A stretch of 64,000 nt of DNA from Liolophura sinensis. Taxonomy: Eukaryota > Mollusca > Polyplacophora > Chitonida > Chitonidae. A program made the position numbers and the translations under genes. Below are positions 1-64,000 of this stretch, piece after piece. The stretch spans positions 45,061,385 to 45,125,384 of the forward strand of contig NC_088295.1 in the NCBI RefSeq assembly GCF_032854445.1, read 5' to 3'. The notes beneath the pieces are model-generated. The model was not told the DNA's origin, ran no database searches, and saw only the letters and a list, made by a program, of their open reading frames with translations. Within the stretch, counting starts at the first letter, position 1. The number at the start of each line of letters is the position of its first letter.

Positions 1-2214
1 TTTTTACCAGCTTTTTTTTCAACAGTCACTCCCATAGGCTTCCATATGTGTATGCTAGAAATGTCACAGAAAAACGTATATACCAGTAATGCATTTATAT
101 TATGTTTTGTAACCATGCCATGTGTCAGCATAATCAAGGCGGCAAGTTTAGCTTTATGGGTGGAGGAAACCCAACAAAACAAACCTGGATTAAGTTTGTG
201 GGTTCTATTCAAACTCATGACTTTATATTGGTTTAAAGATCTATGATAGATTACTGAGGTACTGGCAAATGTCTGAAACTAATATCATAGGCATGAAATA
301 TCGAGCTTCAAAAAGTATTACATTGTTTTGAAAATTCCCTCCAAAATACTACACATTTGAAATTCATTAAGGCAAAGTGGAATTGCTGCATTGATATTAA
401 AGTAAACCTGAAGTCGTTGTCCACCATCCACCAAAATAACATCATTACATTCTCACACTACACATACACTATGTTCCCCTTTTATACTGATCATGTTACA
501 ATGGGGAATCCTGCACTCAAAGAAAGCAGCTGCTTATTATAATGTCAATATATGATTTGACTTCACTGTTTTTCTTTATATCTAAACAAATATGTATATG
601 TTATTATTCAAACAAGTCACAAATTCTGCCATTTCTGCTACATAGCTACCATGACCTGATAATCTCCCATATGAAATATACAGGTTTTAAAGCAGTGGTC
701 ATGACTCAAAGGGGCATAACTCTGCTGACAATGTTACTATGAGCCTAATGTAGTGCAGTTCTGACATGGTGTGAGGAATTTGAATTTGAAAAGTCATCTA
801 CTTGTATTCCCTGTTGACCTATATGTATTGCTAGTTGTGACTTTTACCAAACAAAGTACAGTACTATTGGGTGTAAATCCAGCACTGGCTAAATATATGG
901 ACTTCTACATGTAATGTCGCAGATAACAGAATATGTAATTATAAAAAGCAGTCATATATCAAAACTGACTTGTGTCAGACATGTTAACATCTCAGTTTGT
1001 CATGTGTCCTCTTATATACATACAACAATGATGAATAATTTACAGGTTTAATAAACCTGTTTTTGCTCAAACATGACCAGCTAATAGAATTCCGGAAACG
1101 TACAGCTATTAACCAATGATTGCAAATGTCTAGTTTTTAAGCATGTCACACTACAGAAATCATGGAAACTTTTATTTTTCATTCTTCTGGGGACATTTAC
1201 AATATATTAATTACTATGCCTTTTACTTTATGCACATTTTGGAGAATTTCCTAAAATTAGGGAGTTCCCAGCCCATTGGTCACCATTTTGTTTTGTATAG
1301 TGAATTTCTTCATACACTAAGCAATGTAATTACAGCTTTTTCTCTCAGACAAATGTTGGTCTTCGCAAACTTGTTTCACAAACAAAAACAAGAACAAGAA
1401 GGATTCTCTTGTCAACTCCTTCAAATTCCTTAAAAATTCTGGTAGTTAGATTCAGTAAATGAAGTGGACAAACATTTCCCCTACTGTTCATGAACACAGC
1501 AAGCTCAATAAGCTCTGACCACATTATAGGAAAGTGCTACAAACTAAGTGGTATGAATAAAGTGAGACAAAGAAGGTAAGATTTATTTTCCTCTAAAACT
1601 CTCAGCTTTTTTTCACCACAACATGACTGAAATGTTGCTGACTTGGCTTCAAAACATAATCATTTGTTATCGGCTTTTTAATTGTTGACAACAAGGGGTT
1701 CAAATGGATACAACGCACCCTTCAACATTTACAGATGCAGGCCTTCTACAATTTCTTATGTTATTTCACATGCTCTTCTGCATTATCCGCTGACCTACCG
1801 GATTTCCATTGACTCTCATGACATCAAGCACACCTGATATTGATCGCAATTCACTAACTTGACGTGCTGTTCACGTTTGTCTATTGACATAAGTCATACA
1901 CTAAGGATAATAAATGGCATGACATTGCAATGACATGCATAACAATCTCTAACTGGTACAGATTTAAGTTACTCAAGAGGCTTCAGTTCAGGTGAAAGAT
2001 AAACCAGACAATTTATTATAAGATTTGACACTAAAAGAGAAGAGAAAACCCTTTGAAGTCAGACGTTTTTTTATCAGTTTTTATCGCTCTCAAGTGCTTC
2101 CTAGTTTGCTCTGTGCTACTCAGCAATTTTAAGAGCTGTAAGCCACTAAAAGTTAGATTGCATTTGTACATGTTATGATCACCTAACTTATTTTACATTC
2201 TATTTTGATACACA

Positions 2215-2410
2215 CATACCCTAACTGCTCAATATTTTCGCAATACGACAGACCAACTTTCAGTCAGATTTCTGCACCATTTTAATTTGATTTTGAAGAC
2301 AAAACTACATTGGTTGGGATGGCCAATCTTCGGGCTTCACAAAAAAGCAAATCTGCTAATGAAAAAAGTACCATGAGAATAAATGGTGATTAAGAGATAT
2401 TACATCTACA
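2215..2410 (+). repeat. Degenerate copy of MITE-like family M1
   Basis: The sequence resembles the better copies at 12168-12368, 27306-27501 and 49326-49531. It has an opening like CCTAACTGCTCAA, a core with ACTACATTGGTTGGGATGG, then GGCTTCACAAAAAA. The right terminal inverted repeat is not clear here. Confidence 0.45.
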
Positions 2411-2720
2411 CTCTTCTGCACAACAGTTTTGTTATTAAACACATCTGAAAATGTGTCAAATGTGAGTGCATGTTTTGAATCTAAGTCAGTGTTGAATAAA
2501 TGACAAATGATACTGCTCTACAGGAATGCTTCCAGCTATTTCTCCTGTTTGCTTAGTTACTTAGAGACTTACAACAGTTACAGTCAGTAAGTAAGGGATG
2601 TGGATGTACCCATGACAACCGCATGCCTATTTTGGTAATAAGAATGTCACATAGAGCCAGTTTCTGTAACTTTGTGATCAATAAACAAAACTCGATCACA
2701 CAAATCTTACATGTGCATAG

Positions 2721-2816
2721 TCTGGCAGCAACCTCCCACCATAATGCTGGCTGCCGTCGTATAAGTGAAATATTCTTGAGTACAGCTTAAAATAGCAATC
2801 AAATAAATAAATAAAT
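2721..2816 (+). mobile_element. SINE-A fragment (3' half)
   Basis: It matches the 3' domain of the SINE family found throughout the window (ACCATAATGCTGGCTGCCGT, then AAATATTCTTGAGTAC) and ends in an (AAAT)n tail. The tRNA-like head is missing, as in a 5'-truncated retroposed copy. Confidence 0.8.
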
Positions 2817-3406
2817 GTACATAAACATACAGGACACACAACTTAGGAGAATATGACCCATTGATTCAAAAAGAAACAGCATTAAATTTGTCACGATGCA
2901 CCAAGAAGAGTAGAAATCATGCAAATCAACATATAATAGTGACCAAAATGTCAAACCAAACTGGACAAATATTAAACAAATATTTACTGCAAGATACACA
3001 TACAACACAAAAGGACACATGTACAACCATATAATTGGCAATACTTAATAACTGTGAAAACTACAAAGATTACTAACCAAATGACAAATAGAAAGTTAAA
3101 CTTAAATATATTCATGTCTCAAACAGTGTTAAATTTCAGGTTAAATATAAATTGAATTAATCATAAAATTGGTGAAATATTCAATTAATAGTCTCATTGA
3201 ACAAAAATATTTATGGACACTAACTCTATCACCGGACAGTTTCAACAGCAATTAACGCAACATGCAAGACCATCATGTGCATAGTACCTATACATTTTGG
3301 TGCACTTTTCTAAAAATCAAGTTGTGCCTATTTCACACAAACATGCACATTGACATTTGTGAACACAGTTAATGTGAGATTTCTGCTGTAGCAGGTGTAG
3401 GCTTAC

Positions 3407-3486
3407 CTTTACTGTAGAGAACAGGTATATGATCTGTGGAAAGCTTGGAGTTACTCTTAACACCTATCAACAATGGACTTCCTCTC
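3407..3486 (-). CDS. GFPT1: GFPT coding exon 8
   Basis: Encodes [20 protein letters not shown] and the following IPVLYSK. The acceptor is TTTCTCAG and the donor is GGTAAGCC. It enters in phase 2 and leaves in phase 1. It is the last GFPT exon seen before the window edge. Confidence 0.93.
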
Positions 3487-6400
3487 CTGAGAAACAGAGA
3501 ACATAATCATGTCTGTTATTGTAAAATGAAAAGTTAATGTTAGCATCATTAATCAGTTCTCTATAAGTGCACTGAGTGTTGCAATTATCAAAAATATTAA
3601 ATGTTTTTATACTGGTGCAATCTTTATTCTTATCATGCAATCTAATAAATTTCTTTGTCACTTTAGAACAAAAGACTTTCAAATTTTATAAACTTGTACT
3701 GGGTATATAGCCTAAGTCAAGGCAGAATTTTCATTGACTTCTAATTTAGTACTGGAGGTTAAGTTTTCTTGTCACAGTTGACATCAGTCCTTGACTTTAA
3801 AATGTTATGTCTTGGATGAATATAACAGACAGAAGACACCATCAGGCTTAAAAGCTTAAGAACTAAGTTGTGGTAGTTGTTACTGACACCCTAAAGCTTT
3901 GAGTTTGAATTTTGCTCTGTCTAGATCAATGGCTCCATGCCTTTTATACAGTTCCACATTTTTAATACTCTTCAGAGAGGAAATTCTCTAATGTGTATGA
4001 CAATTATTCAACAAGTTTTGGTGCTAACAGTGCTAACACTGTAAGCTACGGATTCTGGTTCAACAATTCACAAGGGCTTCTACAAAATACATGTATACAA
4101 CTTGTCCTTCATGCTCTGTAGGTTAGCCTTCCCTAAAAGCTCATAAGTCCACAGCTTACCCAGCTTTCAAGGAATGTAGGTCATTAAACTTTCTTCAACA
4201 TTTTTCTTCAACATAAAAGTATGTGAAACTAAAATGTTCAAAATGTCAATGTAGAACACAATCGTAAGAAGGCATTAATTTTCATGTCACCACTTGAATG
4301 TTGGGTTTTCTTCTGAGGTGATGTGCCAGCATGTTTGCATGCGATGAGACTGCAGTGAAAGCATGTTACACATTTATGTAGGTTTTGTAAGGTTTGTTTT
4401 CACTGGCTGTATTCTGGGTTTTCTTGCCAAAGCCTGCAGAAGCCGCAAATGCAGTGAGGCAAAAGCCGAGCGCGGAGGTTGGCTACAGCATGCACATACC
4501 TGGCCACCACACACTCGCCCGGGAAATGGACACTTTTGAAGGCCAGGGCAAATGCTCCTTCCTGTGAAAAAAAAAAAAAAAACAAAGGAAGAAAACATGA
4601 CGGCTGTAAACATTAGAGGACAAACAGCAAGAATCTCAAGTCAAAGTCTGGAGGCTGTATCACGCTCACCGCTGTCAACAAACACAGTCCTACACGATCT
4701 CCCTTACATCCCGTTCGTCCTACATTGCGATGCCATGGCGACAAGCCCTAGACCCAGGAGGACAGGAATCTGGCATTAGAGTGGCGATATTTTATTCCAG
4801 CCTGCTACTGGAGTCGGGTTAGAGTTTCTCTTTTGGCAGCGGACTGAAAAAACTCCACGTCGAAATGTTGTAAATCCTTTGTCAAACACATTTCGGGTTT
4901 GAGTTTTACCTGCGGCCCACCAGGAATTTGCATTGACCTGACAATGTGTGGTCTCCCAGGTCAGGTTAAATCAAGCTGAGGACAGCACCATTGGTAATTA
5001 GTCCCTGCAGAAATGCTCGGGAGGTCATGTCACATAAACTACCTGACCTCATGAGTTCCAGACAATTTAAGCCTCAAATGTCAACAGCAGAGGTAGCGAA
5101 CCTTACATGTCAATTGTTCAGGACTGCCATGAATGAACTGATGATGTGTCCAAAACAAAGGACGCACATCATTCCATTTTAAGAAAAACTCATTTCGTAT
5201 GTTTAAAAAGCATTTTATGAAAAGAAAAATGAAATACCAACATGAAGTACAGTAAGATGAAAGAAGTTTGGTTGAAATTTTAAGAATTTGTATGCATTTG
5301 AATTTAAATGCATTTGAAACATTATTTTCTGACCAGTCACCTGCATCATTAAGCTTTTGCCGAGTAACACACAAGGAATCCTGGATTTCCATTTAGAATG
5401 CATATACATGCAGACCTTTCAATGTATTAGCTGCATAGGCCTTGACCAACTATCTCAAGCCAAACTATGGATACATTGTCAATGGTACCCACTGGGTGCT
5501 AACAGGCCACTTTACAATCTGATGTTTTAAAAATATTTTACACTGTTGGAAACATTCTAATCAACCGATCAGTCACTTTCTAGGATTTTGTTTAATTACT
5601 TAAAAACTGCTTTAATAAAGGAAATATGAAAAAAAAATTAAAAACTTGAAAAACGCAGCAAGAATTTTGTTGAAATATCTGAAACAGCCCATAACTCGCG
5701 TTTGATCCATAATGTGCCAAGGTGGGGGAACAAGTTTCACACACCCCACCACCGCCCTTTCACCACCATGGAAAATTTGCCACGGGAAAGGGCTAATAGC
5801 TGGGCATCAAATCAATGGGTATGGGTGGCATAGTAAGATAGGCTCAGTAAATATAGGTGATTTGGTCTGACACAAGATGTTACAGATTTAAAATGGCCAG
5901 GTTCAGTGTGACAGCTTTCACAGCCCCCACAACATACCAGTGCATACATTTCATCATTCAGGAAAATCCACAAAATATTGATCAGTCATCATGTTCAATA
6001 CCCAGCTGATCAATTTCAGCTGACTACTGTCAAAATAAAGTCTTAGCTAGATATACAGTGAACAGTTTTCTGACGTTTGAAATAAAATCAATTTTCACCA
6101 CATGTTCAGTGACGTGTCAAAGACATAAGGCAAATAACATAAAATTTCGCACCAAAGACAAACGCATTTTATAGAGACAAATAAATGTCATCAAATATTT
6201 TTTATGGGGCTGAAACATTATTCCAGTAGAATATCATCCTACCTTCCCGACAAACCTCAAACTATATTAGATCAAAAGAATTCTAGAAATCAATGCCAAT
6301 ATGCAACTTAGTCACTGGTGATATTTATTTATTTATTTATTTGATTGGTGTTTTATGCCATACTCAAGAATATTTCATGGTTGGTAGAAAACTGGGCAAG

Positions 6401-9400
6401 AGCCTGGGGGAAACTCACGGCCATCCGCAGGTTGCTGACAGATCTTCCCACTTATGGGTCATTACGCTGCGCTAGCGCACTAACCAACTGAGCCATGGAA
6501 GGCCCCTGGTGATATTTAAGGTTGTTTACATTTGTACACAATGTATATGTATACCAATGTAGAACTCTTGAAATCAAAGCCAAATGTACAGCTTAGTCAC
6601 CAACCATATTTTAGGGTGGTTACCCATATTACCTGTTGTACAAATTTACCTACATATCTATAAATGTATGCCCCTCCATAAATGTAGCTTTTCCTTTTTT
6701 TGCTGCAGGTACTGCTACATCAAAGACAGATTACAACCAACACAAAGACCTACCAGTTGCTGGACTGTCATTTCCACCGTTTCTCGGAATGAAATCCCTT
6801 GTTCTTTGTGGGTGTCATACAAGTGCTTCACCAGTTTGGCAATAACTTCAGTGTCTGTTTCTGACTCAAACTCCATTCCTTTGTTCATCTGAAGACAAAA
6901 GTTGGTTGATAACCTTTGATATTCTAAACATTTATCCTTTCTTGCAATTCAAAGAGTTATGTTACATGATCTCTCAAAACCAGTCGATCTCTCAAGATGA
7001 TAAAGGAATGAATACTTCAGGCTGAATGCCACACTGGTAATGTTTCAGCCATATCAAAGATGAGACTCATGGTGATGAAAAAAAGACATGATGACAGAAG
7101 ATATATATGCACTTTAATTTAAGCTACAATAATGTAAATAGATACCAAAAGGAATACATAATTTGCAAGACATAAGAATGAATATCTATTTCATGTATTC
7201 GACTGGTGTTTTACTTATATTTCACTTATGTGACTTCGGCCAGCATTATCATGGGGGGAATCCTAAACGAATGGGTACATTTATTATAATTCAACAGAAA
7301 TGTCAATCTGACTTACCAGAAAAGATTTGATATCCTTGTAGTTTGTAATGATCCCATTGTGAATAACCACAAATTCTACAAAAATAAATGTACACTTTTT
7401 TCTTAAAACATCTGTCAACACCTTGGGCATAGCATCTTAGTCTCCATACATGATGAACACAACACAGATAGGATTTACTGGATAAAATTAGTTCACATAG
7501 TTAAAGCCTCATATCCCTAGTTTTCTCACATCACAACTTTGGAAACAGCAGCTTTCAATAAGATATAAGGCACCTTTTAAAACTGATTTTAGAGAGAAAA
7601 ATAGACCGTTTGGGTTGATCAATTTCAGAGCTTCACAAAAAGTTTCCTTCATCTTCACAGAATAATGTCCCTAAAGGATACTTGAAACAACATATTGCAA
7701 ACATTTGAAATGTTAAAGAGTTACAATATGAACCAGTACATATCACAAGAAACATATCAAAAGACGCAGTCAATGTGTCGCTCAAGAGGGTTTTTTTTAT
7801 CTTTTTTTTTTTTTACCAAGTCTGGGTTACACTGCTTGATAAAAATTCCTAGTGTGCACTACACAACATTATATTTTTCAGAGCAATGCTTTTCATTACA
7901 AGGTGATGAAATTTCACTTTCTTTAAGTTTCTTCATGATATCCAGCAAAAAGAATATATAGTACTGTATTCATAAATATGCCAGTCTATAGGCCTGGGAT
8001 ACTCTCAAACTCATTATACTGTTTATTAAAATATATGTCTCTGATATGAATTATATGTTATGCTGTCTTTTTTCACTTTTTTCTCAACACTACAGGTACG
8101 CAATGTGCTTAAAACTAGTTCCCCATTTCAGGAGCCTACAAATGAAGCTCTGAAAAGAACAAGATAGCCAGACAAGCACTGAAGGCAGGAGTCAGAAGTA
8201 ATTTTAAGCTTTTTTTTTCTTTAAGCTATATATAAGCTATCTTTAAGCTATATAAAACTGTAATTTATTCTGTATGTGAATTAGTTTCATATGACACTGC
8301 CTGCAGCACAACCTGACATCTTGTAACCTTACTATCATACCCATAAACTAAAACCATTAAGAACTGTATCTGTCCTAAAATTTGGCCCCAAAAAAGTCTA
8401 ATGAAGGTAAAAAAAAAAAAACACTTTCTGAGCTGGAACTTACATTTTTCCAGTAGAATATCTGCCAACTTTCCAAACAAACTTTAAAATACCTTTCAAA
8501 GATCAACAGAGCTCTCAGAATCAGGCAATTAAGTGAATAAATTTCTAGTTATGAAGAAAATCATTAGTATTACATTAGTATTTCCTTAAATGAAAAAAAC
8601 AAAAGGAAAAGAAGTGAAAAAGGCTGCAGCAAGGCCAAAGTGAAAACTGACCTACCTAATCATATTAAAGACTTGCCTGCCAAATGCTCTTGGCAATCAT
8701 ACCAAAACTGAATGTACGATATTTCTCAAATATCATAAAATTTAATAAAAATAATGCTCTTGCAAATCACACCAACAGTGAATGTATCAGATATCTTAAA
8801 AATCATAAAATTTATAGTTTTATTTTTGCTATGTGGATAGATGAGTTTGAAAGTGCTGGAAGATTTTTTATTACTCAACCCATGATATCAACTAACCTTT
8901 CTGAGCTACAACAGGGCAGGCTACAAACCAATTCTACATCAATTTAACCTACTGTTTGCATTTTAGCATCGGCACACAAATTTCAAAGCTGATTAAGTCG
9001 GAAATTATTTGTTTTAGGCCATATGCAAACAGGCAGAAAATCCAATAATGTACAGATGGTTTAAATATCAAGTTTACTCACTGCACAAAACAAACTTAAT
9101 CTTAGCCATCAGGAGTGAATTTTGGAATTTAAATTAGACTTTGAACAGGTACATGACACATGGCCACATGCAGCTTAAAATACATGTGGATCTTCAAACA
9201 AAAAGGTATTAATGTATGTTCATTAACCCAAGATAAGGTAAAGAGATATTATGTATTTGCGGATATGACGAACTATTTAAGGACCAAGACAGTGAAAAAC
9301 ATACCACTAGATGACCCAGACAGCCTTAATCAGGCAATACACCCACAGAAATGTAACATTCAAAAAGTTCACCCACAAAATGATTGTACGAATGTCACAG

Positions 9401-12400
9401 GGTGAGGAAGTGTAAAAATAGACTTGTCCATGCAAAAGAGAAAAAAAAGTGTCTGCATTTTTTTTACGGGCCCAGAACAAAAACTGGAACAGGAGCGGTC
9501 TGATCTTATTTACATCCATGCATATGATGCTATAAGTGACTGTTTCTGTTTTGGGAGATAATGTTTTTTAAAAATGACCTCTAAATACATGAAGCAGACA
9601 CACGTTAATTTTTATTGGTGCAGCCCTATTTTTGGTTTGGTTCTTTGCGACTTAATGTTGCTGTCGTCATGACTTCAGCACGACAGCCTCCCCTTGCCAC
9701 ACTTGCTATGCAGAAGGCCAGTCTCAATGTAGACATATTTTCAGTGCTACCTCAATGTAACCCATGAAATAATCAGACATGATATCCCGCTCAGTTACAG
9801 CATATTGCAGCCTAGCTACAAGTAGTTAGCCTATCTAGTGTTGAGGCCCCAAGATGTACCCTCTCTCTAATCTTAGGAACGATCTAGTTGAAACTAGCAT
9901 GAACTCATGACTACCACGTATACATACTATAAGCAGTAGGATTATACGATTATATTTGTTCATTTGACTGTTGCTCACATACTCAAGAATTTTTCACTTA
10001 TAATATGGGGGTAAGTTTTATGGATGGGGGTAACCAGAGTGCCTGGAGGAAAAAACCACTGGATTTTGGCATGTCACTAATGAGGTTTTCCCCACGTGAT
10101 GAACAGATGTGCACACCATAAGGGTGGAACACAAGTGGCCTTCAGTGAAAGTGTAGGACTATAGTTCACTTTTCTCCTACAGAGGCACAGTAATAAGTAG
10201 CAAAACGACAGTGATTTATTCACATAATTTTTAAACATCATATCCCACCCAAGAGTCTTTTACATTACAAGGGCAGTTACTGTAAATGGCCTACAATATC
10301 GGCCAAAAAAGTTAATATTAAATATAAGTTAAGTTAAATATTACTTTTGGTGCTTAAACTTACACTTCTCCAGTATGGTACCATCCTGCATTGCAAACAA
10401 ACCTCAAAACTCTGAGAATCAGGCAAAGTGCACAACTTAGTCATGGGCAAATCTTTAGGTCATTTACTGTAAGTCTATGTATGAGTTGAGGTTACAAGAA
10501 AAAAAGAGCCGGTAACAAAAAAAGCCATGCTAGAGAGCTGTATCTGAAACGGAGATTAACGTTTTGGGATGCCAGGTCACTGCACAGTATGACAAACAGG
10601 ATCTTACATGTGAATTGTAGGATAAAAACAAACAAACAAACAAACAATAATACATATGGGTAGCAGGGAGGAGGTGACATACCTGACAGAGGATCTGATC
10701 TCTGTGGATGGCTGTTACGTGGACTGGGCTCCCCGTGGGTGGCCCAGCGAGTGTGAGCAATACCAACGTGGAAATGGAATTGCTGGTCCAATTTCATCTC
10801 CTTCTGAGCTATAAAATAGAGGAATTTTATAATTCAAATTGCAGGTAAAACTTTTCAGGTTCAGAAGAATGATAAGAAGCAAATTCAGCAAATGTATACC
10901 TTCAGCTAAATAAGTGAAGCATGCTGCTTTTTTAACTTCACTTGAGGGCCAACAATAGTACACTTTATCAAATTAGCTCTCATTGCCAACATTCGAGGTG
11001 ACAGGCAGATCTTCTTTTTTGGAATCTAAATTGTACTACAGACAGTATTTTTTGGCTGTAGAATGAATTCCACGAAATTAACTGAGACACCTAATCATTG
11101 GTATCACCAAATTATTACCCCTTCTATTGGATTTGTCACACCGCTTCAAAGTGCACATGAAACACTGTAGCTTGAGAACACACACAAACACACATTTACA
11201 TTTCATTGCTTTAACATTTAAGGATTTTTCATGGACATGTTAAAGACTACATGAACTTCATTCACATGGTGATATGGAATATTTATATAGTGGTCAAAAC
11301 TTAAAAAAAATAAACTCAAAGGAAACCAGTCTTGGCGCAAATTTTGCTCAACTATGCATCTAAAACCACTGTATTGCAATGCAACTCAAACAAGATCCCA
11401 CTCCATTTTTTAATAAAAAATAAAGAACGTACCTTCTATTTCTTCTCTCAAAGCCTGAACCTTGCCCTTTTTCTTGATGAGTTTCATTGGTCTTGGGCCA
11501 TCCCCAATGTCTCCACAGTCGTCTATAGCAATGCCTGAAGAGCCATCATTAACACTACTATTACTTGCATTAAAACATCCCCGTCCAGACAACTTTTACG
11601 CTGAAGTACAAGACCATGTAGCACACAAAACCAGACTAGTGCTCTCCACTTTCCAGGTAATTATTTTCTATATGAAAGCCATATAAATAATCATGGGAAA
11701 TTGTTGGCTCTCTTCCAAATGGCTAACAACAATATGTTGTATCGATAGCAGACCTGAGAACTTCGATCAGAACAAGCACAAAAGAAAAGGAATAAGGCAA
11801 ATGAAACTGTCCACCTAATCTGGTAATTCTGAGAACTTGCATGTACATGCCATAACCTGCTCATTTGCATAACGATCACCATGGTAATGGCTGATTAATC
11901 CTTTATGACAGTACCAGGACGCTCTTCAATACCAGCTTCCAGCCACCTGTTGACGGTCGTGGGTCCCCTCCCCTCTAACCCTAATGCTGGCTGCTGTTGT
12001 ATAAGGGAAATATTCTTGAGTATGGCGTAACACACAAATCAAATAAATAAATAAATCAATACCGGCTGTCACATCAGTTATCTGTTATGAGTGCTGTGAC
12101 TGATCAACACTGCAAACTGGAATAATCTGATCTCACACAAACACCTTTTAATATATTCACAATACATACTCTAATTCCTCAACCGTTTCACATATGAAAT
12201 TGCAACTTTTAGTGCAATTTATGCACACAAAACAAAACTACATCGGTTGGATTGGCCAGTTTCAGGTTACACAAAAAGTATAATTTCATCAATCAACACA
12301 GAATAATACCTTAAGAATATGATTGAATAAACAGCCCGTAAACATGCAAAAAGCCTGAAGAATTACAGTTCACTGCAAGGTTATGCTGCAAGACAGGCAA

Positions 12401-15400
12401 TTTCAATACTGCCCTCTTTCTGAAAACATCACAGCTACACATAGCTGCTAATATAATTTTCGAAGCATACTGTTGTGAATTTGATTTTTTTTTTTTTTTT
12501 TGATTGGTGTTTTACGCCGTACTCAAGAATATTTCACTTATACGACGGCGGCCAGCATTATGGTGGGTGGAAACCGGGCAGAGCCCGGCGGAAACCCACG
12601 ACCATCCGCAGGTTGCTGGCAGACCTTCCCACGTACGTTGTGAATTTGAGATCAGCAGTAGAAAAGTAACATTGTGTCTGCATCTGTAGATGTGCATGTA
12701 GAAATTATACATGGCTCATATTTTCAATGAAAAGAAATGTGTTTTCTATTTCCAGGTACTGTTGTTACCTCGCATCACATAAATACCATCAAAGGAAAAG
12801 CAGGACTATAATGCCAAGATTATATAACATCTACACGTCCAAGAATAGTACGTACATATGCAAATGATATTCCTGATGTCTTGTCGTGTTCACATCAAAG
12901 AAAACATATGGCATGGATGGAAACACTTCAACGAAGCATGGTAAAGCTTTTGATGTCTACGTTCACCAAACCATGGGTAATATTACAGCTGTGTGGCCGA
13001 GAACAAAAACATGTTACCTCTGGACTTCTGGTCTGATTTTAACAACACGGCTACATGTGCACAATGTATGTTTTGCACAGCTGCCATGTAGTACGCGTAG
13101 GAAGTGTTACACTTTTGTGCATCACAATGTTCTTCACAGCTTTGGTGCACAATGTCTGCTCTACACAGCTTTGGGGCGCAATGTCTGCTCTACACAGCTG
13201 TGGGGCACAATCCCTGCTCTACACAGCTTTGATGCTCAATGTCTGCTCTACACAGCTTTGGTGCGCAATGTCTGCTCTACACAGCTTTGGGGCGCAATGT
13301 CTGCTCTACACAGCTGTGGGGCACAATGTCTGCTCTACACAGCTTTGGTGCGCAATGTCTGCTCTACACAGCTGTGGGGCGCAATGTCTGCTCTACACAG
13401 CTGTGGGGCACAATGTCTGCTCTACACGGCTGTCGGGGCACAATGTCTGCTCTACACAGCTGTGGGGCACAATGCTCTACACAGCTTTGGTGCACAATGT
13501 CTGCTCTACACAGCTGTGGGGTGCAATGTCTGCTCTACACAGCTGTGGGGCACAATGTCTGCTCTACACAGCTTTGATGTGCAATGTCTGCTCTACACAG
13601 CTTTGATGTGCAACGTCTGCTCTACATAGCTGTGGGACACAATGTCTGTTCTACACAGCTCAGAGGCACAATGTCCATTTCACATAGCTGTGGCGTACAA
13701 TGTACATTGTACACAGCTGTAGGGCATGCCTGCTCTACTCAGCTGTTTGGTGTACATTATGTCTACTTTTACTCAGCTGTTGGTGAGCAATGTCTTACAT
13801 GGTGTTTTATATACCTGTGGGGCTTAATCACAGCTGTGAGGCATAATGGCCATTATACACAGTTGGGCATCACAATATCCCTTCTTCACAGCTGTGAGGC
13901 ATAATGGCCATTATACATAGTTGGGCATCACAGTATCCCTTCTTCACAGGTGTGAGGCACAATGGCCACTATACACAGTTGGGCATCACAATATCCCTTC
14001 TTCACAGGTGTGAGGCACAATGACCATTATACACAGTTGGGCATCACAACATCCCTTCTTCACAGCTGTGGGGCATAATGGCCATACATGGTTGGGCTTC
14101 ACAATATCCCTTCTTCACAGCTGTGAAGCACAGTGGACATTATACACAGTTGGGCATCACAATATCCATTCTAAACAGCTGTGAGGCACAATGGCCATTA
14201 TTCACAGTTGGGCATCACAATATCCCTTCTTCAAAGGTGTGAAGCACAATGGCCATTATACACAGTTGGGCATCACAATATCCATTCTAAACAGCTGTGA
14301 GGCACAATGGCCATTATACACAGTTGGGCATCACAATATCCCTTCTTCAAAGGTGTGAGGCATAATGGCCATTATACACAGTTGGGCATCACAATATCCC
14401 TTCTTCACATGTGTGGAGCACAACGGCCATTATACACAGTTGGGCATCACAACGTCCATTCTAAACAGCTGTGAGGCACAATGGCCATTATACACAGTTG
14501 GGCATCACAACATCCATTCTAAACAGCTGTGGCACACAAGGTTTCTTCTACACAGCTGTTGGTGTACAATGTCTGCTCTACTCAGCAACAGCTGAGTATG
14601 CATTGAAATACAGTGTAACGAGATCTTGTAACGTAAATATGATACTGGATTAAGCATGTACCTAGAAACACAGTGACTTGGCTCTTGTCCAATGCCCGCC
14701 TACCATAACTACATTTTGTGTTTCATAAAAATATAATTTATGAACACTTCACTTTAACAAAATCGGCCAAGTGTATGGGTAAAGAAGACTTTGGCCCACT
14801 CTGTAGAAACCCATGGCATATCGATGAGTTAGTGTTGAATATATTTTCTAAAAAAGTTGTTGCAATTTTTATACATGCTGAGTTTGAATGCACGACCTCA
14901 AATTCTATTGAACTGGAGCAAGGACAAAGTACATGTGTACCAAAAGATACATTGTCAGACACAATGTCAGACTGCCTAATAGTCCGACGGCACCTTGCTT
15001 CATAAACTTTTATGGCAGTCATAGAATGATTTCACAACATAATCAACTTACATGCAGCAATATAAACAATAACCAATGAACAATAAAGCAATAACATTGA
15101 TCTAGACCAGCTACATTTACACCTATTAACATGTACTGAACGTACCTGTATTTCACCTGTATTTATGCATTTAGGAAGTACTACAATCAGGATTAAGGTC
15201 ACAAGGAATCAGACAATTTGTATGAAATCAATAGAAATGCTAAATCCCACAGCAGGATAATGTATTTATTTATTTATTTGATTGGTGTTTTACGCCGTAC
15301 TCAAGAATATTTCACTTATACGACGGCAGCCAGTATTATGGTGGGTGGAAACCGGGCAGAGCCCGAGGGAAACCCACGACCATCCACAGGCAGGATAAAG

Positions 15401-18400
15401 TAAAAATAAACTACTGAAAACTCTGTGTGGTATTTCTTAGACTGTACAGACAAATGTTTCAAAAGTCACTCAACTTCCTGTAAAATCTCATCCTTAAATG
15501 GCCCTCTGGCTCCATAGCAACTTGTAAACTTGTATATGGGACAGCTAGTGAATGCATCATAAATAAAATCTTATCACTTAGCATTCGTACTAGACAAACA
15601 TCTTACATTGACAATGAGAGATGATTTACAATATTTGTCACTTACTGGCAAACACCACCGATATTTCTCAAATAAGAAACATTTTTAGGACACATACCAT
15701 TAATCTGAAAATGTACTCATTAATTACCAGTGCCCAGCCAAAACTTCCCAAATATAGAGGTATATCAATCCTTTTAAACTACTAGTGACATAAATATACA
15801 AAATTATTTTATTATAAGACTCCTTGTCCCCACCACCACAAAACAAAGAGTAGTATGTATTTAGCCAAATTTTTTTTCTAAAGACAGAGTTAAATCAGAC
15901 AATCCAAAACCTGTATTTTCCATTTATTATTTTCTTCCTTCTCAAACTGAGAGTGTAAGTTTAATGAACTTTTCTCTTAAGTACCCTATTTCTTCAATTT
16001 TGGGGATACGTGGTCTGCTCTTTTTAGCTCTGGGAGAGAAATATAATATCGGTGCCAAAAATGAGGAGAATTAGGGTATTAAAGCAAAGGTATGTGAGAG
16101 AGCTTTTTCTAAAGACAGAGCTACATGTAAATAAGACAAGCCAAACTCATATTTTCCATTTATTATTTCCTTCCTTGTCATGTGAGACATGCTTTATGAT
16201 TCAAAGTAGCTGCATACATACATACATGCATGTGCATAAGGTGTGTATAACCAGAATTCTTCAACCAACAATATACATGCACGAGAAGTCCACTTCTCAT
16301 GCCATATAATGTTCACCTCTTAAAAAGCAACTAATCTTCTACTCTTTTGAATTTCACAAACTGTCAATTGCACATGCTGAATTTTAAGAAATTTATGTTG
16401 AGTACACAAATATTTTATAGAGTCAATGTATCATTCCTAACAGTCCACAGAATTGCACACAGAGAACAAAGAACACTTCCGAAGTTTCAGACTTACCGGC
16501 AGAATCATATCCTCTGTACTCTAGTCTTTTCAGACCATTGAGCAGGATTTCCAGAATTTCCTGCCGTGTGGCCGGTACCAAATAATTCAGGTAGACAAAT
16601 ATACCTGCAAAACCAAAACACAGAAACATTAATGAAATGGATGAAGATGAAGATAAAAAAAAAAAAAAGAATATATTACATTGCATTCTTCAGGTTCATG
16701 TGTACTAATTATGTACTTATGTAGCTACATTATAATGCTGTATGCTAGAAATGGATCAATTGTGAAGCATCATTTTATGAAATAACATATCATTAAAACA
16801 GAAATTTTTTTATTGAGGCACATGACTGGTTCAGTCATTTTCTTCATGCAGGGTATACCCAATTTACTTGATAAATAAACTTGGTTGCCATTATTTATTT
16901 ATTTATTTATTTGATTGGTGTTTTACACTGTACTCAAGAATATTTCACTTCTACGACGGCGGCCAGCATTATGGTGGGAAGAAACCGGGCAGAGCCCGGG
17001 AAAAACCCACAGCCACCGCAGGTTGCTGGCAGACTTTCCCACGTATGGCCAGAGAGGAAGCCAGCGTAAGCTGGACTTGAACTCGCAGAGACTGCATTGG
17101 TGAGAGGCTCCCGGGCCAAATGAGTAGTTGCCATTATTGTACAAGAGAAATTAACACGCCTACACTGGTTACTGCTTAAAAACTAATTAAATATATATTA
17201 CCCTTCAAAAGTTCTATCAAACAAATAGTAACAGATAGCTGAACAACTAATCAAATAAATAGCAACACATGATTACCATGTTGATACACGAATTAATAAG
17301 CACCATAATTAGGCCCATTCACACTAAACCAGACAGCCACTGGTTTTATTCTCTAGCGCCATTTGATTCACCCTGGTGACTACATGCCTCAATGACACCA
17401 AGACCACATAACTGTCACTGAAGAGAAATAGAAAAACAATTCTGTCTTCCTGGTGTTTTGTGTGCTATTTCAAATAAGACACATTTTTAGGACACATACC
17501 ATTACTCTGAAAATGTACTCATTAATTACCAGTGCCTAGCCAAAACTTCCCAGATATACAGGTATATCAATCCTTTTGAACTACTAGTGACATAAATATA
17601 CAAAATTATTTTATTATAAGACTCCTTGTCCCCACCACCACAAAACAAAAAGAAGGATGTATTTAGCCAAAATTTTTTTCTAAAGACAATGTTAAATCAG
17701 ACAATCCAAAACCTGTATTTTTTCCATTTATATTTGCTCCTGGTGTGTTGTGTGCTATTTGTATTACATACAAGGTGACGTCATGTAGTTATCATTTTGG
17801 CATCAGTGTCAACAGGCCATACTGGAGAAAGAGAAACTGTGAGAAGTTGAATATATCTTACCTTTTAAAAAGTTCCATTTGTCAATATGTACATTATATA
17901 TTGAAAAGTAACTTAATTGTCTATTTACTTGACGTGCATATGCTTTTGTGTACCAGTACTGAAATACTAAGCTTACTGATGCATTAACTTGATGCAAAGA
18001 TCATCTCTACAAGTGCATTGATACAATTTAGAAACATTTAGCATTTATAAATGTTGTTTCAGTTTTCTCTATGTATATAAACATGAGTTTAGATCTAAAA
18101 TTTTGAACTTAAATCACCCAGTTTTCTCATCTTAGACAGATATTTTAAGGTTGGGTTGGAAAATAGTATCATATCCTATAGGGAAAATGTGAGTTTCAAG
18201 ATTTGCTCTTTGCTAAATACCATAAAAATGCATTTCCTGGTGCAAACTTTTAGGGCAAGTACAGTATACTCCAATGTGCATATCTGTAATAGTTCACTCC
18301 TTAATTGTTATTTTCTATGTTCTGCATTAAATAACATTTATTTCATTCTCCAGTATACATTGATGTAGCCCTGAGCTTTCCCCAGGCTAATTTAATATCT

Positions 18401-20668
18401 TGAATTCAAACTTATTCAACTTTTTCTTCATCAGAAACAAGGAAGAATCCTACAGTACATGTGTATAACTCTTAAATCCACTGACTGAGGATGTACTTAG
18501 TCACTTACATGTATCACAAACAGCAATTTGGTTTGACATGGTATCTTTTCTGTAGTACAATACATTGAAACAATGAAGAAATTTATAATTTTAGAACATT
18601 AAGTGGTGTGGTGGCAGCAGGTACAAAAATGTGTCTTTTTAGTTTTCCTCAGTGCAGACGTACAACTGGACCACAGAGTGAAAGGCAAGCCTATATATAT
18701 ATATGTAAATATATATTGTATTTAACCTAAAATATTGCCCATCAAATTTATTCATTTTGTCTCATTTTGACAGTTCCATTGGCTTTAGAAAGATGCTTTA
18801 AGGCTCACTTGAAAGGGGGATATTCAACTGAAAAAACACAATCTTCAGCGCACTAAACAAAATTTCTGACCTTCATTTTCCACTAAAAATGATTTTATCA
18901 GGGGAGGATTTTTAGGGCAATTACATAACTTAATTTAGATTTTGCCTGAAGGCTAAACCGTGGGTGAGTTCAAATAGACTGAGTGGGTACATTATAACAG
19001 GCTGATCTGAAACTACTCCTTAATTCACACACTATCAAACTCCTCCACTTTAACCCAAACCCTTTACCGGACTACCGGAATGATCTGACGCAGGAAAACA
19101 TTTGTAAAATTTCTATCAGGTGCAAATATTTGAGTTGAACATTTTCTATTTCCAATACTCCCACTGCTTTTAAAGATATCTGACATCATCAATTGGACAA
19201 GCCTATAAAAGTATCGTGTTCCATAACAATTATATTAATTTTCTTAGTAAACATCCTGCATACCAAATGACATTACCATATTTGATTAACAAACTCTGCT
19301 GAAACTCAATGATATTGTCATATGTACTTTAAAACTTTAACTTTAAAATATACATGTATATAATGGACTTCTGATACTATACACACACCGGTAGCAAATT
19401 AGTAACTGTAGGTTACTCTTTTTAAAGAAAGTTTATTCATTCTAGGTGTGCATGATATAAAGTACAGAGTGCATCTAATTCAATCTTTTTGGATTAAGTT
19501 TTAAATATACTTTATTTCTCAATTTAAGACTTCTACTTGAAAACCAAAATGATCCTTCCAAAGCTCCACTACTGTACATGTATATATTAACTTTAGAACA
19601 GACATATATTCACACAATGTACATGTAATACATTTAATTCCACAAGCAGTGGTTTAACTTTTACGATACTGTAGGATACAAAAATTTCCCCTATAGATAC
19701 ATGAACTGTAAGAGAAATAGGTCACTATACTAAATACGTTCATAGTTGTGTTAAATTTGCTAAAATATTTGTTTGTTGGTATTTATATATTTATTTATTT
19801 ATTCATTCATTCAACATACTTAAACAGGGCATGCTTGTTCAGTGAAGCAGCACTGACCCCCCCCCCCCCCCTTGGATTGATGGCTGGGTAACGAGGCTCA
19901 GCTTTTAATAGTAATGTGGAGGGCATGGGTCTGTATATATAAAGTAATTCTCATTACATGGATAATGCATAATCATGGATTTTTTAAATTTGTTTTTTAA
20001 CCATTAGAAATGTGACATACTTCATGTAAATGGTGGATTAAACTGAGTTTCGCTCTAATTTATTTATTTAATTGGTGTTTTATGCTGTGCTGAGGTATAC
20101 TCCGCCTATACAGCAGTGCCCAGCATAATGGTGGAAGGAAACTGGGAAGAACCTGGCAGAATATCATGTTAAACACATGTACAGAGCTAGATCAGGTTTC
20201 TATGTGCATGTAGAACCTGGGAGACACCACAAGATATGCTCCTTAGACTTTGTATTTTAACGATGGTTCTTAAGCCAGATAATTAATGTAAACACTCATC
20301 CTAATCATTCATATATATCACCTTAAAAAACAATAAAAATTGACTGAACTTGCATCATCTGCTAAAGAAAACAGACTAGGGTCTTATCTGGCCAAGTGGA
20401 AAAATTGCAACTTATGTCCACCTATTCCCTTGTTCTACTGTCACATAAATTTCCAACAATGAAAGTGAACTAATGAAGTACAAGATCTGCTTAAACCACT
20501 GAAGTATCCTCTACCCAGAGCATCATATTGACTTGAATCCCAAGGTGTTAATCCCATAGACGGCTCTATGTACCTTATCACCAGGCATGTCAGGAACAGC
20601 ACTTAATAGTTGGCTTATAATCAATATAACTAATCATTAGTTTGTTTAATGTGAGATTGGCATGGTAC

Positions 20669-20735
<67 letters not shown>

Positions 20736-21904
20736 AAACTGTGAAACTGTGATGTTCTGCAAACAAGGATTATAGTTTCATCCCATCACTAAATCAAATC
20801 ACAAAACTACAAATGCGTACATAGCATTCAAATGTTATACTGCTGACTTTAATAAGGCTGAAGAATAACAGTGTATTATCACTAAACTTGGTTACTTGAA
20901 GGTGCACTTGCAGATTCAAAGAGGTTATACATGTAATATGTATTTCAATGCTGACTCCTTCCCAGACAGAACATGGCTTGCGCTGTCTGACCTAGACATA
21001 GAGTAAACATCCCTGAAAGGTTTGTCTTGGACCCTTGTCAACCAGCTCCCCAGGCGACCCATGCAGTTTTAAATTCACTGACTTCACCTGTGACATCCGC
21101 AGGCCATATTGATACTTCAGACTAGAGTAGGCCAATATAGATGTTGTAAACACTTAAAACGTCTTTCGCTGAACAAAAAAAAAATAGCTTTAAATCACTA
21201 CTAACAGTCAAAATGAATTTAAGATGAAGATCACACAATGTCAGCCTTTCTATCATAACTTTACATCACTCATATATAGATGCTGTAAATATGTCTGTCA
21301 CACAAAAATATATAATACTGGATTTATTTTTTTGCATTTATTTATATACCATCCCTTAACACCACTGTCAACATTAGATCTAGAGACTTAACTGAATATT
21401 TTGTATGGCAATTAATACCTAAATTATTTGATTATCATCATCTATTCATCAAATCTTATTTTCTTGCCCTTTCCTTGCCAACTTTTACCTTTATGTTCTA
21501 AAAAAATTCGTATATTCAAAGATATCTGCTGGTATTTATGCACACTTTATGGTAAAAATTACGCTTCATTTCATCAAGATTCCAGTAGATTTGTACACAA
21601 AAATAGCGTCTGACATTTAATTTATAGTTCACGATATTTCTAAGAACGACCATGGTATTCTGACTTTTCTTCGCATTCATTTCACCTGTGTTCTATAAAA
21701 CACTTAGATACTCTGGGCACAAGTCTCAGCATGGTCGCCTGGCCATCAAGTTACACACGACCAGACATCTCGTTACTTAGTCGGCACTGCCTAAACAGTT
21801 TACTTTAGGACTTGGATCCCAGTTGCTCAGCCTGTTGGCCTGACACGTTGGTGAATTCACTGGTTTGCCAATTTTACTGTCGTTTATTTTTACTTACCGC
21901 ACAT
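3407..21904 (-). CDS. GFPT1: Glutamine:fructose-6-phosphate aminotransferase, N-terminal half (partial gene, 8 coding exons)
   Basis: The enzyme makes glucosamine-6-phosphate from fructose-6-phosphate and glutamine, the committed cytosolic step of the hexosamine pathway feeding UDP-GlcNAc. Coding exons in gene order are 21904-21898, 16604-16497, 11534-11433, 10808-10683, 7375-7317, 6888-6754, 4561-4500 and 3486-3407. They join in frame to 226 codons plus 1 nt. The protein starts [10 protein letters not shown], so Cys2 becomes the N-terminal glutaminase nucleophile. Also visible are [25 protein letters not shown] (residues 88-101), [10 protein letters not shown] (119-128), ESETDTE (142-148), EGAFAL (180-185) and [10 protein letters not shown] (200-209). 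These are the glutamine-binding residues of the type II amidotransferase domain. The linker and sugar-isomerase domains lie beyond position 1. Residues 40-55 are poorly conserved, as expected for a surface loop. GFPT1 and GFPT2 cannot be distinguished here; invertebrates usually have one gene. It is head to head with POLB. Confidence 0.95.
4500..4561 (-). CDS. GFPT1: GFPT coding exon 7
   Basis: Encodes [20 protein letters not shown] plus two bases of an Arg codon. The acceptor sits behind a pure T tract and CACAG, and the donor is GGTATGTG. EGAFAL is the conserved end of the glutaminase core. Confidence 0.94.
6222..6312 (+). repeat. Dispersed repeat family M2
   Basis: Shares blocks with 8440-8530 and 10366-10445: CCAGTAGAATATC, then ACAAACCTCAAAACT-like sequence, then GAATCA and CAACTTAGTCA. 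The boundaries are unclear. A related block on the opposite strand lies near 56390-56450. Confidence 0.5.
6314..6518 (-). mobile_element. SINE-A, near full length, with 13-bp target duplication
   Basis: The TATTT-rich tail is on the left and the tRNA-like head on the right. The minus strand reads box A TGGCTCAGTTGG near the head, then the conserved SINE body and an (AAAT)n tail. The 13-bp direct repeat CTGGTGATATTTA flanks it at 6314-6326 and 6506-6518, a clean L1-type insertion signature. It lies in GFPT intron 6. Confidence 0.88.
6754..6888 (-). CDS. GFPT1: GFPT coding exon 6
   Basis: Forty-five codons (residues 135-179), phase 0 at both ends, beginning [20 protein letters not shown] and ending TVQQL. 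It carries the ESETDTE motif, whose Asp contacts the glutamine substrate in this family. The acceptor is TTGTCTTCAG and the donor is GGTAGGTC. Confidence 0.95.
7317..7375 (-). CDS. GFPT1: GFPT coding exon 5
   Basis: Encodes [20 protein letters not shown] (residues 115-134) with the invariant HNGII motif (Asn and Gly of the oxyanion hole). The acceptor is TTTTTGTAG and the donor is GGTAAGTC. It enters in phase 1 and leaves in phase 0. Confidence 0.95.
8440..8530 (+). repeat. Dispersed repeat family M2
   Basis: A second member of the family at 6222-6312. It has CCAGTAGAATATCTGCCAAC, ACAAACTTTAAAATACC and CTCAGAATCAGGCAA, and its edges are uncertain. Confidence 0.5.
10366..10445 (+). repeat. 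Dispersed repeat family M2
   Basis: A third member: CTCCAGTATGGTACCATCCT, GCAAACAAACCTCAAAACTC, GAGAATCAGGCAA and ACAACTTAGTCA. Confidence 0.5.
10683..10808 (-). CDS. GFPT1: GFPT coding exon 4
   Basis: Encodes residues 73-114 including [20 protein letters not shown], the glutaminase signature with the substrate-binding Arg and Trp and the Thr-His-Gly loop. The acceptor is TTTTATAG and the donor is GGTATGTC. Phase 1 in and out. Confidence 0.96.
10809..11432. other. GFPT intron 3
   Basis: Short intron between exons 3 and 4. I see no repeat or gene in it. Confidence 0.7.
11433..11534 (-). CDS. GFPT1: GFPT coding exon 3
   Basis: Encodes residues 39-72. The second half, [18 protein letters not shown], matches the conserved GFAT block, while the first half (an Asp/Gly-rich loop) is divergent. 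The acceptor is GGCTCTTCAG and the donor is GGTACGTT. Phase 1 in and out, as in the vertebrate gene. Confidence 0.93.
11926..12067 (+). mobile_element. SINE-A, 5'-truncated, with 12-bp target duplication
   Basis: SINE 3' body with GTATAAGGGAAATATTCTTG and an (AAAT)n tail. The flanks are TCAATACCAGCT (11926-11937) and TCAATACCGGCT (12056-12067), a one-mismatch target duplication. Confidence 0.82.
12168..12368 (+). mobile_element. MITE-like element, family M1
   Basis: The element is about 200 bp. Its left end is CTCTAATTCCTCAACCG and its right end reads GCCTGAAGAATTACAG. The reverse complement of the right end (CTGTAATTCTTCAGGC) matches the left end, giving terminal inverted repeats. The core has ACATCGGTTGGATTGGCCAG. 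No coding capacity. Confidence 0.7.
12472..12649 (-). mobile_element. SINE-A, 5'-truncated, with 13-bp target duplication
   Basis: The poly-T left end stands for the tail on the minus strand. The body includes GATTGGTGTTTTACGCCGTA and the CCGGGCAGAGCCCGG hairpin. The repeat GTTGTGAATTTGA lies at 12472-12484 and 12637-12649. The copy ends before the tRNA head. Confidence 0.88.
13118..13760. repeat. 29-bp minisatellite
   Basis: About 22 tandem copies of a 29-bp unit, with CAGCTGTGGGGCACAATG followed by TCTGCTCTACA. Variants have TTTGGTGCGC or TTTGATGTGC. Because 29 is not a multiple of 3 and the unit lacks stops, all three plus frames stay open, giving long but meaningless ORFs. It lies in GFPT intron 2 and continues into a 58-bp form to the right. 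Confidence 0.95.
13815..14600. repeat. 58-bp dimeric repeat derived from the 29-bp minisatellite
   Basis: About 13 copies of a 58-bp unit that splits into two 29-bp halves. One half begins CAGCTGTGAGGCACAATGG and the other CAGTTGGGCATCACAATATC. Both halves align to the 29-bp unit at 13118-13760, so this is a higher-order (dimer) form of the same satellite. Confidence 0.9.
15252..15398 (-). mobile_element. SINE-A, 5'-truncated, with 9-bp target duplication
   Basis: TATTT-rich tail, then GATTGGTGTTTTACGCCGTA and the body to ACGACCATCCACAG. GCAGGATAA flanks it at 15252-15260 and 15390-15398. Confidence 0.85.
15665..15930. repeat. Duplicated segment, copy A
   Basis: About 265 bp, nearly identical to 17465-17738 (for example ACTACTAGTGACATAAATAT and AAGACTCCTTGTCCCCACCA). 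It lies in intron 2, while copy B is in intron 1, so GFPT exon 2 sits between them. A shorter third piece is at 16105-16176. Confidence 0.85.
16105..16176. repeat. Partial third copy of the duplicated segment
   Basis: Matches the right end of copies A and B: TTTTTCTAAAGACAGAG, then AAGACAAGCCAAA and ATTTTCCATTTATTATTTCC. Confidence 0.7.
16497..16604 (-). CDS. GFPT1: GFPT coding exon 2
   Basis: Encodes residues 3-39: [20 protein letters not shown], then [16 protein letters not shown]. The acceptor is GGTTTTGCAG and the donor is [19 protein letters not shown] is the family signature. Phase 1 in and out. Confidence 0.96.
16884..17138 (-). mobile_element. SINE-A, near full length, with 12-bp target duplication
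   Basis: TATTT tail on the left; the body runs through GCCAGAGAGGAAGCCAGCGT and the box B region (minus strand GAGTTCAAGTCC) towards the head. GTTGCCATTATT flanks it at 16884-16895 and 17127-17138. Confidence 0.88.
17449..17760. repeat. Duplicated segment, copy B, between 22-bp direct repeats
   Basis: The internal 17471-17738 matches copy A at 15665-15930. The flanks at 17449-17470 and 17739-17760 are 22-bp direct repeats differing at one base (core TTGTGTGCTATTT). This fits either an insertion with a long target duplication or a local duplication. Confidence 0.75.
19857..19871. repeat. Poly-C run
   Basis: Fifteen consecutive C residues in GFPT intron 1. On its left is CAGTGAAGCAGCACTGA, which resembles part of SINE-B (compare 55197-55212). 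Confidence 0.85.
20056..20165 (-). mobile_element. Diverged SINE-A
   Basis: TTTATTTATTTAATTGGTGT, then CAGCATAATGGTGGAAGG and an AACTGGGAAGAACCTGG block. It is an older copy than the others. Confidence 0.7.
20668..20735. repeat. (TA)n microsatellite
   Basis: About 68 bp of nearly pure AT dinucleotide repeat in GFPT intron 1. Confidence 0.9.
21898..21904 (-). CDS. GFPT1: GFPT coding exon 1 (start codon)
   Basis: Seven coding bases, ATGTGCG, followed directly by the donor GTAAGTA. They encode Met-Cys and the first base of Gly3. The same tiny first coding exon occurs in vertebrate GFPT1, and Cys2 must follow Met for the glutaminase to work, which fixes this start. Confidence 0.95.
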
Positions 21905-22419
21905 GGCTGCAACAAAACAAATTCCGGCGACTGTGGGATGTTTTCTAGTTAGCACGGTGGTTTGGCCTCGTCGTTATCAACACTCGGTCGGTACGATCGA
22001 CAGAGTTGAAATGCCACGATGTCACCTCCCACTTTTATACCTCACTACTCTTCTCAACACACGTCACGTGCTGACCTCAACTTCCGGGTCAAGCCTAACT
22101 CTGTCTGCAGCCCGCTATCGTGGTCTTGTGTACAGGATGTGTAACATCCACACACTTGGATAGGTTGTGTGCACACTACTTTTGTCATGCAATACAAGTA
22201 CGAGGAAAATTTCTTAAGGAATCAAGAGTTTTACTGTGACAAACCTTCAACCAATGACCTTGACCCCAAAACGTGACCCTTAACCTCAAAGCATCGGTTG
22301 TAGACAACAACAACATAGGCGCAACACGCGAGCACCGGCACTGGAGCAGAGGAAGAAAGATTTCATCAGAAATTAACTTCAACTTTAGGCGATAGATGCA
22401 CCAGCTGTGAGAGTTAATC
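21905..22419. promoter_or_regulatory. Shared GFPT/POLB promoter region
   Basis: The 515 bp between the two divergent start codons must hold both 5' UTRs and core promoters. Visible motifs: TATAAAA on the minus strand at 22033-22039 (about 130 bp before the GFPT ATG), ACGTCACGTG at 22061-22070, an ETS-like CTTCCGGG at 22081-22088, a CCAAT box at 22251-22255, and TGACCTTGA (reverse TCAAGGTCA, the extended half site of ERR-type nuclear receptors) at 22255-22263. POLB has no clear TATA box. These are sequence matches only. Confidence 0.65.
22033..22039 (-). promoter_or_regulatory. Candidate TATA box of GFPT
   Basis: The minus strand reads GAGGTATAAAAGTGGGAGG, a strong TATA match. A start site roughly 30 bp downstream would leave a 5' UTR of about 100 bases before the ATG at 21904. 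Confidence 0.55.
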
Positions 22420-22483
22420 ATGAGTAAACGCAAGGCGCCGACAAGTGAAAATCCTAATGCAGATTTTTGTGATTTCCTCATGG
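22420..22483 (+). CDS. POLB: POLB coding exon 1
   Basis: Starts [27 protein letters not shown] is the typical POLB N terminus, which fixes the ATG. The donor is GGTGGGTT and it leaves in phase 1. Confidence 0.94.
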
Positions 22484-25400
22484 GTGGGTTCATTTGTCTT
22501 TGTGTTGATCAAAATCTCTGTGCAACAACGACATGTGTATATGAAATGCGGACATGTGTATCTTGTAAGCTATGGAAGTTGTGACGTTAATTCACTGAAA
22601 AATCTGCTTCTCACATTGAACATCTGTGAAGTCTCATTAATGATGAACTGATACAGATATAATCGTGCAAGAGCCCACCTAAAACCTCCTAGGCAGTAAT
22701 TGGTCAGATTTTTCATATTTGTTCACAATTATTCATTACACAAGGATGGCCAAATATGGAAAAGACCCTTTTCAGATTAGTCCACATGACAAAAGCATGT
22801 GACGCACGCACACCATTTTCATCTGTCTTAAAGACGTCTAAAAACCAGGTTCTAGTACATCGAGTGGTGTAGTGGTATAAGCAGTTGGCGACGGACCTGA
22901 TATGCTGTCAGGTGGGAGTTCAAATCCAGAGCATTTTACAGCAAGTTATGTAAATCCTTTCAAAAAAAGTCTATATTGCGAAGTCTATATCTGTCATATA
23001 GATGACAGAGACACGTGACAGAAACTAGAATTATACACGTTGTATTTATGCTGTTTGTTTTAAGTATGCAAATTGAACATTTCGCCATTCAGTTTTAACC
23101 AATGAAAAATCAGTAAAAGCATGTGACTGCGGGGGAAAAAAATGACGTCAGAATGCACGTGGAAATTTAGACGTAAATATAACCCTAGTCCTGACAACTT
23201 CTGTGTTCTCATAGAATCGGGCTTATTTATGGATCCACTTAATATTTTTTCATGTTAAGGCCGCATATATTCAGCTGACCCTCTCTAGTCCAGTCTTTAC
23301 AATATTCCAGTCCATTATTCCCAGCCTTTAGGCCGGCCCATATTTATGTCAACTGTTGAAACACCTTGGTAAGAACCAAACTCTTCTCTAAAATTTTAAT
23401 GGTATGCCACACTGACAAGAACATTCTAAGCTGTCAGTGTGGTAGTATGGCAGTTATAGGCAAAGTTCTTGGGTTAGATACATATAGGTACAGGTGTCAT
23501 CTTTTCTCATAATGGGCTAAGTACAATGTACAATAAAGCATAATAAGAAATTTACAAAGGTGAAGTTTGCAAATGTGGTTATTGGAAGAACTGCTGAAAC
23601 TCATGACTTGGCTGGAGTTAAAATCGTCGGAGAACTCGGAAGATACCAAGTGTATAAGTAGATAGCCATAAGTAATCACCAGGACGTGTGGGTTACTTCT
23701 TGAAACACAGAAGAAATATGGTGCGCTTCAGGTTGATTATCTTAGCAATTATATTTCTTGGTAATTGTACTCTCAGAAGTTTTACATATATATATTTTGT
23801 TTTTGTTTCAGAATTAGCAAACTATGAAAAAAATGTGAACAGGCAAATGCATAAGTACAATGTGTACCGGAAAGCTGCAGGACTGCTGGCTAAACATCCC
23901 ACAAGGATCAAGAGTGGAGAGGAGGCCAAGAAACTGGTACGTCTCTTATTAGTATTTATGCATTCTTGACATTCAAGAATTACTCTGTAAATCTGTTGCA
24001 TATCTGAACAGAGTAGAATGAACAGACAATTTTCCTTTGGTTATGAGGTGAAATTGCAGGCTACAGTCCTAAGGGTTGTGTGTTCAAACCGAAACATGGT
24101 CTATCAAAATTGGCATTATATTGAGGAGGAGTTGTGACTGGGTGATACTATCATAGCATAAGTCTATAGCATAAGTCTAACCTTGATTGCTGTTGGGGTG
24201 GTGGTGGGGGGGGGGGAGGATTTTCTTGGTTGGTTCAATGTCTTTATCATTAGGGCACGAGCACTGTCTTCCGAGGGTTGTTGGTTCAAACCCAAAGATT
24301 GTTACGTTGCCAAAATGGGCAATATGTGCATGGTGAATTGGGATAGCTACATGTATCACAGCTTAAGTCTAGTTTTCAATGCTTTAGAGGGACCCCTTGC
24401 TGTGTTCACTTTATCATGAGGACTGACATGACTGGTCTCTGGAGAGAATGAATGTGTGCAGGCTAGAATGTACAGCTTGGTCTAGCAGTAGAAGCACATG
24501 CTACCTGGGATATAGTATGGACTGCTATGCTACCAAGGGTTCTTGTTTGAAACCCTTACAGGTGTGCCCCACCACATGCCCTTAACAAATTATGAGAAGA
24601 AATAGTTACTGTTTACTCAGATTTGTTTCATGGACAATGTTTATTGAAGCAGCTACTTATGTTAACATCTTTAGCAGTAAATTTACACCTTGGAGTTGTC
24701 TGTCTAGTTCATGTATAAAGTGTCATTAATTTTGTATCTCTCACCAATGCGGTCGCTGTGAGTTCAAATCCAGCTCATGCTGGCTTCCTCTCCGGCCGTA
24801 CGTGGGAAGGTCTGACAGCAACCTGCGGATGGTCGGGGGTTTCCCGCGGGCTGTTCCCGGTTCCCACCCACCATAATGCTGGCCGCGGTCGGATAAGTGA
24901 AATATTCTTGAGCACCAATCAAACAAATAAATAAATAAATCATTTTGCATCCTTGTGTAAGCTTTTAACAGCATGACAGTTTATGACAACTGTCATGCCT
25001 CATTTGGCAAGCTATCGGTAACTAAGTTTATGTTCTTGTGATATAAAAGAACGAAGGCATAAGTTAACCCAGAGGAATGTCTCTTTGTCTTCAAAATGCC
25101 CTATTCTGAAGAAATTAACATAGGAGAAATTGAGAAAATAGAAAAAAAAATTAGAAATGAGATTGGATGGGCTATTGTAGCAGAATGGAACTTATATGTA
25201 ATATGGAACACAGTGGGAAGGTCTGGCAGCAACCTGCAGATGGTCGTGGGTTTCCCATGGGCTGTGCCCGGTTTCCACCCACCATAATGCTGGCCGCCGT
25301 CGTATAAGTGAAATATTCTTGAGTACGGCGTAAAACACCAATCAAATAAATAAATAAATAATATGGAACACCAGCCATTCATGCACATGTATTTCTAATT

Positions 25401-28400
25401 CTCCCAAGCTTAAGTCCAAAGGTGGAGTTGTACTGAACTTTTTTCCAGCATTTTATTTATGTGGGTTGTAATGCCTGATTCAAAAGGCCAGTCGTATTTG
25501 AAAGGCTCGCAGTTTTATTTTACTTTTTTGTGTGTGTTATTTTGGATATGGACTAATGCAGTAGTACACAAGTAAAGGTCACTCAAGTGGAACTGTACTT
25601 AACAGTAAAGTCCTTTTTTGCACTCTGGATGCCAAAATTGGTTATTGATTTTTTTTTGTGAGTAAATGATGACTGAAATACATTACCATAAATAAACAGA
25701 ACATGTGCCGGTTTATTTTCTTTTGAGCTCTTATTAGATATAAAAACTTTGTATTAATTTTTTTGTGTGTGTGTGTTTGCTTCTTAGACAGAATCATGTA
25801 GTGGGTGTGGTTTACTTGTTTGCTGAGGTCATCTCAACCTAAGCTAAGATGTGTAAGGTGACCTTTGAGTTTTGTCCTTTTATAGATGCGAGAGGTCATT
25901 GAATGGATCCGTGTATTTCATTTATGAGGCGTTGCCTTGTATGACAGTTTTTCCACCCTACTGGATTGTTTATAATTACAAAGCCACTTTGCCAGCATCA
26001 GTATGGTTCAGTGAACACACTGAAAGCATGTTTTTTCACTGACTTAACACATTTATAACATATTTATGTGAACAGTTTATATTTAAAATCTTTGTCAGTT
26101 GATGTTAAGAAGGGTAAAGAGCTTTGTTGTTAACCCATATACTACACTGCAAAAAACTTTTCACTTTTTCATCTTTCTGCCAAAATTGACATAGGGTCAT
26201 TATAGTGGTCGGTATTCGTCCGTCCTTCCATCCATCTGTCCACACTGTACATCTGCCTGTCCAGTTGAAGTCTTGAAAGCTTGTTGCCAGTTTTACCAAA
26301 CTTATACTACTTCTACACAAAGGCATTGGGAAGAGCCTTATTTAGTCACGGCAATATTGTCATATTTTTCTTTCAAGGTCATTGGAATTATTGAAGCTAT
26401 ATTTGCCTGAGGCTTTTAAACATATATCTTCAACGTTGTAAGAAATTTTCATCAAACTTGTACCGCATATGCAGATAGTCTTGTGGAGGCACCATATTGT
26501 TTTTCATCGACCTTAATCTTATTTCAAGGTCGGTGTGAATTCATTAACTTGTAAGGAATCTATTTCTGATGGTAAAAAATGTTTGTTTTGTGTAATCCAA
26601 GGACAGTTGAAGCTCAGAACAAAGTCTCTATATAAGTTGTTTGGAGTCTCTATATCAATGTGTTAGTGCCTGTTCTGCTTTGATTGAAAAATGATTTAAT
26701 TTGCAGGAGACAGTTATAATATGTGATAATGCAGGAGATGGTTAGTTAATTAAACATCCATATCCCAAGGTTAATATTGCCACTCAAGATAAAGTGGCAA
26801 GTCCCATAGTTGTCTTGTATCTCTGTCTTGACCTGCAGTTTATATGGTCTAAAATGCATGTAATGTCTCCAGTGGTGTACTGAAAGGTGTGTATTGCAAA
26901 CAACACATATGGATATTATCAAACAGGTTAGGAAGTAAATGTAGTTGACAATGATGTTTACATTGTATACAACACTATGTTGTATATAAATATCTGTTAT
27001 GGATCAGACAGAGTGTGGAAAACAGCTTAAAGTATGAAAAGCAAAATGATTTGAAATGCAGATTATTCAGATAATTATTTGCTTTCGAGTTGAAATTAGA
27101 GTTGATATTACTAATTTATTTCTACCAGATATTGCTTAAAATCATTATGTTACTTTTCATTTTTTTCTTGAGGGTTAAGGGCATGGCCAGGGAGAGACAT
27201 GTATGATTATTACAAAAACAGTGTTAAAGCACTGACATATATACACCGTAGGGTTGGAAGATAGGACTGGGGCAAAAGGTATATTGTGGGCCTACGTACA
27301 GTATTACCCTAATTCCTCAGTCTTTTTGCATATGAAAGAACAATTTTTAGTGCAATTTATGCACAAAAACTACAAAAGTTAGATTGGCCATTTTCAGGGC
27401 TTCACAAAAGTATAATTATATCAGTCTACACAGGACAAAGAGTTCAGAGTATGCTTGAATAAAAACCATGGAAACAGGCAAACAGGTTGAAGAATTACAG
27501 TACTAAAGCATTGTCATTTTCCCCCAAAAACCTTTTACCTCACACTATGCACTAGTTGTCATATGCATGAAGGTTGGGGGACAGTCCTGAAAAACCAAAG
27601 AGTGAAGTTCAATGAACCCTTTCATTATGGCTGCATGGTTGGAAGCTTTAGGGTGTAAAGGTAGTGAGGTAGGCTAGGCACGAAGCACTGGGAGAGTTGT
27701 TAACTAGGTCTGAATAGCTGGAACATGTGTTAATTATGGCCTGAATAACTGGAACATGTGTTAACTGTGGCCTGAATATCTGGAACATGTGTTAACTATG
27801 ACCTGATTAACTGGAACGTGCTATGACATGAATAACTGGAACATGTGTTAATTATGGCCTGAATAACTGGAACACTTGTTAACTATGGCCTGAATAACTG
27901 GAACACGTGTTAACCATAGACTGAAAAACTGGAACACTTGTTAACCATGGCCTGAAAAACTGGAACACTGGTTAACCATGGTCTGAAAAACTGGAACACT
28001 TGTTAACTATGGTCTGAAAAACTGGAACACTTGTTAACCATGGCCTGAAAAACTGGAACACGTGTTAACCATGGTCTGAAAGACTGGAACACGTGTTAAC
28101 CATAGACTGAAAAACTGGAACACTTGTTAACCATGGCCTGAAAAACTGGAACACTGGTTAACCATGGTCTGAAAAACTGGAACACTTGTTAACCATGGCC
28201 TGAAAAACTGGAACACTTGTTAACCATGGTCTGAAAAACTGGAACACTTGTTAACCATGGTCTGAATCACTGACACAATTGTTGGCCATGGCTAGATTCA
28301 CTGACACACTTGATAGCCATGGGCATGTGGGAAGGTCTTCCAGCATCCTGCAGATTGTCGTGGATTTCCTCTGGGCTTTGCCTGGTTTTCTCTTACCATA

Positions 28401-31400
28401 ATGCTGGCTGCCGTTGTATGAGTGAAATATTCTTGAATATGGCGTAAAACACCAATCAAATAAATAAATAAATGTTAGCCATGGTCTGAATCACTGGCAC
28501 ACTATTGAATTACAAGTACATGTCAAGAATTAATGAGAGAGAAGATGGTAATAAAGCCATGTAGTATACATGTGCTGTAATTCTTCAACCTCTTTGCATG
28601 TTTGTATGACTTAAATGTTTATTCAAGCATATTCTGAGACCATTAATCTGTGATAAAATGATTTAGGTGAATTCATTAAGTTGACCAACCCAGCCAAATT
28701 TTAGTGTTGTCTCCAAATTCAAATTAAAAGGGTGTTTCCTCTTAAATTTCCTCTGAAAGTTACTCTTTCGTTAATTAGCTAAAGGCTTGAGGCATTATGA
28801 GAGTTTTTTTCAATTTAATTTTATCAAATTTTATTGTTTAGTTACCAGATATTGGTATATTCTGAATATAGTTAAGATTATATATACATGTACATGTCAT
28901 TTTCGTTTTGTTTTTAAACAGGATGGCATTGGTGACAAAATTGGAAAGAAAATTGATGAGTTCATCAGAACTGGAAAGCTGGAGAAACTTGAAAAGGTTA
29001 TTATGTTTATGATTATAAGTATTAAATCTGTTCATGTAAATTTAATTAAATTCATGCCATATATTACTACATATGATAAACTAAGGGAGACAACCTTTGT
29101 GTTACGTTCCTCTGATCTTACTGACAGTGGTAGAGAGCTGGGCACTTACGGTGTATTAAAGCCCTTAAGGAAAGAGATTGCACATTCATTTTTAACTCAC
29201 ATGATTTTGGCTGTGTCCTGCCATCTGGAAGTTCATCTGGCCTGATAGATGGTAAGCCATATTAGTACATGGGAACAGGCTGTTGTCTATGTGGTTAGGG
29301 GCGCTTGCCTTTCAGTCGCTAGGACACCCGAGGTGTGGGTTCAAACCTACCCTTTAAAAGTAAAGAAAATTTGTAGATTTCTCCACTCTCACTGCTTTTG
29401 GGGCCTTGGTGACAGAAAATTGTTGTCCATGGTTGTGTGGCCATACATGGAAGACTACTTATATACCAAGAATATTGTGTGCATATCTTTATGTCAAGTG
29501 GAGAAATTCTAGACTTTGCTAAATGTTGATGGTTTTATCTGACCTCTGGGCAGTCTGTGGTTCCCTCCACCCATGAAACTGTCATAAGTGAAAAATTCTC
29601 AAGTCAGATATACCAAAAATAATCTGTTAAGTTGATTACAGGAGATGACATTTGTTAAATTAAAAAATGAATTTGGTATGTGTATTTGTTTATTGTAAGT
29701 GTTGATAAATGTAACCATTCTTTTGCAGATTCATAAAGATGACAAGAGTATGGCTATTGGTGAGCTGACTAAAGTCACAGGCGTTGGGTATGTTTTCCTT
29801 TTTCTGACACAAACATATTTTGTTAAAGCAAACAAGCAAAGTCAAATTCTCTCACTTAATGTCATTTGTGTTTGAAAATTCTGTTATTTTCATTGAATTT
29901 TTGTGTATGAGGATGTAGCTCATTGAGTAATTTGTACACAAGGTGTGGCTTCAATCCCAGCGTCTGACAGGGAGTTGATTCCACAAAGCCATTTCTGACT
30001 GGTCAAAATTTGAAATACGATTTTAGAACTTATTTTGAGGTTTTACAAATTAAGATTTTGACCATCTCATAAATGTGATCATAAGATAAATGTGTCAATT
30101 TCATTTTTCAGGACTGAACACTGAGCATTGTGAAGGGGGTGTGTGGGGGGGGGGTCCATTTTGACATAAATAAGAAACAGCATTGCTGACTTAAGTCACA
30201 ATTCAAGATATGATTTTGTAGTTTATTTTTGGGTTATAAAGATTAAAATTTTGAGCACCTCCTGAAATTTATCTTAAGATATACCTGCCAAAATTTCAAC
30301 CTCTAGTACCAAATATTAAGCATTTTGACTTCAGTCAGAATTGGCTTTGTGAAATCAGCCCCTGGTCCTTTGGCAACAATAAGCTGACAACACTTGGAAT
30401 GGAGAATTGCGCTATCTTGGGTTTCTTAAAGGCCACCTGTCTTTCGTCAAGATCGCATGCCAATCTGTACGTGACGTAATGGTTCATCAGTTACTTGCCA
30501 TACGCTGGCGGGTTACCCCGGGTGCTTCAGTTTCCTCCGCCCATACTGCCCTATACTGACTGTCATGGTATAAGTAAAAGATTCTTGAGAACGTCCTCAA
30601 ATATCAGTCAAATCAATCTCACCATGATGACCAATACTAGTTGGATGAACCCTGTATGCACATGTATAATAGTGGCCATTTTGTATTCATGACAAAGTTC
30701 TAAATATATATATTCATTTTTTTTTTCTCAGACCGGCTGCTGCTGCTAAATTTGTCCAAGAAGGAATCATGTCCATTGAAGGTTAGGTTTCTTCTTCTTT
30801 ATCTACTAGATGGTACATGTTTTGCAAAGCCGTGGCCTGTGGATATGTATGAACAAGTACATGTAACAACAAGGGTAACAAGTGTTGTCAACATTATGTT
30901 GCCATGGCAATGGCATGCACCTAAAACAACTTTGTCAAACAAACCCAACACAAATTAATGTTTTATCAGTGATTTTATTCAATTAGAACCTGAAAAAATG
31001 ATTTTTCAAAAAGAGGTTCACATAATTAGTGTTTTTTTTTTGTTTTTTTTTAAATGAGACAAGATACGCATGTATATTGCCTTAATTGATATCAAAATGT
31101 GGATAATAGCTAAAGGGCTTTTTGTGTAATCATGAAAGTACCTTGTACTTATATGTTATATGTTTGTGGTGCCATCTGGCTGAGTGGTGCTAAGTTCAGA
31201 TACTTAAGATCACTGGTCTCTCACCTGTGAAGCTGTGGGTTCAAATCCAGCAGTGGATGGCTTTGCTGTAACTTTTTTGTCAAGGAGAATTCTTGGTCCT
31301 TAACTTGGGGATAGTGTTTTGATTTTCTCCACTTATGAAACATCAGAGAAATAATAAACTCCTGTCGTAACCGACTGTGTCCTGCGTATTTTTATCTGAT

Positions 31401-34400
31401 TGTGTCGTTTCAGATTTGAGGAAGCACATGGATAAACTCAACCATCACCAACAAATTGGTTTAAAGTAAGTGTAGTAATTTCAAGGACACTTAACTTTCT
31501 AAGATCGTAAAAAAGTCATTATGAAATGTACCTTTCAAAAAAAAATTCCCCAATAAAACCACGGGTAAAAGTACAGATTTACAGCTTGATGTGGAGGTGA
31601 ATATCTTTGTGTCACATGTGGAAAGTTAAAATGTAATGCATCAAATAAAATAAATAATCAAATAAAATCAAATAATCAAATAAATAATGCATTTAAGAAA
31701 TCATGCAACCATCATCCTTCTAGTTATGAGCTTTGCTCATCAGACCTTTAATTAACAAGACAGTAGAGGAAGCAGAGGCGGAAAACACTGCTGAAGTTTA
31801 GTTGGCCCTCTTTAGAATATGGTTTTGTCTTTGTTCAGGAAAACCATTTCTAAGTCATTGGTTGGAAAAGGAAAAGAAGGTAATCGTTTGTCACAAAAAT
31901 CACAGTACGTACATGTACGTGTCTTTGGCCTGTATTGATTTACCTTCACTGTTTTTTATTTTTTATTTTCAGACATTTTGAAGATTTTGAAAAACGAATT
32001 CCAAGAGCAGAGATGGAACAACTTCAGGTAAATCATTGTTCGATTGATATTTTTTACAGAATTATTTGTGTTATGGTTAGTAATAAAAGCATAACCTGAT
32101 GAGCTAGGGGAATCAGGCTAGGATTGAACCAACACTCTGTGTGTCCAGGCATGCAAGATGCTGGAAGACACGTATCTTAATCATTAAGCCGTAACTTGTA
32201 ACTTCTTAACTATTGCTTAGCTGGAGCATTTGCATCACAGAATTAAAGAATGTATGAATTCAGAGCTATACGGACATGTATTGCTGTACTATGGTAGTTT
32301 GCATTTGAAAACATTGACTAGTGTCATTACTTTTGAACATGATAAATGTATACTCGTTTGATTTTCAGAAAATAGTCACAGATGCGATAAAGAAGCTAGA
32401 TGATGAATATGAAGGTCGTGTGTGTGGCAGCTTCAGGAGAGGTGAGAGAATGAGTTCATTTGTATCAGTATCATGGCCAATCGATTGGTGGGTGTTTATT
32501 TGGCTGTCTGTATGCCCGTTTGTCTGTCTGTATGTATGCCCATTTGCTCTGTCTGTATGCCCGTTTGTCTGTCTGTCAGGAACTTTAAGGTAAAAAAGTT
32601 ATGCAAGGATTTTGATGAAATTTTGTGGACAGGTTGGCCTTGGGCTAAGGATCAGTCCATTCAGTTTTTGTCTAGGAATTTTTAAGACGATATTCATTGA
32701 GATATAGAATGGAGCAGAGTATTGTACTAGTGTCTGTAGTGTGGGAATGCTATGAAGTACTTAATTTTCACATGGAACTAATTTTTGTGTATTTTGCGTA
32801 AAAAATTCCAGTATTAAATACATTACATTACAGGTTGAAGTATTAAAAGAAATGATATCTTCGCTGGGCTGGAAGGTGCTGGGATAAGAAAGCCCGGCAG
32901 GAAGCTAAATTTTAACAGCAGGGAGGGATACTTAGAATATATGTATGCCAACTCTGGTGATAGGGCTTGGTGGGTATAAAAGAAAGCGGGAGTTCATTTC
33001 TCTTGAGTTTTATCAATCTTTGGTGTGCCGATAAAGCATGTAAAGTGAAAGAAAAGTAAATACAAACGTGTTGGTATATGTTCGTATGCCGTTAAACGGT
33101 GTAAAGTGACAGGAAAGTGAATACAAACATGTGCTGGCATGTGTTGATATGTGTTAGTATGCTGATAAAGCGTGTAAAGTGAAAGAAAAGTAAATACAAA
33201 CATGTACTGGCTTCCAGTGGATGTCACTTTGATGTCATGTTATCCCATTGGCTCTGTTTCTCCTGTGGACCAACGAGTGAGCTTCTAAAAAACTGTAAAC
33301 TGTGAACAACAACCCAATGGCCGTTTGACAGGTACGGCAGTGGTAATGGTTTCTGACCGACTATAGGGGATGGTTAAAACCAAAAACAATCCAAAACTAG
33401 TCATGTTGATGAAAATTAATCATCAAAGGTGTGAAAACAAGTGACACCTGTTTAAATACTGCTCAGGGTAGGTGCGAAAGTAATCTTACATGGTGATAAT
33501 CCATCCCCCATTGTGTTAATCTCTGATCCAGACTACGATGATTAGCGAACTGCAGGAAACAAAAGAGGATTAGAGCCACAAACGATAATACCTGTTTGAC
33601 GTGCTTGAGTCATTTCGGCCCTATTATAACTAGGAAAATTAAACACAAAAAAGATTTTTTTCCGCATTGCTTTGATTAAATAAGTGAAAATTAATTCCCA
33701 TGAAACCATTTTTGAAGGAAGTCTATGAAAATAAATTCTAGTCAATAATGAGAACATTACTGTGCAGAGATTTGCACTCTCGGAGTGCCTTTTATATTGT
33801 GACTGCTTTGTTGAAATATGAAAAATGGCAGCTTCATCTGCTTGATGTCATATCTTTTGTTGTAAGTGCTCAGCTTCACAGTGATATTTCATTCCTGTTT
33901 AGCCCAACAAAGTACTAAATTACTAGGATATGTTTTATTTCATGCATATTTAAATTAAATTAAAAATTATTGAATTAATTGAAAAGGTGTGTTTAATTAC
34001 TCCCAGGTGCTGAATCCAGCGGTGATATTGACATCTTGTTAACTCATCCCAGCTTTACATCAGAGAAGAAAAAAATGGTGAGACAAATATTTGACTGGTT
34101 GAAAAATGACCATGCTAAAGAAAACTTGAATTTTACTGCAGAACATATTATCAAAGGTTGACTGAAACAAAACATTCACTGAATGAGTTGGATGCTGATA
34201 ATAAAAAAAGCAAAATTGTTAGTAAAGTGATTTGGAAACATTTTAGTACAAATATACTGATAAAAAAAGATGTCATTGTCTATGTGTATTATATACATTG
34301 TGTGAAGTAGAATAAGACAGTAGAATAATTTTAATATGTCAAAGCTATTAACAGAGAGATGCACATGTGATACTGTTGTATCACTCCACTAAGATTTATT

Positions 34401-37400
34401 TATTTATTTGGTTGGTGTTTTACACCGTACTCATGAATATTTCACTTATGCGACAGCGGCCAGCATTGTGGTGGAAACTGGGCAGAGCCCATGGGAAACC
34501 ATGACCATCCGCAGGTTGCTGGCAGAAGTTCTCACGTACGGCCGGAGAGGAAGCCAGCATGACAATCTACTAAGATATCTCAACATTGAATTGCTAAAAA
34601 ACAAACATTCATCCATTCAAGCTCTTCATTATCACTTTCTTTGATTGCTCTTTGTGTGCATTTCACATCTTTTCATTTGGCATATTTCATATTGTTCATG
34701 TGTTTCTGTTTTAGCCAGTTTTGTTACACAATGTTGTGAAGGAACTGGAAGGCATTAAGTTTGTAACCGATCAACTTTCTCTAGGTGACACCAAATTTAT
34801 GGTAAGTAACACTTATTCCAGTAAAATGTTTAAACTTAAACTACATAAACTAAGAGGCTTCAGGTGATGAGTTTGAGATGTTGTAGAAAGATAAAGACAA
34901 ATGATAATATTTTGCGTATGAATTTCACCTGTCCACAAGGTATATACAGTGGGGATATGTACGTTGTGTATGTAATGTGAGACTATCATATTACCACTCG
35001 TATTGTTTGCTTAAAATGTATTTCATGTTTTATTACCAATGAAAGATATGCAAATAATTGGTCAGTCTTCTTCCCATACAGTGTGTTATCGATAAAAAAG
35101 ATGCAGGTGGGAGCATGTTTTTTAGTTTCATGAAGTGTCTGATTTTTAAAGCACACGATTATGTAGATCTTTTTCCATCATCTCAACTGTTTTAACTCAC
35201 GAGTGACCATGGAAATGGTCTTTTCACATCTTTGTGAATATTGAAATATTCTTTGGTTGCTTTTTAATCCTAATTTTGTAAAACATTATTGCTCTTTGTG
35301 TGCATTTCACATCTTTTCAAGACTCTGTTTGGGACCGTTACGTATCTTTATGTTTTTTCCAAACAGGGTGTATGTAGACTTCCCAAAGGTGATGGTGATG
35401 ATGAACCAAGCTACAGAAGAATCGACATCAGGTAATACAGTTGCATTGATATGTATTATTGTCTGTCAAATCAGTGTAAGCTTTGTCAATTGTGCAAGAG
35501 TTGTCTCCCCTTCTGTTATCTGCACAACTTATTAGTCCAACATGTTAAAGTTATGATAAGTTTTCGTCCACCCTAACCAGTAATAAACCCACCCACTGAT
35601 AAAAATGGCTGCCATCGTATAAGTGGAGTGTTTTTCAGTATAGTGTTTAACTTGAATTCAATAGATAAACAAATAACATAATTTATATAAAGGATAAAAG
35701 AAGCACCTTATGTAACTAAAAATATAACAAAATTCTGCCAGTGAATTGCAGATGGTCATGAATTTCCCCCAGTTTCTGTTTGTATCAGTGAAATATTCTT
35801 GAGTATAGTCTGAAATACGAAACAAATAAATAAATGTGTTAAACTTTAAGATATGCAAATTAAACAGAGGCCACTTAATAATGCTTGCAAATACTGTGTA
35901 GTATTTGTCCTACTTTCCTCAGACAGATTCCCCATGACGAATGTTCCCCAGCACAGGATCACTGTGCCTTGTTATAAATACTGTGTATTGACCTACCTTC
36001 CTCATACAAATTCCCCATGACGAATGTTCCCCAGCACAGTATCACTGTGCCTTGTTATAAATACTGTGTATTGACCTACCTTCCTCATACAAATTCCCCA
36101 TGACGAATGTTCCCCAGCACAGTATCACTGTGCCTTGTTATAAATACTGTGTATTGACCTACCTTCCTCATACAAATTCCCCATGACGAATGTTCCCCAG
36201 CACAGTATCACTGTGCCTTGTTATAAATACTGTGTATTGACTTACCTTCCTCATACAAATTCCCCATGACGAGTGTTCCCCAGCACAGTATCACTGTGCC
36301 TTGTTATAAATACTGTGTATTGACCTACCTTCCTCATACAAATTCCCCATGACGAATGTTCCCCAGCACAGTATCACTGTGCCTTGTTATAAATACTGTG
36401 TATTGACCTACCTTCCTCATACAAATTCCCCATGACGAATATTCCCCAGCACAGTATTACTGTGCCTTGTTATAAATACTGTGCATTGACCTGTCTTTCT
36501 CAGACAGGTTCCCCATGACGAATGTTCCCCAGCACAGTATCACTGTGCCTTGTTATAAATACTGTGCATTAACCTGTCTTTCTCAGACAGATTCCCCATG
36601 ATGAATGTTCCCCAGCACAGTATTACTGTGCCTTGTTATAAATACTGTGCATTGACCTGTCTTTCTCAGACAGGTTCCCCACAGCGAGTGTTCTCCAGCA
36701 CAGTATCACAGTACCTTGTTATAAATACTGTACATTAACCTGTCTTTCTCAGACAGATTCCCCATGACGAATGTTCCCCAGCACAGTATTACTGTGCCTT
36801 GTTATAAATACTGTGCATTGACCTGTCTTTCTCAGACAGGTTCCCCATGACGAATGTTCCCCAGCACAGTATCACTGTGCCTTGTTATAAATACTGTGCA
36901 TTAACCTGTCTTTCTCAGACAGATTCCCCATGACGAATGTTCCCCAGCACAGTATTACTGTGCCTTGTTATAAATACTGTGCATTGACCTGTCTTTCTCA
37001 GACAGGTTCCCCACAGCGAGTGTTCTCCAGCACAGTATCACAGTACCTTGTTATAAATACTGTGCATTAACCTGTCTCTCTCAGACAGATTCCCCATGAC
37101 GAATGTTCCCCAGCACAGTATCACAGTGCCTTGTTATAAATACTGTGCATTAACCTGTCTTTCTCAGACAGGTTCCCCATGATGAATGTTCCCCAGCACA
37201 GTATTACTGTGCCTTGTTATAAATACTGTGCATTAACCTGTCTTTCTCAGACAGGTTCCCCATGCCGATTGTTCCCCAGCACAGTATCACTGTGCCTTGT
37301 TATAAATACTGTGCATTAACCTGTCTTTCTCAGACAGATTCCCCATGACGAATGTTCCCCAGAACAGTATTACTGTGCCTTGTTATAAATACTGTGCATT

Positions 37401-40400
37401 GACCTGTCTTTCTCAGACAGGTTCCCCATGACGAATGTTCCCCAGAACAGTATTACTGTGCCTTGTTATAAATACTGTGCATTGACCTGTCTTTCTCAGA
37501 CAGGTTCCCCATGCCGATTGTTCCCCAGCACAGTATCACTGTGCCTTGTTATAAATACTGTGCATTAACCTGTCTTTCTCAGACAGATTTCCCAAGACGA
37601 GTGTTCCCTAGCACAGTATTACTGTGCCTTGTTATAAATACTGTGCATTTACCTGTCTTTCTCAGACAGGTTCCCCACAGCGAGTGTTCTCCAGCACAGT
37701 ATCACAGTACCTTGTTATAAATGCTGTGCATTGACCTGTCTTTCTCAGACAGATTCCCCAAGCTGAGTGTTCCCCAGCACAGTATTACTGTGCCTTGTTA
37801 TAAATACTGTGCATTGACCTGTCTTTCTCAGACAGGTTCCCCATGCCGATTGTTCCCCAGCACAGTATCACTGTGCCTTGTTATAAATACTGTGTATTGA
37901 CCTACCTTCCTCATACAAATTCCCCACCATAGTATCACTGTGCCTTGTTGTAAATACTGTGCATTGACCTGTCTTTCTCAGACAAATTGCCCACGCCGAG
38001 TGTTCCCCAGCACAGTATTACTGTGCCTTGTTATAAATGATGTATATTTACCTGTCTTTCTCAGTCAGGTTCCCCACTCCAAGTGTTCCCCAGAACAGTA
38101 TCACAGTGCCTTGTTATAAATGCTATGCATTGACCTGTCTTTCTCAGACAGATTCCCCATGCCGAGTGTTCCCCAGCACAGTATTACTGTGCCTTGTTAT
38201 AAATGCTGTGTATTGACCTGTCTTTCTCAGGCAGGTTCCCCACACCAAGTGTTCCCCAGCACAGTATTACTGTGCCTTGTTATAAATACTGTGTATTGAC
38301 CTACCTTCCTCATACAAATTCCCCACCATAGTATCACTGTGCCTTGTTGTAAATGCTGTGCATTGACCTGTCTTTCTCAGACAGATTCCCCACGGCGAGT
38401 GATTCACTGTGTATTGACCTACCTTCCTCATACAAATTCCCCACCATAGTATCACTGTGCCTTGTTGTAAATGCTGTGCATTGACCTGTCTTTCTCAGAC
38501 AGATTCCCCACGGCGAGTGTTCCCCAGCACAGTATTACTGTGCCTTGTTATAAATGCTATGCATTTACCTGTCTTTCTCAGACAAATTCCCCATGATGAG
38601 TGTTCCCCAGCACAGTATCACAGTGCCTTGTTATAAATACTGTGCATTAACCTGTCTTTCTCAGGCAGGTTCCCCACACCAAGTGTTCCCCAGCACAGTA
38701 TTACTGTGCCTTGTTATAAATACTGTGTATTGACCTACCTTCCTCATACAAATTCCCCACCATAGTATCATTGTGCCTTGTTGTAAATGCTGTGCATTGA
38801 CCTGTCTTTCTCAGACAGATTCCCCATGGCGAGTGTTCCCCAGCACAGTATTACTGTGCCTTGTTATAAATGCTGTGTATTTACCTGTCTTTCTCAGACA
38901 GATTCCTCATGCTGAGTGTTCCCCAGCACAGTATTACTGTGCCTTGTTATAAATGCTGTGCATTTACCTGTCTTTCTCAGACAAATTCCCCATGATGAGT
39001 GTTCCCCAGTGCAGTATTACTGTGCCTTGTTATAAATGCTATGCATTTACCTGTCTTTCTCAGACAAATTCCCCATGATGAGTGTTCCCCAGCACAGTAT
39101 CACAGTGCCTTGTTATAAATACTGTGCATTAACCTGTCTTTCTCAGGCAGGTTCCCCACACCAAGTGTTCCCCAGCACAGTATTACTGTGCCTGGTTATA
39201 AATGCTGTGCATTTACCTGTCTTTCTCAGACAAATTCCCCATGATGAGTGTTCCCCAGCACAGTATCACAGTGCCTTGTTATAAATACTGTGCATTAACC
39301 TGTCTTTCTCAGGCAGGTTCCCCACGCCAAGTGTTCCCCAGCACAGTATTACTGTGTCTTGTTATAAATGCTGTGCATTGACCTACCTTCCTCAGACGGG
39401 TTTCCCACGCCGGGTGTTCCCCAGCACAATATTACTGTGTCTTGTTATAAATGCTGTGCATTGACCTACCTTCCTCAGACGGGTTTCCCACGCCGGGTGT
39501 TCCCCAGCACAGTATTACTGTGTCTTGTTATAAATGCTGTGCATTGACCTACCTTCCTCAGACGGGTTTCCCATGCCGAGTGTTCCCCAGCACAGTATTA
39601 CTGTGCCTTGTTATAAATGTTATGCATTGACCTGTCTTTCTCAGACAGATTCCCCATGCCGAGTGTTCCCCAGCACAGTATTACTGTGTCTTGTTATAAA
39701 TACTGTGTATTGACCTGTCTTTCTCAGACAGATTCCCCATGCCGAGTGTTCCCCAGCACAGTATTACTGTGCCTTGTTATAAATACTGTGCATTGACCTG
39801 TCTTTCTCAGACAGATTCCCCATGCCGAGTGTTCCCCAGCACAGTATTACTGTGCCTTGTTATAAATACTGTGTATTGACCTGTCTTTCTCAGACAGATT
39901 CCCCATGCCGAGTGTTCCCCAGCACAGTTTTACTGTGCCTTGTTATAAATGCTGTGCATTTACCTGTCTTTCTCAGACAAATTCCCCATGATGAGTGTTC
40001 CCCAGCACAGTATCATAGTGCCTTGTTATAAATGCTGTGCATTGACCTACCTTCCTCAGACGGGTTTCCCATGCCGGGTGTTCCCCAGCACAGTATTACT
40101 GTGTCTTGTTATAAATGCTGTGCATTGACCTACCTTCCTCAGACGGGTTTCCCACGCCGAGTGTTCCCCAGCACAGTATTACTGTGCCTTGTTATAAATA
40201 CTGTGCATTGACCTGTCTTTCTCAGACAGATTCCCCATGACGAATGTTCCCCAGCACAGTATTACTGTGTCTTGTTATAAATGCTGTGCATTGACCTACC
40301 TTCCTCAGACGGGTTTCCCATGCCGGGTGTTCCCCAGCACAGTATTACTGTGTCTTGTTATAAATGCTGTGCATTGACCTACCTTCCTCAGACAGATTCC

Positions 40401-42441
40401 CCATGACGAATGTTCCCCAGCACAGTATTACTGTGCCTTGTTATAAATACTGTGTATTGACCTGTCTTTCTCAGACAGGTTCCGCACGCCAAGTGTTCCC
40501 CAGCACAGTATCACAGTGCCTTGTTATAAATGCTGTGCATTGACCTGTCTTTCTCAGACAAATTCCCCATGACGAATGTTCCCCAGCACAGTATTACTGT
40601 GTCTTGTTATAAATGCTGTGCATTGACCTACCTTCCTCAGACGGGTTTCCCATGCCGGGTGTTCCCCAGCACAGTATTACTGTGTCTTGTTATAAATGCT
40701 GTGCATTGACCTACCTTCCTCAGACAGATTCCCCATGACGAATGTTCCCCAGCACAGTATTACTGTGCCTTGTTATAAATACTGTGTATTGACCTGTCTT
40801 TCTCAGTCAGGTTCCGCACGCCAAGTGTTCCCCAGCACAGTATCACAGTGCCTTGTTATAAATGCTGTGCATTGACCTGTCTTTCTCAGACAAATTCCCC
40901 ATGACGAGTGTTCCCCAGCACAGTATCACAGTGCCTTGTTATAAATACTGTGCATTAACCTGTCTTTCTCAGACAAATTCCCCATGATGAGTGTTCCCCA
41001 GCACAGTATTACTGGGTCTTGTTATAAATACTGTGCATTAACCTGTCTTTCTCAGACAAATTCCCCATGATGAGTGTTCCCCAGCACAGTATTACTGGGT
41101 CTTGTTATAAATGCTGTGCATTGACCTGTCTTTCTCAGGCAGGTTCCCCACGCCAAGTGTTCCCCAGCACAGTATTACTGTGCCTTGTTATAAATGCTGT
41201 GCATTGACCTGTCTTTCTCAGACAAATTCCCCATGACGAGTGTTCCCCAGCACATTATCACTGTGCCTTGTTATAAATACGGTGTATTGACCTATGTTTT
41301 TCAGACTGATTCGCCACTACTAGTATTGTGGTGACGTTCTGTGTTATTGACTTGTCTTTCTCTGACTGATTCACCGCAACCAGTATTGCTGTGCCTTGTT
41401 ATAAACGTTCTATGTTATTGTCTTGTGTCTCTCAGACTGATCCCTCACGACCAGTATTACTGTGCCCTGCTGTACTTCACGGGCAGTGACCAGTTTAACA
41501 AGCACATGAGAGGCATTGCCCTAGAGCAGGGATTCACCCTCAATGAGTACAGTATTAGACCCATGGGCAGCACGGGTGAGTGAAGCTAGTACTGGTATCC
41601 TATTGGTCTGTAAATGTTTGAATGGAACCTTTCTTCCTTGAATATTTTGATTTTGAACAGCAAGACAAGTTTTCTAATTTGCTTAACTGAAAATGGTGGG
41701 AATAACACAACAACATCAACAACAGTTTTCTCATTAGGAAGATGTCAGGCTGGTCTGATACACAAGGCACCTTAGCTGAAAATGGTGAAATATTCTTTAG
41801 TGAAAACATATTACATTTAGTGCTTTTCATCATTGACCCAACTTGTTAATACAAGAATCATCCAAGTCCTGCAATCATGCTTGCATGCTAAATCGGAATG
41901 GTTTCAAACTTATTTGGCCTTTAGACTTTGCCATAGGACTGAAATTCTGAAATTAAACTTTCGCTGTAGCGGTTCATTTAAGTAGTTTATTAAGTAGATG
42001 TCCTTGCCAAAGTGGGCTGGTTTCCTTGTGGCCTTAACATTGTTCTTCCACTCATAAACCTGGGCCCAATTTAAAAAACTACACATAGCACTACGTACAC
42101 ATAACTACCATGGCAACGTAATACCTACAGTACTGGTTGCCATGGAAATTACATCCATGATGGCCATTGATGAAGGGTAATTATGCAATCTTTAATGTGT
42201 ATACATAAATGTGCCGTGAAGATATTGTATATACTCTGAATGAGTGCATAATAAATGTTGAAATATTAAATCTTCTCTCTAATTGTAAATGTGAATACAG
42301 TATGAATCTCTGAACTGAATCTCTCTTGGACTTTGTTGTTGTACAGGTATTCCTGGTGAACCTTTACCTGTATCCAGTGAGGAGGACATATTTGATTACG
42401 TAGGAATGAAGTTCAAAAAACCAAAAGACAGAAATTTATGA
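22420..42441 (+). CDS. POLB: DNA polymerase beta (complete, 13 coding exons)
   Basis: Nuclear base-excision-repair polymerase that removes the 5'-deoxyribose phosphate and fills one-nucleotide gaps. Exons: 22420-22483, 23812-23936, 28922-28996, 29729-29787, 30732-30781, 31414-31465, 31973-32027, 32369-32441, 34007-34077, 34715-34801, 35367-35431, 41436-41575 and 42347-42441. The total is 1011 nt, 336 residues (335 in human). The 8-kDa lyase domain keeps the Schiff-base lysine (Lys73 in KKIDEF) and the HKY and VYRKAA segments; the first helix-hairpin-helix is GIGDKIG and the second GVGPAAAAKF. Catalytic metal ligands are Asp191 and Asp193 (GDIDIL) and Asp257 (RRIDIR). The nucleotide-pocket block [13 protein letters not shown] is intact. 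All introns are GT-AG. Intron 11 is filled by an 83-bp minisatellite made of copies of the exon 12 acceptor region. Confidence 0.97.
22484..23811. other. POLB intron 1
   Basis: Contains a tRNA-like SINE head at 22860-22935 and a hairpin at about 23406-23445 (CCACACTGACA and its complement). Otherwise nothing is recognised. Confidence 0.65.
22860..22935 (+). mobile_element. tRNA-derived SINE head
   Basis: Box A-like GGTGTAGTGGTATAAGC and box B-like GAGTTCAAATCC, spaced as in a tRNA. The cloverleaf pairing is poor, so it is a retroposon remnant rather than a tRNA gene. Confidence 0.5.
23812..23936 (+). CDS. POLB: POLB coding exon 2
   Basis: Residues 22-63, starting [20 protein letters not shown] and ending KSGEEAKKL; lyase domain. 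The acceptor is TTTGTTTCAG and the donor is GGTACGTC. Confidence 0.96.
24735..24950 (+). mobile_element. SINE-A, long copy with tRNA-like box B
   Basis: Opens with CACCAATGCGGTCGCTGTGA, box B-like GAGTTCAAATCC, the GGCTTCCTCTCCGGCCGTAC block, the conserved body and an (AAAT)n tail. The flanks ATTTTGTATC and ATTTTGCATC may be a one-mismatch target duplication. Confidence 0.87.
24971..24998. repeat. Short perfect hairpin
   Basis: GCATGACAGT and its exact complement ACTGTCATGC separated by 8 bases, just after a SINE tail. Significance unknown. Confidence 0.6.
25200..25371 (+). mobile_element. SINE-A, 5'-truncated, with exact 12-bp target duplication
   Basis: AATATGGAACAC occurs at 25200-25211 and 25360-25371, around a SINE 3' body (CACCATAATGCTGGCCGCCG) and (AAAT)n tail. 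High identity to the consensus suggests a recent insertion. Confidence 0.9.
26160..26560 (+). repeat. Diverged dispersed repeat with simple-sequence head
   Basis: A CGTCCGTCCTTCCATCCATC head is followed by TTTCAAGGTC segments at 26373 and 26523. A stretch of similar style (GTCTGTCTGTATG head, then GTTATGCAAGGATTTTGATG) lies at 32490-32700. The element class is not identified. Confidence 0.4.
27306..27501 (+). mobile_element. MITE-like element, family M1
   Basis: Left end CCCTAATTCCTCAGTC, right end GGTTGAAGAATTACAGTA. The ends are inverted repeats, with a possible TA target duplication. The core has AGTTAGATTGGCCATTTTCA and GGGCTTCACAAAAGTATAA. About 196 bp. Confidence 0.72.
27700..28310. 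repeat. 31-bp minisatellite
   Basis: About 19 copies of a 31-bp unit containing GTTAACCATGG, CTGAAAAA and CTGGAACAC. The left copies are the most diverged (TGAATAACTGGAACATG). It lies in POLB intron 2 and is not derived from a neighbouring exon that I can see. Confidence 0.93.
28314..28485 (+). mobile_element. SINE-A inserted in the edge of the 31-bp array
   Basis: Body with CCATAATGCTGGCTGCCGTT and an (AAAT)n tail. TAGCCATGG occurs on both sides (28315-28323 and after the tail), so it landed inside a satellite unit. Confidence 0.82.
28574..28745 (-). mobile_element. MITE-like element, family M1 (reverse orientation)
   Basis: Begins CTGTAATTCTTCAACCTC, the complement of the M1 right end, followed by TTTGCATG and an M1-like interior on the minus strand. 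The far end is degraded. Confidence 0.6.
28922..28996 (+). CDS. POLB: POLB coding exon 3
   Basis: Residues 64-88, starting [20 protein letters not shown] and ending EKLEK. It contains the first helix-hairpin-helix and Lys73, the dRP-lyase nucleophile. The residue before the hairpin is Asp where vertebrates have Pro. The donor GGTTATTA is weaker than usual. Confidence 0.95.
28997..29728. other. POLB intron 3 with degraded tRNA-type SINE
   Basis: A tRNA-like head at about 29283-29350 (box B-like GGGTTCAAACC) and a SINE-A-like 3' part near 29535-29620 (CCCATGAAACTGTCATAAGT) suggest one old SINE across most of the intron. Confidence 0.55.
29729..29787 (+). CDS. POLB: POLB coding exon 4
   Basis: Encodes [19 protein letters not shown] plus two bases of Gly108. 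The acceptor is TTTTGCAG and the donor is GGTATGTT. Confidence 0.94.
29788..30731. other. POLB intron 4
   Basis: Mostly occupied by a MITE-like element (29969-30363). A diverged SINE-A-like fragment lies near 30495-30620 (ACTGTCATGGTATAAGTAAA), and a GT/G-rich run at 30133-30152. Confidence 0.6.
29969..30363. mobile_element. MITE-like element with about 30-bp terminal inverted repeats
   Basis: Left end GGGAGTTGATTCCACAAAGC; the reverse complement of the right end reads GGGGCTGATTTCACAAAGCC. Both continue into a TTCTGACT block. The interior is non-coding and has internally repeated AAATTTTGA/GATTTTGTAG-type stretches. It lies in POLB intron 4. Confidence 0.7.
30732..30781 (+). CDS. POLB: POLB coding exon 5
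   Basis: Encodes [17 protein letters not shown] plus the first base of Asp125; it completes the second helix-hairpin-helix (GVGPAAA). The acceptor follows a long T tract (TTTTTTCTCAG). Confidence 0.94.
30782..31413. other. POLB intron 5 with tRNA-type SINE
   Basis: At about 31170-31260 a tRNA-like head has box A TGGCTGAGTGG and box B GGGTTCAAATCC, and is followed by a SINE-like body to about 31390. Nothing else is seen. Confidence 0.6.
31414..31465 (+). CDS. POLB: POLB coding exon 6
   Basis: Encodes [17 protein letters not shown] plus two bases of Lys142. The acceptor is TGTCGTTTCAG and the donor is GTAAGTG. Confidence 0.95.
31466..31972. other. POLB intron 6
   Basis: Contains an AAATAA-rich simple repeat at 31640-31690. 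Nothing else is seen. Confidence 0.6.
31973..32027 (+). CDS. POLB: POLB coding exon 7
   Basis: Encodes [19 protein letters not shown] (residues 142-160), a highly conserved POLB block. The acceptor is TTTTATTTTCAG and the donor is GGTAAATC. Confidence 0.96.
32028..32368. other. POLB intron 7
   Basis: Contains a weak reverse tRNA-like fragment near 32110-32195. No other feature is recognised. Confidence 0.5.
32369..32441 (+). CDS. POLB: POLB coding exon 8
   Basis: Starts [20 protein letters not shown] and ends SFRR plus one base of Gly185. The GSFRRG motif belongs to the nucleotidyltransferase fold. The donor is GGTGAGAG. Confidence 0.96.
32442..34006. other. POLB intron 8
   Basis: Holds a (GTCT)-rich stretch at 32495-32580 that opens a diverged dispersed repeat to about 32700, and a short tandem array at 33020-33225. 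No gene is recognised. Confidence 0.6.
33020..33225. repeat. Three-copy tandem repeat of about 60-75 bp
   Basis: Three units each carry GTAAAGTGA, then a GGAAAGT or GAAAAGT block, then ATACAAAC(A/G)TG. They start near 33022, 33089 and 33167. Confidence 0.75.
34007..34077 (+). CDS. POLB: POLB coding exon 9 (two catalytic aspartates)
   Basis: Residues 185-208, starting [20 protein letters not shown] and ending KKKM. Asp191 and Asp193 correspond to human Asp190 and Asp192. The acceptor is ATTACTCCCAG and the donor is GGTGAGAC. Confidence 0.97.
34387..34580 (-). mobile_element. SINE-A in POLB intron 9
   Basis: TTTATTTATTTATTTGGTTG tail side, body to GCCGGAGAGGAAGCCAGCAT. CACTAAGAT on the left and TACTAAGAT on the right may be the target duplication. 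Confidence 0.85.
34644..34675 (+). repeat. 32-bp direct repeat, copy 1 (before exon 10)
   Basis: Identical over 32 bp to 35288-35319 (core CTCTTTGTGTGCATTTCACA). It ends 39 bases before exon 10 and is pyrimidine-rich. Confidence 0.9.
34715..34801 (+). CDS. POLB: POLB coding exon 10
   Basis: Residues 209-237, starting [20 protein letters not shown] and ending LSLGDTKFM; phase 0 at both ends. The acceptor is TCTGTTTTAG and the donor is GGTAAGTA. Confidence 0.96.
34802..35366. other. POLB intron 10
   Basis: No mobile element is recognised. It carries the second copy of the 32-bp direct repeat at 35288-35319. Confidence 0.65.
35288..35319 (+). repeat. 32-bp direct repeat, copy 2 (before exon 11)
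   Basis: An exact copy of 34644-34675. It ends 47 bases before exon 11. Confidence 0.9.
35367..35431 (+). CDS. POLB: POLB coding exon 11 (third catalytic aspartate)
   Basis: Starts [20 protein letters not shown] and ends with Ile258 and two bases of Arg259. Asp257 in RRIDIR is the third metal ligand. The [10 protein letters not shown] loop is variable in the family. The donor is GGTAATAC. Confidence 0.96.
35432..35884. other. First part of POLB intron 11 with two degraded SINE-A fragments
   Basis: SINE-A-like 3' bodies at about 35580-35680 (ATGGCTGCCATCGTATAAGT) and 35738-35836 (GTGAAATATTCTTGAGTATA, then an AAATAAATAAAT tail). The minisatellite begins right after. Confidence 0.65.
35885..41435 (+). 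repeat. 83-bp minisatellite made of POLB exon 12 acceptor copies
   Basis: About 66 head-to-tail copies; the early spacing is exactly 83 bp. A typical unit has CCTGTCTTTCTCAG, then ACAGATTCCCCATGAC, then GAATGTTCCCCAGCA, then CAGTATTACTGTGCC, then TTGTTATAAATACTGTGCAT. It aligns with the true exon 12 boundary, which reads CTTGTGTCTCTCAG, ACTGATCCCTCACGAC, CAGTATTACTGTGCC, apart from the 15-nt insert. Translated in the exon frame, a unit gives [18 protein letters not shown] and then TAA, against [17 protein letters not shown] in the gene. The first seven or so units have CTCATA in place of CTCAG; most later units keep the acceptor AG. The last two units before the exon lack the 15-nt insert and are 60-71 bp, like an ancestral form. 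Some units are shortened (near 37915, 38320, 38400, 38750). Confidence 0.96.
41436..41575 (+). CDS. POLB: POLB coding exon 12
   Basis: Residues 259-305, starting [20 protein letters not shown], then [20 protein letters not shown] and IRPMGST. It holds the Tyr-Phe-Thr-Gly-Ser hinge and the Asn and Arg of the nucleotide pocket. The acceptor TTGTGTCTCTCAG is effectively the last unit of the upstream minisatellite. The donor is GGTGAGTG. Confidence 0.96.
41576..42346. other. POLB intron 12
   Basis: No repeat or gene recognised. Confidence 0.6.
42347..42441 (+). CDS. POLB: POLB coding exon 13 with stop
   Basis: Starts [20 protein letters not shown] and ends [11 protein letters not shown], then TGA. 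GEPLPV and DIFDY are the conserved POLB C terminus. The acceptor is TTGTTGTACAG. Confidence 0.96.
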
Positions 42442-43968
42442 GGAGTCTTCATTGGCAATCTGGACACAGTTTTGTGTGAGCTTTTCTGTGGATGAAGGAC
42501 TTGACAAATACAGAGTCATTGTGACACATACATGTATATCATCACTTGTACAGGTTTACATTGTTAAAAAACAAGTATACATATGTACTGTCAAGACCAT
42601 AAACGGTATAGATTCTTTAAATGCCATTGATTGAATTGATAGAATGCTGATGCTGTAGTGAACATACACTTGTGATAGCTGACAGTTAAGTTACACCAAC
42701 AAGCTTGTCGTAAGCTTGTTTCGATTTTGTTGACAAAATGTCCCATTGATGTTTTTTTTTTATTATTTAACTACAGTGAAAGGAAATTTTTTGAATGTTA
42801 ATTGATGTTACATTAATGTAGCTTCTGCCTAGGACAGATCTGTGTTGTTTTACACATTTACAGTATGGTAGTATAGTAGGAAGAATATATTTTTCTGCTC
42901 ATATGACAACATTTTGTAGGGTGTTGACTTCTGCTCTGGTGCAACCATTACAAAAAAAACTGTTATACACAGAAAGGGTTTACATGTACTTATTGTTTTC
43001 AATGAGGAGAGTGGTACAGATTTGACGTTAAGAGCATTATTGCATTTTGGAGTGGTCAGTTCTTCATTTAACAGGAATTCACCATTTTTTGTGGTCACAA
43101 TCATGCTGTGGCATGTGGCATGCTGTTTTGTAAAATGCTTCTAATTATCAGCTGTAGTTCCATTGTAGAAACGAGTCCATTTTGGATGTCATAGCAATGG
43201 TTAGTCTGGTTCCATGGTGTATTCTGCCTACCTTGAATGTGACGTCAGGTACATTACATGGCTATCTGCCCTATGATTGGTCACTTATATATAGTAGCAC
43301 GTTTGCAGTGGGGGAAGCCTATCAACAAAGTATGGTGTTTGAAAGATTTGTCACAATGCGTTAATGCTAGAATTAGACGTGACAGTGTACAACGCCACTG
43401 TGACGTTACAAAGATATGCACAAATAAAACACTGATGGTTACGCGTGGGAAGCAATGACCTAGTGATGATGATGTCACCACACCAGATGCGGTGGTGCAG
43501 TGAATTTATACTGTGCCTGCCCCTTGAAGCGATTAGCACCTTGTCATCAGGGGCAGGGAACCAGTGAAAGCGATGTTGAGAAAGTTTGTTTGTTCTTCCA
43601 AATACTGTAGTGGCGACAAGGTGAGCAGGGGAAATAACTCCTTCCATGAATCTGGGATTCCCTGTATCAAGGTTCAAACGTACATGCATGTGCATTGGCC
43701 AAATATTTTTGCTTGTCCTGTTTTATTACTTAGTTCATGCATTTTTCCAATAAAGCACAGCAGTTATTAAGTAATAAACAGTCCAGATAGCAATGTTTGA
43801 AAATGCAATGGATGATGTGTTCCATTTTATATGAATTTGTGGATGCAAAGAGACATTGTTTTGTATTTATGTTTGTACTACCTGTGTCTTGCCACTGTTA
43901 ACCTAATGAAAGAAATTGATAAATAACGGCATTTAACTTTACATGGCATGCCTGAATTTGTTAAACAG

Positions 43969-43974
43969 AATAAA
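43969..43974 (+). terminator. Candidate poly(A) signal of POLB
   Basis: AATAAA followed within about 60 bases by a GT-rich stretch (CTTGTTGGCTTTTCTGGGAT). The other AATAAA sites at 43423, 43749 and 43773 could be used instead. Confidence 0.4.
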
Positions 43975-44492
43975 ACTGTGTAGAATCTCGAATGATACTT
44001 GTTGGCTTTTCTGGGATGTGGATCTCACATTTTTTGTGTAGTTGCAATTATGGCACATACCCAGATCATTGTGGTTTCAGACTAAACTGTGTGCATGTGT
44101 GATAGTCGTCAGGCCCGAAGTACTCGTATTTAAGTCACCTAATAAGATACCCTCTACGTTGGGTTCATTATGCAGCTTTTTACCCATTCTCATGACTACT
44201 TTTTCTAATGCAGACATATATATATTCTATATGCATGGCAAGCATAAGACATACAGTTTTCAAATGCAGTTGTATGAGCAAATCACAGAAAGCTGGGAAA
44301 ACTTGCTTATAATTTATGATGCTTAGGCACTTTCCGGGGTTTATTTTCAGCGGGGTTGTCTTGCCAACATATCGCCCTTAAGATCCGATGCTCATTCTCA
44401 GCATAATTGGAACACTTCACCAGCCTGACATCACACTATTGGAATTATACATGTAAGCCGTGAACCAAACCACTTTTGCCTTTATGATCCCT

Positions 44493-44693
44493 GGCCCCAG
44501 GATCACGAAGTGATGCTAGACTTAAGTCAAAAGTTCAGATTACTAAAACATTGTTATTTCTTAGGTACCAAAGTCAAGATGTTGTCTGGACAATATAAAT
44601 TCTGGGCAAGTTATTAATATGATGGGGAGCACAACAGCAAGTTTAATGACTAAAATTTTGACTTAAGTCTAAGATTTTGTGACGCCAGGGCCT
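44493..44693. mobile_element. MITE-like element with long imperfect inverted ends
   Basis: The left end has CCAGGATCACGAAGTG and then CTAGACTTAAGTCAAAA. The right end has TTTTGACTTAAGTCTAAG and then TTTTGTGACGCCAGGG. The two ends are inverted copies over about 35 bp. Non-coding, about 200 bp. The motif GACTTAAGTCA also occurs inside the element at 29969-30363, so the two may be related. Confidence 0.7.
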
Positions 44694-45324
44694 GAGGCCC
44701 GTTTTACAATGCAGTTACAATGTCCAGCCCATTCATTACGTGTTCATTACCAGCTACTTTCACAGATGTCCAACCATCTTGAGCTCGGTGTTGATTAATC
44801 TGATTGGTGCTGAACGTTTCCTTCTATAATGATGGTTATTAAGTTTATGGGCAGAGAAAACCAGGGTGTCCAGAGTTAAAAATCCTGAAATGACCAAATT
44901 ACACAAAAAATTTAGAAAACATTTTCAAAGGAAATGTTCCTGAATTCTGCATAAATTCTGACAACTTTTATCTCTGAAACCATCTCCGTTTGCCAAGTAT
45001 CTGCCTTACACCTGCAGCCATAGAAGAATGAGGGTGTTGACCTTAAAAATACATATGTATGGAGACAACTTAGTCCAATACTAAATATCAGTATGTAGGC
45101 CTGCCATTCTGCAGTAACCAAGGTGTCGCTTGTAAGGAAAAACAATACACAGGGCTGAATAAAACAGAAGATGTATCTCCAAGGAGAGTGAGCAAGTCTT
45201 GTTATTTATTGTCTCTGCTGGACGTGTCTTTTTTTTTTTCTTCAAGCAACACCAGAGTCTGCTTTTGACCGGGATCTGACCATAATTTCAGTTACACAAT
45301 CATATCTGTTATAATTGATCAATC

Positions 45325-45730
45325 ACAGTGATAACTCAGTTGTACACAGGGATGGAAACACAATGGAAACTCACTAGTACACCCCAGCTGTACACAGGGA
45401 TGACAGTGTCATACACAATGGAAACTTACTGGTACACCTCCGTTGTACACAGGGAAGACACTGCCCCACAAAATGGGATCTCGCTAGTACACCTCAGCTG
45501 TACACAGGGATTACAATACAACTTTGTGGTACACTGGGATAACTCAGTTATAAACAGGGATGACTTCACTATACACAACTCTTATTGTACATAGAGACAA
45601 CTCACTCGGGTATGTCAGTTACACATAAAAATTACTCCATTGTACATTGGTAACCAAGTTGTACACAGTCATAACTCAATTACTGGTATACAAAATGATA
45701 ACTCAAATTGTACACTGCATAATTTGATCA
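45325..45730. repeat. Imperfect 50-bp tandem repeat
   Basis: Units of about 49-56 bp around CAGTTGTACACAGGGATGAC and CACTAGTACACC; about 7 copies, increasingly diverged to the right. It lies in the POLB/4E-BP intergenic region. Confidence 0.75.
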
Positions 45731-48700
45731 GTGTTTGTTGGTTGGTACATTTTCTATGTACATGTATCAGTCTTTATTTAGCACATTTGAAAAATTTGGC
45801 ATGCCATGGAATACTCTGGGACATATGCCATTTACGTGACATATTTGGAACGTTGAAAATACACAACCTGACCTGAAATTCTGTTTAAAATCTTGCCTTC
45901 CATGATGTTCAAATGACATGTTTAATGTGTACATGAGTATAATAAAAAAAGTTTTCTAAAAGTTTTTTTCCAAAATTTTTCTTCCAGTCATTTTAAGCAG
46001 GAATTATGGCCGATACAAAGGGAAGCAATCAATAATGTTTTGGACAATGTCAGAATCATAGCCTCTACAATTACATGTATCATGAGCATTATAACATGAG
46101 AATTTTCGACTATTAAAGAAATCCAGCTCTAACAAGATTTTTTGGTACCCACAAATAATTCATTCACAAATAACATTTCTTACTTACAAAATAAAAATTA
46201 CATTTGTAAATCAATTTTTTTCAGTAAATTTTTTTCTTGCATTTCTTAAAAATCTGTTAGCACATTTTCCAGATCAACCTTCATGTTGACACATAGGTAC
46301 CCAAATACCAATAGCACTACTAACAATAAAAATAAAACCCTAAAAATTACAGCACTTTCAAGAAATATACATTTTACTTAAAATTTTGATTTCAAAGCAC
46401 ACCAAGCCCGAATTCCAAAACTTCTTCTCAAAGGTTTACAGTCAATGACAACTGAAAAAATCCATCTCCCTAAAAAGAAATTCATTAAAATACAAAAAAA
46501 GCTCGAAGTAAAAATCAGAAATATTTCTCAAATATATTCACATGACTGCAGGGGAAATAACCCACAGATTTACAGAGAGACATCAAAATAAACTTATTAT
46601 GGCTAATTTTAGAACAATTTTCTTGCATCCTCACAATGCATAAAAATTTTTCTACTGAAAGACATTATTTGCTCAAATCTACCACATTACAAAACCTCTG
46701 TTACATCTGAGTGAGATTTTGATTATTGTTTTTTTTTTTCCACTGGAAAGTTAAGTAATAGTCTGTCATTCAAAAACACATAATAATTAGCCCATCAGTA
46801 TGGATTAGACGTGAGTATCTGGACTGTTCATGACAATGTGAGTATTGCCAGAGCCAGACTTGGGGAAAGTTACAGCCTGCTAGGGACGTAAGAAATGTTC
46901 AGTAACATCCCAAAGATATTTTGCAGGCATAATCCATCTGTTTTGATAGGCTCTATATCAGAACTACGAAAGAAACATGGCTTTTTATTTGGCTCAAAAA
47001 ACACTCTGACTGTTCTTTTTTCTTCAATTACATGTACTCCATCAGATAAACATAACCTTTCAAATAAAGAGTTAAGTTCATTGAGATAATAAAAAACAAA
47101 ACAAAAACAAAAAAAGTCTAACACTGTCTGCTCATTCAGCAATTACTGGTACATAGACAAAAAGACGCTTCCTTGAAGTAACTTTAACAGTTAAAATAAC
47201 CAAAATAGTCAAGTGGGGGCTTCTGATAACATTTTGGTACGTGTAAACACTTTGAAATTTGGTGTAAATAAGCCAATAAGGCCTTTAAGTTGACTAAGTG
47301 ATTTTTAAAGCCATCTTTAAGAATATTTCACTTTCATGATGGCAGTTGATTCTAAGCCCAGTGGTATTTTGTGGAGATATGACAAAGGCACAATGTACAT
47401 AAAGACACAGTATCAAACATTTGTATTTTACACATCCTGTCATACACTTCTATCTCTTGTTGCAGCCAATTCTATGCCTCAGATTTCCATTAAATTTTAC
47501 CCAAAAAAACCACAGATTTCAAGCGTTCTTGACCGCATCTAGAAAAAGTATCAACCAATCTGGTCATGTGCATGTATCATTATTTTTATCCTACTGATAT
47601 TTCAATATCATGGAGGGCAAGAGTAATATTCAAAAGAAAATAAAAGAAAAGACATTTAAATGAAACATTAAAATTGCAGCAAACCACTGAGGCAGCTTTC
47701 AGCCTGTTGCATACAGTAACTTCAGCAAAACATAATAAATAAATTTATGGTCCAGTTCACACTGTGTTCAATCTGTCTAGATTTAACTGTTGCTATGTGT
47801 TCATTATTTTCACTCATAGTCAAAAAACAAAATATAAGTTTCTTAAAAAATCGCATTTTTAAATTTTGAGTTGTAGGTCAAAACCGGCTTTGTGGAAATG
47901 ATGTCAGAACTGTCGTACACAAATAAAAGAGTATTCAGTAGATTTAGTGTTTTATGCCAAAATAAGAATATTTCACTTACAGGAGGAGGAAACTGAGAAG
48001 AGCCTGGCGGGAAACTACCACATTTTATCAGGCCCCTGGTCTCTAGCAGGGGTAAGTTCCAACCTGTGAACGGGCTTAAATTTTCGGTAACAGTTCGTCG
48101 TCAGTATTATTAAATGGAACTACTTTTGGTACCATCATAGCAGATAATACCTGTGGTGGTTGTGGTTGAAGACGTAATTGTACAATGCATTTAAAACAAC
48201 GCCAAACTGGGTAACACATAAGTCCAAATTGGCAGGAAAAAAAATCCCCCATAAAACATCCATATAGCAGCTAAAGGCTGGGTTGATTGGCAAACAGCAA
48301 ATGTCATTTAGAGTTGAAGAAGATCATTAAATGGTTGTCATCATGATAGCTATCCTCCATAACCACCTCACAACTTCTAGGTTTCCAAACATTGCAATGT
48401 TCACAATAGCTTTCCATGATTTCATCACAGAACAAATTTCTCCAATGTCTGTATGAATTTGCATGTTAAAAAGTTTCTTTTCTGCAGCCAGGTATGTTTC
48501 CTGATATTCAAAATCTTCCCACCACTTCAGTTCTCGGAATTATAGAGCTTTTCGTATCAAACAGTTATTTATGTCGCTATTCACCGTCATGAACAAAATT
48601 GCTGCAAAGTTGGTTTGATCCGTCACTTGACAAAACACATATTAAGCCAACACCCAAAAATGTCACTGTCAAATAAAAAGTGGTACATGTGAATTTCATC

Positions 48701-49036
48701 AGTCTTTTCTGTCCTGGTTTTTAATTTATTTACTTTTTTATTTTGACTTCAAGGTTTTTGTTGTTTTTTTTGTTTGTTAATCATGTAGGCAGGAAAGAAG
48801 GTCCTGACTTGCACACATGTTCATCAATGCCGTTTCCTTGGCAACAATTGTCAAGTTTCCTGGAATTGCTATTGTCACATTCAGTGAAAAAAATCCTGGA
48901 CTCATCAATTACATGCAGGTTGATATGACTTGACTGTAACTGACGTGTCAACTCCTGTAGCGACTGCACTGTCAGTTCAGATTCCCTTCATCAAATGGGA
49001 CACGGAAACTACGTGAAAGGCACCATGGGTAGTGGT
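45731..49036. other. Intergenic sequence and probable 4E-BP 3' UTR
   Basis: AT-rich. A degraded SINE-A on the minus strand lies near 47945-48020 (TTTTATGCCAAAATAAGAAT). TTTATT at 48725-48730 gives a minus-strand AATAAA about 310 bases after the 4E-BP stop, a possible poly(A) signal. No protein gene is recognised. Confidence 0.5.
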
Positions 49037-49110
49037 TCAAATATCCATTTCAAACTGGGGGTCATCCCCTGCAACTGGTGCTTTAGCCGCCGCTGCTGCT
49101 GCTGCTGCTG
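49037..49110 (-). CDS. EIF4EBP: 4E-BP coding exon 3 with polyalanine and TOS motif
   Basis: With the G carried over from exon 2 it encodes nine Ala, then [15 protein letters not shown] and TGA. The alanines come from (CAG)6 CGGCGG placed directly at the acceptor, which reads TTTTGTAG then CAGCAG. FEMDI is the TOR signalling motif. Confidence 0.95.
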
Positions 49111-52100
49111 CTACAAAATAAAAAAAGTATTTTATTTTTTTTTTTATCCGAGTGAATTTATGAAGCAATAGAGTACCTTTTCTGTTGCCATGGTGACTCA
49201 GGTCCAAGCCCGCTTGGCAACTGTTCTCTAGTAATACATGAGGACTTCTGGCCGGAAGTTGTTCTGGCAAAAAGCAGGAATGAATAATAGATTGCATAAG
49301 ACTGAAAGCTTTCCCATAGTGCCATTAATCTTCATCAAACTGTTCGCATAAGAAAGAGGAAATTTCAGTGCAGTTCATGTACACTCTTAATTTGATTTTG
49401 GAGTAAAAACTACATTGGTTGGTTTGGCCAGTTTCAAAAAAAGTATAATTTTATTATTCAACACAGAGTAAAGCCTTCAGAATATGCTTGCATAACCACC
49501 ATGCAAATATGTGCATAGGCTGAAGAATTACAAAATTTCACTGCCTTGTCATGTGATCTTCTTAATTTATGATCATCAAAAACAACTCAGTTGCAAAAAA
49601 AAAAAAGGTAAATCTCCATGTAGTTCCACATGCACCTGACAAAATAATATCTAGGTTTACAAGGAAGATTTATATGTGATCAGAAATGATCTTGGCATGT
49701 ATATTATGACCTTGAAGAGACAAATGGTAACTAGACGATCAAGAGGTGAAAGCAGAGACTGCTAAATGTCAGGAAATGGCCAAATAATATGCAAAATTTA
49801 GAAAAGCGTACATAATTTGCCAGGACATTCATAAGAGACAAACCAAAATCCTGAACTCCAAATGAATCTCGCAAGCTCTCATCTCTGTTCACAACATGGC
49901 AGTTACCTGGTGTCTTGTTATCTCCGCCTTTGGGCTGCTCACTCCCGTTCTCCTTGGGTGTGCTCATTTCACCAGGGCTGGTCACTCCGGGAATCACAGC
50001 CATGTTGGCCGGCGGGCTTCTGGTCAGTGGTGAGTTTCTACACCGCAGGAGGAAGGCTCTATCATAGATCAGCCTTGTGCCTGAGGACAGATAATGTAGT
50101 TGATAGTAGTACTGCACAAGTGGAAGGCTCTATCATAGATCAGCCTTGTGTCTGAGGACAGATAATGTAGCTGATAGTAGTACTGCACAAGTGGAAGGCT
50201 CTATCATAGATCAGCCTTGTGCCTGAGGACAGATAATGTGACTGATAGTAGTACTGCACAAGTGGAAGGCTCTAGCCTTGTGCCTGAGGACAGATAATGT
50301 AACTGATAGTAGCACTGCACAGGAGGCGGCTCTATCATAGATCAGCCTTGTGGCTGAGGATAGATAATGTAACTGAAAGTAGTACAGCACAGGTCGAAGG
50401 CTCTGTCATAGATCAGCATTGTGCCTGAGGACAGATAATGTAACTGATAGCAGCACTGCACAGGAGGAGGCTCTATTATAGATCAGCCTTGTGCCTGAGG
50501 ATAGATAATGTAACTGAAAGTAGCACTGCACAGAAGGAAGGCTCTGTCATAGATCAGCCTTGTGCCTGAGGACAGATAATGTAACTGATAGTAGTATTGC
50601 ACAGGTGGAAGGCTCTATCATAGATCAGCCTTGTGCCTGAGGATAGATAGGACACAGACCCCCATTACAACTTCCGTTTTTCAGTAGGGACGATTGTAGT
50701 TCTGTGTATTTTAGGGTGTAAAGTCTTTTTTTGCTGCCAGCCTGCCGTTTTTGGTGTACAGGTGCATGCTTGGTATCAAAATGATGGAAATTGTCTAAGC
50801 TTTGGGCAGGTATGAGTTTTAATGGTGAAAGTTTGAAATTCTGGGCGAGAGGACACAAGGAGACAGGTGGTGATGAGGCCGTGAGTGACGTCCCCTTGGC
50901 GTTGCTAGGCACCCCTGCCAGCTGCCGGCATGGATAGGTCCAGATTTTGACGGTCAACCTATGTCAAGATTTTTACAGCTTCTTTCTCACAGGCTGGGCC
51001 AGGTATGCACCAAAGCTTATTGGCCTCGGAATGTTTGGGACGGAGCTACAGCGCTGAACGTTTACATTGTCGCTTATGGAAAACTAATGGGGGTCTGTGG
51101 CCTGATCTGTCCACTTGTGCCAAAACATGTAATACGTCACTGTGTGCTCAGATCTCGCAGCAGCCTGATAATATTTGGTGGGTACATCTGCGATGTGGTT
51201 TGCATTGACATGGAACTTGATTGAGCAGTTTTAAAGCTTTTTAATTCTATATTTTCCCCACATATCCATTTTGTCTAAAAATCGGCTAAAACGCTCTGTG
51301 GTCAAGGGTAGTACAGGAGTATAAACAGACTGGAACAAACACAGACAACGTTTCATTGTTCCTGGTTTTTAAAATGTCTCTTTTGGGGCTGACATTTGAT
51401 AAATAATGCAAAATTTGAGTGCTGCGAGTGAAATTGGAGTATGTGGCTGATAGATAGGGTGGTGTGATTAAGGATGGTCAATAAGGCCTTGCATCACATA
51501 TAAGGGCCCAGCCTCACACAGGTGGATAAAAACACATCAGCAGATTAATTTACTTGGCTAGAGTAGTAGAGAGGGCCAGTGTGCATTTAATTTACAAACC
51601 AAGTCAGGTTCCTCCCATGTGTGCCACCACACACTAGGTAAATGTGCTTCAAATCATCCTGCAGGTCACAAAACATTAAAAACAGGCATCTCTGCTGCAA
51701 CACTGTCTGCTGTTTTGGGCATAGACTTGAAGTGGACAAGGTAAATTTTCCTCTTTAAACTTAAAAATAAACCACTGTAGGCATGTAGTTTTCATTGCAT
51801 GTGTATATTCATTCCTCTGACAAGTTACATGTGCACTCACACAGTATGTGTGGCGTTGGAACAAAAATGATCAATTTCAAGTTTCTAGCATACATGTAAG
51901 TGTGATCTGTTGGAATATTGCCCTTGTGAAAATGAGTCTCTGCCCCACCAGGTGTCTGTTTCTCCACCAGAACATAGTACGCTGTTCCTGCGACATCTCA
52001 AGGAGTTTTTGTTTTAGTATCTGGCCCAGTGTGGCATCCACCTCCCTGGGCAACTGGGATTTTTTTTATGTTTCCAATGTCCTCACACACAAGTTAGAAA

Positions 52101-55100
52101 TTAGACAGCTACATATGGCTTTCACATCCTAGTTTAATACCTACTGAGCTTTCGTCTTGGTTTCCCTCTTTAGATCTTGTCTCCCAAACATGGCGTCAGT
52201 GAACTTTGCCTGGTTTATGCATATACTGAACTGGGATCTACCTAGGTGAGTGGGGTCTGCTAGCCGTTCAGCTTCCTCAAAGGCCTAACCATTCGGATGC
52301 AGTATTCCACTCCCTTGGCCGACCTAGAATCCCCGTCATTGGTCCGGTACTAGACCATGACACATACCCCTCCAGAACCCCCCCCCCCCAACCGGGGAAA
52401 CGTCACAGGTTTCTCATATATGTACGGACAGTTTGAATGTCCATTCCTCATGCCCACCCAGGAACACCCAGTGTAGAACCTGATTACGGATGTAATTTCT
52501 CACTGATTATTTGAGGATTTCTGTGTTGTTACAGGTTAAAAAGTATAGCTTTTCTTCTCTTCTTGGGTCCCTTCAACATGTCTTGGGAGGGTTGCCTTGC
52601 TGACTGTCTGAATGACCAATGTGCATGTACTGTGTGGCTTTATTTTTGTAAGTGGCAAATTCATATTTCTCCCCTCTACTTATCTCTTGTAGAGTGAGTG
52701 AGTGAGTGCTTGGGGTTTAACGTCGTACTCAACAATTTTTCAGTCATATGACGACGAAGGAATCATTAGGGTGCATGTACGTGTAATGTGGCTTCTTGTT
52801 GCAGGACGGATTTCCACCGCTCTTTTATTTAGTGCTGCTTCACTGAGACGACTTACCGAAGGCAAGTAAGCAGCCCCGCCCGAGCCATTATACTGATACG
52901 GGTCAACCAGTCGTTGCACTATCCCCCTTCATGCTGAATGCCAAGCGAGGAAGTTACAACAGTCTTTTCTTTAGCCCTATCCATGGAAATTGTGCCTATG
53001 AGCATTTCTATATCAATTTGGATGCATATGTTTACTTTGATGGTGATCAAAATGTACTTTTCTGGAATTCTGAAACTCCGCTTTGCTACCCACCTGTATC
53101 ACTTTAAGTCAAATTTTGCACAAAGTTGCTAAAAGGTATGTCCTATATTTTGTAAGTGAATTGTCAGATAAATTACCTGTCTTTTGATATATATTTTGAC
53201 ACTTTTGGCTTTTAAGTATTTTCTTAACACTGCTGTAAACAAGAAAATCTACTTGAAAATCCATAATTTTCTATATGTTTGTCAATGGTAAATGTAAAAT
53301 ACTTTGTCATTGGAATTTTTTCATTTTTCTTGCAGATATACATACCAGCTTTCCAAAACATTTGACCTGGTTGAGATATTTTGAACGGTATGTGCACTAC
53401 AGAGCTTTGAACTTCGTGCTTGAGGACGGACAAACAGACACATTTCCAAGATAGGGGTACCCCAAGTTAAATTCCTCCTACTCAAAAGTTTTTGCATGTA
53501 TCAAGCTGTAACTTTATGTGTGAGGTTTAGAGGTAGTAAGCATTATGTGGTGCAAAAATTATTGATTTTGAAAAAAGTTGGCTGGTGTGATAGGACACAG
53601 ACCCCCATTACAACTTCCGTTTTTCAGTAGGGACGATTGTAGTTCTGTGTATTTTAGGGTGTAAAGTCTTTTTTTGCTGCCAGCCTGCCGTTTTTGGTGT
53701 ACAGGTGCATGCTTGGTATCAAAATGATGGAAATTGTCTAAGCTTTGGGCAGGTATGAGTTTTAATGGTGAAAGTTTGAAATTCTGGGCGAGAGGACACA
53801 AGGAGACAGGTGGTGATGAGGCTGCGAGTGACGTCCCCTTGGCGTTGCTAGGCACCCCTGTCAGCTGCCGGCATGGATAGGTCCAGATTTTGACGGTCAA
53901 CCTATGTCAAGATTTTTACAGCTTCTTTCTCACAGGCTGGGCCAGGTATGCACCAAAGCTTATTGGCCTCGGAATGTTTGGAACTGAGCTACAGCGCTAA
54001 ACATTAACATTGTCGCTTATGGAAAACTAATGGGGGTCTGTGGCCAGATAATGTAACTGAAAGTAGTACAGCACAGAAGGAAGGCTCTGTCATAGATCAG
54101 CCTTGTGCCCGAGGACAGATAATGTAACTGATAGTAGTACTGCACAGGTGGAAGGCTCTACCATAGCACAGCCTTGTGCCTGAGGACACATTTAATGTAG
54201 CTGATAGTAGAGCAGCACAGGAGAAAGCTTCTAACGTACCGCATAGTGGAACAGTGGATGAGAAAGGCTCTATCACAGATCAGCTTTGTGTATGTGGACA
54301 GTTACTTTAACTGATAGTTGTATGACACAGGAAGAGGGCTCTACCATAGATCAGTTTTGTGCCTGATGACAGATAATATAACTGATAGAAGTTCAGCACT
54401 GGAGAATGGCACTTTCATGGATCAGCTTTGTGCACATGGACAGATGATGTACATGTAACTGATAGCAGTACGCAGGATAAAGGCTCTACCATCGATCAGC
54501 ATTGTGCATGAGGACAGATAATGTAACTAATAGTAGAACAGCACAGAGAAAGGTTCTAATGTAACTGATAGTAGTTCAGCACTGGAGAAAGGCTCTTTCA
54601 TAGATCAGCTATGTCCATGTGGACAGACAATATAGCTGATAATAGTACTGCACAGGAGACCGGCTCTTTCATAGATCAGCATTGGGCATATGGACAGATA
54701 ATGTAACTGTTAGTCATACAACGCAGGAAAAAGGCTCTACCATAGATCAGTTTTAACAGTATAGCCCAGGACCATACAACAGCCTTGTGCCCGAGGACAG
54801 ATAATGTAACTGATAGTAGTACAACGCAGGAGGAAGGCTCTACCATAGATCGACCTTTTGCCTGGGGACAGATAATGTAACTGACAGCAGTACAGCGCAG
54901 GAAAAAGGTTCTACCATAGATCAGCTTTGCATGGGGATGATGTAACTTACAGCTGCACAGAGCAAGAGAATGGTCCTACCATAGATCATCTTTGTTCCTG
55001 TTACCGGCCCCGCTAGCACAGTTCGGGAGTGGTAAATCCAGGGTCAATCCTGGGTTGAGTCACTCCTAAGACTTTAAAAGAGGAAGTTGCAGCTTCCTCG

Positions 55101-58100
55101 CTTGGCGACAAGCATGTAGGGGATGGTGCAATGACTGGTTAACCCGTATCAGTACAATGGCTTGAGCGGGCAGCTTACTTACCTTTGGTAAGGCATCTCA
55201 GTGAAGCAGCACTAGATAAAAGAGCAGTGGAAATCCGACAAGGAGATACATTACATGCATTCTAAGGATTCCTTCGTTGTCATGACTGAAAAATTGTTAA
55301 GTACGACGTTAAACCCCAAGCCTTCACTCACTCTTTGTGCCTGGGGACAATGTTTCTGATAGTAGGAAAGCTCCATCATAAATATTTCCATTGTGAAAAT
55401 CATTCTAAGTATACTTGTACATGAAATTACAATTCCCTCAGAGTCAGTTCTAGTGATTCTAAAGCCAACAAGTAGTACTGTAAGTCAACAATCGCCAAAA
55501 ACAAAGTTAAAAATGGTTTCACAGTCAATGACCACTGGAAAATACTTGAATACTTGAAAAGGACACCTGGAGAAATGATTTTCATGACATTTCATACTAC
55601 AGTGCTAAAGAATGTACATCTTTACTAATGCTAATTTTGTGGATTTCCATACTGCCCTTTTAACTAGAAAACTTTAAAAACATGAAAACATGGATAGGTA
55701 ATTGTATAATTTGATGTTTATCCACCTGTCCCTGATTGAATATTTAAAATGGAGACGAATACAGGTAAGTAGGCTTTTGAGCGAGCATGAACGGCTTACA
55801 CGTGTCTACAATCTCTTTCAGGTTAACACAGTACACACACGTTTTAACAACACACCAATTCACACCTATTACCGGTACACATACATCCTGTTCAAATTGC
55901 TTACAAGGGCAGAAAAAGTATGTCCTGTTTGTTAATGTTATAAAGATTAATATCTTGAAGTAAACAAACATAAATTTGTTTACACACACAGCATTATACC
56001 TTCTTCCAAGACTGAAAAAAAAAACACTTGTTTTAAAAGAGGATAAGTAATGACCACAAAATTTCATACTTTTCCGCTTTAATTTAGGTTAGCTGAAACC
56101 ACTTTAAAGAAAATTGGCTGTGTCTGGTTTACAAAAGACAAAACAATTCAAAATAAATCTGCAGGCTTACAGCCTTTGCAGATAAAAAACTTCACATTAA
56201 TAAATGTTTTCTTTTCTTTCTCCACGATGCATCTGAATGGCATAGATCATCACAATTTCTTACATAATTTATTTTCCATCTGCTGGAAACGCCGGCAGGT
56301 CGATATATTGTGCTGATATTAAATATACCATAAATTTTATCCATTTTTTCCTGATTCTGAGAGACCTATTGATTTTAGAAAGGTGTTTTGTTGTTTGCTT
56401 GGAATATGGGATGGTATTCTACTGAAAAATTGGAAGTTTCAGCACCAAAAATAACATTCTGTTACATTTATTTGCCGCCTAAAAATGACCTTTTGAGGAC
56501 GAAATTTTAGGTCATTTAGGGTATAACATGTTCATCCAAGCAGACACTGTTACATGTTAAAACTGGCTGACACAAATATACATTCACATGTAAATAACAC
56601 AGTGTCACGCTATCATACCTGAGTGACTGGGTTTGACAAACCAAGCCACAAAGGTATGTTATGTTCAGGCATTAATGAAATTCACGAATATGAATGAAGC
56701 AATCAATTTTCAAACCAACTTAATTAACAGACATGTAATTATAATCTAATATACACACGTGTGTAATGCAGAACATATCCAATACAAAAAAATTGCAAAT
56801 CATGAAAGAATTATACGCTGATTACAGCTGTTTATTTATCTCATTAATTCCTATATCCTAATTCTTCTAATTATTGGGACAGATATTAGTGCTGAAAGCA
56901 GAATATTACTTGTCTATCCCAGCTTTTTGGAACAGTAAAGATATGAATATGTTGTTCATCAGATGGTCGCCCTATGTGAGAAAAAAGAAACTAAATATTC
57001 CTGCTACAATTACATGTATTTTGGCTAAAGAGATCAGACGAGGTGGTCCAAAAATTAGAAGAATAAGGTACTGTACATACTAGGCTTTCAATGAACTTAA
57101 AACCAATATAGAAAATACAGAGCAAATAAGTAAAACTTTAACCTTATAAAATTAGAGTATGCCCCCAAAGATGCTGTATACATGTTTGTTTGAAATACTG
57201 ATCACACATGATAACAGCTAACAGAATATATATCCATGTGAATCCATGTGTATCAACTCATAATGAGTATTTTTATGACACACAAGACTCAGTTGCCAAG
57301 TCACTTTGATGTGGACTAATTTCAATCCAGTGGGTTTCCCCGGTTTCCTCCTGCCACAATGCTGTCCGCCGTTGTATAAGTGAAATATTCTTGAGTACGC
57401 GAAGAACACCTATCAAATAAATAACAAAATAAATTTCAATAAACATCCTTACACGGTTTGAGAAATTCAAGATTATACTGCCTGGCTCTTTTATGCGATG
57501 TGTCACTGGGAATATGATTCCATTCCACTGAATTCAATTCAATTCAATTATCACTACAAATGTATGCAAGACACATATTCTGTGAGCTACATTGTGACGT
57601 CATTAAGCAGGAATTCCCATCTGAGTGCATTTTCAGAAGTGTACTGAACTGAACCCAGGGTGTCCAGATCAGTCTGCACTAATGAGCACTGGAAGGCGGT
57701 GTGTCAGTGGAAAATCTATTTAGATTTAATGCGAATCAATTACAGTTGATGCAATTAAATAAAACCATATTTGGTGTGTCAACGGCATAATGGGTGTCAC
57801 ATCCGCACGGGCGTGTCACAACAGTAGCAAATTGTGGCACGGACAGATTTGTCTTAATATAATATACAACAACATAGTACATGTGTTAATATTATAAACT
57901 GTAGCTTCTGTAAACTTTCAAACTTGAAACGGCTTTGCTGAATTGGCCATAGTTTCTTCATAACTACTGTAGCCACGAGTATGTGCCACAAAAATATATA
58001 CATGTACTAGTAACCCTGGATTGAAATTCTACAGTTCATCTACTACTGAAACTTGTACTGCACCCTCTCCGGAAGGAATCTTTCTACACCTTACACGTTT

Positions 58101-58169
58101 TTTTAGTCACATTGCTATAAATTATGTTTAATTACTCACCAAAATACCCCTTTACTCTCTCTCTCCCCC

Positions 58170-58200
<31 letters not shown>

Positions 58201-61200
58201 CTTTCAGTTCACTTTGCATACAAACACTATATATTTTACACCAAAGCAATGTTGTTTATTTGTTCACTTCAGAACAACACTTGGTCTCCTTACATCACTT
58301 TCACTACAAACTAGTTCACCTATTACATGTACTTTAACAAAAGTAACACAATCTGTTCTACATTCACCACAGTTTGACCTAAGCTATTAAGCCACACAAA
58401 GTTTGTAAACAAAGTCATTTAACACTAATGCCATCAGCTGTTACTTTAGGTACGCACATACCCTATTAGCCAAAACTGGGTCAATATATCTGTACAACTA
58501 GGGCAAAACTGATAGCTGACTGTTTACCACACCTGAAAACATGAGACTGGTGTAAAGCGAACAAATAGCATCTGACTTCAGCCACTGGTCTTTAACAGTT
58601 CACTGACATGACATATTTTACATGTCAGAGGTCACAAAGGTCAAGTGTGCAGATAGAGCCCATTATAGGAGAGCTTTGTGACCTTTAAAGGTTGAATACA
58701 TAAATTGTACCATGATAATTAGGCTAATACGGTTAATAACCTACATATATAAAGGTGCAGAGCAGTTCCTTTATATAATTCTCTTAATTAGTGCAGCCGA
58801 TCAGGTCTTTGGTTGGTCTAGATTAGCACACTGAGAGGGAAAGATATGTTAACACACTGAGAGGGAAACCATAATAGCACACTGAGAGGGGAAGAATGTC
58901 AACACACTGAGAGAGAAATCAGGTCAGCACACTGTGTAGGAAATCATACTCATTGCCAGCCTAATAAACAAACTAAACAAAACAAAAATAAATTAAAAAA
59001 AAAAAACACAGTCCAAAAATTTACAATCTAGAAACAAGCAAATAATGCCAATTCCCTACTCCTGCCAATCTGCATTATTTTTGACTGCATGATCGAGCTG
59101 GGGTCTAAAAAATCTACACACTAATCGCAAAAACAAAAAGACAATAATTTAATGTAACTCGGCCACAACAAAGCTAAGAGAAGTGGGACACAGAGAGTTG
59201 TGGGTGGGTGAGAGGACATGTGGGAGTTGACAGTCAGCTCTAAACAAATACCTCCAGCATGAACACACTAACCTCAAAACAAGTCCAGCAGCATAGGTCA
59301 GGCTAAAGAAAAACAATATAGGTGTATGTTCATGCAGGCATTTTTAGTAACCCACTCTGGTTATGTCCCTAAAATGGGATGGTCAATTTTGCATGTGAAA
59401 ATACTTATTAAATTTTCATATTTTTTCCTTTTATGACTGAACAATTGACCCGAGAATTTTTCTTCCTTAATTTCAGAAAGCATATCCACTGATAAAAAAG
59501 TAGGAATCTGTTTAGGGAAAGAAATAAGACTGATTAAAAAATACTTAAGGTGGAATCATCGTTATTTCATTAAAATATGTCCTCATAAAAGCCTGCTTAA
59601 ATCTCCTTTAAAATTCTGACACAATGTAACATGAAAGTATGTAGAATTCTTATAACAACAAAGAAGGAAAAAAAAAATTAAATGTATTTATCCCATAGAA
59701 GTGTGCAGGATTCCACTTGTCTTCCACCAACAGCATACAAAGCACCTCAGACAGTTCACCAGTAACATGCCAGAAGTTGGTGGTTTACTTCGGATACCCT
59801 GGTTTTCTCTACGTAAGCTAGGTGCCATTTATTTACTTATTTGGTTTTTGTTTAATTTTTCACGTACGCGATAGTGGTCAGTCTTATGGGTGAAGGAAAT
59901 TGGAGTTCCTAAAGTAAACCACCGACCACTGGTAAGTTAATGACAGGCTTTATTACATGTGACATACAACTATAATCATATGCACATCATATCGGTGGAA
60001 GACAGGTGAGCTTCAACTAGGATTGGGTATGTAAGTTATGAGCAATAAAAATGTAAGTTCTTACCTATGAATAAAAAAGTACAGAAAAAATACAAATAAA
60101 AATGAAATTGTTGACATTAAGATGATCAAAAGAATTCCTAGATTGTCATCTGCATGTAACTGAGCGTTTATAAGAAAAATGTGATATACACTTACATGGA
60201 TCTTATGGCTGTTCACTGAACTCAACTATGTATAGTATTATTTTCCATACTTTACACAGGATGTTTTACTTTATGGTATGTACAATTTGGTAAAATTTAG
60301 GGTATGGGTCAGGGTGGAATAGCTTTACCACAGAAAATAGCAGTAAATCTGAGCAGTTTTCCTGTGAAAAATCCTAGTGCCTGACCAAGAATGTGAAAAA
60401 CTTTTCCACAAAAAAGCCATATATTACTTCACCAGCTGAGCAGATGCTGGATTTGAACTCACAACAGCAATGGTCTTCTACCATTTATTCTTTTACTTCC
60501 TGAATAAATGGACATTCATCATTTTATTCTTCAGTCAAGGAAACCTGAACACTCACACTGATTATATCTGTTCATTCAACAATCATGGTGCTTAATTGTC
60601 AATTAAGAAAAATACATGGAACTTCTGAAAGAGCATTGCCAGATATTTAAAAAATGCATACACAGTCCTACTAGTCATATACCTGCATACACAGTCCTAC
60701 TAATCATATACCTACATACACAGTCCTATTAGTCATATATCTCTAATAGGTAGGTAACTTAACTTCCTGGTCAATTTTATATGAAAGGATTTGCTAAAGC
60801 ATATGCCCATTATATTACTACACAGTATGTTTCTCATGAGATGACATGTAAAAACATTAATTACATGTAGGTTATAATTTGAAATTAATACTCAACTTAT
60901 CCATTTATTAAGTCACACTATAACACCTGTGTTTCTGTTTAAATGCACATGGCCATGTGCCATAGGCCCTACATTAATGTGGTGATAATTACCATAATAC
61001 ATCTACTGTATCGTAGATCATGATTCAATGGGCTGCAAAAAAAAAACAAATTAAAAATGGAAGAAAGCACATGCGTATCATTTTATATATCAACGCCTTT
61101 ATCAACAAGTATTCTGATAAGCAAATGAACTTCCGACAACAATCTGTTCCCAGCCAGCTTGATTTTTCGACATACAAACTTCACTAGTATAGAGCACGTT

Positions 61201-61542
61201 GTGACCAAAACAACATCATCGCCAAACCTCGTGACGCCATGTTGTTGCTAGCATCAGCGACGAAAAGGATCCCAACTGTTGTATTACAGCAAACATGCCA
61301 GGGATTCATGTCACACATAAACACACACAACAATGCAACATCTCAAACGCTCTACACATATTTAAACTTCGGTTTGCATATGTTTTTAAACCCGTCCTAC
61401 CTCCTGGAGTTGTAGAAAATATGGTGCCACCTGGAGTACTGCTGTAGTCATGTGGAAGTTGGCTCGGGTCATTGATAAGGATTCTCCGCGTTGGAATTGA
61501 TCGACTTTTTCCCGATTTTATGGGAGATCCAGCCGCCGACAT
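49037..61542 (-). CDS. EIF4EBP: eIF4E-binding protein 4E-BP (complete, 3 coding exons)
   Basis: Cytoplasmic repressor of cap-dependent translation. Unphosphorylated 4E-BP binds eIF4E and blocks eIF4G; TOR phosphorylation releases it. Exons are 61542-61401, 50080-49907 and 49110-49037, in frame, 129 residues (human 4E-BP1 has 118). Visible elements: RSIP at 14-17 in place of the mammalian RAIP motif; STPGG and TTPGG phosphorylation sites (Thr36, Thr45); the eIF4E-binding motif YDRAFLL (53-59); NSP at 63-65; IPGVTSP; and the TOS motif FEMDI as the last five residues. A nine-alanine run opens exon 3. Intron 1 is 11.3 kb and is partly made of a 71-bp minisatellite copying the exon 2 acceptor. An in-frame ATG at 61620 would add 26 residues, but the conserved length favours the ATG at 61542. 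Gene numbering (1, 2 or 3) does not apply to an invertebrate. Confidence 0.96.
49111..49906. other. 4E-BP intron 2
   Basis: Contains an M1 element at about 49326-49531. Otherwise unremarkable. Confidence 0.6.
49326..49531 (+). mobile_element. MITE-like element, family M1
   Basis: The core ACTACATTGGTTGGTTTGGC and the right end GGCTGAAGAATTACA match the other copies. The left end CTTCATCAAACTG is degraded. Confidence 0.6.
49907..50080 (-). CDS. EIF4EBP: 4E-BP coding exon 2 (eIF4E-binding motif)
   Basis: Starts [20 protein letters not shown], then [20 protein letters not shown] and [18 protein letters not shown]. The acceptor is TTATCTGTCCTCAG and the donor is GGTAACTG. The first 36 or so bases of the exon, with the acceptor, are the template of the 71-bp array that abuts it. 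Confidence 0.96.
50081..50649 (-). repeat. 71-bp minisatellite of 4E-BP exon 2 acceptor copies, proximal part
   Basis: About nine copies directly upstream, in gene sense, of exon 2; the spacing between the first units is 71 bp. On the minus strand each unit reads TTATCTGTCCTCAG, then GCACAAGGCTGATCTATGAT, then AGAGCCTTCC, then about 25 bases of intron-like sequence (TGTGCAGTACTACTATCA). The exon-derived part encodes [10 protein letters not shown](LL), the eIF4E-binding helix. Almost all copies keep the acceptor AG. Interrupted at 50650 by a 3.4-kb insertion. Confidence 0.95.
50650..51102. repeat. 453-bp terminal repeat, left copy
   Basis: Starts GGACACAGACCCCCATTAC and ends ACTAATGGGGGTCTGTGGCC; the two ends are inverted repeats of 18 bp with one mismatch. 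A minus-strand ORF of about 100 codons (starting [13 protein letters not shown]) is open in both copies, with no known family signature. Confidence 0.88.
52378..52389. repeat. Poly-C run
   Basis: About a dozen C residues inside the 3.4-kb insertion. Confidence 0.7.
52686..52956 (-). mobile_element. SINE-B, head-truncated
   Basis: Reverse-orientation copy of 55011-55333. It has GTTTAACGTCGTACTCAACA, TCATATGACGACGAAGGAAT, GTGCTGCTTCACTGAGACG and GCCAAGCGAGGAAGTT. The GAGTGAGTGAGTG tail is on the left and the tRNA-like head is missing. Confidence 0.8.
53593..54045. repeat. 453-bp terminal repeat, right copy
   Basis: Same length and orientation as 50650-51102, for example GAGGCTGCGAGTGACGTCCC here against GAGGCCGTGAGTGACGTCCC. 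It ends at TGTGGCC, immediately before AGATAATGTAACTG of the resumed satellite. Confidence 0.88.
54046..55010 (-). repeat. 71-bp minisatellite of 4E-BP exon 2 acceptor copies, distal part
   Basis: About 12-13 further copies of the exon 2 acceptor unit on the far side of the insertion, more diverged than the exon-proximal ones (spellings such as TATGTGGACAG, CACATGGACAG and CCTGGGGACAG replace CCTGAGGACAG). The divergence gradient suggests that the exon-proximal end was homogenised or amplified most recently. Confidence 0.92.
55001..55343 (+). mobile_element. SINE-B, near full length, inside the 4E-BP satellite, with target duplication
   Basis: Body 55011-55333. The tRNA-like head has GCTAGCACAGTTCGGGAG and box B-like GGTCAATCC, followed by the conserved body and CCTTCACTCACTC. 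The flanks TTTGTTCCTG (55001-55010) and TTTGTGCCTG (55334-55343) differ at one base. The last satellite remnant continues after it. Confidence 0.82.
55334..55375 (-). repeat. Terminal remnant of the 71-bp array
   Basis: TGTGCCTGGGGACAATG and CTGATAGTAGGAAAGCTC match the satellite unit and mark its far end. Confidence 0.75.
57325..57430 (+). mobile_element. SINE-A, 5'-truncated
   Basis: GTGGGTTTCCCCGGTTTCC, then ACAATGCTGTCCGCCGTTGT and an AAATAAATAACAAAATAAA tail. Confidence 0.8.
58170..58201. repeat. (TA)n microsatellite
   Basis: Short AT repeat preceded by a CTCTCTCTCCCCCCC tract. Confidence 0.85.
58826..58945. repeat. Five-copy repeat of about 26-31 bp
   Basis: Repeated (A/G)(A/G)CACACTGAGAGGGAAA cores with short spacers. 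Confidence 0.8.
60658..60745. repeat. Three-copy 29-bp repeat
   Basis: Three copies of TACACAGTCCTACTAGTCAT with ATACCTGCA or ATACCTACA spacers. Confidence 0.85.
61401..61542 (-). CDS. EIF4EBP: 4E-BP coding exon 1
   Basis: Starts [20 protein letters not shown], then [20 protein letters not shown] and IFSTTPG. It holds the RSIP element and both TPGG phosphorylation sites. The donor is GGTAGGAC and it leaves in phase 1. Confidence 0.95.
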
Positions 61543-61653
61543 GATGGCAGAACTCGTCGACCAAAATTCACCAGCCAAAGGCCTATGACACTCAGATGGT
61601 AACAGTTCTTTGCGTGTCACTATTTACCTCCACACCAGCCCTTTCGTCACTTC

Positions 61654-61661
61654 GTAAACAA
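61654..61661 (+). promoter_or_regulatory. Candidate FOXO binding element
   Basis: GTAAACAA is the consensus FOXO site. Drosophila 4E-BP (Thor) is an established FOXO target, so the position is suggestive, but an 8-base match can occur by chance. Confidence 0.35.
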
Positions 61662-62686
61662 CCTCGACCTTCCAGCATCGGAGCACTTCGATAATCTCCG
61701 GAACCACATTGTTGACAGTATTTTTCCCTGGACGAAGGGACGTAACGGACGATTTGCAAACGGAATATACAAGTATGTCGTAGTTGCCTCCCTTTGACCA
61801 CGTAGACCAGATAAAACCGGCCGTGAGGCTGGTAAAGTTCCTGATGTTCTTGAGTAACCTTGCTTTAACGGTTTAAAAATTAAACGATAAATTAAGCAAA
61901 AATGGATGAACAACTACTATATCTATGGCCAGTGTTCACTTACTGCTATAAACTCATCAGTAAACTTTTTCTTCAACCATAGGCCGAACGTTCAAACCAC
62001 TGTGGTTCGACTGTGGACTTAGTAAGCACCAACAATGCACAGTCTGGCGATGAATTCGGGTTGTTTAAATGCAGAAACGTGCAAAAGACTCTATATATAA
62101 ACTTACATGTGAAATTCTATCGGTCAGACATCAGTTAGGGATCACCTTTCCATGTACTTGCGCAGGAGCATTCAAATTGAAATAATCACATTAAAACACA
62201 AATGACAAATAAGTAGAATTCAAATTCCCAGAAAAAGGTCTGGTCGTAATTTAGGGAACTATAATCATGCCATTAAGCACGAAGCATATGCCTAACACGG
62301 AAAATTATGATCGAATTTATATTTCTTTTTGCTCAGCAGTATGTAAATTATCTAATTATGAGTATAAATAACTGAATACAAATTCCAGCCCATGATCATT
62401 GATCTCACCGCCAATTAAGCGTCCAGGCTTGATCAGTTTCAATAGGCCTACTGTTTTCAGAACCAGTATATATAGTTTACATAAACACAATATGGGGATA
62501 GACACGTACCAGCGAAACTTTACTCACTGAAGAAAAGAAGGTTTAAAGGGTAAGATTAACTTAATTCAGCCATAGAAATTCACCGATAATTATCCATTGT
62601 CCTCAGTTGACATCAAATTTAAGCTGTTGTGATTCTACATATGTCCCGCTGCATTGGGTTTCACTGGAATTGAGACGTACCGAGGC

Positions 62687-62693
62687 AAAAAAA
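62687..62693 (-). terminator. Pol III terminator of tRNA-Glu
   Basis: Seven consecutive T residues on the minus strand, beginning four bases after the tRNA 3' end. Confidence 0.8.
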
Positions 62694-62696
62694 GTG

Positions 62697-62768
62697 TTCC
62701 CATGCCGGGAATCGAACCCGGGCCGCCTGGGTGAAAGCCAGGAATCCTAACCACTAGACCACATGGGA
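62697..62768 (-). tRNA. trnE-UUC: tRNA-Glu (anticodon UUC)
   Basis: 72 nt with an intact cloverleaf. The acceptor stem pairs TCCCATG with CATGGGA, with A as discriminator. Box A is TGGTCTAGTGG and box B GGTTCGATTCC. The anticodon arm CCTGG-CTTTCAC-CCAGG gives TTC, decoding GAA as Glu. No intron. Followed by a T7 terminator. Confidence 0.97.
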
Positions 62769-63135
62769 ATACGAATTACCCTGGTAAGAAAAGTGTAGCG
62801 TTCATCAAAGTGTGTACACACTGGTTTCTTTCACCTTTGCATTGATTCTTTTGCCCACGTATGGATCAGTATGGCCACGTGTGTATCTGCTTTCCCACTA
62901 ATGCCACAGCTTGCGCTGTGTATCGTAGGCCTATTTATTTTGACTGCCGAACAGGTACAAAATAAATGATGTGATAATCCAAATGCAGAGAGCTGTAGAG
63001 TTTATCACCAATGCACAATATTTGTACAAGACATGCTCTTTCATTTATTTATTCATTTATTCAATGCCTTTTCCTTTATGGCATTATTTGGATAAATATA
63101 TAAATATGTAAAATATATATAAATGAATTGCGTGG

Positions 63136-63209
<74 letters not shown>

Positions 63210-64000
63210 GTAACACTGCACTCAGCCTCGCCGTCTATACCGGTATATTTAACAGCTTATTATCGAGTTGTTACGTTAGGTCTATGAACATTCTAAACTT
63301 TCATTTTTCTCTGTTTTTTTGTTTTTTAAGGTTATCAGGCTAATGTGATTCTTGTTTCAACGCTACGAGCGGCTTAAACCAGATGATAATTTTGCTGAAC
63401 TTCATGATTTTGCTCGCATGAGGTCACATTGCCGTGATTTTATGGGCCGTTCACCTACAGTATAGCACATGTGTTAGACGCAGCCTATAGAGTTGAGACG
63501 AGTTGTACTGGGTTATTACAATAGGGTTAATAAGTGCATCCTGTTCATTCATGTTCTTTTTTTCTTCTCTTTTTGACAGCAGAAGGTACACATACGTGTA
63601 GTATTAACTATAAATAAAGAGATTAAAATAGGTTTTAAAAATATGTCAATACAGCTCGCCAACACTTTAATATAGGCTACAAGTTGTCAATCATGCATTG
63701 TCTGTTACAGTCTGAAATTATTTCACAATTAAAACAGATTGAACTTTAAAGATATCCAGGCATCTACACAAATTATTCATTTTGCACTTATTTATTTAAG
63801 ATTTTGTGGGCGAGCAAGTTAACATGCCTGCGTGCATTCCAGGTCTCAACGAACGTTCCATGTAGAAAGTTATTAAGTTAAAATGAAGTGTAGACTGTTG
63901 GTTTGATCTTAGAATAAATTAAGTATAACAAGTAACTTTAGTTTAACGACAATGACAATGCATTATTTTCTTTCGAATTCGATTAATTTATTTGATTTGT
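62769..64000. other. Right-end intergenic sequence
   Basis: Contains the AT microsatellite at 63138-63207. No gene is recognised. Confidence 0.6.
63138..63207. repeat. (TA)n microsatellite
   Basis: About 70 bp of uninterrupted AT dinucleotides. Confidence 0.93.

Follow-up and report, generated by a model that had tools for sequence, protein, structure and literature searches.

Intron 11 of the POLB gene of a chiton contains a long ladder of look-alikes of the exon 12 acceptor, which is probably a minisatellite of the mirage type: the edge of the exon would have been duplicated in tandem, amplified neutrally and tolerated through use of the exon-proximal acceptor. The host genome was published as that of Liolophura japonica, a name later corrected to L. 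sinensis. The window analyzed here is a 64-kb stretch of this genome, and the POLB exons are numbered as in the first-pass annotation of this DNA. The features are listed in the table.

Table. Features of the POLB and 4E-BP arrays, in window coordinates.
Feature	Position	Strand	Remarks
POLB exon 11	35367..35431	+	ends ...RRIDI + AG; donor GTAATA at 35432 (sequence reading)
66 decoy acceptor units, ~83 bp	35922..41303	+	acceptor ends 35922 to 41221
Build of a decoy unit			pyrimidine tract; (C)AG or CAT; block resembling the exon, 15-nt insert included; TAA (60/60 full-length units)
Two insert-free copies, then the real acceptor	41275..41435	+	acceptor ends 41304 (TTCAG) and 41364 (CTCTG)
Real acceptor of POLB exon 12	41416..41435	+	TGTCTCTCAG
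POLB exon 12, source of the unit	41436..41575	+	donor GTGAGT at 41576
4E-BP exon with eIF4E-binding stretch	49907..50080	-	real acceptor ending at 50081; PF05456
71-bp acceptor-side array of 4E-BP	50046..50649	-	
Diverged additional copies of the 4E-BP unit	54041..55010	-	

The first-pass annotation had placed about 66 copies of the acceptor at 35885-41435, and both TRF and reading of the individual copies confirmed that the array is real at that place. Using TRF, an 83-bp period was found to span 35913-41316 and a 71-bp period 41334-41466, the latter extending into exon 12. The intron is 6004 bp long, with 491 bp between the donor and the first decoy, whose unit (acceptor end 35922) was identified by eye. 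The number 66 stands for the ~83-bp units; together with two diverged insert-free copies revealed by sequence reading, 68 decoys lie upstream of exon 12. The spacing of the units is cut to 67 or 51 bp in five cases. As had been claimed, most copies keep the AG: it is retained in 57 of the 68 (56 CTCAG and one TTCAG) and absent in 11 (ten CTCAT and one CTCTG), and the units with CAT for CAG include six consecutive ones near the 5' end of the ladder. Read in the frame of the exon, every decoy (68/68) is followed by a stop within 68 codons, and codon 19 is TAA in all 60 full-length 83-bp units. These 60 units have a mean identity of 0.893, and 15 of 1770 pairs are identical.

Alignment of the consensus unit to the real junction gave a local score of 40, compared with a maximum of 30 in 2000 dinucleotide shuffles and a top score of 26 for the other segments of the window (4642 comparisons with overlapping 100-bp segments on both strands). 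The alignment leads from the pyrimidine tract over the CAG into about 34 nt of the exon, and the 15-nt insert appears in it as a single gap. The insert-free copies score 38 (41304) and 58 (41364) against the real junction, and the latter, the copy nearest to exon 12, is the most junction-like of all. Thus, both the proposed match of the unit to the exon 12 boundary and its described difference from the gene, an in-frame insert plus a stop, hold. A search of the genome (an assembly of 632 contigs) with a two-unit query returned 36 matches, all inside the array, a search that weak matches may escape; within this limit it revealed no dispersed copies of the kind expected from a dispersed satellite or a mobile element. 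No second haplotype contig was matched in this one assembly. Chance-level alignment and abundance of the unit elsewhere in the genome had been named beforehand as findings against the proposed origin; the score lay above all shuffles and the genome matches were exclusively local.

Exon 12 must have come first, because its residues align throughout (46 of 46) with PDB chains of pol beta (best E 8e-19) and it holds the start of the thumb (PF14791). The direction given by the first-pass annotation, from the exon to the satellite, was borne out by the conservation of this coding block in pol beta of other animals and by the insert-free copies between exon and array. The thumb model matched once in the window and four times on contig C6; by our reading the four matches on C6 belong to other family-X genes and POLB is single-copy in this genome. 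A search with the palm model PF14792 failed to detect this POLB, which the thumb model did detect, because its exons are short. In agreement with the earlier description, the product of splicing to a decoy would end after the residue which we take to be the third catalytic Asp and would lack most of the thumb. Taken together, these comparisons support an origin of the ladder from the exon 12 boundary.

The insert-free copies beside the exon, of which the nearest is the most junction-like, point to an order of duplication, gain of the insert and amplification. About 71 bp across the junction of intron 11 and exon 12, comprising the pyrimidine tract, the AG and about 34 nt of the exon, would have been duplicated in tandem, so that the downstream original remained exon 12 and the upstream copies ended up in intron 11. 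One copy would then have gained the 15-nt insert and become the founder of the 83-bp unit, and this founder would have been amplified to 66 copies via slippage or unequal exchange in the direction away from the exon. The ladder would be tolerated because splicing in practice takes the exon-proximal acceptor. We infer this order of events, the mode of amplification, its neutrality and the correct splicing. What speaks against neutrality is that none of the 60 full units varies at the five positions around the TAA.

The decoys were scored with a matrix built from 47 acceptors of the host genome; 13 of these had been read by hand, and the other 34 were picked automatically, partly by pyrimidine content. 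With this matrix the 57 AG decoys score between 6.1 and 13.1 with a median of 9.9; the median of the hand-read genuine acceptors, left out one at a time, is 8.9, and 347 AGs of the POLB introns stand at -4.9. The real exon 12 acceptor scores 13.6, a value that none of the 57 decoys reaches. Using a matrix of the 13 hand-read sites only, the decoys have a median of 6.5 versus 8.4 for the genuine sites, and one of the 57 reaches the score of the real acceptor (12.9). Within the scanned range a yTnAy motif is present in all 68 decoys, in 67 of them 15 nt upstream, and absent at the real exon 12 acceptor and at three of ten other POLB acceptors. Judged by these scores and motifs, the decoys appear usable, and position must play a part. 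As the AG decoys score like genuine sites, the harmlessness of the ladder is not obvious.

Poison or decoy exons present an acceptor followed by an in-frame stop. The POLB units share this arrangement, but lack a good 5' splice site: among 460 GTs in the array the best, two in number, match six of nine donor positions in a simple consensus count, by which the ten real POLB donors score 6-8. Since no GT exceeds six of nine, the units are poor candidates for poison exons, and an acceptor and a donor flanking a stop-bearing segment were not found in them. When mean diversity was compared across the 60 full units, the acceptor block had 0.11, the 17 positions that open the exonic part 0.20, the insert 0.06, the 20 positions that follow it 0.07, and the five positions around the stop zero. 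The acceptor block is therefore not the part of lowest diversity and shows no special conservation that would speak for selection on it. Outside the five-position TAA region 39 of 78 positions are likewise invariant; the invariance around the stop could reflect a function, or else chance together with common ancestry of the units.

A second case was found in the next gene, 4E-BP (PF05456), which lies on the opposite strand. Upstream of its exon for the eIF4E-binding stretch, 71-bp units duplicate the acceptor and the opening codons. Seventeen of these upstream copies exceed the ungapped threshold and ten have an intact AG; in a search of the genome with the 4E-BP unit, ten of ten matches fell inside the 4E-BP arrays. 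The array (within 49907-55010, minus strand) consists of two blocks about 3.4 kb apart, which are flanked by near-identical stretches at 50640-51000 and 53560-53950, as if a segment within the array had been duplicated.

To estimate the frequency of such arrays, exons were sampled by protein family, irrespective of repeats: 30 loci from 50 TCP1 matches, 21 from 21 proteasome matches and 28 from 80 matches to mitochondrial carriers. The 79 loci correspond to 75 distinct exons after joining L053/L056/L063, L055/L074 and L062/L069, the matches of which lie in one open frame. Self-comparison flagged eight of the 79 loci, and after reading, six of the 75 exons had copies of the splice site together with exonic sequence. 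The copies are located at the donor side of L007, L015, L018 and L050 and at the acceptor side of L067 and L073; L067 carries a short donor-side set in addition. The splice signal is intact in 10/10 copies at L007, 6/6 at L018, 3/5 at L050 and 4/5 at L015, in 9/15 acceptor and 2/2 donor copies at L067, and in 22/22 acceptor instances at L073, the real one included. Locus L015 was counted on the basis of BLAST and reading, as its TRF array lies 78 bp away from the match. For replication, 11 loci were taken from 57 matches to ubiquitin-conjugating enzymes, and none of the 11 showed boundary copies. The pooled samples comprise 86 distinct exons, six of which have boundary copies (7.0%; Wilson interval 3.2-14.4%); in this figure, exons that belong to the same gene lack independence (L007 and L015 are 1.4 kb apart). 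Five further loci were rejected: the copies at L079 are purely intronic, those at L016 and L060 repeat the acceptor signal of the intron but hardly any exonic sequence, or none, and were not counted, and the arrays at L014 and L057 are merely near an exon.

Some of the sampled loci show features of their own. The mitochondrial-carrier exon of L067 (match 1501-1725) has copies on both sides, about 15 of the acceptor and two short ones of the donor. At L073 (~99-1539) each 65-bp unit combines an acceptor with a 39-nt block in frame and a donor-like end GTGTGT; the units resemble a row of potential cassette exons, the use of which would leave the protein untruncated. Downstream of the proteasome exon of L050 (1633), some decoy donors (GTACGT, GTATGT) look closer to the consensus than the real GTTCGT. 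At L008 (1736-3139) the intron behind a TCP1 exon is taken up by a 48-bp array as far as the locus extends.

The placement of arrays was analyzed in 205,723 merged bases of the first three families, 8.0% of which are covered by 30 arrays (minimum period 20, minimum copy number 2.5). An array was regarded as straddling when between 12 nt and one unit of it reached across an exon edge, and the expectation was obtained by random placement that spares exons. An overlap of 12 nt or more with a protein match was seen for eight TRF arrays; two of them, at L016, were set aside because the match overruns the exon. The remaining six of 30 (L007, L018, L050, L067 twice and L073) compare with 1.28 expected (P 0.0012), and five remain without the 12-nt case of L067 (P 0.007), in a test that uses a simple null model and was devised post hoc. 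In the replication sample the single array found does not straddle an exon edge. Arrays thus apparently straddle exon edges more often than under random placement, with a frequency estimated from a small sample and a replication of 0/11.

Other readings of the POLB ladder were weighed against this background. Splicing into the ladder could be regulated and yield a truncated POLB mRNA that is removed by NMD, by which the amount of polymerase would be tuned. The AG in 57 of 68 decoys, the stop after each of the 68, the match of the AG decoys to genuine sites in score and the TAA that is invariant in 60/60 full units are what such a switch would look like. However, CAT replaces CAG in 10 of 68 decoys, including the six-unit run near the 5' end, no good donor exists among the 460 GTs (best 6/9, twice), special conservation of the acceptor block is lacking, and the same structure occurs at donor sides and in unrelated genes; we consider regulation unlikely. 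Because the same arrangement is formed by unrelated sequence in 4E-BP and in 6 of 86 exons, on either exon side, a function specific for POLB is not needed. From the three roles offered in the first-pass annotation, a neutral slippage product fits best, and neither a splicing sink nor a regulated NMD switch found support; a regulatory role of the ladder is not supported. It is very unlikely that the decoy AGs are masked in a hairpin (CUGUC/GACAG) selected so that the real site is chosen, even though structure prediction gave a strong fold that would hide most decoy AGs. For 249 nt of the array the predicted fold is better than that of every one of 200 shuffles (z -6.3). With 50-nt flanks, G-1 has a mean unpaired probability of 0.08 in the decoys, compared with 0.35 for the real acceptor, 0.38 for ten other POLB acceptors and 0.22 when the flanks are shuffled. 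This fold is without covariation, with a score of 0.088 versus 0.085 in shuffles and 78.7% versus 78.8% paired cells (66 units, 27 distinct rows). Moreover, prediction has the real acceptors of 4E-BP and L073 just as hidden, and as the units descend from one founder, their agreement is a single observation. Hairpin masking was therefore rejected.

An error of the assembly, in which the array is misassembled or its length is wrong, was considered as well. According to the available part of PMC11068029 the assembly is based on 14x HiFi data with a mean read length of 8,347 bp, so that few reads would span 5.5 kb and the flanks, and a false concatemer of the mitochondrial genome is present on contig C99. 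Nevertheless, differing units (mean identity of the 60 full units 0.893, 15/1770 pairs identical) anchor the assembly, and similar arrays shorter than 1.5 kb exist elsewhere in the genome. An artefact is highly improbable; the copy number of the POLB array in the assembly may be wrong. The reverse history, an older satellite from which exon 12 was built, would account for the sequence likeness as such, yet exon 12 encodes a block conserved in the pol beta chains of the PDB and the unit was found at no other genomic place, save for weak matches that may escape the search. We give this history next to no credence.

Further repeats were recorded in the window and the assembly. Six other arrays of the window (13131-14531, 27697-28292, 33026-33205, 45337-45515, 58823-58947 and 60655-60739) were rejected as mirages: the unit matches shown, up to eight per array and checked against the POLB exons, lie within or beside the arrays and none on a POLB exon. 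The array at 13131-14531 consists of long 29/58-bp minisatellites beside a minus-strand gene with Pfam matches below the cut-off; this gene presumably resembles glutamine-fructose-6-phosphate transaminase. A SINE-like stretch ending in AAATAAATAAAT recurs, by eye, at about 24.7, 25.2, 28.3 and 34.4 kb of the window. On contig C99 COX1 is matched seven times, mostly at intervals of about 15.5 kb, which indicates that the mitochondrial genome was assembled as a tandem concatemer; COX1 is free of stops in the invertebrate mitochondrial code and not in the vertebrate code.

As copies of an exon edge are present by the dozen in the intron, splicing must pick the correct site among look-alikes. The POLB ladder is thus a natural experiment on splice-site choice, with dozens of acceptors that score like genuine ones and the correct one at the exon, and if POLB is spliced accurately, position must outweigh sequence. 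Tentatively, we suggest that mirages, rather than being peculiar to cephalochordates, could occur throughout the genome of a chiton, at several percent of its exons, which would extrapolate to thousands of junctions. They would arise or persist at splice junctions more often than by chance, and some units, as at L073, would be nearly ready cassette exons. If this reading is true, the genome would maintain a reserve of new exons and introns and would naturally test how the spliceosome chooses between dozens of equivalent sites. Should the frequency in the sample prove general, minisatellites across exon boundaries may often furnish the material for new introns and exons, an idea put forward for amphioxus globins (PMC3087553, available part), and may be a trap for the annotation of mollusc genes.

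Minisatellites across an intron-exon boundary have been described as mirages in amphioxus, in Adh3 and in the globins BflGb6 and BflGb9, where RT-PCR suggests that splicing is unaffected; we refer here to the available part of PMC3087553. No report of mirages in molluscs was found in the literature searched, the coverage of which was partial, and in a term look-up the accessible text of a paper on five chiton genomes (PMC12005716) contained neither "minisatellite" nor "tandem repeat". Within this literature, the phylum and the frequency are new and the kind of structure was already known.

Similar boundary minisatellites with potential splice sites are the variable internal tandem repeats of human segmental duplications (PMC2812944, available part). 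These have units of 30 bp on average in about four copies, lie in recent paralogs and come with transcript evidence for new introns, whereas the POLB array is long, resides in a single-copy gene and is known here from genomic sequence alone. Intron gain by tandem duplication (Rogers, cited in PMC3087553) also involves a duplication that carries splice signals, but in POLB an existing intron was enlarged and no new intron was seen.

The agreement with the amphioxus mirages, as far as described in the available part of PMC3087553, is closer. In both, tandem repeats cross the intron-exon boundary and end in the authentic exon, the ~83-bp POLB unit is within the range of 10-160 bp, and the AG or GT is found in many but not all units (57/68 in POLB). 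Either exon boundary can carry an array in amphioxus and in this chiton, and inner units are homogenized (0.893 in POLB) while edge units are diverged, as are the insert-free copies 41304 and 41364. The POLB ladder differs in its host, a chiton (Mollusca), in its 68 upstream copies versus six and three in two BflGb6 haplotypes, and in the in-frame insert of its unit. By these testable structural features, the POLB ladder would be a mirage in another phylum, longer than the globin examples (PMC3087553).

Follow-up and report, generated by a model that had tools for sequence, protein, structure and literature searches.

The window analysed here is a 64,000-nt stretch of the genome of the chiton Liolophura sinensis (Liolophura japonica/sinensis; GCF_032854445.1, NC_088295.1:45,061,385-45,125,384). 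It carries a 4E-BP gene on the minus strand. Reading of the sequence places the coding part of exon 1 at 61401..61542, with its donor GT at 61400-61399, and exon 3, through the stop, at 49037..49110. Exon 2 lies at 49907..50080, and NCBI protein P0001 is identical over exons 1-2. This NCBI model, made from the same assembly, uses the exon-proximal acceptor. The authentic 3' splice site region (CTGTCCTCAG; 50081..50112, minus strand) is also the intron half of the exon-proximal copy of a tandem repeat in intron 1. As judged from sequence comparison, the start of exon 2, specifically its first 30-42 nt, is the source of the repeat units, and the protein is conserved. In an alignment of 20 4E-BP sequences (the query and 19 database proteins, one of them conspecific), Y53, R55 and L58 do not vary, and F57 is nearly invariant.

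Each unit is about 71 bp long and joins some 29-32 intron nucleotides, ending in CTGTCCTCAG, to 30-42 nt of exon 2. Intron 1 holds 22 recognisable units in addition to the real exon copy. An nhmmer comparison of the 71-bp unit with the window yields 27 rows, and 22 of these are units between 50081 and 54997. The others are the exon copy (50080-50038), a weak terminal unit remnant (55338..55402, minus strand, E 0.79) and, in other parts of the window, three rows at chance level (E 2.7-8.2). The initial annotation had described a unit of about 71 bp, repeated about 22 times beside 4E-BP exon 2 and copied from its acceptor and exon start. This description is borne out by the nhmmer rows, by protein conservation and by the make-up of the unit. 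A whole-genome DNA search with 50040-50300, of a kind that skips very common words, gives eight matches, all at the 4E-BP locus.

The array is discontinuous, with a mobile insertion and a SINE-like element within its span. The exon-proximal block (50081..50649, minus strand) comprises eight units, one with a 10-nt deletion, and the AG is intact in all eight. The upstream half of the eighth unit is replaced by a 3.4-kb mobile insertion (50650..54045), recognised by its terminal direct repeats and target duplication. These direct repeats are 454 bp long and 98% identical (445 matches, 8 mismatches and 2 gap columns), each bears 18-19-nt terminal inverted repeats, and the duplicated target is the 5-bp sequence AGATA. 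Beyond the insertion lies a distal block (54046..54997, minus strand) of 14 diverged or rearranged units, only four of which keep the AG. The SINE-like insertion, at about 55067..55333, lies close to the array's far end and has an inverted copy at 52696-52979. Most units have the first 30 exon nucleotides in common, and by eye the resemblance of the old distal unit at 54861 extends over about 42 exon nucleotides.

The farther a unit lies from the exon copy, the lower its identity to that copy (Spearman -0.71, p=0.0006; 19 units, with three rearranged ones of the 22 omitted). Because the units share ancestry, this p is indicative only. Over 32 intron nucleotides, seven of the eight proximal decoys have 84-97% identity to the real copy; the set of intron-part identities also takes in units with a replaced upstream part. 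Mismatches in the exon-derived part show no coding pattern, occurring at 18/211, 31/210 and 21/211 of first, second and third codon positions. The exon-derived part has fewer mismatches to the exon copy than the intron-derived part (70/632 versus 125/675), a difference that we count against the explanation preferred below. It may reflect units with replaced upstream halves together with changes around -20/-19 that are private to the real copy.

Splicing into any of the 22 decoys is predicted to give a truncated protein of 49-94 aa, in no case with the normal C-terminus and always with a stop at least 162 nt upstream of the exon 2/3 junction. Twelve of these decoys (8/8 proximal and 4/14 distal) keep the AG. 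All 12 are predicted to truncate the protein at 65-94 aa and to lose the C-terminal QFEMDI. The decoys were read against the binding motif YxxxxL(hydrophobic). By our reading it is retained in three of the 12, at 50565, 54861 and 54997, and broken or lost in nine, typically as YDRAFHL. The expectation of a protein altered by decoy splicing just past the binding motif is thus true only in part, applying to the three decoys that keep the motif but not to the nine others.

A second array of this kind lies in the same window. The POLB array (35913..41435, plus strand) consists of about 65 units of 83 bp and ends at a real exon that starts at 41436, as placed by NCBI POLB protein P0121, whose model also uses the exon-proximal acceptor. 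AG is found in 56 of 67 POLB rows, and five of the 11 rows without it are partial matches for which the projected dinucleotide is meaningless (three begin at model position 22 and another at 19, while the exon row begins at 28). The initial annotation had likened the two arrays, and they do share one architecture while being unrelated in sequence. Their polarity is opposite. Exon-proximal units are the most uniform in 4E-BP, as had been proposed, but in POLB the uniform units lie far from the exon and the exon-adjacent units are the most diverged. One simple growth rule therefore does not fit both, which also counts against the preferred explanation. Elsewhere in this gene, an AT-rich intron end of 38 nt is common to exons 2 and 5, and an intron match of 21 nt is seen at exon 10, in each case with no array.

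The 4E-BP and POLB arrays had been presented as two oddities, but exons of myosin and GST genes show the same architecture, some at their donors and others at their acceptors, and it belongs to a described class. Boundary-spanning arrays are present at 2/16 exons of the window (4E-BP and POLB), at 5/48 myosin exons and at one GST exon. Four of these eight arrays are at acceptors and four at donors. By comparison their units are mutually unrelated in sequence, and in six of the eight, a set that includes 4E-BP, the unit length is not divisible by 3. The myosin exons, 48 (33 + 15) of 81 places, were chosen without knowledge of arrays. The first sample has boundary-spanning arrays at 5/33 exons. 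The second has none that is clear and one that is uncertain among 15, which we count against the preferred explanation. Units that are very short or highly diverged would escape the self-comparison, and the donor lists came from patterns that require the site, so that lost donor sites cannot show. TGAGAAACA occurs at both borders of the array at myosin locus L034 and is a possible founding microhomology.

Several candidates were left out of this count. The donor side of L046 has an uncertain unit of about 20 bp. Arrays at L040, L041, L045 and L050 lie near a boundary and not clearly across it, and the short self-matches at L042, L043, L049, L032 and L035 are away from the boundary by their coordinates. 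Similar stretches of L030 (696-807, 1161-1291 and 1764-1894) resemble alternative exons of myosin that have been duplicated.

Repeats arrayed in tandem across exon-intron boundaries have been described in amphioxus as mirages, and these reports list Adh3, the globins BflGb6 and BflGb9, PGBD5 and, as cited there, troponin C (PMC3087553; PMC3902484). One report describes them as possibly general in cephalochordates (PMC3087553). Several features of mirages are seen here: the 4E-BP array adjoins the authentic exon, which is its last copy, its unit spans the exon-intron boundary, and units of different loci are unrelated in sequence. As in the amphioxus mirages, the unit combines an intron end with the adjoining exon start (or an exon end with the donor) beside the real exon, AG or GT is intact in many but not all copies, evolution is concerted within arrays and both boundary types are affected. 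Unlike those mirages, the arrays are hosted by a mollusc, the one in 4E-BP is broken by mobile insertions, and units are more numerous (22 in 4E-BP and about 65 in POLB versus 6 and 3 in two BflGb6 haplotypes). The 4E-BP array is thus an example of a known repeat type and not a special feature of 4E-BP. No mirage in a mollusc or other non-amphioxus animal was found in the open-access literature searched, and it is the mollusc host and the frequency of the arrays that are new to these searches.

Other duplications offer partial parallels. In the AGGT model, introns are gained by tandem genomic duplication, which likewise creates extra splice-site copies (PMC3443670). In 4E-BP, however, an existing intron is lengthened, and the origin of a new intron was rejected on this ground. 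The junctions of the eight proximal units and the real copy read CAG/GCAC, CAG/ACAC or CAG/CCAC and not AG/GT. After the AG comes GC, AC or CC, never GT, and a recursive splice site was rejected as well. Ordinary intronic minisatellites resemble the array in period, in slippage-like growth and in a higher-order 141-bp register, but here a splice junction of the host gene and part of its coding sequence lie within the unit.

The 4E-BP array is very probably a mirage-type minisatellite that arose by neutral tandem duplication and slippage and has been tolerated through exon definition. In the founding event, some 71 bp over the intron 1/exon 2 junction (about 29 intron and 42 exon nucleotides) would have been duplicated in tandem and the change fixed, which was tolerable because an intact exon still followed the last copy. 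Slippage or unequal exchange would then have enlarged the array. The spliceosome would normally pick the copy nearest the real exon because it gives the shortest exon pairing with the exon 2 donor, and the annotation suggests that 4E-BP is correctly spliced. Upstream copies would be silent decoys, decaying once displaced or severed by the 3.4-kb insertion. If a decoy were occasionally used, the resulting truncated transcripts would be open to nonsense-mediated decay, and such use is probably slightly harmful noise. A simpler conveyor, in which the exon keeps budding new copies, was rejected. Exon-proximal units share a derived segment past exon nucleotide 30 (for example, CACTTGTGCAGTACTA) that is absent from the exon, the unit closest to the exon past this point is the distal one at 54861, and the POLB polarity is reversed.

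The repeated acceptors might instead divert or titrate splicing, tuning 4E-BP dose or producing a truncated repressor. The proximal block, with every AG kept and seven units so close to the real copy, would suit such a device, as would the truncation that invariably follows from decoy use and the decoy at 50565, which would hold YDRAFLL and drop QFEMDI. However, recent copies would look intact even without selection, codon-position constraint is absent, 10/14 distal decoys have lost the AG, and unrelated genes, and donors too, carry arrays built in the same way. We regard this reading as improbable, and a regulatory decoy role for the array is unsupported. Still less likely is an assembly artefact in which repeats were collapsed or expanded. 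Tandem arrays are error-prone, and the genome report gives a PacBio HiFi depth of 14x. It also gives an average HiFi read of 8,347 bp, longer than either half-array (PMC11068029), the units are told apart by private differences, and the 3.4-kb insertion with its target duplication anchors the array. Copy number may nevertheless vary between individuals. That the exon start is an exonised satellite, and not the source of the repeat, is scarcely credible. Nothing beyond the sequence identity itself was found in its favour, and it is refuted by protein conservation, since 4E-BPs from other phyla keep the Y-R-(F)L core. The genome search gave no other locus, and resemblance to the exon reaches deeper into it in the old distal unit than in recent units.

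Mirage-type growth leaves room for a separate proposal that concerns only where founders arise. Splice junctions might be favoured sites of tandem duplication through targeting, by transcription- or splicing-coupled breakage or by microhomology at the splice consensus, rather than random hits that are tolerated. Both acceptors and donors carry arrays. Under random founder placement, a null model of our own, 1.54 boundary-spanning arrays are expected in the myosin samples and five are seen (P 0.021); with the window included, seven are seen versus 1.96 (P 0.004). If twice the detected exons are assumed at six myosin loci, the expectations rise to 2.37 (P 0.092) and, with the window, 2.78 (P 0.024). 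The window-inclusive test uses hand-entered boundary numbers (29, 66 and 30) and enters the POLB array twice and the 4E-BP array three times, which raises the expected number. The two cases of the window are not independent because the window was picked for its arrays. The excess is driven by the first myosin sample and is weak or marginal (5 seen versus 1.5-2.4 expected, P 0.02-0.09). Targeting is possible but doubtful.

Mollusc arrays at 5/48 myosin exons and in 4E-BP, POLB and GST suggest a broader genomic process. They provide a natural assay of splice-site choice among near-identical sites distinguished chiefly by how far they lie from their partner site, and they bear on intron lengthening and the origin of decoy exons. 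RNA-seq from five tissues of the same species, namely digestive gland, foot, gill, gonad and heart, is mentioned in the genome report (PMC11068029), so the question of splice-site choice is directly answerable. We suggest only tentatively that minisatellites of this chiton, and perhaps those of many other organisms beyond the cephalochordates, are founded preferentially at splice junctions, with roughly one in ten exons bearing a tandem array of close copies of its own splice site. If so, the genome would be a large natural experiment in which the spliceosome picks one correct site among dozens of near-identical decoys, and 4E-BP, with 22 decoys, and POLB, with about 65, would be its extreme cases.

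The POLB (plus strand) and 4E-BP (minus strand) genes are convergent in the window. On the minus strand, exon 2 of 4E-BP starts at 50080, preceded by ...ATTATCTGTCCTCAG, and the 71-bp unit repeated in the adjoining intron carries this same acceptor and then GCACAAGGCTGATCTATGATAGAGCCTTCC, which corresponds to exon nucleotides 1-30. An nhmmer search recovers 22 units in addition to the copy at the exon itself and one weakly matching remnant. The exon-derived anatomy described in the initial annotation is real and was correctly read. A mobile insertion separates eight exon-proximal units from 14 distal ones. Identity to the exon copy drops with distance (Spearman -0.71, 19 of the 22 units), and the AG is retained in all eight proximal units versus only four of the 14 distal ones, in agreement with the proposal that the exon-proximal units are the most uniform and the distal ones the most diverged.

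The insertion that makes the array discontinuous (50650-54045) is a composite element in which two 454-bp terminal direct repeats, 98% identical, are separated by 2.5 kb. Each 454-bp repeat has terminal inverted repeats of 18-19 nt. A 5-bp target duplication, AGATA, is present at both ends of the element, and the inner flanks are also alike (TGATA/TGATC). SINE-like sequences form an inverted pair with approximately 82% identity over 265 bp, one copy within the insertion (52696-52979) and the other near the distal array end (55067-55333). Elsewhere in 4E-BP, exon 3 (49037-49110) begins with six consecutive CAG triplets after TTTTGTAG, forming a series of acceptors in tandem. With its six Ala, the NCBI protein model points to a site 9 nt further into the exon than the first AG, which would give nine Ala. 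A tRNA-Glu gene with anticodon TTC is located upstream of 4E-BP (62696-62768, minus strand).

An alternative already considered in the initial annotation is that the start of exon 2 is itself exonised satellite. Three residues of the exon peptide, Y53, R55 and L58, are invariant and F57 is nearly so in an alignment of 20 rows, made up of the query plus 19 proteins from the database. Because this coding sequence is conserved, exon 2 is the source of the repeat. Among the distal units, the one at 54861 matches the exon to approximately 42 nt in, and the exon-proximal units have in common a derived segment after exon nucleotide 30. These patterns suggest that the founding unit probably comprised about 42 exon and 29 intron nucleotides, and that the proximal block has probably been homogenised since then without fresh copying of the exon past nucleotide 30.

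Translation of exon 1 joined in turn to all 22 copies predicts proteins of 49-94 amino acids (65-94 for the 12 AG-bearing copies), and none of the 22 reaches QFEMDI. Decoy splicing had been expected to alter the protein just after the eIF4E-binding motif. As judged by eye, this holds for three AG decoys (50565, 54861 and 54997), which keep the YxxxxL(hydrophobic) motif; the other nine of the 12 break or lose it. All decoy products end at stops at least 162 nt upstream of the exon 2-exon 3 junction. Transcripts with such early stops are expected to undergo nonsense-mediated decay. The copied exon part has no coding pattern by codon-position count, with changes at 18/211, 31/210 and 21/211 of first, second and third positions, the second being changed most. 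Differences from the real copy are fewer in the exon part (70/632) than in the intron part (125/675), which is tentatively ascribed to replaced upstream halves and to private changes of the real copy. The NCBI models for 4E-BP (P0001) and POLB (P0121), which are annotation rather than RNA reads, use the exon-proximal sites.

4E-BP is not special in carrying such an array, since boundary-spanning arrays also occur at POLB, myosin and GST exons. In the window, boundary-spanning copies are found at two of 16 exons and are absent from the 14 others checked. The POLB acceptor array (35913-41466) contains approximately 65 units of 83 bp. Further large minisatellites occupy 13131-14531 and 27697-28292 (29/58-bp and 31-bp units). 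A myosin-head search of the Liolophura genome gave 81 exon places, 48 of which were examined. Five of 33 exons in six myosin loci have boundary-spanning arrays, and their peptides were verified as myosin head. One array is at an acceptor (L034, ANPLLEAFGNAKT) and four are at donors (one in L030, two in L031 and one in L033). A second sample of 15 myosin exons, each with 250 nt of flank, has no clear array and one uncertain case. Pooled with the window, seven of 64 exons carry arrays. Outside this denominator, examination of the edges of arrays across 200 kb adjacent to the window revealed a GST exon (locus L027) with an acceptor mirage, that is, a tandem repeat spanning the exon-intron boundary, with two decoys. 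The exon and its array of approximately 57-bp units lie at 2781-3180 of the locus, and similar units recur about 5.4 kb on, at 8201-8500. The L030 myosin gene also has three similar exon stretches (696-1894; 78-81% identical), two of them matched by the family search, that are likely to be duplicated alternative exons.

Coverage by tandem arrays is approximately 15% both in the window and across the six myosin loci, 12% in the 15 fragments and 5.5% in the sequence flanking the window. When the founder unit of each array is placed at random, 1.54 boundary-spanning arrays are expected in the myosin samples versus the five seen (P 0.021), or 2.37 if the exons in the six loci are doubled over those detected (P 0.092). 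Adding the window, which was picked for its arrays, gives seven versus 1.96 or 2.78 expected (P 0.004 and 0.024). The excess at splice junctions is only suggestive.

When a stretch across a splice junction is duplicated, the coding exon stays whole, as it remains attached to the outermost copy. The true site is the copy yielding the shortest exon, which is the last one in an acceptor array and the first one in a donor array, and exon definition would presumably select it without any special device. The nine bases TGAGAAACA at both borders of the L034 array are expected if microhomology was used in the first duplication. Later growth could then proceed by ordinary minisatellite turnover. No polarity rule is supported, since the most uniform units of 4E-BP lie next to the exon and those of POLB far from it, the exon-adjacent POLB units being the most diverged. 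At the far end of the POLB array, six of the seven units have CAT in place of CAG.

The term mirage was given to such structures in amphioxus Adh3, and they are also seen in globin genes (PMC3087553); an amphioxus PGBD5 mirage is described in a paper that cites troponin C as well (PMC3902484). The chiton arrays share the structural features of mirages that were compared. As the same structures are described in amphioxus, the class is already known. No mollusc mirage was found in the open-access literature searched, and as far as that literature extends, the host phylum, unit number and apparent frequency are new. The 4E-BP array is most likely neutral as a gene feature. Of wider interest, arrays of this kind seem abundant in this chiton genome, and RNA-seq already published can reveal how they are handled in splicing.
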